DNA of 64,000 bases, taken from positions 9,095,029-9,159,028 of the forward strand of contig OZ005692.1 of NCBI GenBank assembly GCA_963930775.1, written 5' to 3'. The position numbers were made by a program, and so were the translations under genes. The stretch is from Cliona cf. orientalis. Lineage: Eukaryota > Porifera > Demospongiae > Clionaida > Clionaidae. Numbering within the stretch: position 1 is the first letter of the stretch; each line of letters begins with the position of its first letter. Under the pieces are notes generated by a model. The model did no database searches. It saw nothing but the letters and a program-made list of their open reading frames with translations, and was not told where the DNA came from. Positions 1-64,000 of this stretch are shown here, in pieces.

Positions 1-2246
1 AAGTCCTGTAGCATGCCTGGTTTAAACAAACTCGTGCTTGTCGGCGTTCTAGACCTAGCCACCACCATCTGCATACTCCCACTGCCCTCCATCCCCTCTT
101 CTCCCCCTGCCCCTCCCCCAGGCTCACAGCCCTCACCGGGGGAGGAGGGAGGGAGGTCGTCCAGCCCCGCCGTGGGGAGGGGATGCCCCTCTTCGTTCTC
201 ATCTTCGGGGTTTAGCACGGTCTTCATCCGAAAGAAGCAGATTGTTAGTCGAAGGCGAGAGTTGTAGTCTAACTGAGCCACGACGTCTTTGGGAAACGGC
301 ATTGCCTAAAGTAACACAACAGACTATGAAAACCAGGACAATGCAGCATAATTATTACCATACGTATTAATAGCACGTATGGAAAATATTGAAAAACGTG
401 CACTTTTCTGGTAAAATCGTCAATCACTCCATATAATCATAAACATAATGAGCATTCGTAAAATGCTTATTTTATATGGGGGTATACGTCACAATGGCAC
501 AGTAAGTATACACATGCATTTGTATATATATATAGGCACTGCACAAATTTAGTTGACGTAAGAGATGAATCGGATTTATTTGTAAAGACTAGCTAGAAGT
601 GCACATGTAGGACGAGAGGTGAATATAGTAGGAAAAGACACTAGCTACCAATTTAATCATGAAGACATACAACGTCATATACAATAGATAACATGTGAGG
701 ATGCTTCCTAAAGCTGTAGGATGCTGAAGCCAACTTAAATAGGACAGAAGAATGGATGGATTTAGAATATATGTACGTACGGAAATTAAGCCATACAGCA
801 TTATATTATTTCAAACGATACAATTAATGTATAAGATATATATACGTATACTGCGACGGTATGTCTTGATGCAGTAAACAATATTATTGCAAGCTCTACC
901 CACTTGTGAATTGAATACATATGTAGAGATCTAGAGCTCTCTAGTTCTTTCCCCAATTTCAAAGCAAGCAAACATTCCCAGTGCCACCCTGAATGGAGTC
1001 ACAGCTCCAGCCATATCTTCCCCAATTTCAAAGTAATTATAGCAATAATCCCATGCAATAGTCATCTCTGAATAGCACATCTATTAGGTGAATCAGCACA
1101 GTCCCAATAGTCCACCCACATAATATTATGCATGTACATATACATATACACAATGTCATGGAGTATATACTAGCCACTGTTGACACAACCAATAGCAAAG
1201 AGTTTATTTTCATCTACTGACCTTTGGACTTTTTCTTGTAGGCACCCCAACAGTTTCAAAAAGGACATGACATGCATGTAGACAGTTCCCCTTCTAGTTT
1301 TTGTCGAAAATAATATCTGTTATTGTCACTCAATAATATTAAAAGCACTAACTGCGTGCGTGGTACATTTTATATTACCCTAGCAATGGTGTGAATGGGC
1401 AAGGGAGAAACAAAGGGTTCACAGGGTCATCAAACAAACACACCAGTTATCACAACAGCCCACGATCGTTGACTAAGTAGCCTAGCTGGCCTGGCAGGCT
1501 ATATATAATTATATATATACATGTAAACTATTTTAAGAACACGACTTGAGCACATGGATAGTTCCAAAAGATACAGTATCTTCGCTTATGACCATACTGA
1601 CTGTTGTGTACGTGATGATGATTATAAGGAGAAAGTTCCCATAATAATATTATACTATACCTACTAATAATTATTAATCCCAAATCAAGGGGACGCACCA
1701 CAACATGCAAACATCTACTCAGGCACAATTAACACCTAGGTATAAGCCAAAGCTGCTTATAATTATAGAGACAGTGGTCTAGCCTTGAGAACTAGGTAGG
1801 GGTAGCAGGCTTGATTATATATACATGGCATGGGGCAGAAGCAGGTCTGTACATGTGGTACTCGAGCAAATACATTTCGGCTGTTACCAATTCAGATATG
1901 AATGGAAGGATCTGTGGTGCTCTAGAGCTAGTACAGTTTGGCCGCTATCAACACAGAGTCTGACATGAATGAACGTGAAGGCCTCCATCTACACTATAAT
2001 ATTTATTATATTTGCCTAAGTCTGCTGAACTGTCATGTAAACATGTTTATAATTCTAGCTTAGCTTGCTTACACTTGTCATATCGTCCATAATCTGTTTG
2101 TAGATGTCTCTTCTCTTCTGTGCCAGTTTGCGAGACCTCTCCCTCCGTGTGATGGTGGAGTAGGGGACAGGGCATCCACTGCCAGCCCCGGCAGCCGATT
2201 TGCTGCCGGAGCCACGCCCACCTCTGGCACGCCCCTCTTTGGACAT
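1..2246 (-). CDS. bHLH-PAS transcription factor, 5' part (paralogue 1), runs off left edge
   Basis: Two coding exons are visible. Exon 1 (2246-2073, 58 codons, phase 0) starts at an ATG and carries a Gly/Ser-rich leader, then the basic region RRERSRKLAQKRRD and helix 1. Its donor reads GTAAGC. Exon 2 (305 to the window edge) follows a TTTAG acceptor and carries the loop and helix 2 (PFPKDVVAQLDYNSRLRL, then FFRMKT), then a Pro/Gly/Glu-rich linker and a GMLQD segment. Exon boundaries, phases and both helices match the complete paralogue at 15.1-22.1 kb, so this is a duplicated gene; the linkers have diverged. PAS domains would lie left of the window. The family binds DNA as heterodimers with an ARNT-type partner. 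An untranslated part begins after a TATACAG acceptor at 2296, and a further untranslated exon may end at 2610 (donor GTAAGC). Confidence 0.85.
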
Positions 2247-5200
2247 GATTACTGAATCTGGGGTAATCGCCTCTCGATCACTTGGTAATACCAGATCTGT
2301 ATAATATATAGTCATACATGTGATCATATCACATTCTGGATATCGATATTGCTAGTACTACGCAATAGAGTACACAGCATTCATGGGCTTCAGATTCGCA
2401 TATGCATAACAATATTATATGTATTGGAAGTTAAGCACTAGACAGTCAGATACATACAATGTATAAATACATGTATATGTACATACCCCCTTATACGTAC
2501 ATATACACAAAGCTTACAAACAAGACTATACATCCTCATCTAGCACTATATATATATAATATATGCACAGGAAACAGCTACAGCTAGACTAGTGTAGTTG
2601 GCAGCTTACCTTAGGAATTCGGAATCTCCTATAGCTTTGAGTTACAAGAAGCACAAAGCAACTGAACACACAGAGTCACCCTTCACTACCGGTACGCACT
2701 ATGATATAGAACCGATGGATGGATCCTGGAAAAGATAACAAAAAGGATATGGTTCACTATGTGTACACATGTACAGCCTTTGATCTTCAGTGATCTGAGT
2801 CAAGCTCAAGTAGAACTATAGCTAGTACATACATTTACATGCAGTACCTGCTAAATATGTAATAATACCACAATTAATGCCATGATATGATCCACTAGCT
2901 AGTAGTCATCAGCAGTAAATATTGTAATCCAACAGATTGTCGTGTTATAGGGCTATAATATTATAGTATAGCTAGTATGCACTTATAATAACAATAGCCT
3001 GAGAGCGCTATTTTCAAAGACCAGGATATTTATGATGACCGTACCGATGCATGATGATGATGCTGTAGACACACACACACAAGCCATGGCAGCTAGCGTC
3101 ACAATGGTGCACCGGTAATTGATGTATAATATTATGTGATACTTAAGTATGTTGATGCAAGTGATGACATATAAAGTTCAAATGTAGGACGAGGGGTGAC
3201 ACCCAGTCTCACGACCTCTTCAATGAAAGGTCAACTCAAGCTTCACTATGATAAACACCCACCCAATACAGTCATTAACACACACAGACATTGTAATGAC
3301 TCCTAAAGTTAAGGCGGATCGAGCTCCTATTGTAGCTAGAGTTCTAACTGCCTCAAGTGACACTATCATTATAGTTGCTCTCTGCATAGAAGGAATTAGC
3401 AATTGTTCTCTATGGACAACTTTATAAAAATTAACTGTTCAGTTCTGAAAATCTCTTGCACAGTATACATTGATATTGTAGCTATTCACTAAAGCTGCTA
3501 TGATACCCTAGCTACTGAAGTAGCTGATGTACCAGCTAAGAATAACAAACCAGCATAAATATAATATGCATGTACGTATAGGCATATACAATGCAGGTAG
3601 TACAAACGTCACTCCTTAAACGCCGTCTACATTACATAACATGATATTCATCAACCATAGATCAAAGGTTCAATGCAGCTCATTAAGGTCAACTATGACC
3701 CCCATGCAAAACCATATTCATTCAGGACTACAATGGACTAGCTATTATGCCTTACTAGAAGAAACTGTTACACCATGGGACAGCAATGGTGCAGGAGTCC
3801 CCCATACATGTACATGTGCACTATCCCTGAAAGGTCCTTATCAGCTTCCTACATGTACATGTATTTTCCCCTCCACAACTCCTAAAATAATCCATTCTTT
3901 CTTAATTTTTATTCCCTACACAATGATATCCCTCACACATAATTCCTATAATCCCTGGAAAACTGTTTCTCCCACTATGAATAAGCTGAATAGCAGTAAA
4001 GATTGAGTATGTATATAATATGGTTTCCATTCAATTCCTTCTTCTCAGGAAGAGGGCTCTATCAACTCCCCTAACTCCCCTAACCACAGATTTCCCTTGG
4101 TTCAACAGTTGAAGCCTCATGCAAGCATGCTCCAATTAGGATAGATGTTTATAGCATTTCTAGGGTAAGTTTCTACCACAGTCCTTTGGGAGGTAAGAAT
4201 GCATGCATGGGGGCTTATGCTAAAGAGTACACAATGCAAGTCAACACTTAGCAACTCGTTTCCAATCATGTGGGGTAGAGGCTCAATATTACTCTCTTAA
4301 TTATAGTAATCATAATATACTATATCCCCTGGAGCCATAAGTCTGCACTTGAACTATACTCTCTATTATGGTGATCCTGACCTCTCTTTAGGGCCTAGGG
4401 CTATAATATACATGCATGTATTATGTCAGTATATAGCACACTCTAATTGATAGCCATGCATGCATGTATGGTTTCCTCTCAGTAGCTAGATGTATATACA
4501 CAGTGCAGACAAATGGCTCCTGTATACTATTACACTGCTAATAGCAAACTAAATTAGCTAAGTAGCCCACCCCTTCTTAATAATATTATAGCTCTATAGT
4601 TACATACCCCCACTTAGTCTAGCTAGTGTACTCACGCAAATTGCTCAGAAAAAGTGCAAATAGGAGCTCATTCACTAACAGGCCCAGTTTATATAAATTG
4701 GTATTAGGTTTAATGGCGGACACCTTTTACATGGCAAGGCTGCTAGAGGCCATTATATATAAAAGCATACTATAGGGCACCACTGACTTAATTTCCTCTA
4801 TTAATCACAAACATCACAACAAAAAAGCAAGAATTCAACAGGAACTACCAAATTACACCACTGTAATAGCAATGAGTAGGGTTCTAGCAAGACTAGCATA
4901 TATAACATCAGTTGTAGCTGGCCTGCATACTAAACACATGTATGGTGGACTACACCCCCTATAGCTATATATGTAGCTAAGGATAATTGCCACTAAAGAG
5001 AGGTCAGGAGCCTGGCAATAGAGAGTAACTCAAGTACAGACTCATGACTCCACAGGATACCCACCCCACCCATGCAGCCACTTCCACTATGTAGCTAGCT
5101 AGCTCAACCATGCAGCCAACCTCCCTCCCTCCCTCAACCATACATGCCTACCCAGCAACCAACAAATAATTGCTAAAGGGGACAAAATGGGTGCACAAAT

Positions 5201-6308
5201 TAAAAACTGCTGAGGTCATATAAGGGAGCACAAACAACAGATACTATCAAATTGATAGGGTCAGAGTACAAGTATGCAGGCATTGTGGGGGCCACTAGGG
5301 CTGGCACATTATTAGCATGTTACTTCAAGACATGTACTAGCATTGTCCTAACAGCAAAAAAGGCAAATTATTGGGGGAGGGGGGGAAGGGGGTGCAATTA
5401 TGAAAGGGGGCCAACAAAATACCTGCAAGCAAGCTGGGCTAGGCTTTAATTTAGGCATGCAGCGCACATTAAGTTTCCAATACATAATATTTAAGGGATC
5501 AGATATTGTATACTAATTACAGTAAACACCAGAATAGACTGATGACTCCATGCCCGCCCACCACTTCCTGCCCCCTGACCGTTTTGACCTCCAACAACAA
5601 AGCAAAGTACACCAATTTACCAAAGCCAGTCAAAATGGGTACAAATTAATATAATACTACTCCAGCTCTACTCTATTCAAGAATAATGACTTGATTGGCT
5701 TCTTATTGTGGGCACCCAACAAAATAGAGATTAAAAGATCATGGCAGCTTAATTCCAACACTCCACACTATGGAACTAGCCTTTCATGAAGCAGCTATAT
5801 ATAACTATAATATTATACTTCTCATAACAAGTGATATGTATAAAGCATGACATTACTATAATATGTAACCGAAACTGTAGTTGTCTGGAGTCTTTTGATA
5901 CAGTAGTAGAGTTTCCACATGCAAACATGAGTAAATCAAAGGGAGGGATATTTTCTGCTATACCCATTGTTCCAAGAAACAGTTACTTATAAAATATACC
6001 CACAGCACAATAATACTATTGATGGGATTTTCTTGGCAGATTGAGTATAATCATTACTACTGTAACAGTAATGGTCATATAGCTCCCTGCAGTCCCTACT
6101 CTGACAGGCAGGAACCTGGGGAGGAACTAGCTGTCAGTATAGCACTCTTTAAAGACCACTAGCTATAGCTACCACCAAATTTAGCCATGCATGTATCAAT
6201 CGGCACTCTATACTATGCTCTATTTATTTTTGCTGCGTAACTACCAGGAACTGACCATGATCGAGGCATACAACACAATGACAGCAAGACAGCTAGTGTA
6301 CTATACTG

Positions 6309-6567
6309 TTAGGGGTTCGATCCCTATCTAGCTATAGCTAGTAGCCATTTCCTAGTGCAGGGCTAGGCTAGGGCTGATCTAATAAGTTGTTTGGGGAAGG
6401 AAACAACGTAACCCTACTCAAAATGGAGTGCCTGAAACGTTTCATGCATTGAGTAGGGAATGAATGACAAAAGTGCATGGCTAGCTACTTGGTCGAGGGA
6501 CTAGTAGGAGGACACGTACGGCAGCAAAAGATCAATTTATCTAATATAATGTGTAGGGATCGAACCC
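6309..6567. repeat. Short element with inverted tRNA-like B-box motifs
   Basis: The motif GGTTCGATCCCTA occurs near 6313 on the plus strand and again in inverted orientation near 6553. Such motifs match the RNA polymerase III B box, but neither copy has a matching A box or can be folded by eye into a cloverleaf, so no tRNA is called. It may be a SINE-like or MITE-like remnant. Confidence 0.3.
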
Positions 6568-6827
6568 ATGGGCCACCCCTGACTATATTAAAATTAATGA
6601 CTCTATTATATGTACCTATGTCATTTTCTGGGTCCTACCTTCAGCTCAAAAGTATAGCTATATGCATGGCCAGAAGCAAAATATTATAATTTTTAAATAT
6701 ACACTGTCAAGTATTACATATAGTATTACATGATTGTGTGCCCTGCTGAAGGACGTGATGAGATACGTCACGTCCAAATTTGCAAATTTAATGCTCTATT
6801 AATTTCATCAAAATACACCCACACCAT

Positions 6828-7368
6828 AGCCTCGTCCCCAGGCCACTCCCACGTTTTCAATGTTGCACGCAGAAAAGAGGGAGAGCCTGGGAGGCGAAAT
6901 CACGTGAGCGCGATTGCGCAATGGCTTTGTACACAAAGCATAGAACCGTACCCGAACCGTACCGATAGCACAAACGGCCCTATTTCGCAGTTTGTTGCCG
7001 TTTGTTAGCCTTTACTAGTGTTTCAGGGGAGTCACTCGAGACGTTTACAGCTACTAAAAGTGTTCAACTCGATCGCTGTGTCGATTTGTCTGTTGTGGCC
7101 GCTCGGATCGATCATCTAGTCTGAAGTCTCTAGTCACGATCGACGTTATCTCGAGTGTTGGATGTCAAATGTAGTCGTGCACTGGCCAGGTGAGCGAAGA
7201 TAACGCCCGCACTTTCCTTCAAAACATCGTTTTTCACGGTTCGGGTACGGTTCTATGCTTTGTGTACAAAGCGATTGCGCAATCGAGCTCACGTGATTTC
7301 GCCTCCCAGGCCTTCCCTCTTTTCTGCGTGCAACATTGAAAACGTGGGAGTGGCCTGGGGACGAGGCT
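6828..7368. mobile_element. Fold-back (MITE-like) element, 541 bp, with 11-bp flanking direct repeat
   Basis: The two ends are inverted copies of each other over roughly 135 bp (about 6828-6960 against 7230-7368). The ends read AGCCTCGTCCCCAGG and its complement. The flanks ACCCACACCAT at 6817-6827 and 7369-7379 are identical and look like an 11-bp target-site duplication. There is no coding capacity. Related but degraded ends occur at 47813-48069, 53418-53453 and 61533-61596. Confidence 0.8.
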
Positions 7369-7786
7369 ACCCACACCATGTACCTATAGCACATTACACA
7401 ATCAGAGCACTGAGCAATATATTAAATTCTATGCTTTTGTGGAAACATTTACGTTTTTGAGGTTTTATGCGAGATGTGCAGGGGGCGTTTAGTTCGGTTA
7501 ATATTTACAGATAACTATTTGCCTGAGAAGAGTTCCCTAAGCACTCGAAGCATTGAATGACACAAATAGGGGATATAGTTAGAAAAAAATATTGACAGTT
7601 TTTCAAAAATATACTTCACATACCACACCATGCCAGCCACACAGACGTCAAATTTGGGACAAAAACTGTAAAATGATCTTTAGCGGTGGTATGCACAAAA
7701 CTTGCACTTATACTTCATAGAATGTTTATCAAAACAGGGTCTACTATTAATGTCAGTGTATAACGTTATAATAATATAATAATGAT

Positions 7787-7813
7787 GGAGGGGTGGGGGG
7801 AGGGGGTGGGTGG
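7787..7813 (+). other. G-run cluster (possible G-quadruplex)
   Basis: Four or more runs of at least three G occur within 27 bp on the plus strand, next to an AT-rich stretch. The pattern fits a G-quadruplex motif; no role is visible. Confidence 0.4.
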
Positions 7814-8956
7814 ATGCCATGTGTATTCATGCAATATGCCATAGACACAGTGGCCACATGCATGCAGTCATTGACAAGCAGGAAGCACACTTTCAGGGTA
7901 CGTGACGATAACTATAGCCAGGAGGAGGAGGATATATAGAGACACGCATGCAATCAAATGGCACAAGCCTTCGTGATGACATAAATTAAGTCATAGGGAT
8001 GCAGCACTGTGTGGGGTATATATTATATGCATTTCCATTATCACGTACTACTTGCACTTCAAATACCACCACAATTATTATCATGAAAGGTGTTTGGTAA
8101 GGGAGTGTAGGTATATATTATATGAAGCTGAATGGAGTGTGCAACGATGTATGTATGTATGATGGACACACATAATCTATAGGTATGCCCTACTTCAAAA
8201 GCACAGGAAGTGATAATTACGTACTATGTGACCTCTAAGAATTGTAGCTATGTAATATGGTACATACACATATGGGACTGTTGTGTTTATTTCCAGCTAA
8301 GTTATACATTGACTTAGTTTGGGGATAGTCTAAGAGAAAAAAAATTAATCTACAGCCATGTGCTCCTGATACAAAGTACCTGCATGACAGAATGGAAATC
8401 CCAGCTATACCCTCAGTCACCACCTAGGTACATGTACTACATGGCTATAATTATTATCTTTCATACAGGAAACCTTTCCCACAGGAAACCTTTCCCCAAA
8501 AGGGGACTAAAATTAGGATACCTATAGCTAGCTAGGGTTGGTTGGGTGGGGAACATACTGACATAATTTAATTAGCTATAATTGCACATATCCTGGCAAC
8601 AACTCACCCTGTCCAAATTAGCTAGTATGAAAGCTAATTGAGAGCATAATAATAATAATTACTATAGTACATGTACACATGCAATCATGTGTTAGTAAAT
8701 TACTGGCTAGCTTAAGAAGCCAAATTGAAAGCACTTTGAATTCAATCACTTTCAAGTATGTACCATAGAGGGACCCTTTGTGGTATACACTAGCATGGGG
8801 TCTGAATGCACCAACAAAGGTTTTGGGGGCTACAATTATCTAATTATGTCCGCTAGTTAGGAAGACAAATTGAAGGGTTTCAGCCATTGGCAATCGAAGA
8901 GGCAAAGACAATGCATCCCTTTGCACACCTACATGTACATCCTCCACTCCTCCACC

Positions 8957-9032
8957 CCCCCCCCTCTCTCTCTCCCTCCCTCTCTCTCTCTCTCCCTCTC
9001 TCCCTCCCTCCCTCTCTCTCTCCCCCTCCCCT
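8957..9032. repeat. CT-rich simple repeat
   Basis: C-run followed by interrupted (CT)n and CCCT units. Any ORF through it is repeat translation. Confidence 0.85.
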
Positions 9033-11540
9033 AACTCTGTAAATACACTCACCACAAATTACTCACACCAAACACCCAGCCAGTATGTATCAAAAATAGT
9101 TGAGTACTCAGTGTTATGGTCCTGTTCAACATTAATTGGAAGAATTACTATAATATTATATGAGAGTCAGGTATACCTAGAAAGCTGAAATAAATTATGC
9201 AAGAAACAGCTAGGATTTTCAGCATTTGCCATTCTAAATCTGCTCAATCATGTCGAGGGACTTTCAATGACCTTGAGGGAATGTACCTGAAACTTCCAGT
9301 GTGCTAACACTGGGCAGATTACTGGCACCAGAAGAAGTTAGCATTACTGTAACTTCAACTTGGCAGCTGCTTGTGTGTTGGCAAGGGAGGTACACATGTG
9401 TGTGTGAACACAAACTTTCTTTCTCTCCCCTCCCCCACATTTTTTTCCCATCAGCCCATCTCTCCCTCTCCCTCTCCCTCTCCCTATAAACAGTACTTGA
9501 TCATTAACTATATAGACACAACATTAGCAGGTTAAATACATAATATCCTCAATACCCTTCCTTGATGCATTCCCTATCATGCAATGCTTCACTCTGGGCC
9601 TAGCTAGCTACTATATTGCTATACTCATCTCTATTGCTTCAGTATATGGACCCAGCACTGCCACAGACAGACACACAGGCATATCCGTTTACACCAATCA
9701 TAACTTCAAAGGGAACAGTTGGTTTCTCAAAACGGCAGCCTTAACTCTCCACACTCCAGCCCAGAATAGAATGCACAGGGGCCATACCCCCTTTGATCTG
9801 TGTTCTAAATACCCTTGATCATGGACTAGGAGATCATACAAGATACACCCTGATTAAATTAACTAGCTAGTGATCAAGTAATGAAAGACATTCCTCAATT
9901 ATTATTGTTACTATACTACTGCAGTGATAGTCACAGGTTAGTGATTAATTTTTGGTCAAGGAGATCCTTATAGATTAATTTTAAGCACTCATATGAATAA
10001 TATGCCGTATCCTTTCTAAAAATTTGGTATGCAAACAATGATAGTACTCGAGCTTTGCCGAATTTTTAGAGGTTAATATTCAACATTCCATCTGCGTGCG
10101 TATTCTATTCCCATTTATAGTATAATATATACGCGCAATGACCTTCGCCGAAATTAGAGACTATATTTCAATCTTTCGGTAAAGAGTACCAAATAATTAG
10201 AAGGGCCAATTTTTTAGAAGAAGTACGGTATACACAACACTACATGAACGCTTAATTATCTTCTACAAATCCTAGGGGTAACCCCCTCCCCCCCTCCCCC
10301 CCCAATCAAGCAAAAGCAAATATAGATATCTATGCAGTCATAATTATTACAGACTGATCATGTATATACGCCTCTATGCATGTGGAAAATGGGAACTGAC
10401 AGTGATGACTACGCAAACATTATTCATACAATAAACACACAATTGTGTCACAATGCAACATGATCGTGGTGATTGTTTGAAATGAAAGCATAATCGGCTA
10501 CGCACATCAGATCAATAAGCCAGAGTCAATACTGCCGTGTAGTTTGTGGTATCGCTATGTGGGTGCATGAGGTAGGCGTAGATACACATAGTAACCACAG
10601 TATAGAGGGATTCCCAACATATATAATAATATGTACAACTATTTGTGCACATACGTATACACCAAGATGCTATAAATAAGATCGTAATATCACCCACCTG
10701 GGGTGTTCTGTCCTTCCTAAATTTTGTGTAATGGGAAAGAAGGGAGGGGGCCTATAGGGGCTACGGGGCCAGGAGCATTATATAATGGGGATTAGCCAGT
10801 TTCTAATGGTCAATCTGGCCCCCCTATGGGGGGGGGGGGGAAGAGAGAGGGGGGAAGAGGGGTGAAATCCCTGGAGTTTCCCCCCCCCCTTTTAAATTAA
10901 GTGACACACACACACATGCATACATGCACACACACACACATGCTTCACTACACAACAGAATCTGATATAATATTATGACACACATTCTATAGCTGCATGC
11001 ACCATACGATAGTATAATAATATGTGTGTACGGGTAAAAACAACTCAGTTTCTTTCATGATAAAGCCATGGCAAGTTGAAAAACAACTACACTACACACT
11101 GTAGTTTCCTGATGTTTATTTCACGACAGGACCATCTGAAACAACATGCCAGCAAATGGTGCTGTATATATAGTACTCCCACCATACACGAGGCTTATAA
11201 TATCATAGGAATGATGTCATAATTACGTGTACTATTGTGCATATAATAATATTGATGTGTACCAATTTATACAATGCATACTATGGTTGCCGAGGCAGGC
11301 ATTCCTATGTCATTAGGTAGGTTATTTGTTCCTCCTTATTAGGCGAGCTTGTTGTCTCACTTGACGCATATTTACACTGAACCACTTGGTGTGTTCCCAC
11401 GAGCCTAACTGTAGCTAGTATTAAGCAGTATATTATTGTCATAGTATATGAGTGATAAATTTATAGTTGTAGCCTATACTTCAATGTTGTTGTTTCAAGC
11501 TTAAGTCTGACTCAATCTGGTGTACTATTAGGCATCTTTC

Positions 11541-11662
11541 TTCTCCCTCCCTCCTTCTCTCTCCCTCTCTCTCTCTCCCTCTCCCTCTCCCTCCCTCCTT
11601 CTCTCTCTCTCTCCTTCCCCTCCCTCCTTAATTCTCTCTCTCCCTACTGATCTATCCCTCCT
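11541..11662. repeat. CT-rich simple repeat
   Basis: Interrupted CTCC/CT units over about 120 bp, in the presumed long intron of bHLH-PAS paralogue 1. Confidence 0.8.
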
Positions 11663-14341
11663 CTCCTTCTCCCCATTTATTAGCTCACTGCAGATTCACT
11701 ATATTATACACCAAGGCCAAAACATGTTTAAACAACCACAGGGATTATACAATCACCAAGACCTCTGCACTGGAGCAGCTGCCTCATACATTAGCTCACC
11801 AGCCCTCTTACCCACTATTACATAATCCCCTTTCACTAAAATTTAATCAATACTGGGTGCCTCCATGTTACAGTAGTGCTCTGAGTAACCCCAGGTCACT
11901 AAACCCACCCACCACTCCACTAATTAAGAAGTGTTAACTCATGTGGAACTACAGGATTGGTGCAAATTTTGCAAGCTGGCATTTTAGATCATCACCATGG
12001 CAGGATATATATATAGCCTATAAATCACACAGAATTTTATGGTTTTCATGTTATATAACCAATGCATGATACTATAAACTAAGTCAATGCAATATATTAT
12101 ACTATGTATATAATAATTATTATATAGGCATGATACATATGGGCCAATTGCAAGGGCTCTGATACACCTATAGGCCCTTGCAATGAACACTATAACTCAG
12201 ACCAAGTGATATAATATGGAATCAGAAAAGTTCTAATTATGTTTAACTACATATGCCAGTCTATTACAAATTGAAATCCCAAGACACTATAATATTATAT
12301 CCTATCCAAAGTGATTCGAATCATGAATGATCGAAGCCATGGATGAAGCCAACTTGGCTATGCTACCTATGTATCTCTACTGAGCTCACTGATAGCTGGT
12401 TGGGGATCGACTACTCAAGCTCATCTTACTCACTTCCTACCACATTAAAGACACAAGCATTTCCTGGCACAGGATACACACCACTAAAGATCCAAAGGGG
12501 ATCAATAGCCAGCCACTGGCAGCAATGTCAATACAGTGTCACATGTAAGGGTGACCTACCTACCTAGCTATCACTCAGAATGCATAACCATACAATAATA
12601 TTATAGCTATGAAGGGCTTGAGCATAATATTATACCCTGGTATAGATATAGTGATCTAACCCTGCATCATCGATCGATCCTCATACCAGCATAAAAAGCC
12701 AATAGTGATAAATATTATTAATATGGATGCAAGGGTGATCTATATAGCACACATAATGCCACATACTGGTCATAACTACATTATACCAAGAGCTCATATA
12801 TAGCTATATTATATATCCTGGTATAGAGAAGGAAATAATATAGTGATCTAACTCTGCATCATCGATCCTCATCCTGCATCCTAAAATTTAATTCATAATT
12901 ATTACTAGTCAAAGGCCTATACTATTAGCAGTAACAGGACAAAAAATGAGCATCATCCTCACACTCATGCATGATACAGCATCCTATAATTAAATAGTTA
13001 CTCAAGCCAATCTGAGCTAAGAGTCAAGTCTTGTAGCTATGCTATGTGATGCAGGGTTGCATAGTATTGAAGCTTACGTACGTCCTACAGTGGAACAATC
13101 ATGTTGGATACAGCACAGGGAGTCTTGATACAAATTATACTGCCATTTACTCCCCCCTGACTATGAATACAGTATGAATGGTCTACAAATGACCTTGTTT
13201 AACCTTTCCTGAATCTCTTTGACCATATACTCTTCTACGTCTGCTGTTACAACAACCTAAAATGTACTGATAAGGCTTAACTCATATTTTTGCTTTTTTC
13301 TTTGTCAGCAGTATTTATATCTATCACTACGACATAAATAATATCGAAAAGATACTATCTCCCATCAGCATTATGCTTCTTTACATAGCTGGGATAATGT
13401 GTATTGGCAGAACTAACACATTACTTATACATGATACGTAAATCACATGACATGTCAAAAATAAGAGGATAGCTACCATAAAGAATCTTTCAAGGGAAAA
13501 TCTTAGAGAGAAAAATTTGACAAATAGCCAGAAAGTTTCAAAACTCGTTAGTCTAAGAGCTATTAAAAAGTTACAGTATACCATCTCATTTACGCCACTT
13601 CACTCTAGGCATGTGCTAAATAAACAGTGTACACAGACTTCTCGATTATGGTTACAGTATAATATATTATACCCTCATTGCCTATCTCTATTATTAAAAG
13701 CAATATCAGACTTGATTAGCAACTTAAAGCCTGGTTCTTAAAATGGTGAATTAAACTTCTACTGCCTGTGTACATGTTTGTATCTACCACTATCACTCTT
13801 ACAACAGAAGAAACATCAGTATTTAATTTTACTCGTATCTTGTTTAAGTCTCGTGGCACTGGTAACTAACTACGCAGCTAGGGTGTGTGGACTGTCATAA
13901 TGCCGGAATAATTATAGCTGCCGGCGCCATACTATAATATAGGTGGTTATCCATCCAGACTACAGTACCAATACTTGAATAAGTTATCATAGTAAAGCAT
14001 CATCGGAACCGTATAAGGCTGACAGTGCAACATTACAATGGCTACTGATTAAATATATAGGCACTTGATAATGGGCTATAATACATTGAGAACTGTTACA
14101 GCCTTGGCAATTCAACATCACTTTTCATCTGGCATAGGCCGACTGATATGATCCAGAGAACGAACGGGACATACACACCCGTAGTCTCTGAGACCAGCTC
14201 AGCAACCCAGCCACGCTTCTACGCACACACAAACAAGCTAGCTTTATGAATACACAACGAATTGAAGTTTGCGTACGTAGCTAGCTCTAGTAGATGTTCA
14301 ATAAAGTCTCGTGTGTGGATACTATAATAGTGATAACTCAC

Positions 14342-14380
14342 CTTGCTTGAGCTCTTCTCGATCTGATAGTTTACCAATCA
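14342..14380 (-). other. Candidate untranslated first exon of bHLH-PAS paralogue 1
   Basis: On the minus strand a strong donor (CAAG followed by GTGAGT) ends an exon at 14342. A TATA box lies about 65-72 bp upstream, which places the transcription start near 14380. The sequence has no long reading frame. Joining it to the exons at 2.6-2.0 kb is an inference from strand and position. Confidence 0.45.
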
Positions 14381-14406
14381 AAAGAGCGCTAGATCTCTCC
14401 TCTGCT

Positions 14407-14414
14407 TATTTATA
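14407..14414 (-). promoter_or_regulatory. TATA box
   Basis: TATAAATA on the minus strand, about 30 bp upstream of the presumed start of the untranslated exon ending at 14342. Upstream DNA is richer in GC than the surroundings. Confidence 0.5.
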
Positions 14415-15106
14415 TGGCACGATATCCACCCCGGCCGGACACAGAAGGTATGCCTGCCATTGAGACGCAAAACATCTGGAATAATCGATCTTGAGCCACA
14501 CCCCTCGCAAGATTGCGCCCTTTGCAATAAGATTGCGCATACGGATCTTATGCGCGAAATAAAAATCGAAAAAGAATGCTGTAATCATACAAACATTACG
14601 GATTGTATACGTCACTGCACTCCACACCTCCATATCTGGAAACTACAGTCATGCACACTAATGTGCTGGGAAAGGTCTGCTATAGCAATGCCGCATCAAA
14701 CTTTTAATATTGCTAATTATTATTATAGATGCATAGAAATGATATTCTAACCTTAATCTTATTAACCTTCAATAATCAGTATATAATTATAGTTGGCCTT
14801 TATAAAGTACTTACAAAATTAATCTAGTATGATACTTTTGCTTTTGCTAATAATTATTACTATAATATTTACAATATTTTATGGTGGAATCGATCAATGG
14901 ATTTATCGTGGAAACACAAACAGTTGTATCTAAGGAGTCAATGATTTGAGAGTGAAACCAGCTGTAGAATCACTAACATTAAAAAGAAACATTAAACATT
15001 GAAACATAAAGTGATACACAATGTAATGATGTCTAAAGAAACATTATTGATCATGAAGTGAGGACTCAAAGGGTGATAAAACAACTACAGCTGTCAGAAT
15101 GCATAG

Positions 15107-18100
15107 TTACAGCACTACACCGTTGCCATGGTAGTTCTGTAGCGTAGTAGATGTTTGCTGTGCTTGAGCGGGTGGCAAAGACCGATAGAACTGTCTACCT
15201 TCTCCACAGGGTGGTGGTCTGACTTGATCGAATGAATCGAGCATCCTTAGATCTTCTCCTGTGAGCTGAGGAAGATCTGACATCATGCCGCTGCCAGCTT
15301 GAACACCACTGGAGCCGGTTGCTTGCACTTGGTAACTACCAGATGAAAGGCCTATATACAGTGCACACCAAATGTAAAGCAAAAATTACTACAGTATTAA
15401 TGTTGGCCCTTAATATAGTTCCTATTATCCAACAAACACTAACATTTCCTGGTATAAGCAAACTGTGAAAGTGGCCCAAGCAGTTATGTAATACTATAGC
15501 TACAAATTATTGATGAGCAGCGGCACAATGTCAATATTATAATATATACCACAGTCTCACAAAAGAGGGCCCACTCTGGATTGTTTGCATCCGATCCGTC
15601 ATAGTGCACAGTATTGATATCTCGAATGTTGGCCCACCCCCTATTTGAGCCTAATGCAAGATGCACCGTCCATGGACCCTTTTTGAATTCACAAGGCTAC
15701 AGTGCAATGGATTCTCGAGCCCCCTTACCTGTAGCAGAGGCTGTCAACATCTGTGTCCCTACCCCCTGATGGTGGATTCCTCTACCTTCCAGATAGTGGG
15801 GGCCAGTGAATATTGCTGCACTCCCCTGATGTTGGGGGGCTGGATTTCCACTGATGATGTAAGGTCCAGGAGGAGGAGGGTAATAGGGTGGTGATGTTGG
15901 TTCAGTTTTCACGAAAGCCATGCCCACCTGATTGATATTCGAATTGGGGAAGAAATTACTAGGGTTTTCCCCCTCATTTCGACTAACTGCACCGTAGCTG
16001 TATTGCGGAAACTGAGGAGCACCGTGTCCATTGCCGACAATAACGGTACGCCTTCCTTCTGCACGTAGCTGATGTCCAAGCTGCTGATCATGATGTGAAG
16101 CTTGCACATGCACACCAAGATTATCGCCATGGACTTGTTGACTATATTGAATGAGGGGCGGGGGATAACTACCACTCGCTTGAATCTGATGCGCTGGTGG
16201 TGTCACCTGTTTCATTGGTATCAGTGGAGGCATCACCCGTTTCACTGGTTGTGTCACCGGTGTCACAATATCGATGTGGGAAAGTTGATCACTAGCTGGA
16301 TGATGGAGCACAGTACTAGTAGTAGCACACTGAGCAGGCTTGGACTGACTTGTCAATGATTCAGGGGAATCAACGTGTGACAACGCATGACCATTCGGAG
16401 GTGGGAGGGATCCGTCAGAACTAAAGACCGACTGAGGAGAATAGAGTGGATATTTCAAAGACTCGGGACTACTCCTGTACATGCAAGAAGAAGAAGCTCC
16501 AGATAGCTCTGATTCGTTGCTGATGCTTGCTGTTACGTGACCTCCTCCTCCATTGCTAGATATACTATGATAGCCTTGATCACTGCTACTAGCTGTGTGA
16601 TTCATCTTGCAAGCATCCGAGCTCTTATTGGGAGAGGCAAGTTCACTACTAGAACTAGAAATGCTACAAGTTGTTGAATCCGGCAAGCAGTTGCTATGAT
16701 TGAAATCAGATTTAGTCTTTTGCGGAGGTGAGATTTGGTTCACAGAATTTGTGCTGGATGATATTGAAGTAGAAGACGAAGAATGGTTGCGATTACCACT
16801 ATCTATGGAATGGGGCTGTGGTGATGCTTTGACTCCAGCAGTCACTGATGGAACAGAATCGGGACTATCCTTGAAATTCACTGATGGAATAGAATCAGGA
16901 TTAACACCGGCCGTCACTGATGGAGTGGAATCAGGACCAGACATTTCACCTAGATCTGGCGACACGCAATCAGTGCTCGAAGATCCCTCATCGTCTAAAT
17001 TAGTCACCATTTCTACGGTTGATGTCGGCTCTTCCTGTTTTATCATCAGAGGAGCGGCTGTTGAAGCATCAGCAGAACTGCCTTTTCCCTGAAGAGGGTC
17101 CACGACTACCCCGTCCTCTCGCTCGTTCAGGGGGAAAGGGTCATGGGCGTGGTCAGAATCAGCACTGATCTTGGAGTCTCCAGCGGTGATCGCCTGTCGT
17201 AACTGTAGATCTTTGTCTCCATCTTCCTTGCTGCAAAGAAGAGAGCACATGCAGTGTTGCCTTATAACTGATTGAGAATGTGAGTTGCAGGGTGTGGCAA
17301 TGTCATGTCATGCATGTAGACGAGAGTATGATAAGTATGCTTCAGAGATCCCAGTATAAACGAAAAATGGAGAAAAAAAAACTGAAGAATTTTACTAACC
17401 TGATGATGAAATTCATGCAAACAATGTACGAGGGTTGTCCAGTGCGGCTATCGTGCATCATTGTGGCTCTGGTTTGGAGCCAGACGTACTCGCCAAACCG
17501 GTTGAGGAACCTGTAATAGCCACTCAGACCCTCACCCCTCGCCATCACTGGAAGATTGAACAAGAGAGAAATTGAATATTAATGTTATGTGCTCTCCAGA
17601 ATTTCTTAGCCATGGGGGGAGAGATATCGATACAGATATAAAGCCCCAAATACTCTGAAGGCCCCTATAATTTAATATTAGTCATTAAAGACAATATCTG
17701 GAATTTGGCAAAGGTCGTCAATATATATTATAGTAATGGTCGCCAAAACCAATGGCTCCAACTTAACTCACCTCCTTGACTGCACTTGAGAGTGGCCTCT
17801 GTGTCTTGATGATGGTGGAGATTAAACGGAGTGCTCCCCACCAAGTCCTCCTTGGTGTACCCCAGCAACTGACGAAGCCTGCAACACAGAATAAAAAATT
17901 GACCATACGGCAGATAATTCGAATCAGTATATGCTGCTGTTTCCTACCTTCCATCAAAGAAGAGACAAGTCATATCCATGGCATAGTGCGTGACAAACAT
18001 GTTTCCCTCCATACGCAGCTCCAGGATGGAGGGAGGGCTAACTGGGTGGACAATACAAGCAATGAACGGCTCATCTTTAGAAACTTTCAGAGTACCAGAG

Positions 18101-18130
18101 ACATAGACAAGCTGTGTGGAAAGGAGAGAG

Positions 18131-18218
<88 letters not shown>

Positions 18219-18228
18219 GAGAGAGAGA

Positions 18229-18263
<35 letters not shown>

Positions 18264-19529
18264 CAAACACAGTTTCGGTAATCATGCAACAAGTTTTCGC
18301 TTCAGAATGTTGGAACTAATCAACAAAACTATATATCTACCACAACAGGTGGGATAATTGAAGCCAAATAGTTTCCATAGTAAATTCCACTAACTGAAGA
18401 TCATCAACCACTCTTCCATTAACTAAAGACCATTCATCTCCTAGCAACAAACAACAGCAGTAGCTATATATGACCATGCTCAAACTGAGAAAGGACATGC
18501 CTCATAATTTTTAAAGCATCCTGCAACCCTGCAATATGCTATATAGCCTCAAGGGACAGAACGTCCTAAGAGCATATTATTCATTTTTATGGATGCTTTA
18601 ATGCTAACAGAAAGGAAGACTTAAAATTGCAAGCTGAAGACTTTGAATTAAGGGAAATGTTATCGGTAGTCCAATAGCTAATTTGATTATAGGTCTAAGT
18701 AGCCATAACTAGAGGAAATATCTACAAAGGATGTCCTCTTATTCATACTAAACAAAGTTATCAAAATACTAGCGCTTATGACCAGCTTTGTACGAAATTA
18801 AAACATCACATTCATGCTAAATCGAGTTGTCAAAATTAATACTAGTGCTAGAACTAGCTGTGTACGATTAGCTAGCTGAGTTAGATCAGGCAACACTGGT
18901 GGGCGGTCCTCTCCATATTTGGACCGTGATCAAGTGCTAGACGGCTTAATAATAACGAAATCAGCTACAGCATCTGGTCCATGTGCATCTTCCCAAGGAA
19001 TGAACAAACAATCAAAATTCCACGTACACAGTACTGTAGTGGTTAATTTTGTTATGCATAAATTATTGGTATGAACTCAAGTATGTAATTAAATTATAGG
19101 TATGCTACATACATGGCATGGGATTGGCATGAACTACTTTTCAGATCGTTTTATGAGTAAATTATGTGGACACTTACCCAGTACTAAGTACACATAGTAG
19201 ATTATTGTTTGTGTAGGCTGTACACATAGTCAAACTCAGACAAAAGACATGTTTTTCGTGCATCATAATATTATTATAGTTATTATAATTAAATTTTTGG
19301 CTTCAGCTATTTTGTGGTGTGTAAATAAACGATTATAAGTACAACTCGGATGTATTTTACTGTCTACTTGCTGCTCTACCTTGTAGCCTGGTGACCTGGT
19401 AATGGTGTTGGCCACTTTGCTACGAGAACACTTCATCCGGCAAAAAAATCCAATTTTTGTGGCTCCTGTAGAAGAAGAGGATAAGGGGAGAGAGGGGAGA
19501 GAGAGGAGAGAGAGAGAGAGAGAGGGAGG

Positions 19530-19592
<63 letters not shown>

Positions 19593-21078
19593 AGAGAGAA
19601 AGGGAGAGAGGGGGGAGAGAGAGAGATATGAGTAAGTGAGTGAGAGAGAAGATGGTAAGGGAAAAGTGCATGAGAGAAGCGAGATGAGATGAGATGAGAA
19701 AAAAAATCTAAAATCTAGCTAATAGCTACACTAATTTGCTTATTGTAGCGCTAATTAGTTGCGACACACCACTGTCAATAGCGGGTTCTTTAGCAACCTG
19801 ACTTCTATTCAGTGGCACGCATAGCTAAAGTGCATGTTCACTTCTAGTTCCATACAAGCATCGACAGTTCAAGGGAGGGAGGTTGTCAGGGCTATGTGCC
19901 AAGTTATTCTTACTCATCTCAAGAATCTTGTTCCTACATTGTGTACTAAAAGGAAGGAAGTGAAGAATCATGGCAGCTGTGAACGTGAGGAACACGGACA
20001 CACGAATCCATGGCTATAGCTAAGAGCTAATGGAAACAATCACTACAGTACTGTAACAGTCGTACTAATTAAGATCCTCATAGAAGAAGAGGGATGATCA
20101 ACCACTATGACAAATTTCTACAAGATCATAACGTGCCATATTTCTTGGATATCAAATAGACAATGATCACAAATTATAATTTTGCTTGCTTGGGTCATCA
20201 TCATCAGTCCTGGGATTGTCTAGACAAAACGTCACTGATCGAGTTGTTCTACGCAGTTTGAGGTAAATCTTCATCATCATGTCGATGCTACATACGTATA
20301 TAGCTGCACTGGTAAATAATTAAGGCGTCCTTGAAGTGGGTATATATAATAATAAGCTCACTGACAAATAGGGAGTAAGATTATTGAGGTTAGTCTAAGA
20401 GAGATTGTCAATAATTGTATAAGCCACGGAACCATTCTTCGACTAGCGTGCTTGAGCTGAATACAACAAGTAAACACGTACTGTAATAATAGCTAATAAA
20501 ACAGGATACGCATGCACACACTTCACACAATAGTTATTATACACATGACTCGACTTGTATGTTTTGAGGTGGGTGGGTGAGGATCAAGGGTTCAGTGTGT
20601 ACATGTGTCAGTTATATAGACATTTGGTTCTTTACCTAGCTTTGTGGTTCGTGTAAGACTCTTGGCTTCAGCTTCTGATATCTTCTTGCGTACAGCATCA
20701 TGGTCTTCCTCCAGTATGAGATCATAGATGGTCAAACCAATATACTCCGACTGCAAATGCAATAATAATATTATTATTATGCAAAAACATAATCAGGTAA
20801 GCGTAGCATATAGCTGTCAACCAGACATAAATTTTCAATAATGAAATTAGAAACATAGAACACAGTTGTATATAGCTAGGTTGTAATTAATCAGACATAA
20901 TTTTTCAATAATGAAATTACTAACGACTGAATCTATGTATGTGGGGGTTACATTAATTTCCTACCTGAAATATGCCTAAGTGCTTGTGAACACTCTCGGA
21001 GAGAAACACAACTGTTCCATCAACTTGAATAACCATTATGAAGCCATCCAACGCCTGCCAGGTACAGTGTGTGTGTGT

Positions 21079-21149
<71 letters not shown>

Positions 21150-22077
21150 TGCGCATACAAATTTAGATACAGTGTTGATGATGCATTCGATGAATGGTCG
21201 AGTGTACCTCAATTAACGACATGTAACGAACTGACTTGTTTGTCCAGGACTCCCTTAGAATTTCATCATCAAGCTAGCTACGTACGTACCCTGTGTATGC
21301 ATGATCATCTCTACAGTCTACACTTAACCCATAGCCAAAAATTTTCCTATAAAAAATGTGGTTGCTATAATATGTACTAGTAATAACAGTGACAGAGTGT
21401 ATAGAAGGTAATACAATTTTGATACATAGTGCTGGACTGACCTCACTCATGATATCCTGGAGCATCCCAGGATGAAACAAAACCGGCTTTTTGTCGGTAA
21501 CCGATTTTTTCTTTACTATTTGCTTTCCGCCATCGGAAGAAGAATAGTGTGCCTCACCGCCACTAGCACTGGTGTAGCTGGAAGCGTCTTCTTCGGTGTC
21601 TGTCATGGTTTTCAAGCGAAAGAAACAAACTGCCAGACGAAGACGAGAGTTGTAGTCCAACTGAGATACAACATCGCTTGGAAACGGAAGAACCTATTAA
21701 TATATGAATATTCAATTTAATGCAATTATCAATAACAATGCACCACACCTAAATTTAATTAGCCTGCCTAACATCCCTAGCCTGATATGATTTTATGCAG
21801 ACCACCCTGCTTGAGCTATTAGAACAATGAACGGAAGGGCTGTAGATTTAATTAAATTAGTTTACATACTCATAAATACCATATCATGACACACATGACG
21901 TCGTCTTTAGAATTTAAAACATACACCAGTTAGATCCTCCATGATATTCTTATAGGTATCTCTTCTCCTCTGCGCCAGTTTGCGGGACCTCTCCCTCCGG
22001 GCGATGGTGGAGTAGGGGACCGAGGAGTCCACGCAAGTCGAAGCTCCGCCCACCTTGACACGCCCTCTACCAGACAT
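15107..22077 (-). CDS. bHLH-PAS transcription factor, complete (class I, AHR/HIF/SIM-related)
   Basis: Ten exons give one frame of 953 codons: 22077-21925, 21693-21442, 21054-20965, 20750-20636, 19465-19380, 18111-17948, 17878-17772, 17547-17400, 17230-15729, 15351-15107. All have GT-AG borders and agreeing phases. Residues 21-80 are the bHLH (basic region RRERSRKLAQRRRD; second helix after LPFPSDVVSQLD). PAS-A starts at 136 (ALDGFIMVIQVDG), with FFCRMKC near 210. PAS-B covers about 255-372 (PPSILELR, then LRQLLGYTKEDLVG, then EYVWLQTRATMM). Residues 373-953 are low-complexity Ser/Pro/Gln-rich, as in family transactivation tails; one exon supplies 500 residues. The basic region resembles HIF/SIM, while LPFPxDV and PPSILE resemble AHR, so it is not assigned to one vertebrate subfamily. 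No clear HIF-type LxxLAP degradation motif was noticed. It should act in the nucleus with an ARNT-type partner. Confidence 0.9.
18130..18263. repeat. (GA)n microsatellite beside an acceptor of the bHLH-PAS gene
   Basis: About 130 bp of GA units with few interruptions. On the transcribed strand it is a CT tract ending just upstream of the acceptor of the exon that starts at 18111. Confidence 0.95.
19480..19626. repeat. (GA)n microsatellite beside another acceptor of the bHLH-PAS gene
   Basis: GA/GGGA units on the plus strand, hence polypyrimidine in the transcript, ending about 15 bp before the exon that begins at 19465. Confidence 0.95.
21066..21151. repeat. (GT)n microsatellite beside the PAS-A exon
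   Basis: About 85 bp of GT units (CA in the transcript), ending about 12 bp before the acceptor of the exon that begins at 21054. Confidence 0.95.
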
Positions 22078-22129
22078 TATGCTGACGATGTTCCCAACAA
22101 AATTAATACAGGAAGCTACAAACACCTGT

Positions 22130-25100
22130 GAATTTGGAACATTCTCATAATCATTTGCACTCTTAATTAGAACAAAATTTAATCTTGCTAAATTTGAAGA
22201 ACCATAACTACTGCTTAATCATGCAATCACTTCATTAAAATTAATTACCATACTACATTAGAAGATCAAGATACCTAGCTTCGTTTTAAACTAAGCCATC
22301 CCAAGATCATGCACAAAATTCAAGACGGAACTACATGTATACAATTATACCCACCAACTGTGTCTGTAGCAGCGCCTTAAAACGCCACTCTCCTAGGGAG
22401 TAATATTACATTGACCATGCACTCTTCAATCATCATGCCCTGCCGATAAAGAAAATGAAAATATGTTTGACCCATAAATCTCTATCAGCTCAAGCTCACC
22501 CAATGGAGAGTGCTGCAATAGCTACTAGGTGGACTGCTACGGCAGACAATACAAACAAGACTGGGGCAAAATACATTATAAGCAAGCGAAAATAGAACAC
22601 CCTATTGGTCGATAGACACCACATCATACTGATGGATATTGAATGCATTAATTAAGGCGTGCTGCTGAAACAGTAGTAGCGTCTTTGGAGTCCCACCGCT
22701 GAACTTTGGACTGGCGATTGGTAGTCGACGGCATCAAAATTAGCTAATACTGAGATTTTAAAAATAAAGACATATTGCTTTGTGTAAATCTTTACTACAG
22801 AGTGCAGTAGGTAATTGCAAGTGATCGAGGCATATTCTATACTATAGCTACTCTCCTATCTAGCTACATGTCCAAAATAAAAGAGATAACATCAATCGCA
22901 GGAAAAAACAGTCCCTTCCCACTCTATACATAACAAACTTCCCCTCCCTCCCTCGATGTATGAGCCAATGTAGCGTCTATCATCGCTGCTCTGCACACAA
23001 GAATTGGCATGCACCCTTAATACTCCCTACCCTAGGCTGGCTACCGGCATCCAATGGCATGGATAGTTACACTGAGCAGTAAGAAATTGCAATTTAATTG
23101 CTTGTGGTACTTGAGCTATAGCTAGGTGGCCTGAGTTGGGGTCAGGGAAGAATGTTGTAAAACAATTCACCAGTTTACATCATTGGGGAGAGGCAACCAT
23201 AAATCGTCTGAGAGAGCTACTCTGCTACAATCGGCGATTTTCACTAATTGGGTAATTGAGAGACAAGGATCGAGATACTCTTAGCTTAAATTAGCCTATA
23301 GCTAGCTGCCCGCCGCCTCCTATAAGAAAATAGTGTAATGGAACAAGACTGTGGTTTGTTCGGGACATGCCAATAGATTGACTCACGCTTGTCTGCCCCC
23401 ATGCCATGCAGGATGGCTGGCTATCCTAGCTAGCTTAATCACGTTACCCCTCTCCATGGACTGCATGTAGCTCCTCGATTGCATGCAGGGTAGTGATGTT
23501 ATTAAAATTAGCATGGTACGTGCCACCTTATAAGGTATAGCCTCTATTGTGATGTCGGTATTCCATATTATTGTTAGGTTGTCTCATTAAAGGGTGCAAT
23601 TGCCTTTCATTGCGACCACGTGAATGCAATCATCGAATCAGGTAAGGAACCATGCTGTGAGATAATGGCATTTCCTCATCTTCAAACTAGTGATGTTGTT
23701 CAGATTTCATCCTTAAAAATCTTAGATTGGCATTTTGGTAGCTAGCACATGGAACTGTTCTACTATAGACTACATGCCATTTAGGATAGCAACAGTACAT
23801 AATATGTATCCTCGTTAAAGAAATGCTCTTTCTTTAGGGAAAACCATTGTACACAAATTTACTTAAGAGCAGCTACAACCATGCGTGCATATTTTCCTCA
23901 ATAAACATACCGTCCCATATTTTAGAATCGCTCCTTTAGAAGGATTCTGGTGTATTCAAACAATCTAGCTACGTATTCTGCTTTTCGATCACTAGTTGTT
24001 TACATTAGCTTTGCCATGGGCTCGATCACTCCACCCTGAACAGGCTGAGTCCAAGGAAATATCTCTGAGTCAGTCTCACTATAATATTTTTTTGGATTTG
24101 AATATTAATTCTGATTCTCTCAGAGAATGGAGGTATAGCTCACTAATCATCATACTTAGTACACATAGGCGGCTGCTTATTAAATATGGCCTAAAAAGTC
24201 AAAATCAGCAGTAAAAATGTACATAGGTTATTGTATTAATGGTTTGGGTTCCTTTTGTGCTCTACATCTGCCAATGTTGGTACACCCTGAACATTTTCTA
24301 TAACTGGCACAGTGAATACTAGATTATGTGTAAAGAAAATCAATAAAAGTACACCACTGGCACACCTAGTACATACTAAAGCCTTGGTGTGGTTTGTTGT
24401 GGTTTACCTAAGTGCAATCTGAGATTTTTTGGCCAAACTGAAATCCATTTTTTGTCAAATTAAAATCCATTTTCTTGCATTCTAGACTCAGTGAAAATCT
24501 ACATAGCTAGCATTCTTGAAGACACCACTCAGACAATTAATTCTTGGAAGAGTGACCTTAATAATAATTATAGTGAAGAACTTATGCCTAGCAGAGCCAC
24601 ACACTACATATACACCAGCTGTTGATACTCAGTGCTAGGCACCCCTCCACCCAAGCCAGACAGACCAGCAAGGCCACAGGTCAGACATCTTTCCCATATG
24701 CAACTACTTCTGACTCCCTCAAGTCATAGCAATCAGCTGCAGCCTTGCACAGCTCTATTAGTATAAATAATGCTTGCAGTATTTTCCCCAAGCTAAATTC
24801 AAGGCATGGTATGCAGGAGGGCATAGTTTGGGTGGAGCCTGTGGCCACATCAAAGCACACGGGACTATCCCTATTCCCACATCAAAGGAACTCTGTACTG
24901 AAGGTTTGTTGGGCTAATATGCCCTAGATATGCTAGGGAGAACACTGGTTTGTACTGCATGGGTAGGCCACACATTAGTATTCTATATTATATCACTACA
25001 TGCATAAAATTTAATATTACGTACTAATTAATTCCTTATAAGCTAAAATTCTCAGTTGCACTGGACATCTGTTGATGTTTAGGCTGCACTCTGAATTTTC

Positions 25101-27180
25101 ACAGACGGAGCCAGGCCACAACTGGGTCTTTCCCACTTGCACATTGTTTCACATCCTCTCAGTACTTACAAAGTGTTACTACTAATTCTCTTAATTCATA
25201 GCCACCAACTTTGTACAGCTCATTAATTTTGTGTTTACGGTCGACTCGGAATGCGGCATGGGTGCAGGCTAGGCTGGCCACTAGCCACGGGCTAGGCAGG
25301 TCACAGGGTCTAGCTCTCACACCACATCCTCTCCTATGGCAGCTGCTGCTAATTCCCTTAACTTAAGTGGCTGCCAAGATGCCAAATACAACAACATGGG
25401 ATGAGGAGCGAGCCAAAAAACTCAATTTATAAATACTGGGGGACTTTTTCCTGCGGAATCGATCACCAACAGTGACTGTCATCTAGTTAGTACAAGTATA
25501 AACAGACAAGAACAGGCGAAAACAAACCATCAAAGTATAGTAGAAAATCTTAATTCACTCATATAAGAGGGGGGAGGGCCAAAAGATGTCCTAAATTGGG
25601 ATTCATTACAGGAGCATAGTTGGCACACTCCTAAGTACAGCCGGCACCACGATGCCCAGGTTTAAAGCTATTTCAATGGATTCAATCTTGTACACATCCC
25701 TTAATTAACTGGGCCATGCATACCGCACAATATATCAAAGAAGGAACTACTGCAATCATTTCAAGTTCTATGAGAAAAATGACCGTTCGAGGTAGTAGTA
25801 TGAAACATGACCAATTTTATCATGACAACGACCAACTTGCTTTCTACAAATGCAGTATAGTGAGTATACTTGTATCAGCGTATTGACACCAACATACAGC
25901 GGATACACCTAATTATTATTCCCTACACACTATTACATGCAAGCTACATATGATAAACACGAAATTCCAAATATGGTCCCTTTTCTCAGAGCTGGTCACA
26001 TAATATTATTATTATTAGAAAACAGGAGTATGATAATAATCATTACTTCCATGATCCCTTAATTCACTGGATGTTGCCATCTTAGTTGCAATACTAATGC
26101 ACCAAGTTAATTAAGAGAAGCTACCATTATTTCAAGTTTCATATTAGGATGAGTGCTCTACAGTAGAAGATATATCCCTTAGTTCACTCTAAAACAGATG
26201 TTGCTTAGTGTTAGCCAGGACAAACTCCTTTTAAAGCATGCACCCACCTATAGGGTCAGATGGGTACTAATAGCGTCTAGTGAGACAAAACTTATCTGAA
26301 TCAGACAAGGTCAAAATTTATGGATTTAAAGTTTTTTTCACCAAGTTTTATAATTTACCTGTAGGATGTACTCTACAATTATAATAACAACAATTATGTG
26401 GCAATTTTAACTAGGATCAATTGACCATTATTAATAATTTATTCTTAATGCTTAAGATATTAAGCATAAGATATTGCAGTAATGTTAAGGGATACTCCAA
26501 GAGCATGTACTTGGCCTGGAGTAGATCAGAGATAAGAATCACACTAACCATTATTTGCATGTACATAAATATTATCAGCGGGCTTCGTTGAAGTGAATAT
26601 GCAATAGAATTAGACGACGAACATCATCAGTCCCTTGGTATTAAACTGTGCACGCATTATATATACTACGTACATTAAATTTAATATATCTTTGTTTGTG
26701 TGCACACATGTACATGTACACACATACACAGAACACTCAGAGACAGATACACCACAGAAGCTACAGCAATGCATACACTGGCATTCTTACAGCCATCTCA
26801 CATCAATAATAACAATTGAATCAGATCAGTACTAGTGACTGGATGGATCAGTTGATGTATTTGATATGCAATTTGGCCTTGCAGGGTGTTTTATAAAAAC
26901 ACTGATAGTGGTGTTGGAAAGAACACTCACTCTAGGTATCTACAGTTAATATCTCCATGCAAACCGGTGTATATAACACTATTGCTAACTTGTATAAATT
27001 GTTGTATCCCTACAGCAGCTAGCTATGTCTACTGCATGTTTAGGCATGGGCTACACACTAGCTGAGCACACTGAACGCTTCTTATAGAACTTACAGTCTC
27101 TGAGAATCTTTGTGCAGCCCAAGTTCAGTTCGATCTCGAGATGAAGCCTTCAAATTTGTAAGCAGCAGCAGCAAACTCAC
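22130..27180. other. Non-coding stretch between bHLH-PAS and Notum-ABCG genes
   Basis: About 5 kb with only short random ORFs. It contains one MITE (24777-24946) and AT-rich sequence. It may hold untranslated exons or the first intron of the bHLH-PAS gene to its left, since a first-exon-like sequence lies at 27.2 kb on the same strand, but no exon inside it could be confirmed. Confidence 0.4.
24777..24946. mobile_element. MITE with TTCTCCCC-type inverted ends, copy 1
   Basis: About 170 bp, closely similar to 51996-52162. Short inverted ends read CAGTRTTYTCCCC and its complement. The internal ORF is not conserved as protein in the second copy. Non-autonomous. Confidence 0.75.
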
Positions 27181-27220
27181 CGTCGTTCATAGCCCAGAAT
27201 GAGCACAGACTATCGCCCAT
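27181..27220 (-). other. Candidate first coding exon of an unidentified minus-strand gene
   Basis: An ATG at 27220 opens 13 codons (MGDSLCSFWAMND) and one extra base, followed by a consensus donor (ACG then GTGAGT). It sits 280 bp below the stop of the Notum-ABCG gene, where a downstream promoter would be expected. No in-frame acceptor partner was found in the next 5 kb. It may be untranslated leader of the bHLH-PAS gene, in which case its ATG would be an upstream ORF, or part of an unseen small gene. Confidence 0.3.
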
Positions 27221-27503
27221 CCTACCTCTTAGCCACGAGCGCTCCCAACGACCGGAAGTGCTGCGGATGTTGTACAGGAAGAAGTTGAACGTGAGTGGGG
27301 TCACGAAAGGTCAAAGTTCGTGAACCCCTTTTAGCAACGTGCAACGTCACAGGTCAGCTCTCGCGCAGTAAATACCAGCAAATGATTGCGAGTCCGTAAT
27401 TATTGACGCGCAATAAAATTAAACAGCAATGCGCAATCATTATGCATAAAAATTGAACTCAACACTGTTTCAACAGCTAACTGTTGGTTGTCTATAGAAT
27501 CAC

Positions 27504-30500
27504 TCAAGCATCACCGTCAGACAAGCTCCTTTTCCTTGTAGTGGAGCCTCGTAATGGAAAATTCTTTGCCTGTTGCAGTGGGCTTATCCCAGGTGGACAA
27601 GAGATGGACGTTGACTCTGATGCACCGTGATTGCCCTGAGAACTGCCACCTTTGTGAATACTACCACTAGCATCATGCGTGGGATGTCTGAGGCCTAGCG
27701 TCGGGGAACCAGCTGTGCTGACCTTCTCGAGAGGGTGTTGTAACTGAATCTGATTTCCTGATTTGGAAGGTGAAAAAGACTTCTGAGGTGCTAATGGTAT
27801 GACACCAGTGGCTACAGCTGCCTTCTCATTATCTTTATCTCTTCCTGTATTAGGAACTCTATGTGGTGAGCTGGTTGATAGCACATCGGTGAAATTAGGA
27901 CTTAGGTGGTTTGTGATGCTCCGAGCAGGTGAAGGTAACTGCTGGGATTGGCGTCGTCGGTGGCGCTGAGGTGAGATAAACGGAGGAAACTTGGCACTGG
28001 CTTGATGTCGCAGGAACGTCTTGTAAGGTGAAGATTTCTTTTTGATTACGTCTGAAGAGTTAACGGTAGGTGTTGTTAGAGGAGACACATGATGAGGTCG
28101 ATTCATTCCAGAGAAAATGAATGGCATGGAAGGAGAAGAAGTGCTACGACGATGAATCTTCCACCAACGCTCCGGAGAGTTGTTGAGGGATTTGAATTTT
28201 GGGGTGTAATCGGCGGTACTTTCATGTGACGTTGAACTGGAATTTCGTGATCGATGTTGCATCTTAGGGGAGGAATATGGACTTAATCGTTTTACAGAAG
28301 CCTTACTGCCCCTTCGACGGGAGCTGTACAGTGCTTTCTGACGTTTTATCTGCTCCTCTGCAGCTGCAGCATCTTGAAACTGTACTTGCTGGTCATTCTG
28401 TTTCCGAGCTTTGAGATTAGCAGACACCCTATCTACTGCTGCTCTGAATGTAATTCTTGGTGAGTTATTAGCTGAGAGGCTACCGCTGTATTTGCTTCGC
28501 AGAGCCTCTTGGGCAGTGACGATTTGCATATCAAGTGATTTTTTTCTCTCCAAGAGATGTTGCTTTGTTGCTTTTACATCTTTTGACAACACCTCATTCT
28601 CTGCAGGAAGACGATGGAGACTAGATCTAGTAGCGATGGTTCCTGGTTTCCAGACACAGTGCTGCTCACCCTCACGTAGATATTCACTCTCCTTTCGTGA
28701 TATTCTCTTTTTAGGAGGTGATTTGCTAGGGCTTTCTTCTTGACCCACACGTGTGATCTCTGTAGAGAAATCCTTTCTCCTTGGCTCTGGAGTCTTTTCG
28801 GTGTCACTTGCTGTCTCCGTTGTTGTCTTGCTTTTCAGCTGAGCTGAAGAATGGGCTTGGTGTTTATTGATTGGTGATGGATGACCTGATGACCCTTGGT
28901 CGTTGATGGAAAGTGAGTGCAGTGATACTTTATCTTCGTCTGGATTACTAAAACTGGATATCGTATCCTCTTCAGTTGGTTTTTCTTCTTCTGTGAATGT
29001 GAGGTCGTCTGGATTATCTAGAGCTGGAGGAGCCACTGGCTCTAGATCTGAGCATGTCGATTGTGCATGTGACGCCTCACCATTCCCTGCAGCTGGATGT
29101 TCGATTGAGTTACAGGAATCACTTGGTACATCGCTCAGCTCCTCCATGATTGGACTAAGGAATCGCTCCCCTTTGTGACTATCTCCTTCGAGACTATCCT
29201 GGTCACCACTTGAATTCTCATGATCACTACCCTCTCTATGACAGCTCTCCTCCAAAACTATCTCAGCACCCTCACAGTCATCACGAGGCTCTATTTGATC
29301 ATGAGATTCTTGTGACGTCTGGCTCTCTACCAGGAAGGTAGGAGCTACGAGATTTCTTCGTAGACAGAGAGGGGAGTTCCAGAGATCGAGGTCGTATGAT
29401 CTAATTTCATCATCTGTAGTGCTACTAGCTTTTCTATTGGCAGAATTTGATCCTTCATAATCTTCCTGCGAGTCTTCCGAATCCTCAATTGAAACTGCCA
29501 TAGAACTTTTCCTGCAATAAAAGGGGTACCTTATGAGCGCTATACCGGTACCGGGTAGTATATAGCAGTGGTATAGCCTGGGTATTTTGACACCAATATT
29601 CACAAGATTATTATAATATAAGCTTAACTTTCTTTGAGCTTGTGTGAACAATGCTAAACATCAGCTCCTATAATCTTGGCTGTATATACAAATTAAGCAT
29701 CACGTGCCCCCTACTTTCAACACACTTCAGCCACACCAATTTTCATGGGCTATAGCTACACTCCTGATTTTGGTGGAGGTTAAATTACCTGATCACATTT
29801 CTGACACGGCGAATTTCAATATGGAGTTTTGCATGATGGAACCAGTTGCTAGCAACAGCTAACAGAAGGAAGAACAGCACCGACAGCTGCAATATCTGAA
29901 ATTTGAATTGTATTTTAAGATCATGAATTGCTCCTCGGTTTTAAACTCAAGATATTATTGAAAACTGACCAGAATGTGTAAGTAAGGATTCACAGCATCA
30001 AAGCCAAACTGTTGAAGTATGTAGACGCCGGAGGAGGTGTAGCAGTCAAAGCTGGAGCTCTTGCAGCCCGTGTTAAAGTTTCGAAGGAGAAGAAACGATG
30101 ACGCTGAGAAGCCATAGTAGTTGGGATTGATGTAGAAGAGCCAGCGATAACTATGAGATCAAATAATATTCATATAGCTATAATGAATAATTGAGGATCT
30201 GAACTTCTTTACCTATAGAGCATATACCATAGTATACCACAAGTTGCTACATGCAATAGCCGTAATAGCACGTGGGCATGCACTTAAATATAACTCGCTA
30301 TTTTTTTTATCCGCATAGAAGCTACTACACTGACGCCGGCATTTGCCTGGGAATAGCGAGCTTGAGATATACAATGTCATGTGCTATCACAGCCAGTAGT
30401 AGTCTATACTTACCCCCAGTGCATATCGTGGATGGGTATAAAGAAGCCACTGGTGAATCCTGCCACACTTGAGATAACGGGAGAGAGACGGACAGCCTTG

Positions 30501-33500
30501 CTTGGAAAAGCACAGATGAGGGCTATGAGTAGGGAGATCCAGGCTTGATTCAGGGAGATATTCACCACCACAACTTGGACAAAGGTTAAAAAGTTGTAAG
30601 ATGTGGAATTAATCAACTGCAATAATAATATAATATATCAGTTTCAAAAGCTAGCAAGCTGCAAGATTATCCATGCTTAGTCTTACCAATAGATAGAGAA
30701 TCCCAGCACACACCACGACTGGGAAAAATGCTAGCGACACTGCTCTGATGAAACCCTGAATGATCAGGTCAGCTGCATGACCAATACCATCACCATGCTC
30801 ATAGCGATAGACCTATCATAAAAAGAATGTGATATTATGGCTAAGATATCTATACCTTGAGTTCAGAATGACACATATACATGTACATGAAGCACCAATG
30901 TAGTCTCATTAATCCCAGCCCTATTCCCAATTATCAATTGAAAATCTGGGAATAAGGCTATAGGCACTGCATGAGGCTAGCACCAGTAAGTGAGCAAACA
31001 CTATCTAACCTACCTCGAGTGCTGTGAATAAGTTATTGTAGAGGATGGGAAACATGAAGAGAGCACTGGCCACAGAGTAGACACAAAATCCCGACATCAC
31101 CAGCAGAGGAACTGTCTGTTGAAAGTAAACTGTACCGAGAAGAATCCCATAGATGAAGAACACCAGGGGAAGGTAGGCCATTTGGCTGTAGCTGCTCCTC
31201 TTTGATGCTCGGGCTTCTTGACCAGCCAATCGATGAAAGATCCCAGCATGCTTATCATGCACCCTGAAAGAGAAAGAGAGAAAATTAATAGGGGTACTTT
31301 AGGTTATTAAACAGGTACGCCTTCAATTGATATTATTGTGCTACTAATAAGTCATTGAGGTGGGGATATAATAGCCATTCTTATGTATATTTGTAGATAA
31401 TTATTATATATACCTTCTTGCTCCGTATAATGCATAATGGAATTGTTGCTTCATCGTCTTTACTGCTGGCCCATCGACTATTGCAGCAGCGATGATGGCA
31501 TTCCTCACAAACTTTGGTTCATGTGAGGACTGATAGTACTCAGTGATGATCTGACGCAAGGTAGAATTGCCAAGAATATCCATGAGCACATCTGAAAACA
31601 CAACTTATATAATGTCATGTACGTCATTTCACTGTAACCTTGGGCTTATTGGACAATTTGCATACATTGTGTATCTAGCTATGTATAGTAATACTGACCT
31701 GCTGGATTTTGATCCTCTAATTCAGGAATCACAAGTCCTCTTTCAAGGTAGTGTGCCTTTAGTGCTGTCACAAATACTTCATAAGCCTTTTCTGGCACTC
31801 CATGATAGGCAACCTGTCATATTATTATAATAAATTATTGTGACATAATAATAGAAGAAGAGTCCACAATCTGACCATCTAAATGAATAACAAGCCCTTT
31901 CCAATCATCTTATCTTTGCCTCTCACCTTTCCATCGGAAAGAAGAACCAGTCTGTGGAACATGTGGAAGATCTCCAGTCTAGGTTGGTGGATGGTGAGGA
32001 TCACGGTGCGGTTGGAATCAGCCAGCTTATTTAGGTGACTGAGCAACTCAAATGATGAAGCTGCATCCAGCCCTATAAGTAAAAGAGTATTGTCATCAAG
32101 AATTCAGATATTGTGTGGTGGCTAACCTGAAGTTGGTTCATCAAGGAAGATGACACTGGGAAGCTTGAGCAGCTGGAGGGCAATAAGCAAACGTCTCTTT
32201 TGACCACCGCTCAGACCTGGTCCTGTAGCCCCGCCCACAACTGTGTTGGCCAACTCCAGCAAACCAGTCTGTTGAAATCACGACATTGTATGAAGTCAAT
32301 TATACAACCTCAGTCAAGAGCTATATTATAGGGGGGAAACTGGGAATGTTCTAAGACTCAGAGGAGCCGGGGGGATGGCAACAATAGCCCGATCAAAGTG
32401 AAGCTTGGAATGATGGTGATAAGTTAGCTACAGTGACTTACCACAATCATGACCTGTTCTACTCGTTCAAACTTCTCGTACTGGGAGTAATTCTTGGAGA
32501 GTTTGATCTGCGCAGCCAGAGTTAGGTTCTCTCTCACGGTCAGCTCTTCGAAGTAGGGCGTGGCCAACTGGAGCACATAGCCAGTATTGGCCACATACCA
32601 GTCCCGTACCTCCTCCATGATGATCCCATTAACAAAGATCTGACCCTAACATTATGCAAGAAAATAAATCACTAAACAGCATGACGATGTGGACTAGCAA
32701 AAATCCCAAGGATAATCTAGCATCAATATCACACTAGCCAAAAGGAGTTATTTCAGCTTTGGAGCATTACACATTATAAATTTGGGAAAGGATCTCTAAG
32801 GGTAGCCATGTAGCTAGCTATAGATGGCTGATTATAATAACATTTTTGTAAGAAAAGTAACCATAGCTACCTGCATTGTTCCTTTGTGTCTTCGTCCAGT
32901 CAGAAGATCAAGAAATGTTGTCTTTCCACAACCTGTGCATGAAATCAAAATGATATACTGTTAGCATAGAAGTAGTGGGGCACAGAAACGCCATTAAATC
33001 CACCAACATCCTTCCTATTCATATATTCACAGCCATTTTACTAGAATAACAACATAGATCCTGCATATTTGGTTGCTACGCAGCACCAATGTATATAATA
33101 TAGGGTTAGCAAAATTAATCAAAGATTGAAGTTCATCTTGCTTAACGTTTCGAATATCTTTGAATACACTAGTGCGGATGCATAACTTCAATGCACGTAT
33201 AGCTACGCATGGAACTTCACAAACTTACTCACCCGATGGTCCCATGATCCCAATCAGCTCTCCTGGGTTGAAATAGAGAGAAATTCCCTCTAGAATCACC
33301 TTCTCTCTCTTGGACCGCTGTATAACACTGGTTGGTGGTACTTCTTTAATAGCCTCTGCGTTTTCACCATTATTGATTTCACCACAGTACATAATATCTT
33401 TGGCTTCATTATTAATGGGTTGGTCATCTACACCAAGATCCTCAATACATTTGGAACATGAACTATGGTATGAAGTGACAGGGGTTGCCTGAGTACTGTT

Positions 33501-34884
33501 AATTGGTGCTTGCTGATCATGATGCTTATGAATGCTGCTGAGTGCTCTGTCTGATGCTGTATGGGAACCACCAAAGGAAGAAGTACCCGGAGTCGAACTG
33601 GAAATGCTAAACTATAGAAGAATTACATGTGTAGATAACTAGCTGTAGATAGAACGCATACAGCCATAGGCCCATAGATGAAACTAAATAGTGACTCACT
33701 GGAAGGTTTAGTGTCTGATTAGCAAATCTTCTCAGCTTGTATCCCACTCCCTCATTCTCGTGAGTGTGTTTGTAGGACGCTTGCAGAATATGAGCTAAAC
33801 AAGAACCATAATTATACAACCATAATAATAATATACTTATGTACATAATCTCTCAGATTCATTATGCGATCACAAGTGACTCACCCCTTTTCAATCTTTC
33901 GTATCTATGAGCTGGAGTTCTTGAAACATGGTGGGGAGCACTTTCTGTCTCCACTGCCTCAATGCTTGGTTCATAAATACCACTAGGTTCAACAGAACCA
34001 TCCTCGGAACCGAATGAGATGGAAAGAGTATCGAGGGTGGCTTTTGCAGAATGTTCATCCATGATTAGGAGACTTGGTTCAGTGACATCCTTTCTTTGAG
34101 GTGTGTTTGTCATAGAGGTGACACTATAGCCAAGGTCGAGGCAGGACACCGAGATTGCATCGTCATCTGTGCTGCTTGGAAACTGCAATGCAATACAGGG
34201 CATGCATAATATTAATTAGAGTTCCATTTCTACACACAGTTCCTCCCTGCCATGGTTATTTGATTGTTGGCAGTTCAACATTGAAAAACGAAAAGGATTT
34301 TGGTAAGGCTAGAATGAAAGCTTAAGTACATAATTTTTGGTACTAAACCCTTGGAAATCTGTGGCAGGCACAATAGATTACCATGTACCAGGAGCATATT
34401 ATGAGCCGCCGACTTATATTATAATCTCCTGTATGCTAGCTGGCAATATTCACATACCTGTAGTGCTGTTTCCAGGTAAGTGATGGATTCAGAACCAAGT
34501 TGGTCCAAATACTGTTTCTGCTTCCATTCCATTCCACACACCCACAGTGCAAATGTCACCTTCAATACAATACACAAAATAGCAGTTCCTCCCACCAGGA
34601 GAGAAAGAAACACATGCACGCTAGAACTCCAAATGTTGTGATTTAATTCTCCAAGTAGAAACATCTCTGGGCAGGCATCATTGCAGTGAGGACCTTGGCA
34701 GCTATCTCGAAATACAAAACTTGTGTTCATAGTGTATTTATTTTGGTGCCACTTTTGTAAGGCATCCCTAATGCTGAGATCTTGGTTAGCATCTGTGAGA
34801 CGGAAGCTTGTCCAGGTGTTAGACTGAATTGAATGCCTGCATGTGAATAAAACTTAGAATCAATCACTGTCAGATCAGTTGTGC

Positions 34885-34981
<97 letters not shown>

Positions 34982-36411
34982 AGAGGGAGGGAGAGAGAGA
35001 GAACCCACCTAACAACACCAATATCATTTCCAACTTCCACCAATCCATTTCCTAAGAGGCTCTTCCCAGGTTCACCCCACAGAGTAGACGTAGCAAGGTA
35101 AATGTGTTGAAAGCAACCAGTGACATAGAATGACGCCAATCTCAACTCCTTTCCTGTCGCTATTACACTGGAATTCATCTGTCCTCCATACTCAGATACT
35201 ATGCGCAAGAATTCTAAAGCATAGCCTGGTTGGAGTGACTGCTCCTGACTGGCAATAGCCACTAGACCTCTCAAGGAGGCGGAGAGAAGAAACATATCGT
35301 AGAGACTGTTGATTGAGAAGAGAGGGACGTCTGAAGGATAGTATTCGTCACTGCTGAGGAGACAATGGGCCAATATGCAGCAGGGTACTCCATCTATCAG
35401 GTCACTGCACGCATCCTGCCAAGATATGATGTCAAAAAATTCAGCCGATGGTTGAGTAGCTTGATCTGAATTCCCACTGCTCATGGTTGAATTGGCATCC
35501 CCTTGTACACTGAAGCTCACTGCAGAGTCCTCACTATCAACGTGAAAAAAGCCACTGAATTCTTTTGCAATGTCTCCGTTGAAGTTAATGAACCAAGCTG
35601 AGTCTATGATGATACGGATGTCAACCTTTGCTAAATTGTTTTTGAAGAGATCTTGCAACCATCTTACATGATTTATTGCTCCGATACCTCCCGCACTGGA
35701 GCCCACCAATACCAGCTCTGTAGCCTTGTCAAATCCTAAGTTGAGTAGATCAATGACAGCACTCCGGAATATCTCCGCTCCTCTAAAAACAAACTGAAGC
35801 TCAGATGAATCTGGTTCGTATTGGTGCGCAAAAAAGTTCTCTTCGTCTTCAGGACCCAAATCTCTTGTATCATTTCCCAACCAGAGATCACTGCTGCAGT
35901 ACGGTAGAACTACGTGATTATGATGGCAAAATAGAGGGTTTTCTTTACAGTCCCTATCAAGTAGATCTCTGCCGTTGACTACTAAGCCCTTTGGAAATAG
36001 CATCTGATCATTACGGTATCGATGAATTGACGACATGAGAGGAGAAAGGACACTTGCTAAATCTTTCCCTTGAGAAGATCTCCATGCTTCTGCAGCATCA
36101 AACTCCTTATCTGGATCAGAATTGCCAGTCACACTGACTTTGGCTTCTTGTTTCAAGTATTTTGATTGAATGGTAGGGTGGAAGAAACGTTTATTGCACG
36201 TTTCAGGTGAAAAGCACAGACCTCCACTTTCAAGGACGATGATCCATTTTGTGGATCGAGGGTAGCTTTCCTGAAAGAAGCCAGCCCGAGTAAAGTCATT
36301 GCAGAGGGCTCTGGGATTTGAAATATTCACCCATCGCATCTGAGCCCAAGATGCAGGTGGAAATAAAACGCTAATAACTGCCACACCACACAATATACTT
36401 TCAATGGTCAT
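27504..36411 (-). CDS. Notum-type carboxylesterase fused to ABCG half-transporter
   Basis: Seventeen exons form one frame of 2091 codons: 36411-35009, 34836-34458, 34182-33885, 33794-33700, 33611-33233, 32932-32871, 32645-32442, 32268-32127, 32072-31927, 31813-31699, 31591-31414, 31263-31014, 30812-30687, 30616-30414, 30150-29970, 29895-29789, 29511-27504. Residues 1-24 are a signal peptide. Residues 25-530 are a Notum/pectin-acetylesterase domain: [27 protein letters not shown] with nucleophile S239, D372 in SLYDMF, H436 in GCFQH, and the Cys-rich end [12 protein letters not shown]. The exon carrying that end continues into a membrane span (537-568). ABCG part: Walker A GPSGCGKT (849-856), signature LSGGQ (959-963), Walker [11 protein letters not shown] (979-988), then a six-span ABC2-type domain (about 1135-1420). 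The last exon adds 669 Ser-rich residues with a possible coiled coil. Notum removes palmitoleate from Wnt and ABCG proteins export lipids; a shared lipid-handling role at the membrane is inference. Confidence 0.82.
34889..34978. repeat. (GA)n microsatellite in intron 1 of the Notum-ABCG gene
   Basis: About 90 bp of pure GA on the plus strand. It follows the donor at 35008 by some 30 bp on the transcript as a CT tract. It gives a spurious Ser-Leu extension if the exon is read through. Confidence 0.95.
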
Positions 36412-37136
36412 TGTTCAAAACGTGGTTTAGCTAGCTCTAGCTGCATCTAGAAGAAATGGTTTACATACTGGTCACTTGTTTTACTCCATAAGCCATGCAT
36501 GCAAATACTACACAATCATCATCAGTGTTTCCGCTACTTTGTATACTTGAAAGGGGGCACCCCGCCCTGCCACTTGTATTAAATTTTGCAAAAAATGCTG
36601 ACAGCTGCAACAGTGGTTTGCAGTACAGTAGTAGGTATCTTTGGCTTTCCACAATCAGCTCAGAGGCACACTACTAGTGGTTAACTTAGCACGTGCATAC
36701 ATTATAGATTCATGGTATCCCATAATAATATTCAATGATAGTAACCACCCTGTTTGAATTCAGTCCTAGAGGAAACACTGCATCACGGCTGACTGTGGCC
36801 TATAATGATATCACTATTACTCAATTCTATTTGTGACCACAGTATGCCTCAATTACATGAAGTATCTATGCATCCTCCATAGAAAAAAAAATCTACGCTT
36901 TATAGAAAATCTTTCATTGTATACAGGACTTGAGGACTAGTTCATAGATAGCATAGTTGGCTACAGGTTATTGCCAAGTCTGCATTTTGCATAAAAATTG
37001 TATGCTAGACAAAAATAATATACATAGAATAAGTCAAATTATCAAAAGAGCTAGGTACCATAGCGACCAATAACAGTCAATAGACCCAGCACAAACAATG
37101 CATACATAATAATGTGTTGTTCACCAGTATAATTGA
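36412..37136. other. Intergenic region
   Basis: The 725 bp between the Notum-ABCG start and the 7TM stop. No convincing exon, element or TATA box was seen; a 63-codon minus ORF here has no support. Confidence 0.5.
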
Positions 37137-38267
37137 CTACTGGAGTGTTACACTGCTTCCATACCCAGTGTCACTGATAAGAGGTGAAGCTTCCGTCAAT
37201 TCATCGGGATGGGGTACAATAAAGAAGGTGTCACTTGGCTGGGAGACACGATCGGACCTTGGCGCTGTGGCAACCTTCGTAAAATTTGGTACATCAATTT
37301 GTCTGCTAGACATATATGGCTTAAAGCACATACGACCGATCCTCTTGAAAAATGCCAACATCACGTTGATGACAGGATAAAAGCAAAGTAAGTAGCCCAG
37401 GGGGAACACTAATGCACCAATTGGTATGGTGAATGCATGTGCTGACCAAAGACCATAGAGCTGATCACGTCGAGAGATGAGTGTGTAAAGCCTAAGGCTC
37501 AGGTTGCACATGACGATAAGGATGTGGATAAATTGGAAAATCATGACGTAAAGAGTTTTCTTGAGGAGGTGACGGGCTTCCTTGGACATCTTAAAGTAGA
37601 TAAAGGCAAACACGAGGCTTGCAGCCATTCCTACTACGCCTACTGATACATAGAGGCTATAGAATGCCATTTGTGTCACAAAACCTGAAGGTTCACACTG
37701 ATCGTTCAGTGAACGTATCCAGCACCAAGGTCCAGCCACACCATAGCTCTTCTTTACATACGGAAACACAGCAAAACTAGTTGAAATTGAGACGGGTAGG
37801 GCGATGTATACAATCTCCAATGTCACAGAGTAACACTTTGATCTGATGAATCGACATTGAGGAGGAGAGGAAGATCCTTTCATTTTCGTTCCGACGAGAC
37901 AGAGAAGATGGACAACAATCTCGTAGGACAGAATGAACACCAAGACGTATGTCCACTGAGTGAAAAATCCCAGCCAAACACACACGGTCTCTTGTCGTCT
38001 ATAATGCCACTGGTGTTCAATGGTCAGTCCAACTGCAATTTCAGTCAGTAGTGTACCAACGACCAAATAAAGGTAGAGTCGTTGAAAGAGGCTTGAGTAT
38101 GCTTTCTGACAGATCAGGAACAGCAGGATTGCCAGAGTGATTGCAGCACATATGAGTGCTGTGATGTTCCGTAGTCTGTTGAAGAATTTCATGTCCTCAA
38201 CAGTGAAATCGGTACAGTTCATATTGAACTGTGATTCATTCGCAGAGTATGCATCCTCGAGCTCCAT
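37137..38267 (-). CDS. Seven-transmembrane receptor (orphan GPCR), intronless
   Basis: One exon of 376 codons from the first in-frame ATG. An earlier in-frame TTG is not a likely start. The short N-terminus carries glycosylation-type sites (NESQ, NCTD, NITA) and no signal peptide. Seven hydrophobic spans lie near residues 34-54, 62-83, 94-124, 147-172, 198-225, 237-262 and 276-307. Cys96 at the head of span 3 and Cys182 in WCWI of loop 2 probably form the usual disulphide. The hydrophilic C-tail holds acidic and Ser/Thr-rich stretches. There is no DRY or NPxxY motif, so it is not rhodopsin class. The WCWI loop recalls cAMP-receptor-like and secretin-like receptors; exact family and ligand are unknown. 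The surrounding genes (Notum-ABCG, HypX) lie on the same strand but are separate units. Confidence 0.8.
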   Translation of the reverse strand: MELEDAYSANESQFNMNCTDFTVEDMKFFNRLRNITALICAAITLAILLFLICQKAYSSLFQRLYLYLVVGTLLTEIAVGLTIEHQWHYRRQETVCVWLGFFTQWTYVLVFILSYEIVVHLLCLVGTKMKGSSSPPQCRFIRSKCYSVTLEIVYIALPVSISTSFAVFPYVKKSYGVAGPWCWIRSLNDQCEPSGFVTQMAFYSLYVSVGVVGMAASLVFAFIYFKMSKEARHLLKKTLYVMIFQFIHILIVMCNLSLRLYTLISRRDQLYGLWSAHAFTIPIGALVFPLGYLLCFYPVINVMLAFFKRIGRMCFKPYMSSRQIDVPNFTKVATAPRSDRVSQPSDTFFIVPHPDELTEASPLISDTGYGSSVTLQ

Positions 38268-38520
38268 GATTGACCAGCATGAATACGATTCGTTTCGCAA
38301 GCCATACGCTTTAGTGACGACCCTTACCTAGCCAGCTAGTGCTCACGTGGTAGGCATGCAAATTCGATTCTGAAACTTCAGCTATAACATAAACAAAATA
38401 CTGGAAATTCAGGCTGCTTGCTATGTACCGTACTGCAAGCTAGGCAACAGTCATTCTCAGCGTCCATGTAGCTAGCCTAGACAGCTACTGAAATGGAGAA
38501 GATGATGATCTAAAATAACC

Positions 38521-38605
38521 ACAAGAAGTTAGTAGTAATTATTCACCCTAGAGACCATCATTCAATGATGGTCTCTAGGGTGAATAATTACTACTAACTT
38601 CTTGT
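38521..38605. repeat. Perfect 42-bp inverted repeat with 1-nt spacer
   Basis: Arms 38521-38562 and 38564-38605 are exact reverse complements, separated by the single base at 38563. The centre reads CATCATTCAATGATG. It lies about 250 bp upstream of the 7TM receptor start. Transcribed, it would form a 42-bp hairpin. Confidence 0.95.
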
Positions 38606-39221
38606 TAATCAGTTGTAATTATCTAAATGCATCCAGGTGAGTGATTGCATTAGTTAGTGGTTACCAAAATACAGTAAGAGTAGCTATGCCTTCAGTATTC
38701 TGCAGCTGCATGCAGAGTGGGATGATATCATAGGGCATTTTTCCTTTTGAGGCAATTAGACTCAAATCCTATGTCATTTGATTGGTTGGAACCAAGTATC
38801 TGAGTCACTAAGAAAGCCTATAACTTATAACAGTTACACTTTAAAATCTTATTCTATAGAACCAGGCTTATAAGCAACTTAGAAACCCCGTTTTGATACT
38901 AGCTAGCTATAGGGGAATAACTTGCGTCATGTTATTCATGCTTGAGTCTAAACAAGTATTATAATTAGAGCAAGGGACTCTACAGTCTTAAGTAATGCAG
39001 ATATTTATAAAACCCTCATGCAGGCTTTGCCTTTGAGACTATTCTAAATCCTGTAAATCCTAGGCTTCAATATCATATAAGTTATAGTCAAAACTTGGAG
39101 AAAGATGGTGACACTCTAGTATAGCTATGCATGCATGAAATTGTTATTATTACAAAGGGTATACATTAATTAGTGATAATAAAATCTTAACAAAGCCTAT
39201 AATTGTACTATATATATATAC

Positions 39222-39305
39222 AGCCTCATATAGGCCATCCCATGTTTCAAGTTTTCGTGTGTGCAACGGTGAAAAAAATTTAATATGGGATGGCCAGGAT
39301 ATGAG
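39222..39305. mobile_element. Small fold-back element
   Basis: CTCATATAGGCCATCCCAT at the left pairs with ATGGGATGGCCAGGATATGAG-like sequence at the right, around an A/T-rich core. It resembles a shrunken relative of the AGCCTCGT fold-back family. It lies downstream of the HypX-like gene. Confidence 0.6.
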
Positions 39306-39399
39306 ACTATAGGACAGAAATAGCTACAATAATAAAAATACAACAGCTGTTACTATAATATCTAGCAAATTATACACATGATCGATATCGTCAATTAAT

Positions 39400-39405
39400 T
39401 TTATT
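39400..39405 (-). terminator. Polyadenylation signal of the HypX-like gene
   Basis: AATAAA on the minus strand, 8 nt after the TAA stop (39416-39414), implying a very short 3' UTR. Confidence 0.6.
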
Positions 39406-39413
39406 TGTTCAAA

Positions 39414-41462
39414 TTAGTGCACAAAAGAGTTACGGGCAAGTATGTATTCCTTGGATTGAAACGAGTGATACATTTGCTCCAGCTCATGTGTACGGCATTT
39501 TTCAGCTTCGTCACTGTCAAATTTTTCTGCTTTTTGCTTGAGAAATCCATCCCAGCTGAAATTATAGAGTAGAGATTGGACCATCTGCTTTACCTCACTG
39601 ACACCATCTGGCGAGCTGAAATCTACTAGCTGATCGACAAGGCCAACTCTAGCAGCATACTGGGCAGAGATAGGTTGGCATTCTTCGGTGAGCTGTTTCG
39701 ATAAAATATCACCAACTCGACGAGGGAGGGAGTAGGTCCAGTACTCGGAACCATAGAGGCCCATGTGCTGGTAGTAAGGGTGTAGCACAGCATTGGAGTC
39801 GCACCACACCAGATCACCAGCTAGAGGAAGCATGACACCACCTGCTCCAGCTCCACAGCGAATGAAGGATACCACAAGCTTGTCAGTAGTATTGAGAATC
39901 GATTTGGTTACATCGTCAATTGCTTCGATATTTCTAGTAGACTCAATAACTGGATCTGATGCATTATGGATTACATTCAAATGGATGCCATTGGAGAAGC
40001 TGTCTCTTCCACCCATAAGAACGATTGTTTGCACGTCACTTCTCTCCTTGGAGAGATGATTGTAGACGGACTTTAGTCGAATCGCCTGGTCTGTGCTCAT
40101 TGCACCGTTGCAGAAGTCAAAGTGTAAGTATGCAACCCCAAGTGAATCATCGATGCTGTAGTGGATATCTTTCCATGCCGGATTTGCTAGCTCCTCTTGA
40201 GATTTTGGAACGTGTTGCGGGAGATTTTCAACCATCTTTGGAACTGTGGAATGCTTCCTCAATGCTTGCTCTGCTGGCAGTTTGAATGAGCCTTTCTTCT
40301 TCATCTGAGTCACCCAGACAAATTCATCTGGTGTGTTTGTGGCAAACAGGACAGCGCCGTTCATTTTCAACACCATTTGTCCGGGATGAAATTGTGTTTT
40401 CTGAGCATAGTAGTGATCTACCAGATCTGATCCCTCAGCGTAAGCATTATAAAAGAAGTACTGTTCCCCAAAGATGTCTGTCTTAATCCCAGGCTGGCCT
40501 GAAGCAGCATTGATCTTCTGTGCGATCGTCTTTGCTGAATCGTGTTCCCAGGAAAAACCTCGCTGCTTTTGCATTAAAGGTGTCTGCTCATGTCCACGAG
40601 CATTGGGGTAATTCTTCAAACTGATTGGCATAGCCTCTGGATTCTTGAAGCTCTCCAGTGCGTTATCAATTGCATCAATTGCGGCTCTTGTGACATTCGT
40701 GTGGTACAGCTCGGACTTGGTGACTGCATTGCTAAGTGGGAACTCTTTTGTCGACCATATTGCACCAGCATCATAGTCCCCATGTGCCTGAAGGACAGTC
40801 ACTCCCCACCTCTCACTCTCGGGCTTCCAGTCTTCGAATTTAAGCAACGCATAGTCGATGGAGTATGCTCCTCTGTCTCCAACTATTCCCGGATGGACAA
40901 TCCAGCACATGTACTTCTCGTACACTTCAGGTGGAATCTTTTTCGTCAGATATGGGCAAAGGACAAGATCTGGTTGTACCTTTTCCACCACTTTCTCTAT
41001 ATCTCTACTGGAATCAACAGCTGCGATGTTTACGTCATATTCATCTTTTTCTCGCAAATGCATGTAGACAGCATTGGTAAGGCTGTTAACTGAAGTGCTG
41101 ATGAGTAGTATTCTCTTCAGTTGATCTGGGTTTCGATTCAAGATCAACTGGTATCCATCATCTTCTGGTGACATTCTCCATTGATTGATCCTCTTCGCAA
41201 GAGGTTTTTCAGCATTGGTAGTGCGAGCTGCAGCAGTTGCTAGTGACGATTGCATCCTAGGAAGGACGATTGGCAATGGAGTATTATTCATGCAAGTAGC
41301 ACTCCCGTTAGCACGCCGAATGATTGCAGGTACATTCACCACAGTCTTGAAGGTATTGTATGATCTTTTCAAGATTTTGCTAGGCATGCGCACTGAAACA
41401 GGCGTTCGTAGTACTAGTGTCCTTTGCGCTAGAAATCGTCCGTAAGTTGAGGCCAGCGACAT
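39414..41462 (-). CDS. hypX-like: HypX-like protein (formyltransferase-like plus enoyl-CoA-hydratase-like), intronless
   Basis: One uninterrupted exon of 682 codons. Residues 1-115 are extra compared with bacterial HypX/HoxX (about 560 aa); the first 50 are rich in Arg, Ser and Ala with few acids, like a mitochondrial presequence. Residues 116-330 match the formyl-tetrahydrofolate hydrolase/transferase-like half (KRILLISTSVNSLTNAVY, HPGIVGDRG at 190-198, WGVTVLQAHGDYDAGAIW at 219-236). Residues 430-650 match the crotonase half (GGRDSFSNGIHLNVI near 484-498, then RCGAGAGGVMLPLAGDLVWC). In bacteria HypX makes CO from a formyl group via formyl-CoA for NiFe hydrogenase. Animals have no such hydrogenase, so the role here is open; one-carbon or CO chemistry in mitochondria is inference. 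The absence of introns and the bacterial architecture suggest an old transfer, but the presequence, promoter and poly(A) signal show a host gene rather than contamination. Confidence 0.9.
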   Translation of the reverse strand: MSLASTYGRFLAQRTLVLRTPVSVRMPSKILKRSYNTFKTVVNVPAIIRRANGSATCMNNTPLPIVLPRMQSSLATAAARTTNAEKPLAKRINQWRMSPEDDGYQLILNRNPDQLKRILLISTSVNSLTNAVYMHLREKDEYDVNIAAVDSSRDIEKVVEKVQPDLVLCPYLTKKIPPEVYEKYMCWIVHPGIVGDRGAYSIDYALLKFEDWKPESERWGVTVLQAHGDYDAGAIWSTKEFPLSNAVTKSELYHTNVTRAAIDAIDNALESFKNPEAMPISLKNYPNARGHEQTPLMQKQRGFSWEHDSAKTIAQKINAASGQPGIKTDIFGEQYFFYNAYAEGSDLVDHYYAQKTQFHPGQMVLKMNGAVLFATNTPDEFVWVTQMKKKGSFKLPAEQALRKHSTVPKMVENLPQHVPKSQEELANPAWKDIHYSIDDSLGVAYLHFDFCNGAMSTDQAIRLKSVYNHLSKERSDVQTIVLMGGRDSFSNGIHLNVIHNASDPVIESTRNIEAIDDVTKSILNTTDKLVVSFIRCGAGAGGVMLPLAGDLVWCDSNAVLHPYYQHMGLYGSEYWTYSLPRRVGDILSKQLTEECQPISAQYAARVGLVDQLVDFSSPDGVSEVKQMVQSLLYNFSWDGFLKQKAEKFDSDEAEKCRTHELEQMYHSFQSKEYILARNSFVH

Positions 41463-41548
41463 GGTTGTGGCGGTTTAAGGAGGGCTGGTGGCTGCGATAG
41501 ATCGAATCAGACTTGCACGATTGTGAGCTCGCTTCGTGCAGTTGCTCG

Positions 41549-41570
41549 AATTTATACCTGCGCATGCGCT
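41549..41570 (-). promoter_or_regulatory. TATA box with adjoining NRF-1-like palindrome
   Basis: On the minus strand TATAAATT (41556-41549) lies about 87 bp above the ATG of the HypX-like gene. Two bases upstream is the palindrome-like GCGCATGCGCA (41559-41570), matching the NRF-1 consensus known from nuclear genes for mitochondrial proteins. That link fits the presequence but is inference. Confidence 0.5.
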
Positions 41571-42614
41571 GCGCGACTTGGACTGTGGACTCGAATATTT
41601 GGATTGGATTTCCTCGGAACTGAAAGTCGAACGGCTTTTCGACTGAAGTGTGAAAGAATTGATATTCAGCGCTAGAATTCACCACCTCTTGGAGAATAAT
41701 AGCTAGTGTTAGCTCCACCATAATACAGCTTGTAAGTGGATCCTTCTGGATAGATCTAGAAAGTAGGACAGCTTTTTGCTGCTTTTCAGCAATTTCTTCA
41801 TGAAATTCTGCAAATCTGCATCATTGCAGGTGGATTAGCTGCTACAGTTATCCTTTGACCTAACACCATTATTTGTTCACTACACCTTTGAAGTGATATC
41901 ATAGTCCAAGATGATATCCAGAATAAAAATTATTACTGGGTGATCATTTAATCTTGTGACTAGATGTGTTGTGTGCATACTCCCAATAATTTAAAGACAG
42001 AAACCACAATTTTGTCAAATGTATGTGGTCGTTCCATGAGTCATAATATTATTTCTACATGATTATTCTATACCCTTGAAGTATCATAATACCCTAAATA
42101 TATTGAAGTGTGGCTCATGCAGGGCTATGGCCCCACGCAATGTGGTATCATCTCATCAATGGATTGTGGACTAATGCCTACTACTCTACACTTCAAATCA
42201 AAGTTCTAAATTTAATAATTGCATGAGCAAGATTGCAGTTACTGCTATGATGTAATATGGCCAATTCCTATATTTCCATCCATAATTTAATTTTATTAGC
42301 TGCATATGTAATTTTCAGTTAGCAATAGCCCTTTCAAACACATTAATTACTGAGGTTACCAGGGTACATTCCCACTGTTTACAAAGAGTGCACCAGACAG
42401 GAAGTCCACGCCTGATGCCACAGCACACAATGTCACGCATATGCATACCAAAGATTTCCTGTTTAAGTCACATAGTTAGTATCAGTAACAGTAGCTGTAG
42501 CTACACTGGCATCATGCAGTAGCAATAGCTGTAGCTAGGAGTATTCAAAGTTGTCTTACACTGTCGGTCTGATCACTAGAACTAGCAAGTTGAACTTCTA
42601 AGGTTTCATTGGCC
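41571..42614. other. Intergenic region between divergent HypX-like and GABA-B-like A genes
   Basis: About 1 kb of AT-rich sequence containing the promoters of two divergent genes. No exon or clear repeat was recognised, and no TATA box was identified for the plus-strand gene. Confidence 0.5.
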
Positions 42615-45600
42615 ATGAATCAACAGTTACTGATACTTCTGCTCAGTTTGTTCTGTGTTGGGGAGTCAGTTCACAACCTGACTTTCATGTTTGTGACATC
42701 TTTTGGTCAGTCTGGATTCAATGCATCTGGAGTGGTACCAGCTGCTGACATAGCACTTGAGGACATCAACAGCCATCCTGATGTTCTCCAAGGCTACCAC
42801 CTCATGTACGATAAAGTGAGAGACTCACAGGTAGGAAATAATTGTTATGCTAGCACGATACTGACTGGCATCCTCAACTATTAAGTTAGCAGCTACTTGA
42901 TTTATTGCAATAGGCTATAGTATATTATGTACTAGTCTTGTGATCATATATATAATTCTAAGCTTATGTATAGCTCTTAGCTTATGTATAGCTCTTAATT
43001 TGATAGCATGAGCTTGCCTTGAGGTGCCCCACTCCCCACACGTGCCACACCACCCCCAAACCAATCCACTGCATGGACATGCACAGGCATGAAGCAGGTC
43101 AAGCATGCACTCATGGATTAATGTCAACTTTTCCATACAGTGTCATCGTGGGAGATCCTTGGACGCATTCTTCCAGGGAATTTTCATGGAGAGTCCTACA
43201 AAGTTGGCAATTGTTGGATGTGGGTGTTCCGTGGCCACTGAACCTGTGGCTGAAATCAGTCACCAGTGGAACATATCACAGGTATGTAAACAAGATGTGG
43301 GTGATTAAGGGTTGAACTATGGGTTCACGTACTACAGATCGTGGATCAATGAATGGGCATTTTGTTATTTTTTGTACAGTCCATTTAACAGCACCAGGAC
43401 TACTTAATACTGCATGTATACAATCATACTAGCTACATGTTTACTGCATGTAGTTTCCATAAGAGATACAAAGCTACATAAGTTTGCTATAGTACGTATA
43501 ATAATTTTATCATACGAGTACAAACACTCACATCAAAAGAATTATGCTCTGCCTACTGCATGATTAAATCAACCATAGTAATTATTATTATTATGATGAT
43601 GTGTGTATCGGTCTGATACTATGCAATAGTATCCGGCTAAATTGAGATGACGTCATGATCACATGGCAAGCTTAGCATGATGTGGGAGTGCGAGATTTGG
43701 CCATGATTTGGTATCATTGTGACCGATACCTCCACCTGTTTCCCTGGCTAAGCAATAGCTGTGCTATGCTATAGCTGATTTCTCGTATTACATGAGTCGT
43801 ACAATATAATGCCAATTTTGGCCAAAGAAGCAGGTGTTCATGTGCAGGCAAATAACATAATATAACATAATATTACCTACTAGCTAGTAGTAGCTTGACC
43901 TTAAATATGCACCTACTAATATCAGTGTCTCTTCAGATATCTTATGCATCCAGCTCAGCTGTATTGAGTGACAGAAGCAAGTACAAGTCATTCTTTAGAA
44001 ACACTTTCAACATGCAAATCATTGCTCCAGCCTTGCGCTCTGCCGTGTCTCACTTCAACTGGACTAGGATTGCCCTACTTACTCAGGATGAAGGGCTATT
44101 CACAGGGGTATGTATATCACAGCAACTCTCTATTCATAATGGTATATATGTTTGTTGTGCAATAATAATATTATGCCAGGTTTCTTTATGATCCTATGCA
44201 TCTTTCAATTTATGTGGAAGTCAATGAGATGTCTGATATTACGCTATAGCTACTATGACAGCACTGAATAGCATTCAGTTTGTATATAGCTGTAACTAAT
44301 AGACCTTGAATGTTAGCTTTAGAACGAACAATGATCATGTCTGTATTCTTTGGTAATGCTATGTATACAGACGGAATCTGACGTAAGAGAGGAATTTAAT
44401 CATGCTCGGATTGAGGTGGACAGCCGCATATTTTCAACAAACGATAATCCGACCACTGTCATAGAGGATTTATTTGTGAGTCAGCAGTCCTTACAATAAT
44501 ATTTTTTTTTTTTTTTTTTTTCAAGGCGACCTGAACACTAAGCAGAAAAAAAATTGTCCAAAAACCACCATATAATCGAGCTGGGTGCATAGTGGAACCA
44601 TACAATGCAAGCAGGCAGCCTAAATTTCAATTTTTTAAAAATTTGGTAAAGGTCGTCACGTTTATGTGCGCGCGTGGCCACGCCCCTCACGTAGCGCGTG
44701 GGCGGAAACATTGCAAACGCATGGCTTCCCTGTACAAACATATGGGGAAACTTCAAAGGGCCGTAACTTTGATTCTAAGACGTGAATCAAAATTCCTGAA
44801 GGTCAAATCTCTGCATTCGATCCATTCTGCGCGCCGGTGCAAAAATTATGTCCCCAAGTGCTCCCAGTTCCCCCCTGAATTAATTAATTAAAAATCTTTT
44901 TTTTTTTTCTACTTAGTGTTTAATTTTTTTTTTTCAAGCTAACCACACACTAAGATAAAAGAATTGTAACAAGTCGTACTTAATTAAATAAGATGTTCAA
45001 ATGTCAGGTACTTACACTACCCTAATGGCAACACAGCCACAGGTGAGTCTTATGTATGTTGTTTTTTTTTTTGTTTTTTTTTTTTTTTTCAAGCTACCGT
45101 GCACACTAAGCAGAAAAAAAAGAGCGGCACATAATTAGCAATGTGCATATATACTAGGCTCACATAATACTTCTATGTGCAATAAGTAGTGAATGTCTGA
45201 CGTATAGTGTATATTATGGTTATTAGTGCTGATCATTGTCCAGAAAACCACATAATACACCTAGGATGCACAGTAGAGCCATACAAAGCAAGCAAACAAC
45301 CTATACTCCAATTTTGAGAAAGTTTCTAAATAACGCACACCACGGGAATTCCCCGTTTTTCACGTAGCGCGTGGGCGGAAAACATTGCAAACGTATGGCT
45401 TCCCTATACAAACATATGGAAAACTTTAAAGGGCCGTAACTTTAATTCTAAGGTGTGAATTAAAATTCCGCTTCCAAGAAATTTCCAGGTATGATCCATT
45501 CTGCGTGCTCATATGAATAGTTTGTCGCAAATAGCTTCCCAGAGTCTTAAACATTATTTACATTAAATCTTTTTTTTTTTTCTACTTAGTGTGTAATTTT

Positions 45601-48600
45601 TCTCTATAATAATTTATGTACAGGATGCACAAAGGACACATGAATAGCCAGAGGCTAATACAATGCATGTACCCTACTTTACACTAATATTTGGATTTAG
45701 ATCTGGTTCTGCATGCTATTGGGGTCCATCTGGAGGTGTTTCTTGTATTGATCTGTAGCCCGGGTGTCCCTTCCACGACATCAAAGTACACATCAGCAGT
45801 CTGGGGGATCACAAGATCTTCATCAACTTCCTCCTCTGAGCTACTAGCACTATTACTGTGACGGGTAGTATGGCTCTGTCGTAAAGGATGGTTAGGAGGG
45901 AACCTACGTAACACGCAGGGAGGTAATTGAGGACGTTTCTTCCGCCTGCCGACCACAGGTGTCCAACCAGACGTGTTGCTTGAATCTTCAAAACGTACAC
46001 CAGCTTGACCATCTCGCAACTCAAAGTTAACATTGGAGCAGGCAGTCAGGTCAACTCCATTTTCAGATTCGGAAATAGATGGTGCAAAATCAGTGGGAGC
46101 AAGTGAAGGGGTTGACTTACTTAGTCTACTGCCTGAACACTGGCTAGGTAGTGCATCTTGGGTTGGCATCATTAAGAGCCGTGAAGGGGAAGCCTATCCT
46201 TGGGGTACCAAGGCATAGATTCTCTCTGCTAGTACACCTGGGTTCCTACAATGTGTGTGCATATGTGTGTGATACACTGATTGAGTGAGAAGATCTTGGT
46301 CAGACCCCTCGTGTAGTCCTCACAATTGTGAAAGAATTCCATAATAAAAGCTACTTGCACGATCTTTAAGTGGAAAGGTGCATTACATGTGTATTACACT
46401 AGTTCCATACTTACCAGCTTCGGAAAGTAGTAGGAATGACAGTCACAGGCATGATGCGGACAAATAGAAAGGGGGTCCCAAACATCTGTGGGCGTGGTTA
46501 TATGCCATATAAGCGCATATCCTTTATTAAGCGCATACTGTCGTTCCGTTTACCGCTATAAGCGCATGCGCTTATTAACCAGAGTTTACGGTATCACTTG
46601 TGTATCACCCCAATTACTGGTAGATAACTATTTTGTTGGTAGTTGACCTCTGCTCATCATTGGCCCACTTTATGATGATCCAACCCCTTCCCATAGCCGG
46701 CAAATTGCCTATAAAAACTTTGGTTGCTAAGCAACTACCAACACAAATGTACATGCATAATGTACACACACTCACCTACATGTACACACACGTGCATACA
46801 CACCTGTCTTCACACATATACACTCTGCGCACTGCTACACCACTGGGCAGGACTCACTATTCCTTTGTGTCCGGTATACCTCGAATGCATACTTTCTGTC
46901 AGACGACCCTTACCATTTAGCATAGGAGGGTTGTGACGGACAGACGGACGGATAAAAAATCGCCAAACGATTGCAATAACCCCTCCGCCTACGCTTTGCA
47001 GCGAGGGTTAATAAAAGCTACATGCACAATCTTTAAGTGGACAGGTACATTGTGTGTGTATTATACTAGTCCCATACTTACCAGCTTCAGAAAATAGTAA
47101 TGACAGTCACAGGCACAAATCGAAAGGGGGTTCCTACAGCAGTGAAGAGGCGGCCAGTTGGGAGTGTCCATGCCTATCGGTCTGATGACAGCGGGTATGA
47201 CATCCTCATGCTCACCTGGATAAGCAAAAGATTGTGAAGGTGAAGAACATACTTGTACATGTACGTATACTAAGCGTAGGGGAAGTACATACATGTACAT
47301 ACATGTACACAAGTGATGCCTTTTCATAAAAATTATGTTTACATGCACAATAATATTATTCTATGTATGTACATGTACATGCCACATACATACACCACTC
47401 ACATGTCCACTTATAATAGAGATCCAGCCAGATGAAGTTGTAGCCAATAGAATCAATGGAACACCCCTGGGTGACGATGCTGTTTGTCAATAAACTGGCA
47501 GCTATAGATTGTTATACACGAGTGCATGTAAAGTGGTGGAGGAAGATGCTCCAGGTCGCCATCAACCTTTTATATCACTTATAAGACGTCAGCATTGCAA
47601 GGGCAGCGATCAATGAAACACCCCATCAGGCTCTGATATCAATAGCCTACCGAGATCCACCACCGTCTTGGAGTTGCTATAGAAGGGTTGCTATGGAGAA
47701 GGGGTGGAAATGGACTGACTGTTGTGTATGCAGTGATAGAACACCAGGAGATAAAGTGATGGCACACCAGTGACACTACTGCTGTAGTACCATTGTGCTA
47801 CCTGTAGCACCAAGCCTAACCTTGTTCCCAGGCACTTCAAGAAGAGGAGGAGAAAGGGCCTGATACATACTGCACGCGCATGCGCTGGGGTCTCCATAGC
47901 GTCTGGTCACGTTACCATAGTGATCATTCGCGGGTTCTGCATGACGTACAGTTCTATGGAAAGTATACAATAGTATCTGATTATCATTTTTCTGGGGTCC
48001 CCCGTCGCATGCGCATACAATGTGTATCAGGCCCTTTCTCCTCCTTTTGAAGGGCCTGGGTACGAGGCTACACCAAGCCCTCCCTCTACCAGGGTTTGAG
48101 GCCTATCACACCAAAGGAACTACCATAGCTACTTAGCCACGTTATTACTAGTCTAGCTAGCTACATCCCCATGCATACTTACACTGTACTGAACGAGCTG
48201 ATACTTTCTAGATATTAAATTCCTCACTGTGTGACACTGCTGTCACCTGTGGCTCTCCATTAGATGCTCTAGTCATCGAGCACCAATCATAACAAATACT
48301 ACTGCTTATGATACTTAAAGTTTCTACTTCGTACACGCACGCACACATCCTATTCGCGATTTATGATCAAACTAGCTTACCTTCCATTGGCTTTTCTCGT
48401 TACAAAGTAGAGGATCGCTTCAGTTGACGACCATCGGTACCGTTCTTCTTGCCCAATGTTGCTTCCAAGCCTTTCCATAGGCTTCGTTCTCTCCTTCTTC
48501 CACCGCTATGAGCAACGGAACACGTCTACCACGCCAACAAACTTGACCTCATTCTCCTAGGTGCCACCTCAGAGCTCGATTATTGCATTTTTCAATTTAG

Positions 48601-51600
48601 GTGGGCGTTACCGTACGCGGAACGTCATAGCATGCGATCGAAATTGTACTGGCGCTATGCACGTACGTACAAATAGGGGCTTTCCCCACGGCTCTAAAAC
48701 AACAAATATGGCATTTTCTCAGATGTGAAAGTGAAATTTAAAGTTTTGATACATTTCATTTTCTTTATTTCTTCCATTCTTCACCTGCATATAAAAATTA
48801 TTGCATAATATTGTTCCATACGCCCCAAGAATTATTTATTTACATTACATTACATTACTCATATGGAAATTCTTTTATCTTAGTGTGTAACAAGGCGACC
48901 TGAACACTAAGCAGAAAAAAAATTGTCTAAAAACCACCATATAACCGAGCTGGGTGCATAGTGGAACCATACAATGCAAGCAGGCAGCCTATACATTAAT
49001 TTTGACCAAAGTGGGTAATGGTCGTCACGTTGATGTGCGCGCGTGGCCCCACCCCTCACGTACAGCGTGGGCGGAAAACATTGCAACTGCATGGCTTCCT
49101 ATACAAACATATGGGAAAACTTCAAAGGGCCATAACTTTAATTCTAAGGCGTGAATCAAAAATCTGTCCGGTCAAATCTCTAGTTTCGACCCATTCTGCG
49201 TGCCCATGTAAAAATTATCCCCCCAAGTGCTCCCAAATCCCCCACGAATTAGATTATTTATTTAAATTTGCTTTTTTTTTCTACTTAGTGTTTAATTTTT
49301 TTTTCTATAACATTTTTGCATCTAGACGCAAGGATACATACAATAGCTTCTATGCTAATACATGGTATGCACCCTACTAATTATATGTATACTACAGTTA
49401 AGACTTCAGTTTGGCTCTTGTGCGTGCTGCAATAGGGGTCCAGGATCTGGTGCTCCTTGTGCACACGTGGAGGCCAGGCTTTCCATCAACAATTGAGAAA
49501 TTGACTGTTGCATGGTCTGGGATTGTCAAACTGTATATTATATATTAAAACATTTATCGAGTAATAATACCATAATACCGTAAATTTGGAAATTTTCGTT
49601 GTAAAAATATTTTTGTAGTCGATGGCGGCTACGAAAATTAATCTTACGAAAATTAGCATGCACTATTAGCGCTAGTGCGGTAAGGGGTCGTTCCTATTAT
49701 CATATGAAAGTTTCTTTACACGAAAATTTCTAGATCTACAGTATATATCGTAGTTAATCGAATACAATGTATGATCCAATCTAACGTAAGAAATTAGCAT
49801 TTTACAAATTCTCTTAACGTATATATATATGGAGCGATTGACGACCTTTACCAGAAAAGCACACGTTTTTCAAAATTGAAATTATCTTTTTTTCCATACG
49901 TAGTATTAGATATAAGTAGGGTATAGTCTAACAGAAAAGGCTCATGGGTGGCCGGTGCACTGTCTTGCCTTGAGCTCAAACTGGAGGGTGGGGGTCACTA
50001 TTAAGTACACAAAGTAAACAGTATGAAATAATAATAATATTTACTATTATCATAAACTAGTGTAGTAACCGTAACATTACTCCGTACTCACAGCAAGATG
50101 ACCTGGACTATCGAGTGTTCTTTATTAACAGCTTTGCTGACAAAGCAAGAGAAATCATCTGCTATGTGAGTAACTCATTGAGTTTTATCAAGCCATAGTT
50201 AAATTTTAGCATCAAACTTTGTGTGTACACACACTGTCAGGCTCAGAAACGCAATTACACTTACCCTCGATATGCTTGGATATTGTATGACTGGTATGCT
50301 GAGGAGTGGTGGACTACAGGAGATCCTATTGACTGCAGTGATGGTGACTTGAGGAGATTTCTAGACAGGGCAGTCACCGTACAGTTGCCTGAGTTTGGTA
50401 ATGGAACCACTACCATCGGAACTGTAAGTCTATTCAGCAAACTGATTAATAATTACTGTATAGCCGGAAATATTGGCGGGAATTGAATTTGGCGGTTGAG
50501 CCCAAAATCGCTATTGCAAGAATATTAGCGGATTTAAATTTGACGGTTCGGTACGGGATCGCCATACATAATATTATGTAATATACGAGTAGGAAGTTTT
50601 TTGGCGGATTTTAATTTGGTGGTTATAACATAGACCACCAAACTGCCAAATTTAATTCCCCGCCAATTAAAGAAAATGTATGTGGTATTATTCTTACAAC
50701 ATGCAAATGTTCGATGGTAACAGTATACTTGTGATGTACTATATATAGGTTGTTAGTAGCATATGCAGTACCACTATCTTGTGTTGATTTCAGAAATTGA
50801 CGGGATTCACAGAAAAATACGAAGAGAGGGCAAGGAATGAGAGCTATTCCATCATCAACCAAGCTTACAAGCTTTATGATGTGCTGTGGATACTGGCATT
50901 GGCACTGGACAGCACTGATGCTATGATCAAGGAAGAGAGTAACGTCACCATGATGACCGACTGTGAAAATGCAAATGGGGCGCTGGTTCCACTGGAAGAT
51001 TTTGATTATTCAAACGAGCTGATGGGGTGTGTGATTCGGTGGAATATCCAGCAAACTCGTCATTTCTATGGATTAACAGTCAGTAAAAGTTTGGTTGTGC
51101 ATTGTATATAACATAATATTATTTATATGACCTGCATGCTATGAGAAAAGCTAGGGGCTATTAGGAGTCCGTGTATGGGTGGTGGTATGAAAAAAAATCT
51201 GTTTGTGTGATATCCAACTTACTTTCTACAGAACTAGTAGTACCAGTAGTAGTAACATTAATAGTATCGGTATATAACAAATACAGAGCAGAGTTACATG
51301 CACAGTACATTACTCCACACATAAAACAAGCTACATACTACAAATTTTGAATATAGACGATTACTATGCGTGACTCTACCACTTTAATTAGGCAATGCTG
51401 TCTATCTATCCTTTGTAGGGACGTGTTTTATTTGATGAAGCTGGAACACGCATACATACTCAAGTTTTCTTTCGGCAGTACCAAGTACAAGGTATCTAAA
51501 TTTCACCATGCTATGCACCATTAATTTCTTTTAATGGGGTTGTTGGGTGAAGAAGGGCATTATAGTGAACTAATCAAAGCCAGCTGCCACATTAAATTTT

Positions 51601-53959
51601 TTTCCTATTGCATAATAATTATTATCTTATTATAGGAACCCAACTGATGAAGTTTTCTTTCGCTGAAGTCGACGAATCGGAAAATTTTACATTCAACTTT
51701 ACTTCTAACATTACTATTTACCCAGGTAAAAACATTAATATTGTAGCACTTACCTTTCAATCAAAATATACTATATTATTAACATTATTATTAGCTGGAA
51801 CACCACCAGATGGTTCACCAGTGATGAGAATTCGTACATTCAAGATTTGGCTGATTGCACTCTTTGATACACTAGCGATATTGGGGATCATCTTTGCTGT
51901 GGCGTGCTTTCTATTCAATCTCATATTCAGAAATCGACGGTAAGCAACAGTAGCTAATCTTAAGTTTGCTCAAAGGGGATGTAGTTTCATGTAAGCAGTG
52001 TTCTCCCCAAGCTAAGTTCAAGGCATGATGGGAGGGCATAGTTTGGGTGGAGCCTGTGGCCACATCAAAGCACACGGGACTATCTCTATTGCCACATCAA
52101 AGGAAACTCTGAACTGAAGGCTTGTTGGGCCGACATGCCTTAGGTATGCTGGGGAGAACACCGATGTAAGGAATGACATCATTATGCACGTATTATAGTT
52201 CTAGTGTCACCGTTAGCACTTAAGTTCACACTCGTTTCTCTTTTTACTGCTGATTTTTTTTTTATTTTCCTGTCCATCATTAATAGAACAGTGAGGTTAT
52301 CCAGTCCAACTCTAAACTACTTCATCATTGCTGGTGCAATCTTAATGTACATCTCCATCTTCTTCTACTTACTGCCAACAAAAGAAGAAAATGTGGTAAA
52401 AGCTCGTTGTGTGGTAAGAAAGATTTTAACTATGACATTGTAGGATCTATGAATGATAAATTTTATGCCTTTGCTATTTTAGGTTGAATACTGGCTGTTC
52501 ACTATTGGATACTCCCTGGCTTTTGGTGCTGTCTTTGTGAAAATGTGGAGAGTCTATCAAATATTTCATAACCCCCAGCCGAATAGAAAAGTAACATGAA
52601 TTGATATGACAATTGCAAGAGATTACTCACAATAATTAATATTGTGCCTTTCAGATTCTGACAGACTGGAAGTTAATTTTCATAGCATTAGCCATCACTG
52701 GGCTTACGATGCTATTGCTGATAATTGGAGAAGGAATTCCATTCTTGAGAGGGACTCCAAAGCAGGTGAAAGACCGTGAAAGTCAGCGAGGAAGGGATGT
52801 AAGCTTTTGGCAAAATTAATATCAAACTTTTGAGGGAGAAAGAATTTCGAAGTCTGAGAGCCACCTATGAAAGTTTTTCCATGATATTTAGACATGCCCC
52901 AACCTATTATATACAATATTAATTTAGTATTCCACGAAAATTTTCTTCACGAAATGCTCACTCCCGTGAAAGTTTTCTCCCACACAAGTTTCCCTTTGTA
53001 CCATATAATTATTAGCTAAAAATGATACAACTTATTTCCTTGCAGTCACTTGGAGTCAGAGTGGAGTACTGTGTTTGGATATGCCAAGAGGCAAATGCTC
53101 CAAGCTTCTACTGGCAGATTTTTGTCTTTTTCTACCTCATCATGCTCCAAGTGATCGGACTAGTGTTGGCTATTCAGACGAGAAAAGTAAAACTTCGCGG
53201 ACTGAGAGATTCAAAATACGTCGCTGCCATTATCTACATCTCAAGCATATCAATTGTAGTTATGGCACTGGTGACCTTTGCCCTTGTGAACTTCATCAAT
53301 ATTGGCACGGGGATATTTGTATTCTGTGTCTTCACGCTGACAACAATCTTTCTTGTCCTAATATTTGTCCCAAAGGTGAGAATCAAAATACCCAATACTG
53401 AAACGTGGATGGTCCAATATTGAAAACTTGGGAATGGGCCTGGGAATGAGGCTAAAATGAATTATTGTATTATCGTGATTAAAACTAAGAGAAAATGCTT
53501 ACATCAGCAGTTGGTGGGCTTAGTAGCTAGCTGACTAAATATAAATATCGATCCCTACATGTTTTTTTTCAGATGGTTCTTCTCTATCGCGATCCCTATG
53601 GCAAGAAAAAGAGTGTCGTGGTTCATCATTCTCCATCAGCAGATTCCAAAACCTCAAATGGCATCGCAAATGCCAAGTCAGCAGAACTGGAGAAGAAGGT
53701 TGCCTCCTTGGAGAAGACAGTGCAGGAGGGAGAGAGGACAATGGCTGAATTAAGACAGCGGATTGAGACACTGACAAAAGAGAAAAACTTAGTCCAGGTA
53801 TATTATACCTTATTATGATAGTATGACATCCTTTGTATACAGTCATGCAGTGTATACGTATAATATGTATGATCAATTACTTATGTTTATTAATTTTTAT
53901 AGAATGGAAATGCTATTTCTCTGCGGCCTCTGCCAACAAGTATTTCGAGTGACGTATAA
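42615..53959 (+). CDS. GABA-B-like class C GPCR, gene A (complete)
   Basis: Sixteen exons give 823 residues: 42615-42830, 43141-43281, 43937-44107, 44371-44475, 50094-50165, 50241-50423, 50794-51078, 51419-51491, 51636-51725, 51795-51939, 52287-52413, 52483-52590, 52655-52798, 53046-53375, 53573-53797, 53903-53959. ATG at 42615 starts a signal peptide of about 19 residues. Residues 20-450 are the Venus-flytrap domain; GCGCSVATEPVAE (S102), ISYASSSAVLSDRS and ILYDWYAEEWW (Y254) align with ligand-binding segments of GABA-B1. The glutamate of GABA-B1 that holds the ligand amine aligns by eye with Q319. Residues 460-727 form seven spans (VRLSSPTLNYFIIAG in the first loop and span 2). Residues 766-803 are a leucine-heptad coiled coil, as used for GABA-B dimerisation, with RQR at 791-793. 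Intron 4 is 5.6 kb and contains nested elements and an antisense gene. The ligand is not proven. Confidence 0.92.
43605..43729. mobile_element. Short inverted-repeat element in intron 2
   Basis: GTATCGGTC at the left end and GACCGATAC at the right, with further imperfect pairing (TGATAC/GTATCA) inside. About 125 bp with no coding capacity. Confidence 0.5.
44525..44935. mobile_element. MITE (ACACTAAG family), copy 1, in intron 4 of gene A
   Basis: Starts with CAAGGCGACCTGAACACTAAG followed by a run of A and ends with a run of T and CTACTTAGTGTTTAA, so the inverted ends share ACTTAGTGT/ACACTAAG. It is closely similar to 48893-49310 and more distantly to 45090-45600, all in the same direction. 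Apparent ORFs on the opposite strand are shared only because the DNA is repeated. Confidence 0.75.
45090..45600. mobile_element. MITE (ACACTAAG family), copy 2
   Basis: Begins GCACACTAAGCAG plus A-run and ends T-run plus CTACTTAGTGTGTAA. It is longer than copies 1 and 3 by a roughly 110-bp internal stretch after the left end and more diverged in the middle. Confidence 0.7.
45684..48478 (-). CDS. Unidentified spliced gene nested antisense in receptor-A intron 4 (tentative model)
   Basis: Exon 1 (48478-48381) opens with ATG and 32 codons (includes YRWSSTEAILYFVTRKANG) and a GTAAGC donor. Exon 2 (47479-47403; includes IDSIGYNFIWLDLYYKW) and exon 3 (47215-47082; includes DTPNWPPLHCCRNPLSICAC) continue it in matching phases. 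A diverged copy of the end of exon 3 lies at 46485-46415 (PLSICP, CDCH, YYF) with the same entry and exit phases. A last open stretch (46172-45684, 162 codons) holds two copies of a motif of the form V-x-F-x-[LV]-x-[DE]-G-x-x-G with SxWTP[VI]; a third copy is at 49.4 kb. The join from exon 3 to this stretch is unsolved: the acceptor at 46245 leads to a stop in that frame. I do not recognise the protein family. It may be host or element-encoded. Confidence 0.42.
46338..47134. repeat. Direct duplication, two units of about 130 bp
   Basis: 46338-46478 and 47010-47134 are similar in the same direction and each includes the donor and end of exon 3 (or its copy) of the antisense gene. The spacing is about 670 bp. 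Confidence 0.7.
47813..48069. mobile_element. Fold-back element, relative of 6828-7368
   Basis: The left arm (CCCAGGCACTTCAAG, then GAGGAGAAAGGGCCTGATAC) pairs with the right arm ending CCTGGGTACGAGGCT. It lies in the intron between exons 1 and 2 of the antisense gene. CACCAAG occurs next to both ends, a possible target duplication. Confidence 0.65.
48893..49310. mobile_element. MITE (ACACTAAG family), copy 3
   Basis: Near-identical to copy 1 (44525-44935) over most of its length and in the same direction, starting CAAGGCGACCTGAACACTAAG. It directly abuts the right 21-bp inverted repeat. Confidence 0.75.
49398..49530 (-). pseudogene. Lone last exon related to the antisense gene's C-terminus
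   Basis: After a TATACAG acceptor, 43 codons end in TAA. They read VNFSIVDGKPGLHV and SWTPIAARTRAK, clearly related to the end of the 45.7-kb reading frame (VYFDVVEGTPGLQI, RWTPIACRTRSK). No upstream exon was recognised between 49.5 and 50.1 kb, so this looks like a fragment of a second copy, unless its other exons were missed. Confidence 0.5.
50472..50666. mobile_element. MITE with GGCGGGAATT-type inverted ends in intron 6
   Basis: ATTGGCGGGAATTGAATTTG at the left pairs with the complement of CAAATTTAATTCCCCGCCAAT at the right; the same GGCGGATTT-like motif recurs inside. About 195 bp, non-coding. Confidence 0.7.
51996..52162. mobile_element. MITE with TTCTCCCC-type inverted ends, copy 2, in intron 10
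   Basis: Similar to 24777-24946 along the whole length. Ends CAGTGTTCTCCCC and GGGGAGAACACC. Confidence 0.75.
53418..53453. repeat. Remnant of AGCCTCGT fold-back end
   Basis: ATTGAAAACTTGGGAATG then GGCCTGGGAATGAGGCT closely follows the right end of the element at 6828-7368. No left arm is present. Confidence 0.5.
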
Positions 53960-54337
53960 CTAGAATAATAGTACATGCTATAATATTATTATAGTGACTT
54001 TTGCCATGATTATTACCTTCATAATACATGCATTCATTCATCATTACTAACCACAATATTAATGTTACATTGTACTATGGAAGTATTTAAGTGATCACTA
54101 AACTAAATAGCTATACAGTTCGAGGAAGAGCATAATAGGTATTGCTTGACTTCAACGTCGCCACTACAGGAAGGAAGCTACAACAGTGTCAATTTAATAC
54201 CTATGACTCCGCGGTAGCTAGTCCTACGTACATCTCATAGTCGCATACTAGCTACACTATAATGTTAACTTAGCATTTGACTATGCATTATACTAAAATT
54301 AGCATGCATACAAGTCAGTAGCTGCCTGTCTCTCTCT

Positions 54338-57300
54338 ATGATGATTCAATTTCTAGTTCTACTAAGTCTTAGTTTGTTTTGTGTTGGGGAGTCAGTTCAT
54401 AACCTGACTTTCATGTTTGTGACATCTTTCGGTCAGTCTGGATTCAATGCATCTGGAGTGGTACCAGCTGCTGACATAGCACTTGAGGACATCAACAACC
54501 ATCCTGATGTTCTCCAAGGCTACCACCTCATGTATGATAAAGTGAGAGACTCACAGGTAATGAACTCTAGCATCTCTTCATTAATTTAATAAATAGCTAG
54601 GCAGTTAGAGCTTTGAATGTCTCGTGATAGAAATTCAGTATTAGCATACTCATGGTGAATTCAGTATTAGCATACAAATTTACCAAAAGAGTTAATATTG
54701 GGAAAAATATTATCAGCTAAAATTTTAAGGTTTCAAAAGTTTCAACCATTACACAGAAGGGACCAAAAGGAGCTTTTCAGGCAATTTCCCATAATATCAT
54801 TATGATAATACAATTAAATTTTAACTTTTCTAATAGTGTCATCGTGAGAGGTCACTGGACACATTCTTTGAAGGAATATTATCAGATCCACCGACAGAAT
54901 TGGCAGTTGTTGGGTGTGGATGTTCCGTGGCCACTGAGCCTGTGGCCGAAATCAGTCACCAGTGGAATATATCACTAGTAAGCAGAAGTGTTGCCATATT
55001 TAATACTCGTATCATGGCTACTAAAGCTTGGCAATCACGTAGTAATATTAACATATTCCTGAGCTATACAATGTTATAATGTTTGCATCCATATCATATT
55101 CAAGTGTCACTGAATGAAAGCCAACCCATAAGTACGGGTGGGTAAATCCATTAGGTATCCCTATAGGTTCCTCTATAGTGAACCCTCTCCTGAAGCACTA
55201 TACGTGCATATCCTAGCAACACAATGATTACGACAATATTAATCCAATCCTAGCCAGAGTAGCCGCCATGTAATGTCTGCTACTTTATACTCTGTCTAGT
55301 TAGCTTCCTTCTTAACAGTTGCACATTTACTTATGCAGGAAGCTATGAAGTAACAGATGTTGCAAGTTGTCATAATTATCATGCCATCTTACTTCTGTGA
55401 ATATGCATAAAGCTATTATTTTATCTGTTTTAATCGTACCCAATTCTTTTACCTTTAGTTGTATTTAATTGAGCCTTTGGTTGTATTCACATGTTATTGA
55501 TATGCATGGTGTTTGATTTTCAGATTTCATATGCCTCCAGCTCGCCAACTCTTAGTGAGAGGAGCCGGTTCAGGTCGTTCTTCAGGAACACCTATAACAT
55601 GAAGATCATAGCTCCTGCCTTCCGCTCAGCTGTAGCTCACTTCAACTGGACTAGAATCGCCATAATTACACAAAATGAAGGACTTTTTACTGGAGTAAGC
55701 GGCACTCATGGTGAACAGTAAACATAGCTAGCTCTACTTCTTTCCCCCATTGCCTGTTTAATGTCTGCCGTTACCAGTTTCTGTATTCCAATAGACTGAA
55801 TCAGACATAAAGGAGGAGTTCAGACTTTCAGGAATCACAGTTGAAAGCCAAACTTTTGAGACGTCTGAACAGATGATTACTATCATCGAAGATATGCTTG
55901 TGAGTCATTCACTTAATATCTGTATTAGTAGCTGTTTGAAGTGATCTATTGTACTCACTCCATAAATAGACTAGTGAAGAGGATCATCGAATATTCTTTG
56001 TAAACACGTTTTCTGGACCAGCTAGAGACATAATATGCTACGTAAGTCTCTCCAATATTAACACCTTCTTTCAATGCTTATGCATACCCCTGTTGGCACA
56101 AACCATTAAATTAAATAAGGTAATTATTGCTATTTGTACAGGCACAGAGTCATAACCATGTCTATCCCAATTACGCTTGGATATTTTACGACTGGTATCA
56201 GGATGGTTGGTGGACGATGGATGTATCTGGTGCAGTGTTTGGTGGTTGCAGGGACAGTGAGCTAGCAGGCTTTTTGGACAGAGCAATCACAATAAAGCTG
56301 CCGGATGTCAGTAACAAAACTACAGACATTGGAACTGTGAGTAGCTCCATATTGTTATATTAAGGAGAGCAGTATGTGTTCCCCTTGAAATTTCATAAGG
56401 TGATATGAGTTACATAAGGTGGGGGGGACACACAGACTGAGTCAATCTACATGAAAATTATTGTCTTTCTACAGTCTCTAACAGTATTCATGAATGAATA
56501 CGAAGAAAGAGCAAAAAGAGGAAGCTACATGATCATCAATCAAGCCTACAGGCTCTATGATGTACTGTGGGTGCTAGCTTTGGCTCTGAACGATACGATT
56601 GCCATGATTGACCGCGGAGATGACATTAATGGAACTGGCTGTGACAGAGTCTCTGGTTCGCTGGTTCCACTCGAAGAGTTTGATTACTCCAATAAGAAAC
56701 TGGGATGTCTGATTCAGTGGAATATTCAGCAAACTGACTTTTATGGTCTTACAGTGAGTATATAACAGAGTTGAAATATCATACATAAAACCTATTGTCT
56801 TCATGATAATGAGAGAGCTTGGGGACATTAATAGGGTACTGTGGCAAGGGTACTCTCCCCCCATTGAGTAACCCCCATGATAAATTAAAGTCCATAGAGA
56901 GCACAATGTTATTATTTCCACAGGGTAGAGTTCATTTTGATGAGAATGGAACGCGAATCCTCGGAAATATCGTTTTCCAACAGTACCACATGAAAGGTAT
57001 TATGCTCAAAATTTGCCATACTGACATCCTTTAGATTCCATCTATAACTAACAGGAGGCCAATTAGTGAAACGTCAGTTTGCGTATGTGGATGATACTGC
57101 TAATTACACCTTTATGTTTGATATTGGTTTTGATGATGATGACATTTTTCCAGGTGAGTACACAGCTTAGATAAACAATTTACTGATTTTAAATTTCAGT
57201 CCATAGGGGGGGGGGGGGGCCCGGGGTGGGGGATGGTCCTGATAATATGATGATTATAGGGATGTCCGTGATATGCTTCAGGCATTGGGGGCAGCCACTA

Positions 57301-59628
57301 ATTAGAGCGAAAGTGATGTTAGTGTATCATAATACTCATGATACATGCCATGATACAGGTCATGATACTCATGATAAGGTCATTGTCAAAAAAATTTACA
57401 AGCGTATAATATTACCTAGCTATATACAATCATCATGATAGAAAGGTTTTATCAGTATGGTGTCAGCCATCTGATGTCATGGCTAGGATCTCTGGCAGTA
57501 TTAGAATTTTTTATAAATTCAGGTGGACCACCTCCTGATGGCACACCTTCAAAGGTCATACGCACATTCAAGATCGGGCTGGTGGTAACGTTTTATATTC
57601 TTGCAAGTCTAGGGATTTTATTTGCTATAGCATGCTTGATCTTCAACATCATATTTCGCAGCCGAAAGTGAGCTACTATGATAATTTTATTCACATAATC
57701 ATTATTGTAATAATAATTAGGATTGTGCGACTGTCAAGTCCCACGTTGAACTACTTCATCATTGCCGGCACAATCTTCATGTATGCTTCAATTTTCTTCT
57801 TCTTGCTGCCAGCGAATGAGATGGACGTGGTTGTGGTTCGCTGTGCGGTAAGGATGTATTTTCTAACATGGACTGTGGACAAGGCCATATATAACTCTGA
57901 AAATTAGATTAGCTATTAGCTGTTGTGCTGAAGTATGCTGGTGCATGCAGGTAATGACTACATTTTTTTAAGGTGGAGCACTGGCTGTTCACTATTGGAT
58001 ACTCCCTGGCTTTTGGGGCAGTATTTGTGAAGATGTGGAGAGTCTATCAAATATTTCATAATCCTCATCCAAATAAAAGAGTATGTGCCCACTGTAATAA
58101 TGTATAATGTATGTGAGCAGATTTAATTATGAATATATCATGCAATACAGATTCTGACAGACTGGAAATTGATAATCATTGTTCTTGTGATTGTATTGGT
58201 AGCAGTGTTTTTGCTTATTTTGGGTGAAGCAATTCCCTTCTTAAGAAGGACTGTAGTACTTAAGGACGACCCTGAACATGGAGACGGAAGAAATGTATGA
58301 TCTATTATATCTTAGACTACCTCTCTTACTTATCTCACCAAGAGTGCATAAGAACAAGGTGTAGTTCATGAGAGTATCTATCTAATAGATCAAAGCTTTT
58401 TGTTACGCTTACCAAGCATATATGCCCTTGAAGTTGTTACAAATCTTGTCAATTGCAAGCTGTGCTTTGTATACAATATAAATACTGTATTCTGGAGTTT
58501 GACACTCTCTTTTCCTTCTTATCCTCTCTTGACATCACTCAAACTTTAATACGGAAAAGAGTGATTGGTAGGGCAAGGGACCAGCACTTCCTATAATATA
58601 TAATATATACAGTCCTCTTGAATAGTATTAAATTTTGTTAATGTACCATTAATTCTTACGCTAGGCGCTTGGTGTGAGAGAGAAATCCTGCATCTGGATA
58701 TGTCAAGAGGTCTCCACCCCTGGCTTCTACTGGAAGATTGTTGTCTTTGCCTACCTCGTCATATTTCAAATCATTGGAATAATGCTGGCGTTTCAGACCA
58801 GAAAGGTGCGTCTTCGAGGGCTGAGGGACTCAAAAGAGATTGCTGCCATCATTTACATCTCCAGCATAACCATCGTTGTGATGGCCCTATTGACCTTTGC
58901 ACTGGTCAATTACATCAATGTTGGCACGGCAATATTTGTGGTTGGAATCTTCTTGCTGACAACGACATTTCTTATACTGATATTTATTCCAAAAGTAAGG
59001 AAAAATTAATAATTAGAATTCCTAAACATTATAGCACCATCATTGTCCCTGGACCATTCCCATCTTTTCAGCATGGCTAGCTAGTAGCTAGCTATCAACT
59101 ATGTTAGACACTGCAATTTTGTGAAAATTAATGTTGGGGGGGAGAGGTAGTGCCTTATAATACAATAGCTATAGATCCATAGCAGCCCCAAGGCTGTACG
59201 TATGGTATTGAAGAATACTAGATCGAGCTTTAACACTGTTAAATTTGTAGCCGGTGACTTATAATAAGTCACTTTATTGTACTATCTATACAGATGATAT
59301 TTCTTTATAAAGATCCCAAGGGGAAATCGCTGAGTGTGACACATTCTCAGACGGGATCAGTGAAGGTAGCAAGCAAATTGCCTCCACAAAATAACAAAAG
59401 CGTTACAGATCTTGAAAAGAAAGTGGCATCTTTAGAAAGAGCCAAACAGGAGGGAGAAAAAACAATAGCCGAGCTAAGGCAGAGAATCAATGTACTAATT
59501 AAGGAGCAGGAGAGTGTTATGGAGGTAGAGAAAAATTGAGAGATACACGTAGTTACATTATGTAATTTATTATTATGCAGAAAGAGAATCATGATGTTGA
59601 GATGGAGAATCATTCCACTATGGTCTAG
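54338..59628 (+). CDS. GABA-B-like class C GPCR, gene B (complete)
   Basis: Sixteen exons in the same positions and phases as gene A give 828 residues: 54338-54556, 54837-54977, 55524-55694, 55795-55899, 55970-56041, 56142-56336, 56475-56753, 56924-56996, 57055-57153, 57523-57667, 57721-57847, 57973-58080, 58151-58294, 58665-58994, 59294-59524, 59581-59628. Two adjacent ATGs (54338, 54341) could start it. A signal peptide precedes the flytrap domain (VVGCGCSVATEPVAE, ISYASSSPTLSERS, WIFYDWYQDGWW), then seven spans (VRLSSPTLNYFIIAG, WLFTIGYSLAFGAVF) and a C-terminal coiled coil (SVTDLEKKVASLER) with RQR. The position matching the amine-binding Glu of GABA-B1 is again Gln (INQAYRLYD). All introns are short, unlike the 5.6-kb intron 4 of gene A. 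It lies about 380 bp downstream of gene A and is clearly a tandem duplicate. Confidence 0.93.
57190..57425. other. Intron 9 of receptor B: G-run and ATGATAC-type short repeats
   Basis: A run of ten or more G (about 57208-57235 with interruptions) is followed by several near copies of CATGATAC/CATGATA. It is noncoding between the exons ending at 57153 and starting at 57523. Confidence 0.4.
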
Positions 59629-59639
59629 TCTTGATGACT

Positions 59640-61200
59640 CATAGGAAGTGAACTCACAGAAAACTTATAGGAAAGTACAAAACATTTGCGTAAAATAATA
59701 ATTATTATGGTACCTCTATTGTTATTCACTCTTATTCTTAGCATAATATATAATTATTATGCACTGTGTAGATATTAGTGTTCTAGGACATGTACCTCAA
59801 ATTGATACACAAATGAACAGCTAGGTACTGTGCATGTGTGCTGACTGTGTGTATTGTACGTATAGGGGGTGGAACTATCAATAGTTACTATAATAATATA
59901 TTATATATGAACTACGCAGCTAAATCAATCGATCATGAGAAGGGAATCATTCCTGCAAAATTAATAATCACATTATTTTAATTTATTACAATGCACTGGT
60001 AAGTATCTACTAGCTGAAACTTTTATAATGTTGTACAGCTAAAATAAAGTGGTTGCATAACTGCATCTACTAAGGGCTATAATATACATTTTGGATGGCT
60101 GATATCACTCACCACCGCACCATATTCAGGTGGCCATTAGTCATAACAGATCTATCAGGTCTCAGGTAGTGCACCTATAGCTAGTCTGCCATGCATGCAG
60201 CTGCTGGTGCATGGATGGATGTTTTGTCACAGCATAGCCCTTAAACCACCAAAGGGACCACGAATAATTCAACCTGTTAGCATAATGCTTGTCATATATG
60301 AAGCTAAATTATGTTGATTATGCAGGATCACATAATGAAATTACTATCCTTGAAAAGGATTTTTTTTCCATATTTGGTGAAGAGATAGCCATGCAAGCAA
60401 TTGAAGCACTATACTAGCCATTGAGCTACTAAGCTGTTAATAATGCAAATACCTGAGTATGACTCAGAGCGTCTGGTCGAAACATTGACAAATAATTTTT
60501 ATCCACTTTGAACAATGAAGTTGTCCACAGAGATTCTTTAAAACTATTGGACCAGGTTTCTTTGCAGATAGCAACTGTCACTTCATTATTTAATTTATGT
60601 AACATGCTATATATTTTGAGGCTTCAGTCACACAAATTTTACAATCAGTCGCTCAATTACGTTAAGTCGCTGACTGTCACTTTGAATGCCATGGAAGACG
60701 TGACACTCTATAGTCTGCAAAAGTGCCTTGTATAAGATTTCTATGCTAATAATCAAATATATCCATTCTTACCAACTATGATGTCCAGGAACTGTCTACA
60801 CTAAACAAGATTATTGATTGTGCATATAGTCTATGCATAATGTAATTATGTACTATTTCAGCAGCTACAAACATTAAACATGCTGTATGCAAACTAGTAT
60901 AACAGGTAACTTAAGGTTTGGTATCTTAACGTAATGTTTTGGCTCTGGTAGTTTTTCACAGACCAAAACAGTACTCAGCCACATGGCCACACCTTGACCA
61001 GTAATCTCACAGACCACTATAATATCAAGTTACTGTAGGCTTAGCCCTCAGTATTAAGTATTGGAGTACGTACTAAAATTGATATAGCATAGCTAGCTAA
61101 AACAGTGCTAGCCAGGTATATAACATCTCTGCTCTGGAAATCAGACCGCTAGTAGCTATTTTGGTGAAATTGAGTATTGTTGGCTCTAAGTAAATATTGG
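59640..61200. other. Intergenic region between receptors B and C
   Basis: About 1.6 kb of AT-rich sequence. A 75-codon plus-strand ORF near 60.5 kb has no support. No repeat family or promoter element was recognised. Confidence 0.5.
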
Positions 61201-61212
61201 TTGTAGTATTTT

Positions 61213-64000
61213 ATGGCAAGAATGAGCCCACTGATAATCTTCATGATCTTCCCTTTCTTTGCTCTTACGGAATCGCAGTCAGTTCACAACCTGACTTTCA
61301 TGTTTGTGACATCTTTTGGTCAGTCTGGATTCAATGCATCTGGAGTGGTACCAGCTGCTGACATAGCACTTGAGGACATCAATAGCAATCCTGATGTTCT
61401 CCAAGGCTACCACCTCATGTACGATAAAGTGAGAGACTCACAGGTATACATACAATTAAGCAATAGTTACTGTAGCTATACATCTACCATTGTCTATATC
61501 AGTTAATCAAATTTTGCATCCAAGTCAGTCATAGCCTCATCCACAGGACCTCCAAACTTTCAGTGTTACTGCTGAGATTGGCCTGGGGAAGAAGCTAGTG
61601 ACAGCTACAGCTACAATTATTATTATGCTTTCTACTTATTAAATTTTATTCAGTGTAATCGAGGGACATCCTTGGACATATTTCTCAAGGGAGTTCTGTT
61701 AGATACCACTGCAATACTTGGTGTTGTTGGGAGTGGGTGCTCTACAGCCACTGAACCCGTGGCAGAAATCATTCATCAATGGAATATTTCGCTTGTAAGA
61801 CATTAAGTTACCTTAATGGGGAGAGTTTTACATCATTGTGGCATGTATATCAATCACGCTAAACAAATGCTGCAATCAAGTACTAATTTACCGTTCTAGG
61901 ATTAGGCTCATAACCATGCAGTGGTGCTCTATCAAATCAATGTATTACTATTAGATTTCCTATGCATCAAGATCGCCGGTATTGAGTGATAGAAGTCGAT
62001 TCAAGTCATTCTTTAGGAACACGTTCAACCTGCAAATCATCGCCCCAGCCTTGCGCTCAGCTATGCTTCACTTCAATTGGACTAGGATTGCTGTACTGAC
62101 CCAAGATGAGGACCTATTTACCGAGGTATACGTGATATTACGCAAAGTAGTCTGTGAATAACATTGTCATAGTCCACTTGATATCCCTTTGATAACATGA
62201 TTTTCTCATGTTAACTGGTATGATTTATGGCTACCATTTACTTAGCTAAGAGCTAAGCTTATAGGCTTATTTTTTCTATTAGACTGAGTCAGATATTCGG
62301 AGTGAACTTCAGTCAGCTGGAATCACAGTGGATAGCCAGGTGTACAAAACTGACGAGATCGTCATTGAAACAATTGAAGAATTTTTTGTAAGCCTAATGG
62401 CATCATTACTATTACAACCCTGTAATCAATTTTTTATTGATAGGTTATGGAAGAAAACTTTCGAATATTCTATCTGAATGCCTACCCTGCACAGAAAAGG
62501 AGGGTTCTCTGCTGTGTAATTAGATGATAATTACTAGCTTAAAGCCTATAATAATAACAGCTTTTCTCTATTTATTGAAGGCCTACCACCAAAATCTTGT
62601 CTATCCTCGATATGTATGGATCATGTATGAAGATTTCCTCTCCCCCCTGGATGTACCTGATGATGATCACTGCACAGATGAAGAGCTGGCAACTGTTTTG
62701 AATGGGGCAATCATTCTACAAGTCATTAACAACTCCAATGTAACATCGGACAATGGAATTGTAAGTTAAAGTTTTAGCTTTAGAAGGTAATAGATTTTCT
62801 AGTAATTTGCTTATAAATGCATTCACATAAGCATAATTATTATGCCTAGGATTGCATTATAAGAAATTGCCACTAGTTATCTTGAGATCTATTAGGGTCC
62901 TCTGTAATTTGGGTATTAATCAATTTATTTCCCAGTCTCTGACTACCTTTAACAACAACTATGAGGAAAGGGGTAGACGGGATGGAATCAGTACTTCCGG
63001 TGTGGCCTACAACCTCTACGATGCATTGTGGCTCTTTGCTCTGGCCCTAAACAGTACTGATGCCATGGTTAAGAGTGGCAATGACACCAGCAGAACTGGC
63101 TGTGAGAGAGTTCCTGGTTCACTAGTTCCACTGGAGGAGTTTAGCTACTCCAACGGTAGGATGGGATGTCTCATTCAGTGGAATCTCCAGCAAACCAACT
63201 TTAGTGGCCTTACGGTGAGTGAGCAAACTTTGTGTATATTAAAGAATATTAAGTCTTGTTAGTTTGTGGTAATACTTTAGATTAAGAACCTCGTACACCC
63301 AGTATAGCTAATAGTTTGTGACATTGCCTAATAATTGTTATTTTTGTTAGACACCACTGCTGTAATTTGAGAGGAACTGAACTCACACACAGTCTAAACA
63401 ATGCCTAATGAGTGCTTCCCTGTATTCATGGCTATAATAACATTATGCATGTCATAGTATACTGCACTGAACTGCATATTGATTTCATAATCATAGGGAA
63501 GAGTACTGTTTGATGAAAATGGAACTCGAATTCTCACCAACATCCAATTTCGTCACCATCAACTGCTAGAAGGTATATTATATAGTGAATGTAGTTCCAT
63601 AATATAGAAACTATGTTCATCATAACGTACTATTACAGGTGGTCGGCTGACGAGGACACTGTTTGCTCACGTGGATAAAGCTGACAATTTCACATTTACA
63701 TTTCTACCTGGCAAGAGTGAACGCGATATCTATCCCGGTATGTATATATATTAGCAAGAGAGACTAAGTGATAATTTTAATTTGCCCTAATAGATACTAT
63801 AGTGCGATGGTCAGTAAAAAAAATATAGCTAAGATAACATTTCCTGCATAGGGCTATAGCCCTAAATACAATTATGATATATACTAATATTTAGTTTTAT
63901 AACATCCTTTGATGGTGCACTATATACTATGTAAACACATAGTGATGTCATTCAGACCGTGCACTTGCATGCAGTACCACTGCACTTGTACTGATACTCT
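61213..64000 (+). CDS. GABA-B-like class C GPCR, gene C (5' part, runs off right edge)
   Basis: Nine exons are visible: 61213-61443, 61654-61794, 61955-62125, 62283-62387, 62444-62515, 62581-62760, 62936-63214, 63497-63572, 63639-63737. Positions and phases match genes A and B. They cover the signal peptide and the whole flytrap domain; the membrane domain lies beyond the window. The region matching the ligand pocket differs from A and B: GSGCSTATEPVAE replaces GCGCSVATEPVAE, WIMYEDFLSP replaces the YDWY segment, and SGVAYNLYD replaces INQAYxLYD, so the residue matching the amine-binding Glu is Val. Several N-glycosylation sites are present (NNSN, NVTS, NDTS). Different ligand preference is inferred. 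Confidence 0.92.
61533..61596. mobile_element. Very short fold-back remnant in intron 1 of gene C
   Basis: AGCCTCATCCACAGG at the left and CCTGGGGAAGAAGCT at the right resemble the ends of the 6828-7368 element, about 64 bp apart. Confidence 0.5.

Follow-up and report, generated by a model that had tools for sequence, protein, structure and literature searches.

An in-frame fusion of a Notum-type esterase and an ABCG transporter in the genome of Cliona cf. orientalis

The window analysed here, a 64,000-nucleotide stretch of contig OZ005692.1 of the sponge Cliona cf. orientalis, carries on its minus strand (36411-27504) a gene in which a Notum-type esterase is followed in the same reading frame by an ABCG transporter. 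Judging from the sequence, this fusion, which had been proposed in an initial annotation, is almost certainly real at the gene level. The gene was rebuilt with 17 exons, all GT-AG, forming one in-frame ORF of 2,092 amino acids, and the same order was found at seven paralogous loci. An in-frame TGA lies upstream of the ATG, with one codon between. The exon at 34836-34458 had been said to hold both the Cys-rich end of Notum and a membrane span, and its coordinates and content were found to be as described. The features of the gene are as follows.

36343..36411, minus: signal peptide, residues 1-23 (translation; hydropathy peak 1.75 at residues 1-19; stop just upstream; cleavage site placed by eye)
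35009..36411, minus: exon 1, signal peptide plus the larger part of the Notum/PAE domain, residues 1-467 plus 2 bases (Pfam PAE at residues 150-448; NOTUM E 2e-23)
35695..35697, minus: codon of the nucleophile Ser239 (GSSAGG), aligned to the NOTUM GSSAGG motif
35296..35298, minus: codon of the putative catalytic Asp372 (SLYDMF), kept in 8/8 fused genes
35104..35106, minus: codon of the putative catalytic His436 (CFQHIY), kept in 8/8 fused genes
Exon 1/2 junction: residue 467, phase 2, kept in 6/7 paralogues
34458..34836, minus: exon 2, Cys-rich Notum C-terminus (a stretch of 11 residues), TM1 and cytosolic start, residues 468-594
34539..34619, minus: TM1, residues ~541-567, then K/R-containing sequence on the cytosolic side (hydropathy 2.44 at residues 541-559)
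33885..34182, minus: exon 3, first ABCG NBD strand (13 residues; ABCG1 alignment starting at residue 74) and beginning of the insert
33700..33794, minus: exon 4, low-complexity insert within the NBD
33233..33611, minus: exon 5, end of the insert, NBD strand 2 and the beginning of Walker A (Pfam ABC_tran from residue 832)
32871..32932, minus: exon 6, remainder of Walker A (end at residue 872, phase 0, kept in 6/7)
32442..32645, minus: exon 7, NBD with Q-loop (end at residue 940, phase 0, kept in 6/7)
32127..32268, minus: exon 8, ABC signature LSGGQ and Walker B
31927..32072, minus: exon 9, most of the D-loop, and H-loop (TIHQPR)
31699..31813, minus: exon 10, NBD end
31414..31591, minus: exon 11, NBD-TMD connection
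31014..31263, minus: exon 12, TMD start (Pfam ABC2_membrane at residues 1170-1344)
30687..30812, minus: exon 13, TMD (end at residue 1259, phase 0, kept in 6/7)
30414..30616, minus: exon 14, TMD (end at residue 1326, phase 2, kept in 6/7)
29970..30150, minus: exon 15, TMD, Cys-containing stretch ahead of the last helix
29789..29895, minus: exon 16, last TM helix (hydropathy 2.61 at residues 1384-1402)
27504..29511, minus: exon 17, Ser-rich tail (~668 residues, presumed cytosolic) and stop codon, in open frame

Seven further loci on four contigs (C14, C13, C11a, C11b, C4b, C4c and C4d) were all ordered Notum, TM, ABCG, which argues that the fusion is not due to chance, and by sequence it is a family of about eight genes and no single curiosity. 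The spliced alignments, made with a custom dynamic-programming script, scored 1598-2575; controls at 3/7 loci reached 51-58 when the opposite strand was aligned and 52-71 when the query was shuffled. It might still be thought that two neighbouring genes, a TM-anchored Notum and an ABCG transporter, had been misread as one, since readthrough past exon 2 meets a stop roughly 12 codons further on; that stop also makes a truncated form, produced by intron retention, possible. However, exon 3 encodes the first NBD strand and has no Met ahead of it, and in C14 a single stop-free exon of 2,027 bases spans Notum, TM1, NBD strand 1, the insert and Walker A, so that the fusion does not depend on guessed splicing. 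Together with the shared order at the seven loci, the C14 exon led us to rule out the two-gene reading, which we hold to be highly improbable.

A hydrophobic segment at the place of TM1 was present in 7/7 paralogues, and tail-like open frames followed C14, C11a and C11b. Ser accounts for 16.3% of the tail of the window gene versus 9.8% of the rest of the protein. The topology implied earlier, with the esterase outside and the tail inside the cell, is a prediction that the seven paralogous loci strongly reinforce. An N-terminal hydrophobic peak was seen in C11a, C11b and C4c, while the C14, C13, C4b and C4d models stop short of a clear signal peptide. Because of the custom alignment script, little reliance can be placed on the linker exons (residues 594-815) or on some of the paralogues' small exons, and extra hydrophobic peaks in the C13, C4c and C4d linkers are probably an alignment artefact. 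Gaps in C4b, C4c and C4d were read as N, so that the models of C4c and C4d lack their Walker A exons; separate NBD matches were found at these two gaps (C4:9897907 and C4:6379647).

The closest relative of the window esterase by sequence is NOTUM. Pfam, run on residues 1-1443, gave PAE at 110.6 bits (cut-off 26.6), and a PDB sequence search with residues 1-594 (E up to 1) matched NOTUM as the sole molecule in 8/8 hits, the best with an E of 2e-23. With a 7-row Notum profile all eight PDB hits were again NOTUM (E 5e-32 to 2e-31), and NCBIfam gave no match for the Notum part. AF2 modelling from 8 rows each, for exon 1 of the window gene and for C14, gave poor models, with a mean pLDDT of 49.2 and 48.7. 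Foldseek ranked NOTUM first for both, the best 50 rows of each being all NOTUM, with TM-scores, normalised to query length, of 0.29-0.44 and an rmsd of 9.5-13.6 A; given these low TM-scores and high rmsd values, the models are unfit for residue-level use.

The Ser-Asp-His set proposed in the initial annotation (S239, D372, H436) was found in place, and alignment across the eight fused genes points to the same putative residues, with Asp and His in all eight and the nucleophile Ser in seven (in C4d as GSSSGG), the site being Gly in C13. D372 and H436 lie inside the Pfam PAE match; local alignments to the NOTUM chains stop short of both. Calling the enzyme of a Wnt-delipidating type went too far. 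Tyr129 is paired with Trp128 in the NOTUM pocket, and the pair corresponds to Gly-Leu in the window gene and Gly-X in 8/8 fused genes; moreover, the fused enzyme is membrane-tethered. The oxyanion-hole stretch reads LESGGLC in the window gene versus LEGGWYC in human and LEGGWHC in fly, and Trp128 of NOTUM is reported to have a role at the oxyanion hole and in the lipid pocket (PMC8172013).

In the transporter half, Pfam on the same residues gave ABC_tran at 93.3 bits (cut-off 25, residues 832-987) and ABC2_membrane at 40.7 bits (cut-off 26.9). Walker A (GPSGCGKT), LSGGQ, Walker B (VIFLDE) and the Q-, D- and H-loops are all intact, and the first three were found where the earlier reading had put them. 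A 13-residue stretch at residue ~604 aligns to the first ABCG1 NBD strand once the following insert is omitted; by this alignment the ABC domain starts earlier than the Pfam match suggests, and ~190-200 residues of low-complexity sequence therefore lie inside the NBD and not between the two proteins. The best NCBIfam match, TIGR00955 (pigment precursor permease), covered residues 4-584 of the 607 submitted at 275 bits and so fell short of the 736-bit cut-off, and ABCG1 was the best single-domain match among the best five chains, at 155 bits. At one threshold the TMD hydropathy profile has six peaks, two of them overlapping, leaving five separable segments. Of the label "lipid exporter", ABCG membership stood, as there is one NBD ahead of one TMD and the motifs are intact, but the lipid substrate is a family-level guess.

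Searching the genome with a human NOTUM fragment returned nothing but the fused loci, two copies with Notum only, and further PAE genes; a separate NOTUM was not found by this search, the best match being the fused C14 (E 3.7e-21, 40% identity). The other PAE genes recognised by Pfam lie at C14 0.705-0.710 Mb and C18 1.39 Mb, and we take them to be "plant-type". The unfused C14 copies carry the blocks GCSAGG and YCDGxSF, and the C18 gene has YCDGASF with a nucleophile motif visible in part only (GCS); none had an adjoining ABC match among the 85 matches listed. An exon-by-exon search for ABC2_membrane listed 11 exon matches (C8, C10, C14 and C15), with C14 the only fused gene among them, and is too insensitive in this form for counting ABCG genes. 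The ABC genes of C8 and C10 are termed unfused because neither contig gave a PAE match. On C1 a stretch closely matching the NBD (59% over 66 residues) was rejected as a further fusion, as it looks like an isolated fragment with no Notum domain in 7 kb, mostly upstream. A genome scan with the exon-1 alignment pattern gave 21 matches, none of them confirmed.

In an NBD tree the seven fused NBDs formed one clade with support of 99/99, on a tree that carries a long-branch warning. In the Notum tree the fork uniting the fused genes reached only 84/85, the NOTUM rows fill less than half of the columns, and the branching is too weak to say whether the two trees agree. The dN/dS ratio was below 1 in 13/14 comparisons with finite dS (16/30 were saturated), with 0.17 for Notum and 0.13 for the TMD between C11a and C4d, and 0.13 for the NBD and 0.16 for the TMD between the window gene and C4c. 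Ratios for the Notum half come from the pairs C11a/C11b and C11a/C4d only; the TM stretch of C11a/C11b gave 1.1, where the model is doubtful.

The window esterase has in common with NOTUM (palmitoleoyl-protein carboxylesterase; PDB 4UYU, 4UZJ) a pectinacetylesterase-family hydrolase domain with GSSAGG, a PYCSSDxW block, the Cys-rich C-terminus (C..PxCN..CP) and a signal peptide, but has extra insertions and a replaced Trp128-Tyr129 pair, and whereas NOTUM is secreted, the sponge enzyme is predicted to be anchored by TM1, with the ABCG domain in the same frame. With the ABCG half-transporters (ABCG1, ABCG2, ABCG5/8 and White) it shares one NBD placed before one TMD, to which it adds the esterase ectodomain and TM1, the insert between NBD strands 1 and 2, and the 668-residue tail. 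Yeast Adp1 and related fungal ABCG proteins are described as having a large soluble N-terminal domain, a membrane segment, one central NBD and a TMD (PMC2848647, PMC9426558), and Adp1 as a protein of unknown function whose ectodomain has EGF repeats (PMC2848647). The fusion appears to match this layout of ectodomain, TM, NBD and TMD, compared by domain order, with a hydrolase in place of the EGF domain; no EGF family was among the 10 Pfam families listed for residues 1-1443.

The likeliest reading, to which we give about even odds, is that the protein places an esterase on the cell surface where an exporter of lipids or small molecules releases its cargo. The signal peptide would send the Notum/PAE-type serine esterase outside the cell, and TM1 would lead directly into an ABCG half-transporter with a cytosolic NBD bearing the large insert, a TMD and a cytosolic Ser-rich tail. 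Pairing with itself or a sister protein might then give an ABCG exporter that bears two esterase heads where its cargo leaves. Driven by ATP, it could bring an acylated or acetylated lipid, or a hydrophobic small molecule, to the outer leaflet; there the tethered esterase would cleave off the ester group, which would make the transport irreversible or activate the product. The coupling of release and export is plausible, and fungal Adp1 offers a precedent for the topology (PMC2848647); that esterase and exporter act on the same molecule is what we infer. No sequence feature ties the two to one substrate.

A tethered deacylase of Wnt or another acyl-protein, in which the Notum head delipidates Wnt at the surface while the ABCG part serves as its anchor or disposes of the released fatty acid, appears unlikely. 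Wnt matches occur on three contigs of the genome, which also has three glypican matches and one weak Wntless-like match (36 bits, two internal stops), and a fused gene is what the NOTUM fragment matched best, yet the Gly-X replacement argues against it and about eight divergent genes seem more than one signalling brake needs, so the Wnt link is weak. Equally doubtful is a non-catalytic head that serves as a binding, gating or dimer-stabilising module, as the EGF-type ectodomain at the same place in Adp1-type transporters (PMC2848647, PMC9426558) may do. C13, which has lost both the nucleophile (GSGVGG) and the ABC signature (IDGGV), looks inactive, and thus part of the family may work non-catalytically or is decaying; the catalytic residues are nonetheless retained as given above despite a Notum identity to the window gene of only 38-46%.

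No description of a Notum/PAE esterase-ABC exporter fusion was found in the literature, subscription journals lying largely outside the search. The fusion bears on the origin of the Wnt deacylase Notum. It is conceivable, if rather improbable, that in the lineage of Cliona cf. orientalis Notum-type esterases exist only as outer heads of ABCG exporters (or as recent fragments of these), the fusion then being an ancient animal system of export and deacylation, with free secreted Notum as its offshoot or its source. If the fusion also holds for the protein, it would offer a natural case in which an enzyme tethered to an exporter hints at the substrate of that exporter, a question that Adp1 and many other ABCG proteins raise as well.

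The gene that joins a Notum-type esterase (PAE) to an ABCG transporter can be read as a single frame of 2,092 codons, in which all 17 exons follow the GT-AG rule and an in-frame stop lies upstream of the ATG, one codon separating the two.

Features of the window gene
Window 36411-27504, minus strand: Notum-ABCG fusion gene, 17 exons, one reading frame
Window 33611-34182, minus strand: low-complexity stretch of about 190-200 residues, an insert between the first two strands of the nucleotide-binding domain (NBD)

In Pfam searches residues 1-1443 matched PAE (110.6 bits), ABC_tran (93.3) and ABC2_membrane (40.7), all above cut-off, and when residues 1-594 were compared with solved structures (E up to 1), all eight matches were NOTUM (best E 2e-23). 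The ABC part had its best matches in Pdr5/CDR1 and ABCG1/ABCG2 (best 60 of 562 sequences), and the NCBIfam White-type pigment permease model covered it near full length at 275 bits, below the model cut-off of 736. The putative catalytic set (S239, D372, H436), Walker A, signature and Walker B, described as intact in the initial annotation, were all found, as were the Q-loop, D-loop and H-loop. Intron 1 (window 34870-35009) is mostly TC repeat, and read-through would add a Leu-Ser run followed by a stop. On the same strand, a multi-span open frame, receptor-like by look only (window 37137-38327), ends about 730 bases before the fusion start codon. Also by look only, window 39414-41474 holds a 686-aa frame resembling a formyltransferase and enoyl-CoA hydratase fusion, and receptor-like exons recur within window 51596-63262, a pattern that suggests related membrane receptors arranged in tandem.

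The genome that holds the window, 149 contigs totalling 216.8 Mb, was searched one exon at a time. Counted as lower bounds with the window gene included, there were at least 34 PAE matches, at least 85 ABC-part matches, other ABC families among them, and at least eight exon 2 matches, seven of which lay outside the window gene. When the window protein was aligned with splicing to seven further loci, all seven showed the same order on one strand: Notum, transmembrane helix, NBD and transmembrane domain (TMD).

Fused paralogues found by spliced alignment (C plus number denotes a contig)
C4, three places; C11, two; C13, one; C14, one

Overall identity to the window protein was 37-49% and scores were 1598-2575; at three of the seven loci the opposite strand scored 51-58 and a shuffled query 52-71. 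At C14 a single 2,027-base exon, stop-free in frame, spans window residues 26-872 and holds Notum, the helix between head and NBD (TM1), the first NBD strand, the insert and Walker A. Thus, the in-frame fusion first proposed from the window is settled at the gene level, with no splicing assumed there. When the 16 window junctions were compared for place and phase, those at residues 467, 872, 940, 1259 and 1326 were common to six of the seven paralogues, 987, 1036 and 1074 to five, 1387 to four, 594 to two, and 851 and 1217 to one, while 693, 725, 1133 and 1422 were found in none.

Six pairs compared over five stretches gave a finite dS in 14 of 30 comparisons, with dN/dS below 1 in 13 of these 14; several of the finite dS estimates exceed 1 and are rough. 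C11a and C4d gave 0.17 for Notum (0.15 for residues 160-535), 0.13 for the TMD and 0.33 for the NBD, where the C4d model is incomplete. The window gene gave 0.13 (NBD) and 0.16 (TMD) with C4c and 0.12 (NBD) with C4b; C4c gave 0.10 (NBD) with C11a and 0.24 (TM) with C4d. C11a and C11b gave 0.60 for Notum (0.40 for residues 160-535), 0.34 for the NBD and 0.42 for the TMD; their TM stretch, at 1.1, was the sole exception, and the C11b model is doubtful there. Stretches of the C11 paralogue at 6.6437-6.6545 Mb look frame-shifted by eye against its close sister at 5.75 Mb, and this copy is perhaps decaying.

In an NBD tree with two same-genome ABCGs without a PAE match (C8, C10), ABCG1, ABCG25, Pdr5 and CDR1 as outside rows, seven fused NBDs formed one clade (99/99); the tree tool cautioned that the outside rows carry long branches. 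In the Notum tree all eight heads grouped with two Notum-only copies, apart from NOTUM and another PAE, at only 84/85 and with largely unsupported inner branching.

Notum-only copies
C4 9.8019-9.8064 Mb: 98% identity to fused C4c over 479 aa
C4 9.8646-9.8686 Mb: 96% identity to fused C4c over 479 aa

The fused C4c gene lies at C4 9.881 Mb. Since both copies are nearly identical to it and their alignments stop at the phase-2 junction at residue 467, they look like recent partial copies, or else they may be alternative 5' cassettes serving a shared ABC part. A 173-aa human NOTUM fragment gave 32 matches in the genome, all in fused loci, Notum-only copies or PAE genes on C14 and C18, and no separate NOTUM gene was seen with it. 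These C14 (0.7050-0.7119 Mb) and C18 (1.392 Mb) genes are tandem pectinacetylesterases of a type unlike NOTUM, with GCSAGG in the C14 copies; the same animal genome carries Wnt genes as well.

A 13-residue segment at about residue 604 aligns to ABCG1 from its residue 74 onward, at the first strand of the NBD, if the next stretch is omitted; the low-complexity stretch is therefore placed, by alignment, within the NBD, with a predicted TM1-to-NBD spacing of only about 40 residues. The insert site is also long in paralogues, with different sequence. Basic residues follow TM1, which fits the predicted topology of esterase outside and NBD inside. The 668-aa C-terminal tail is Ser-rich (16.3% vs 9.8% in the rest of the protein), and tail-like open frames lie downstream of C14, C11a and C11b; for the remaining paralogues the sequence covered ended too early or contained only short frames.

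The nucleophile Ser is kept in seven of the eight heads and Asp and His in all eight, at a Notum-part identity to the window gene of only 38-46%, which favours catalytic heads.

Divergent paralogue
C13 2.2357-2.247 Mb: fused paralogue; the nucleophile motif GSSAGG is replaced by GSGVGG and the signature LSGGQ by IDGGV

In C13 the esterase half and the transporter half each look inactive, and the gene may be decaying. As the head would sit at the exporter exit, the simplest mechanism would be export of a substrate followed by cleavage of its ester by the head. It was also proposed that the protein might handle Wnt acyl groups. Action of the head on Wnt is possible, as Wnt matches lie on three contigs of the genome, alongside a weak Wntless-like match and glypican matches elsewhere in the search results; against it, the Trp128-Tyr129 pair of NOTUM is conserved in none of the eight heads. 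Because the oxyanion hole is built from backbone amides, this difference would speak against the lipid specificity of NOTUM and not against catalysis. In NOTUM, Trp128 contributes to the oxyanion hole and pocket mouth (PMC8172013). Predicted structure models were poor and served only for fold ranking.

Among the listed papers that link Notum to ABC transporters, ABCG proteins, sponges or Amphimedon, none described such a fusion, judged by titles and abstract openings; the initial annotation knew of no described esterase-exporter protein. In fungal Adp1, which has no known function, two transmembrane domains flank a single central NBD, and the protein also carries a large soluble EGF-repeat domain (PMC2848647, PMC9426558). 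The Cliona proteins have the same layout, but carry a hydrolase head where Adp1 has EGF repeats.
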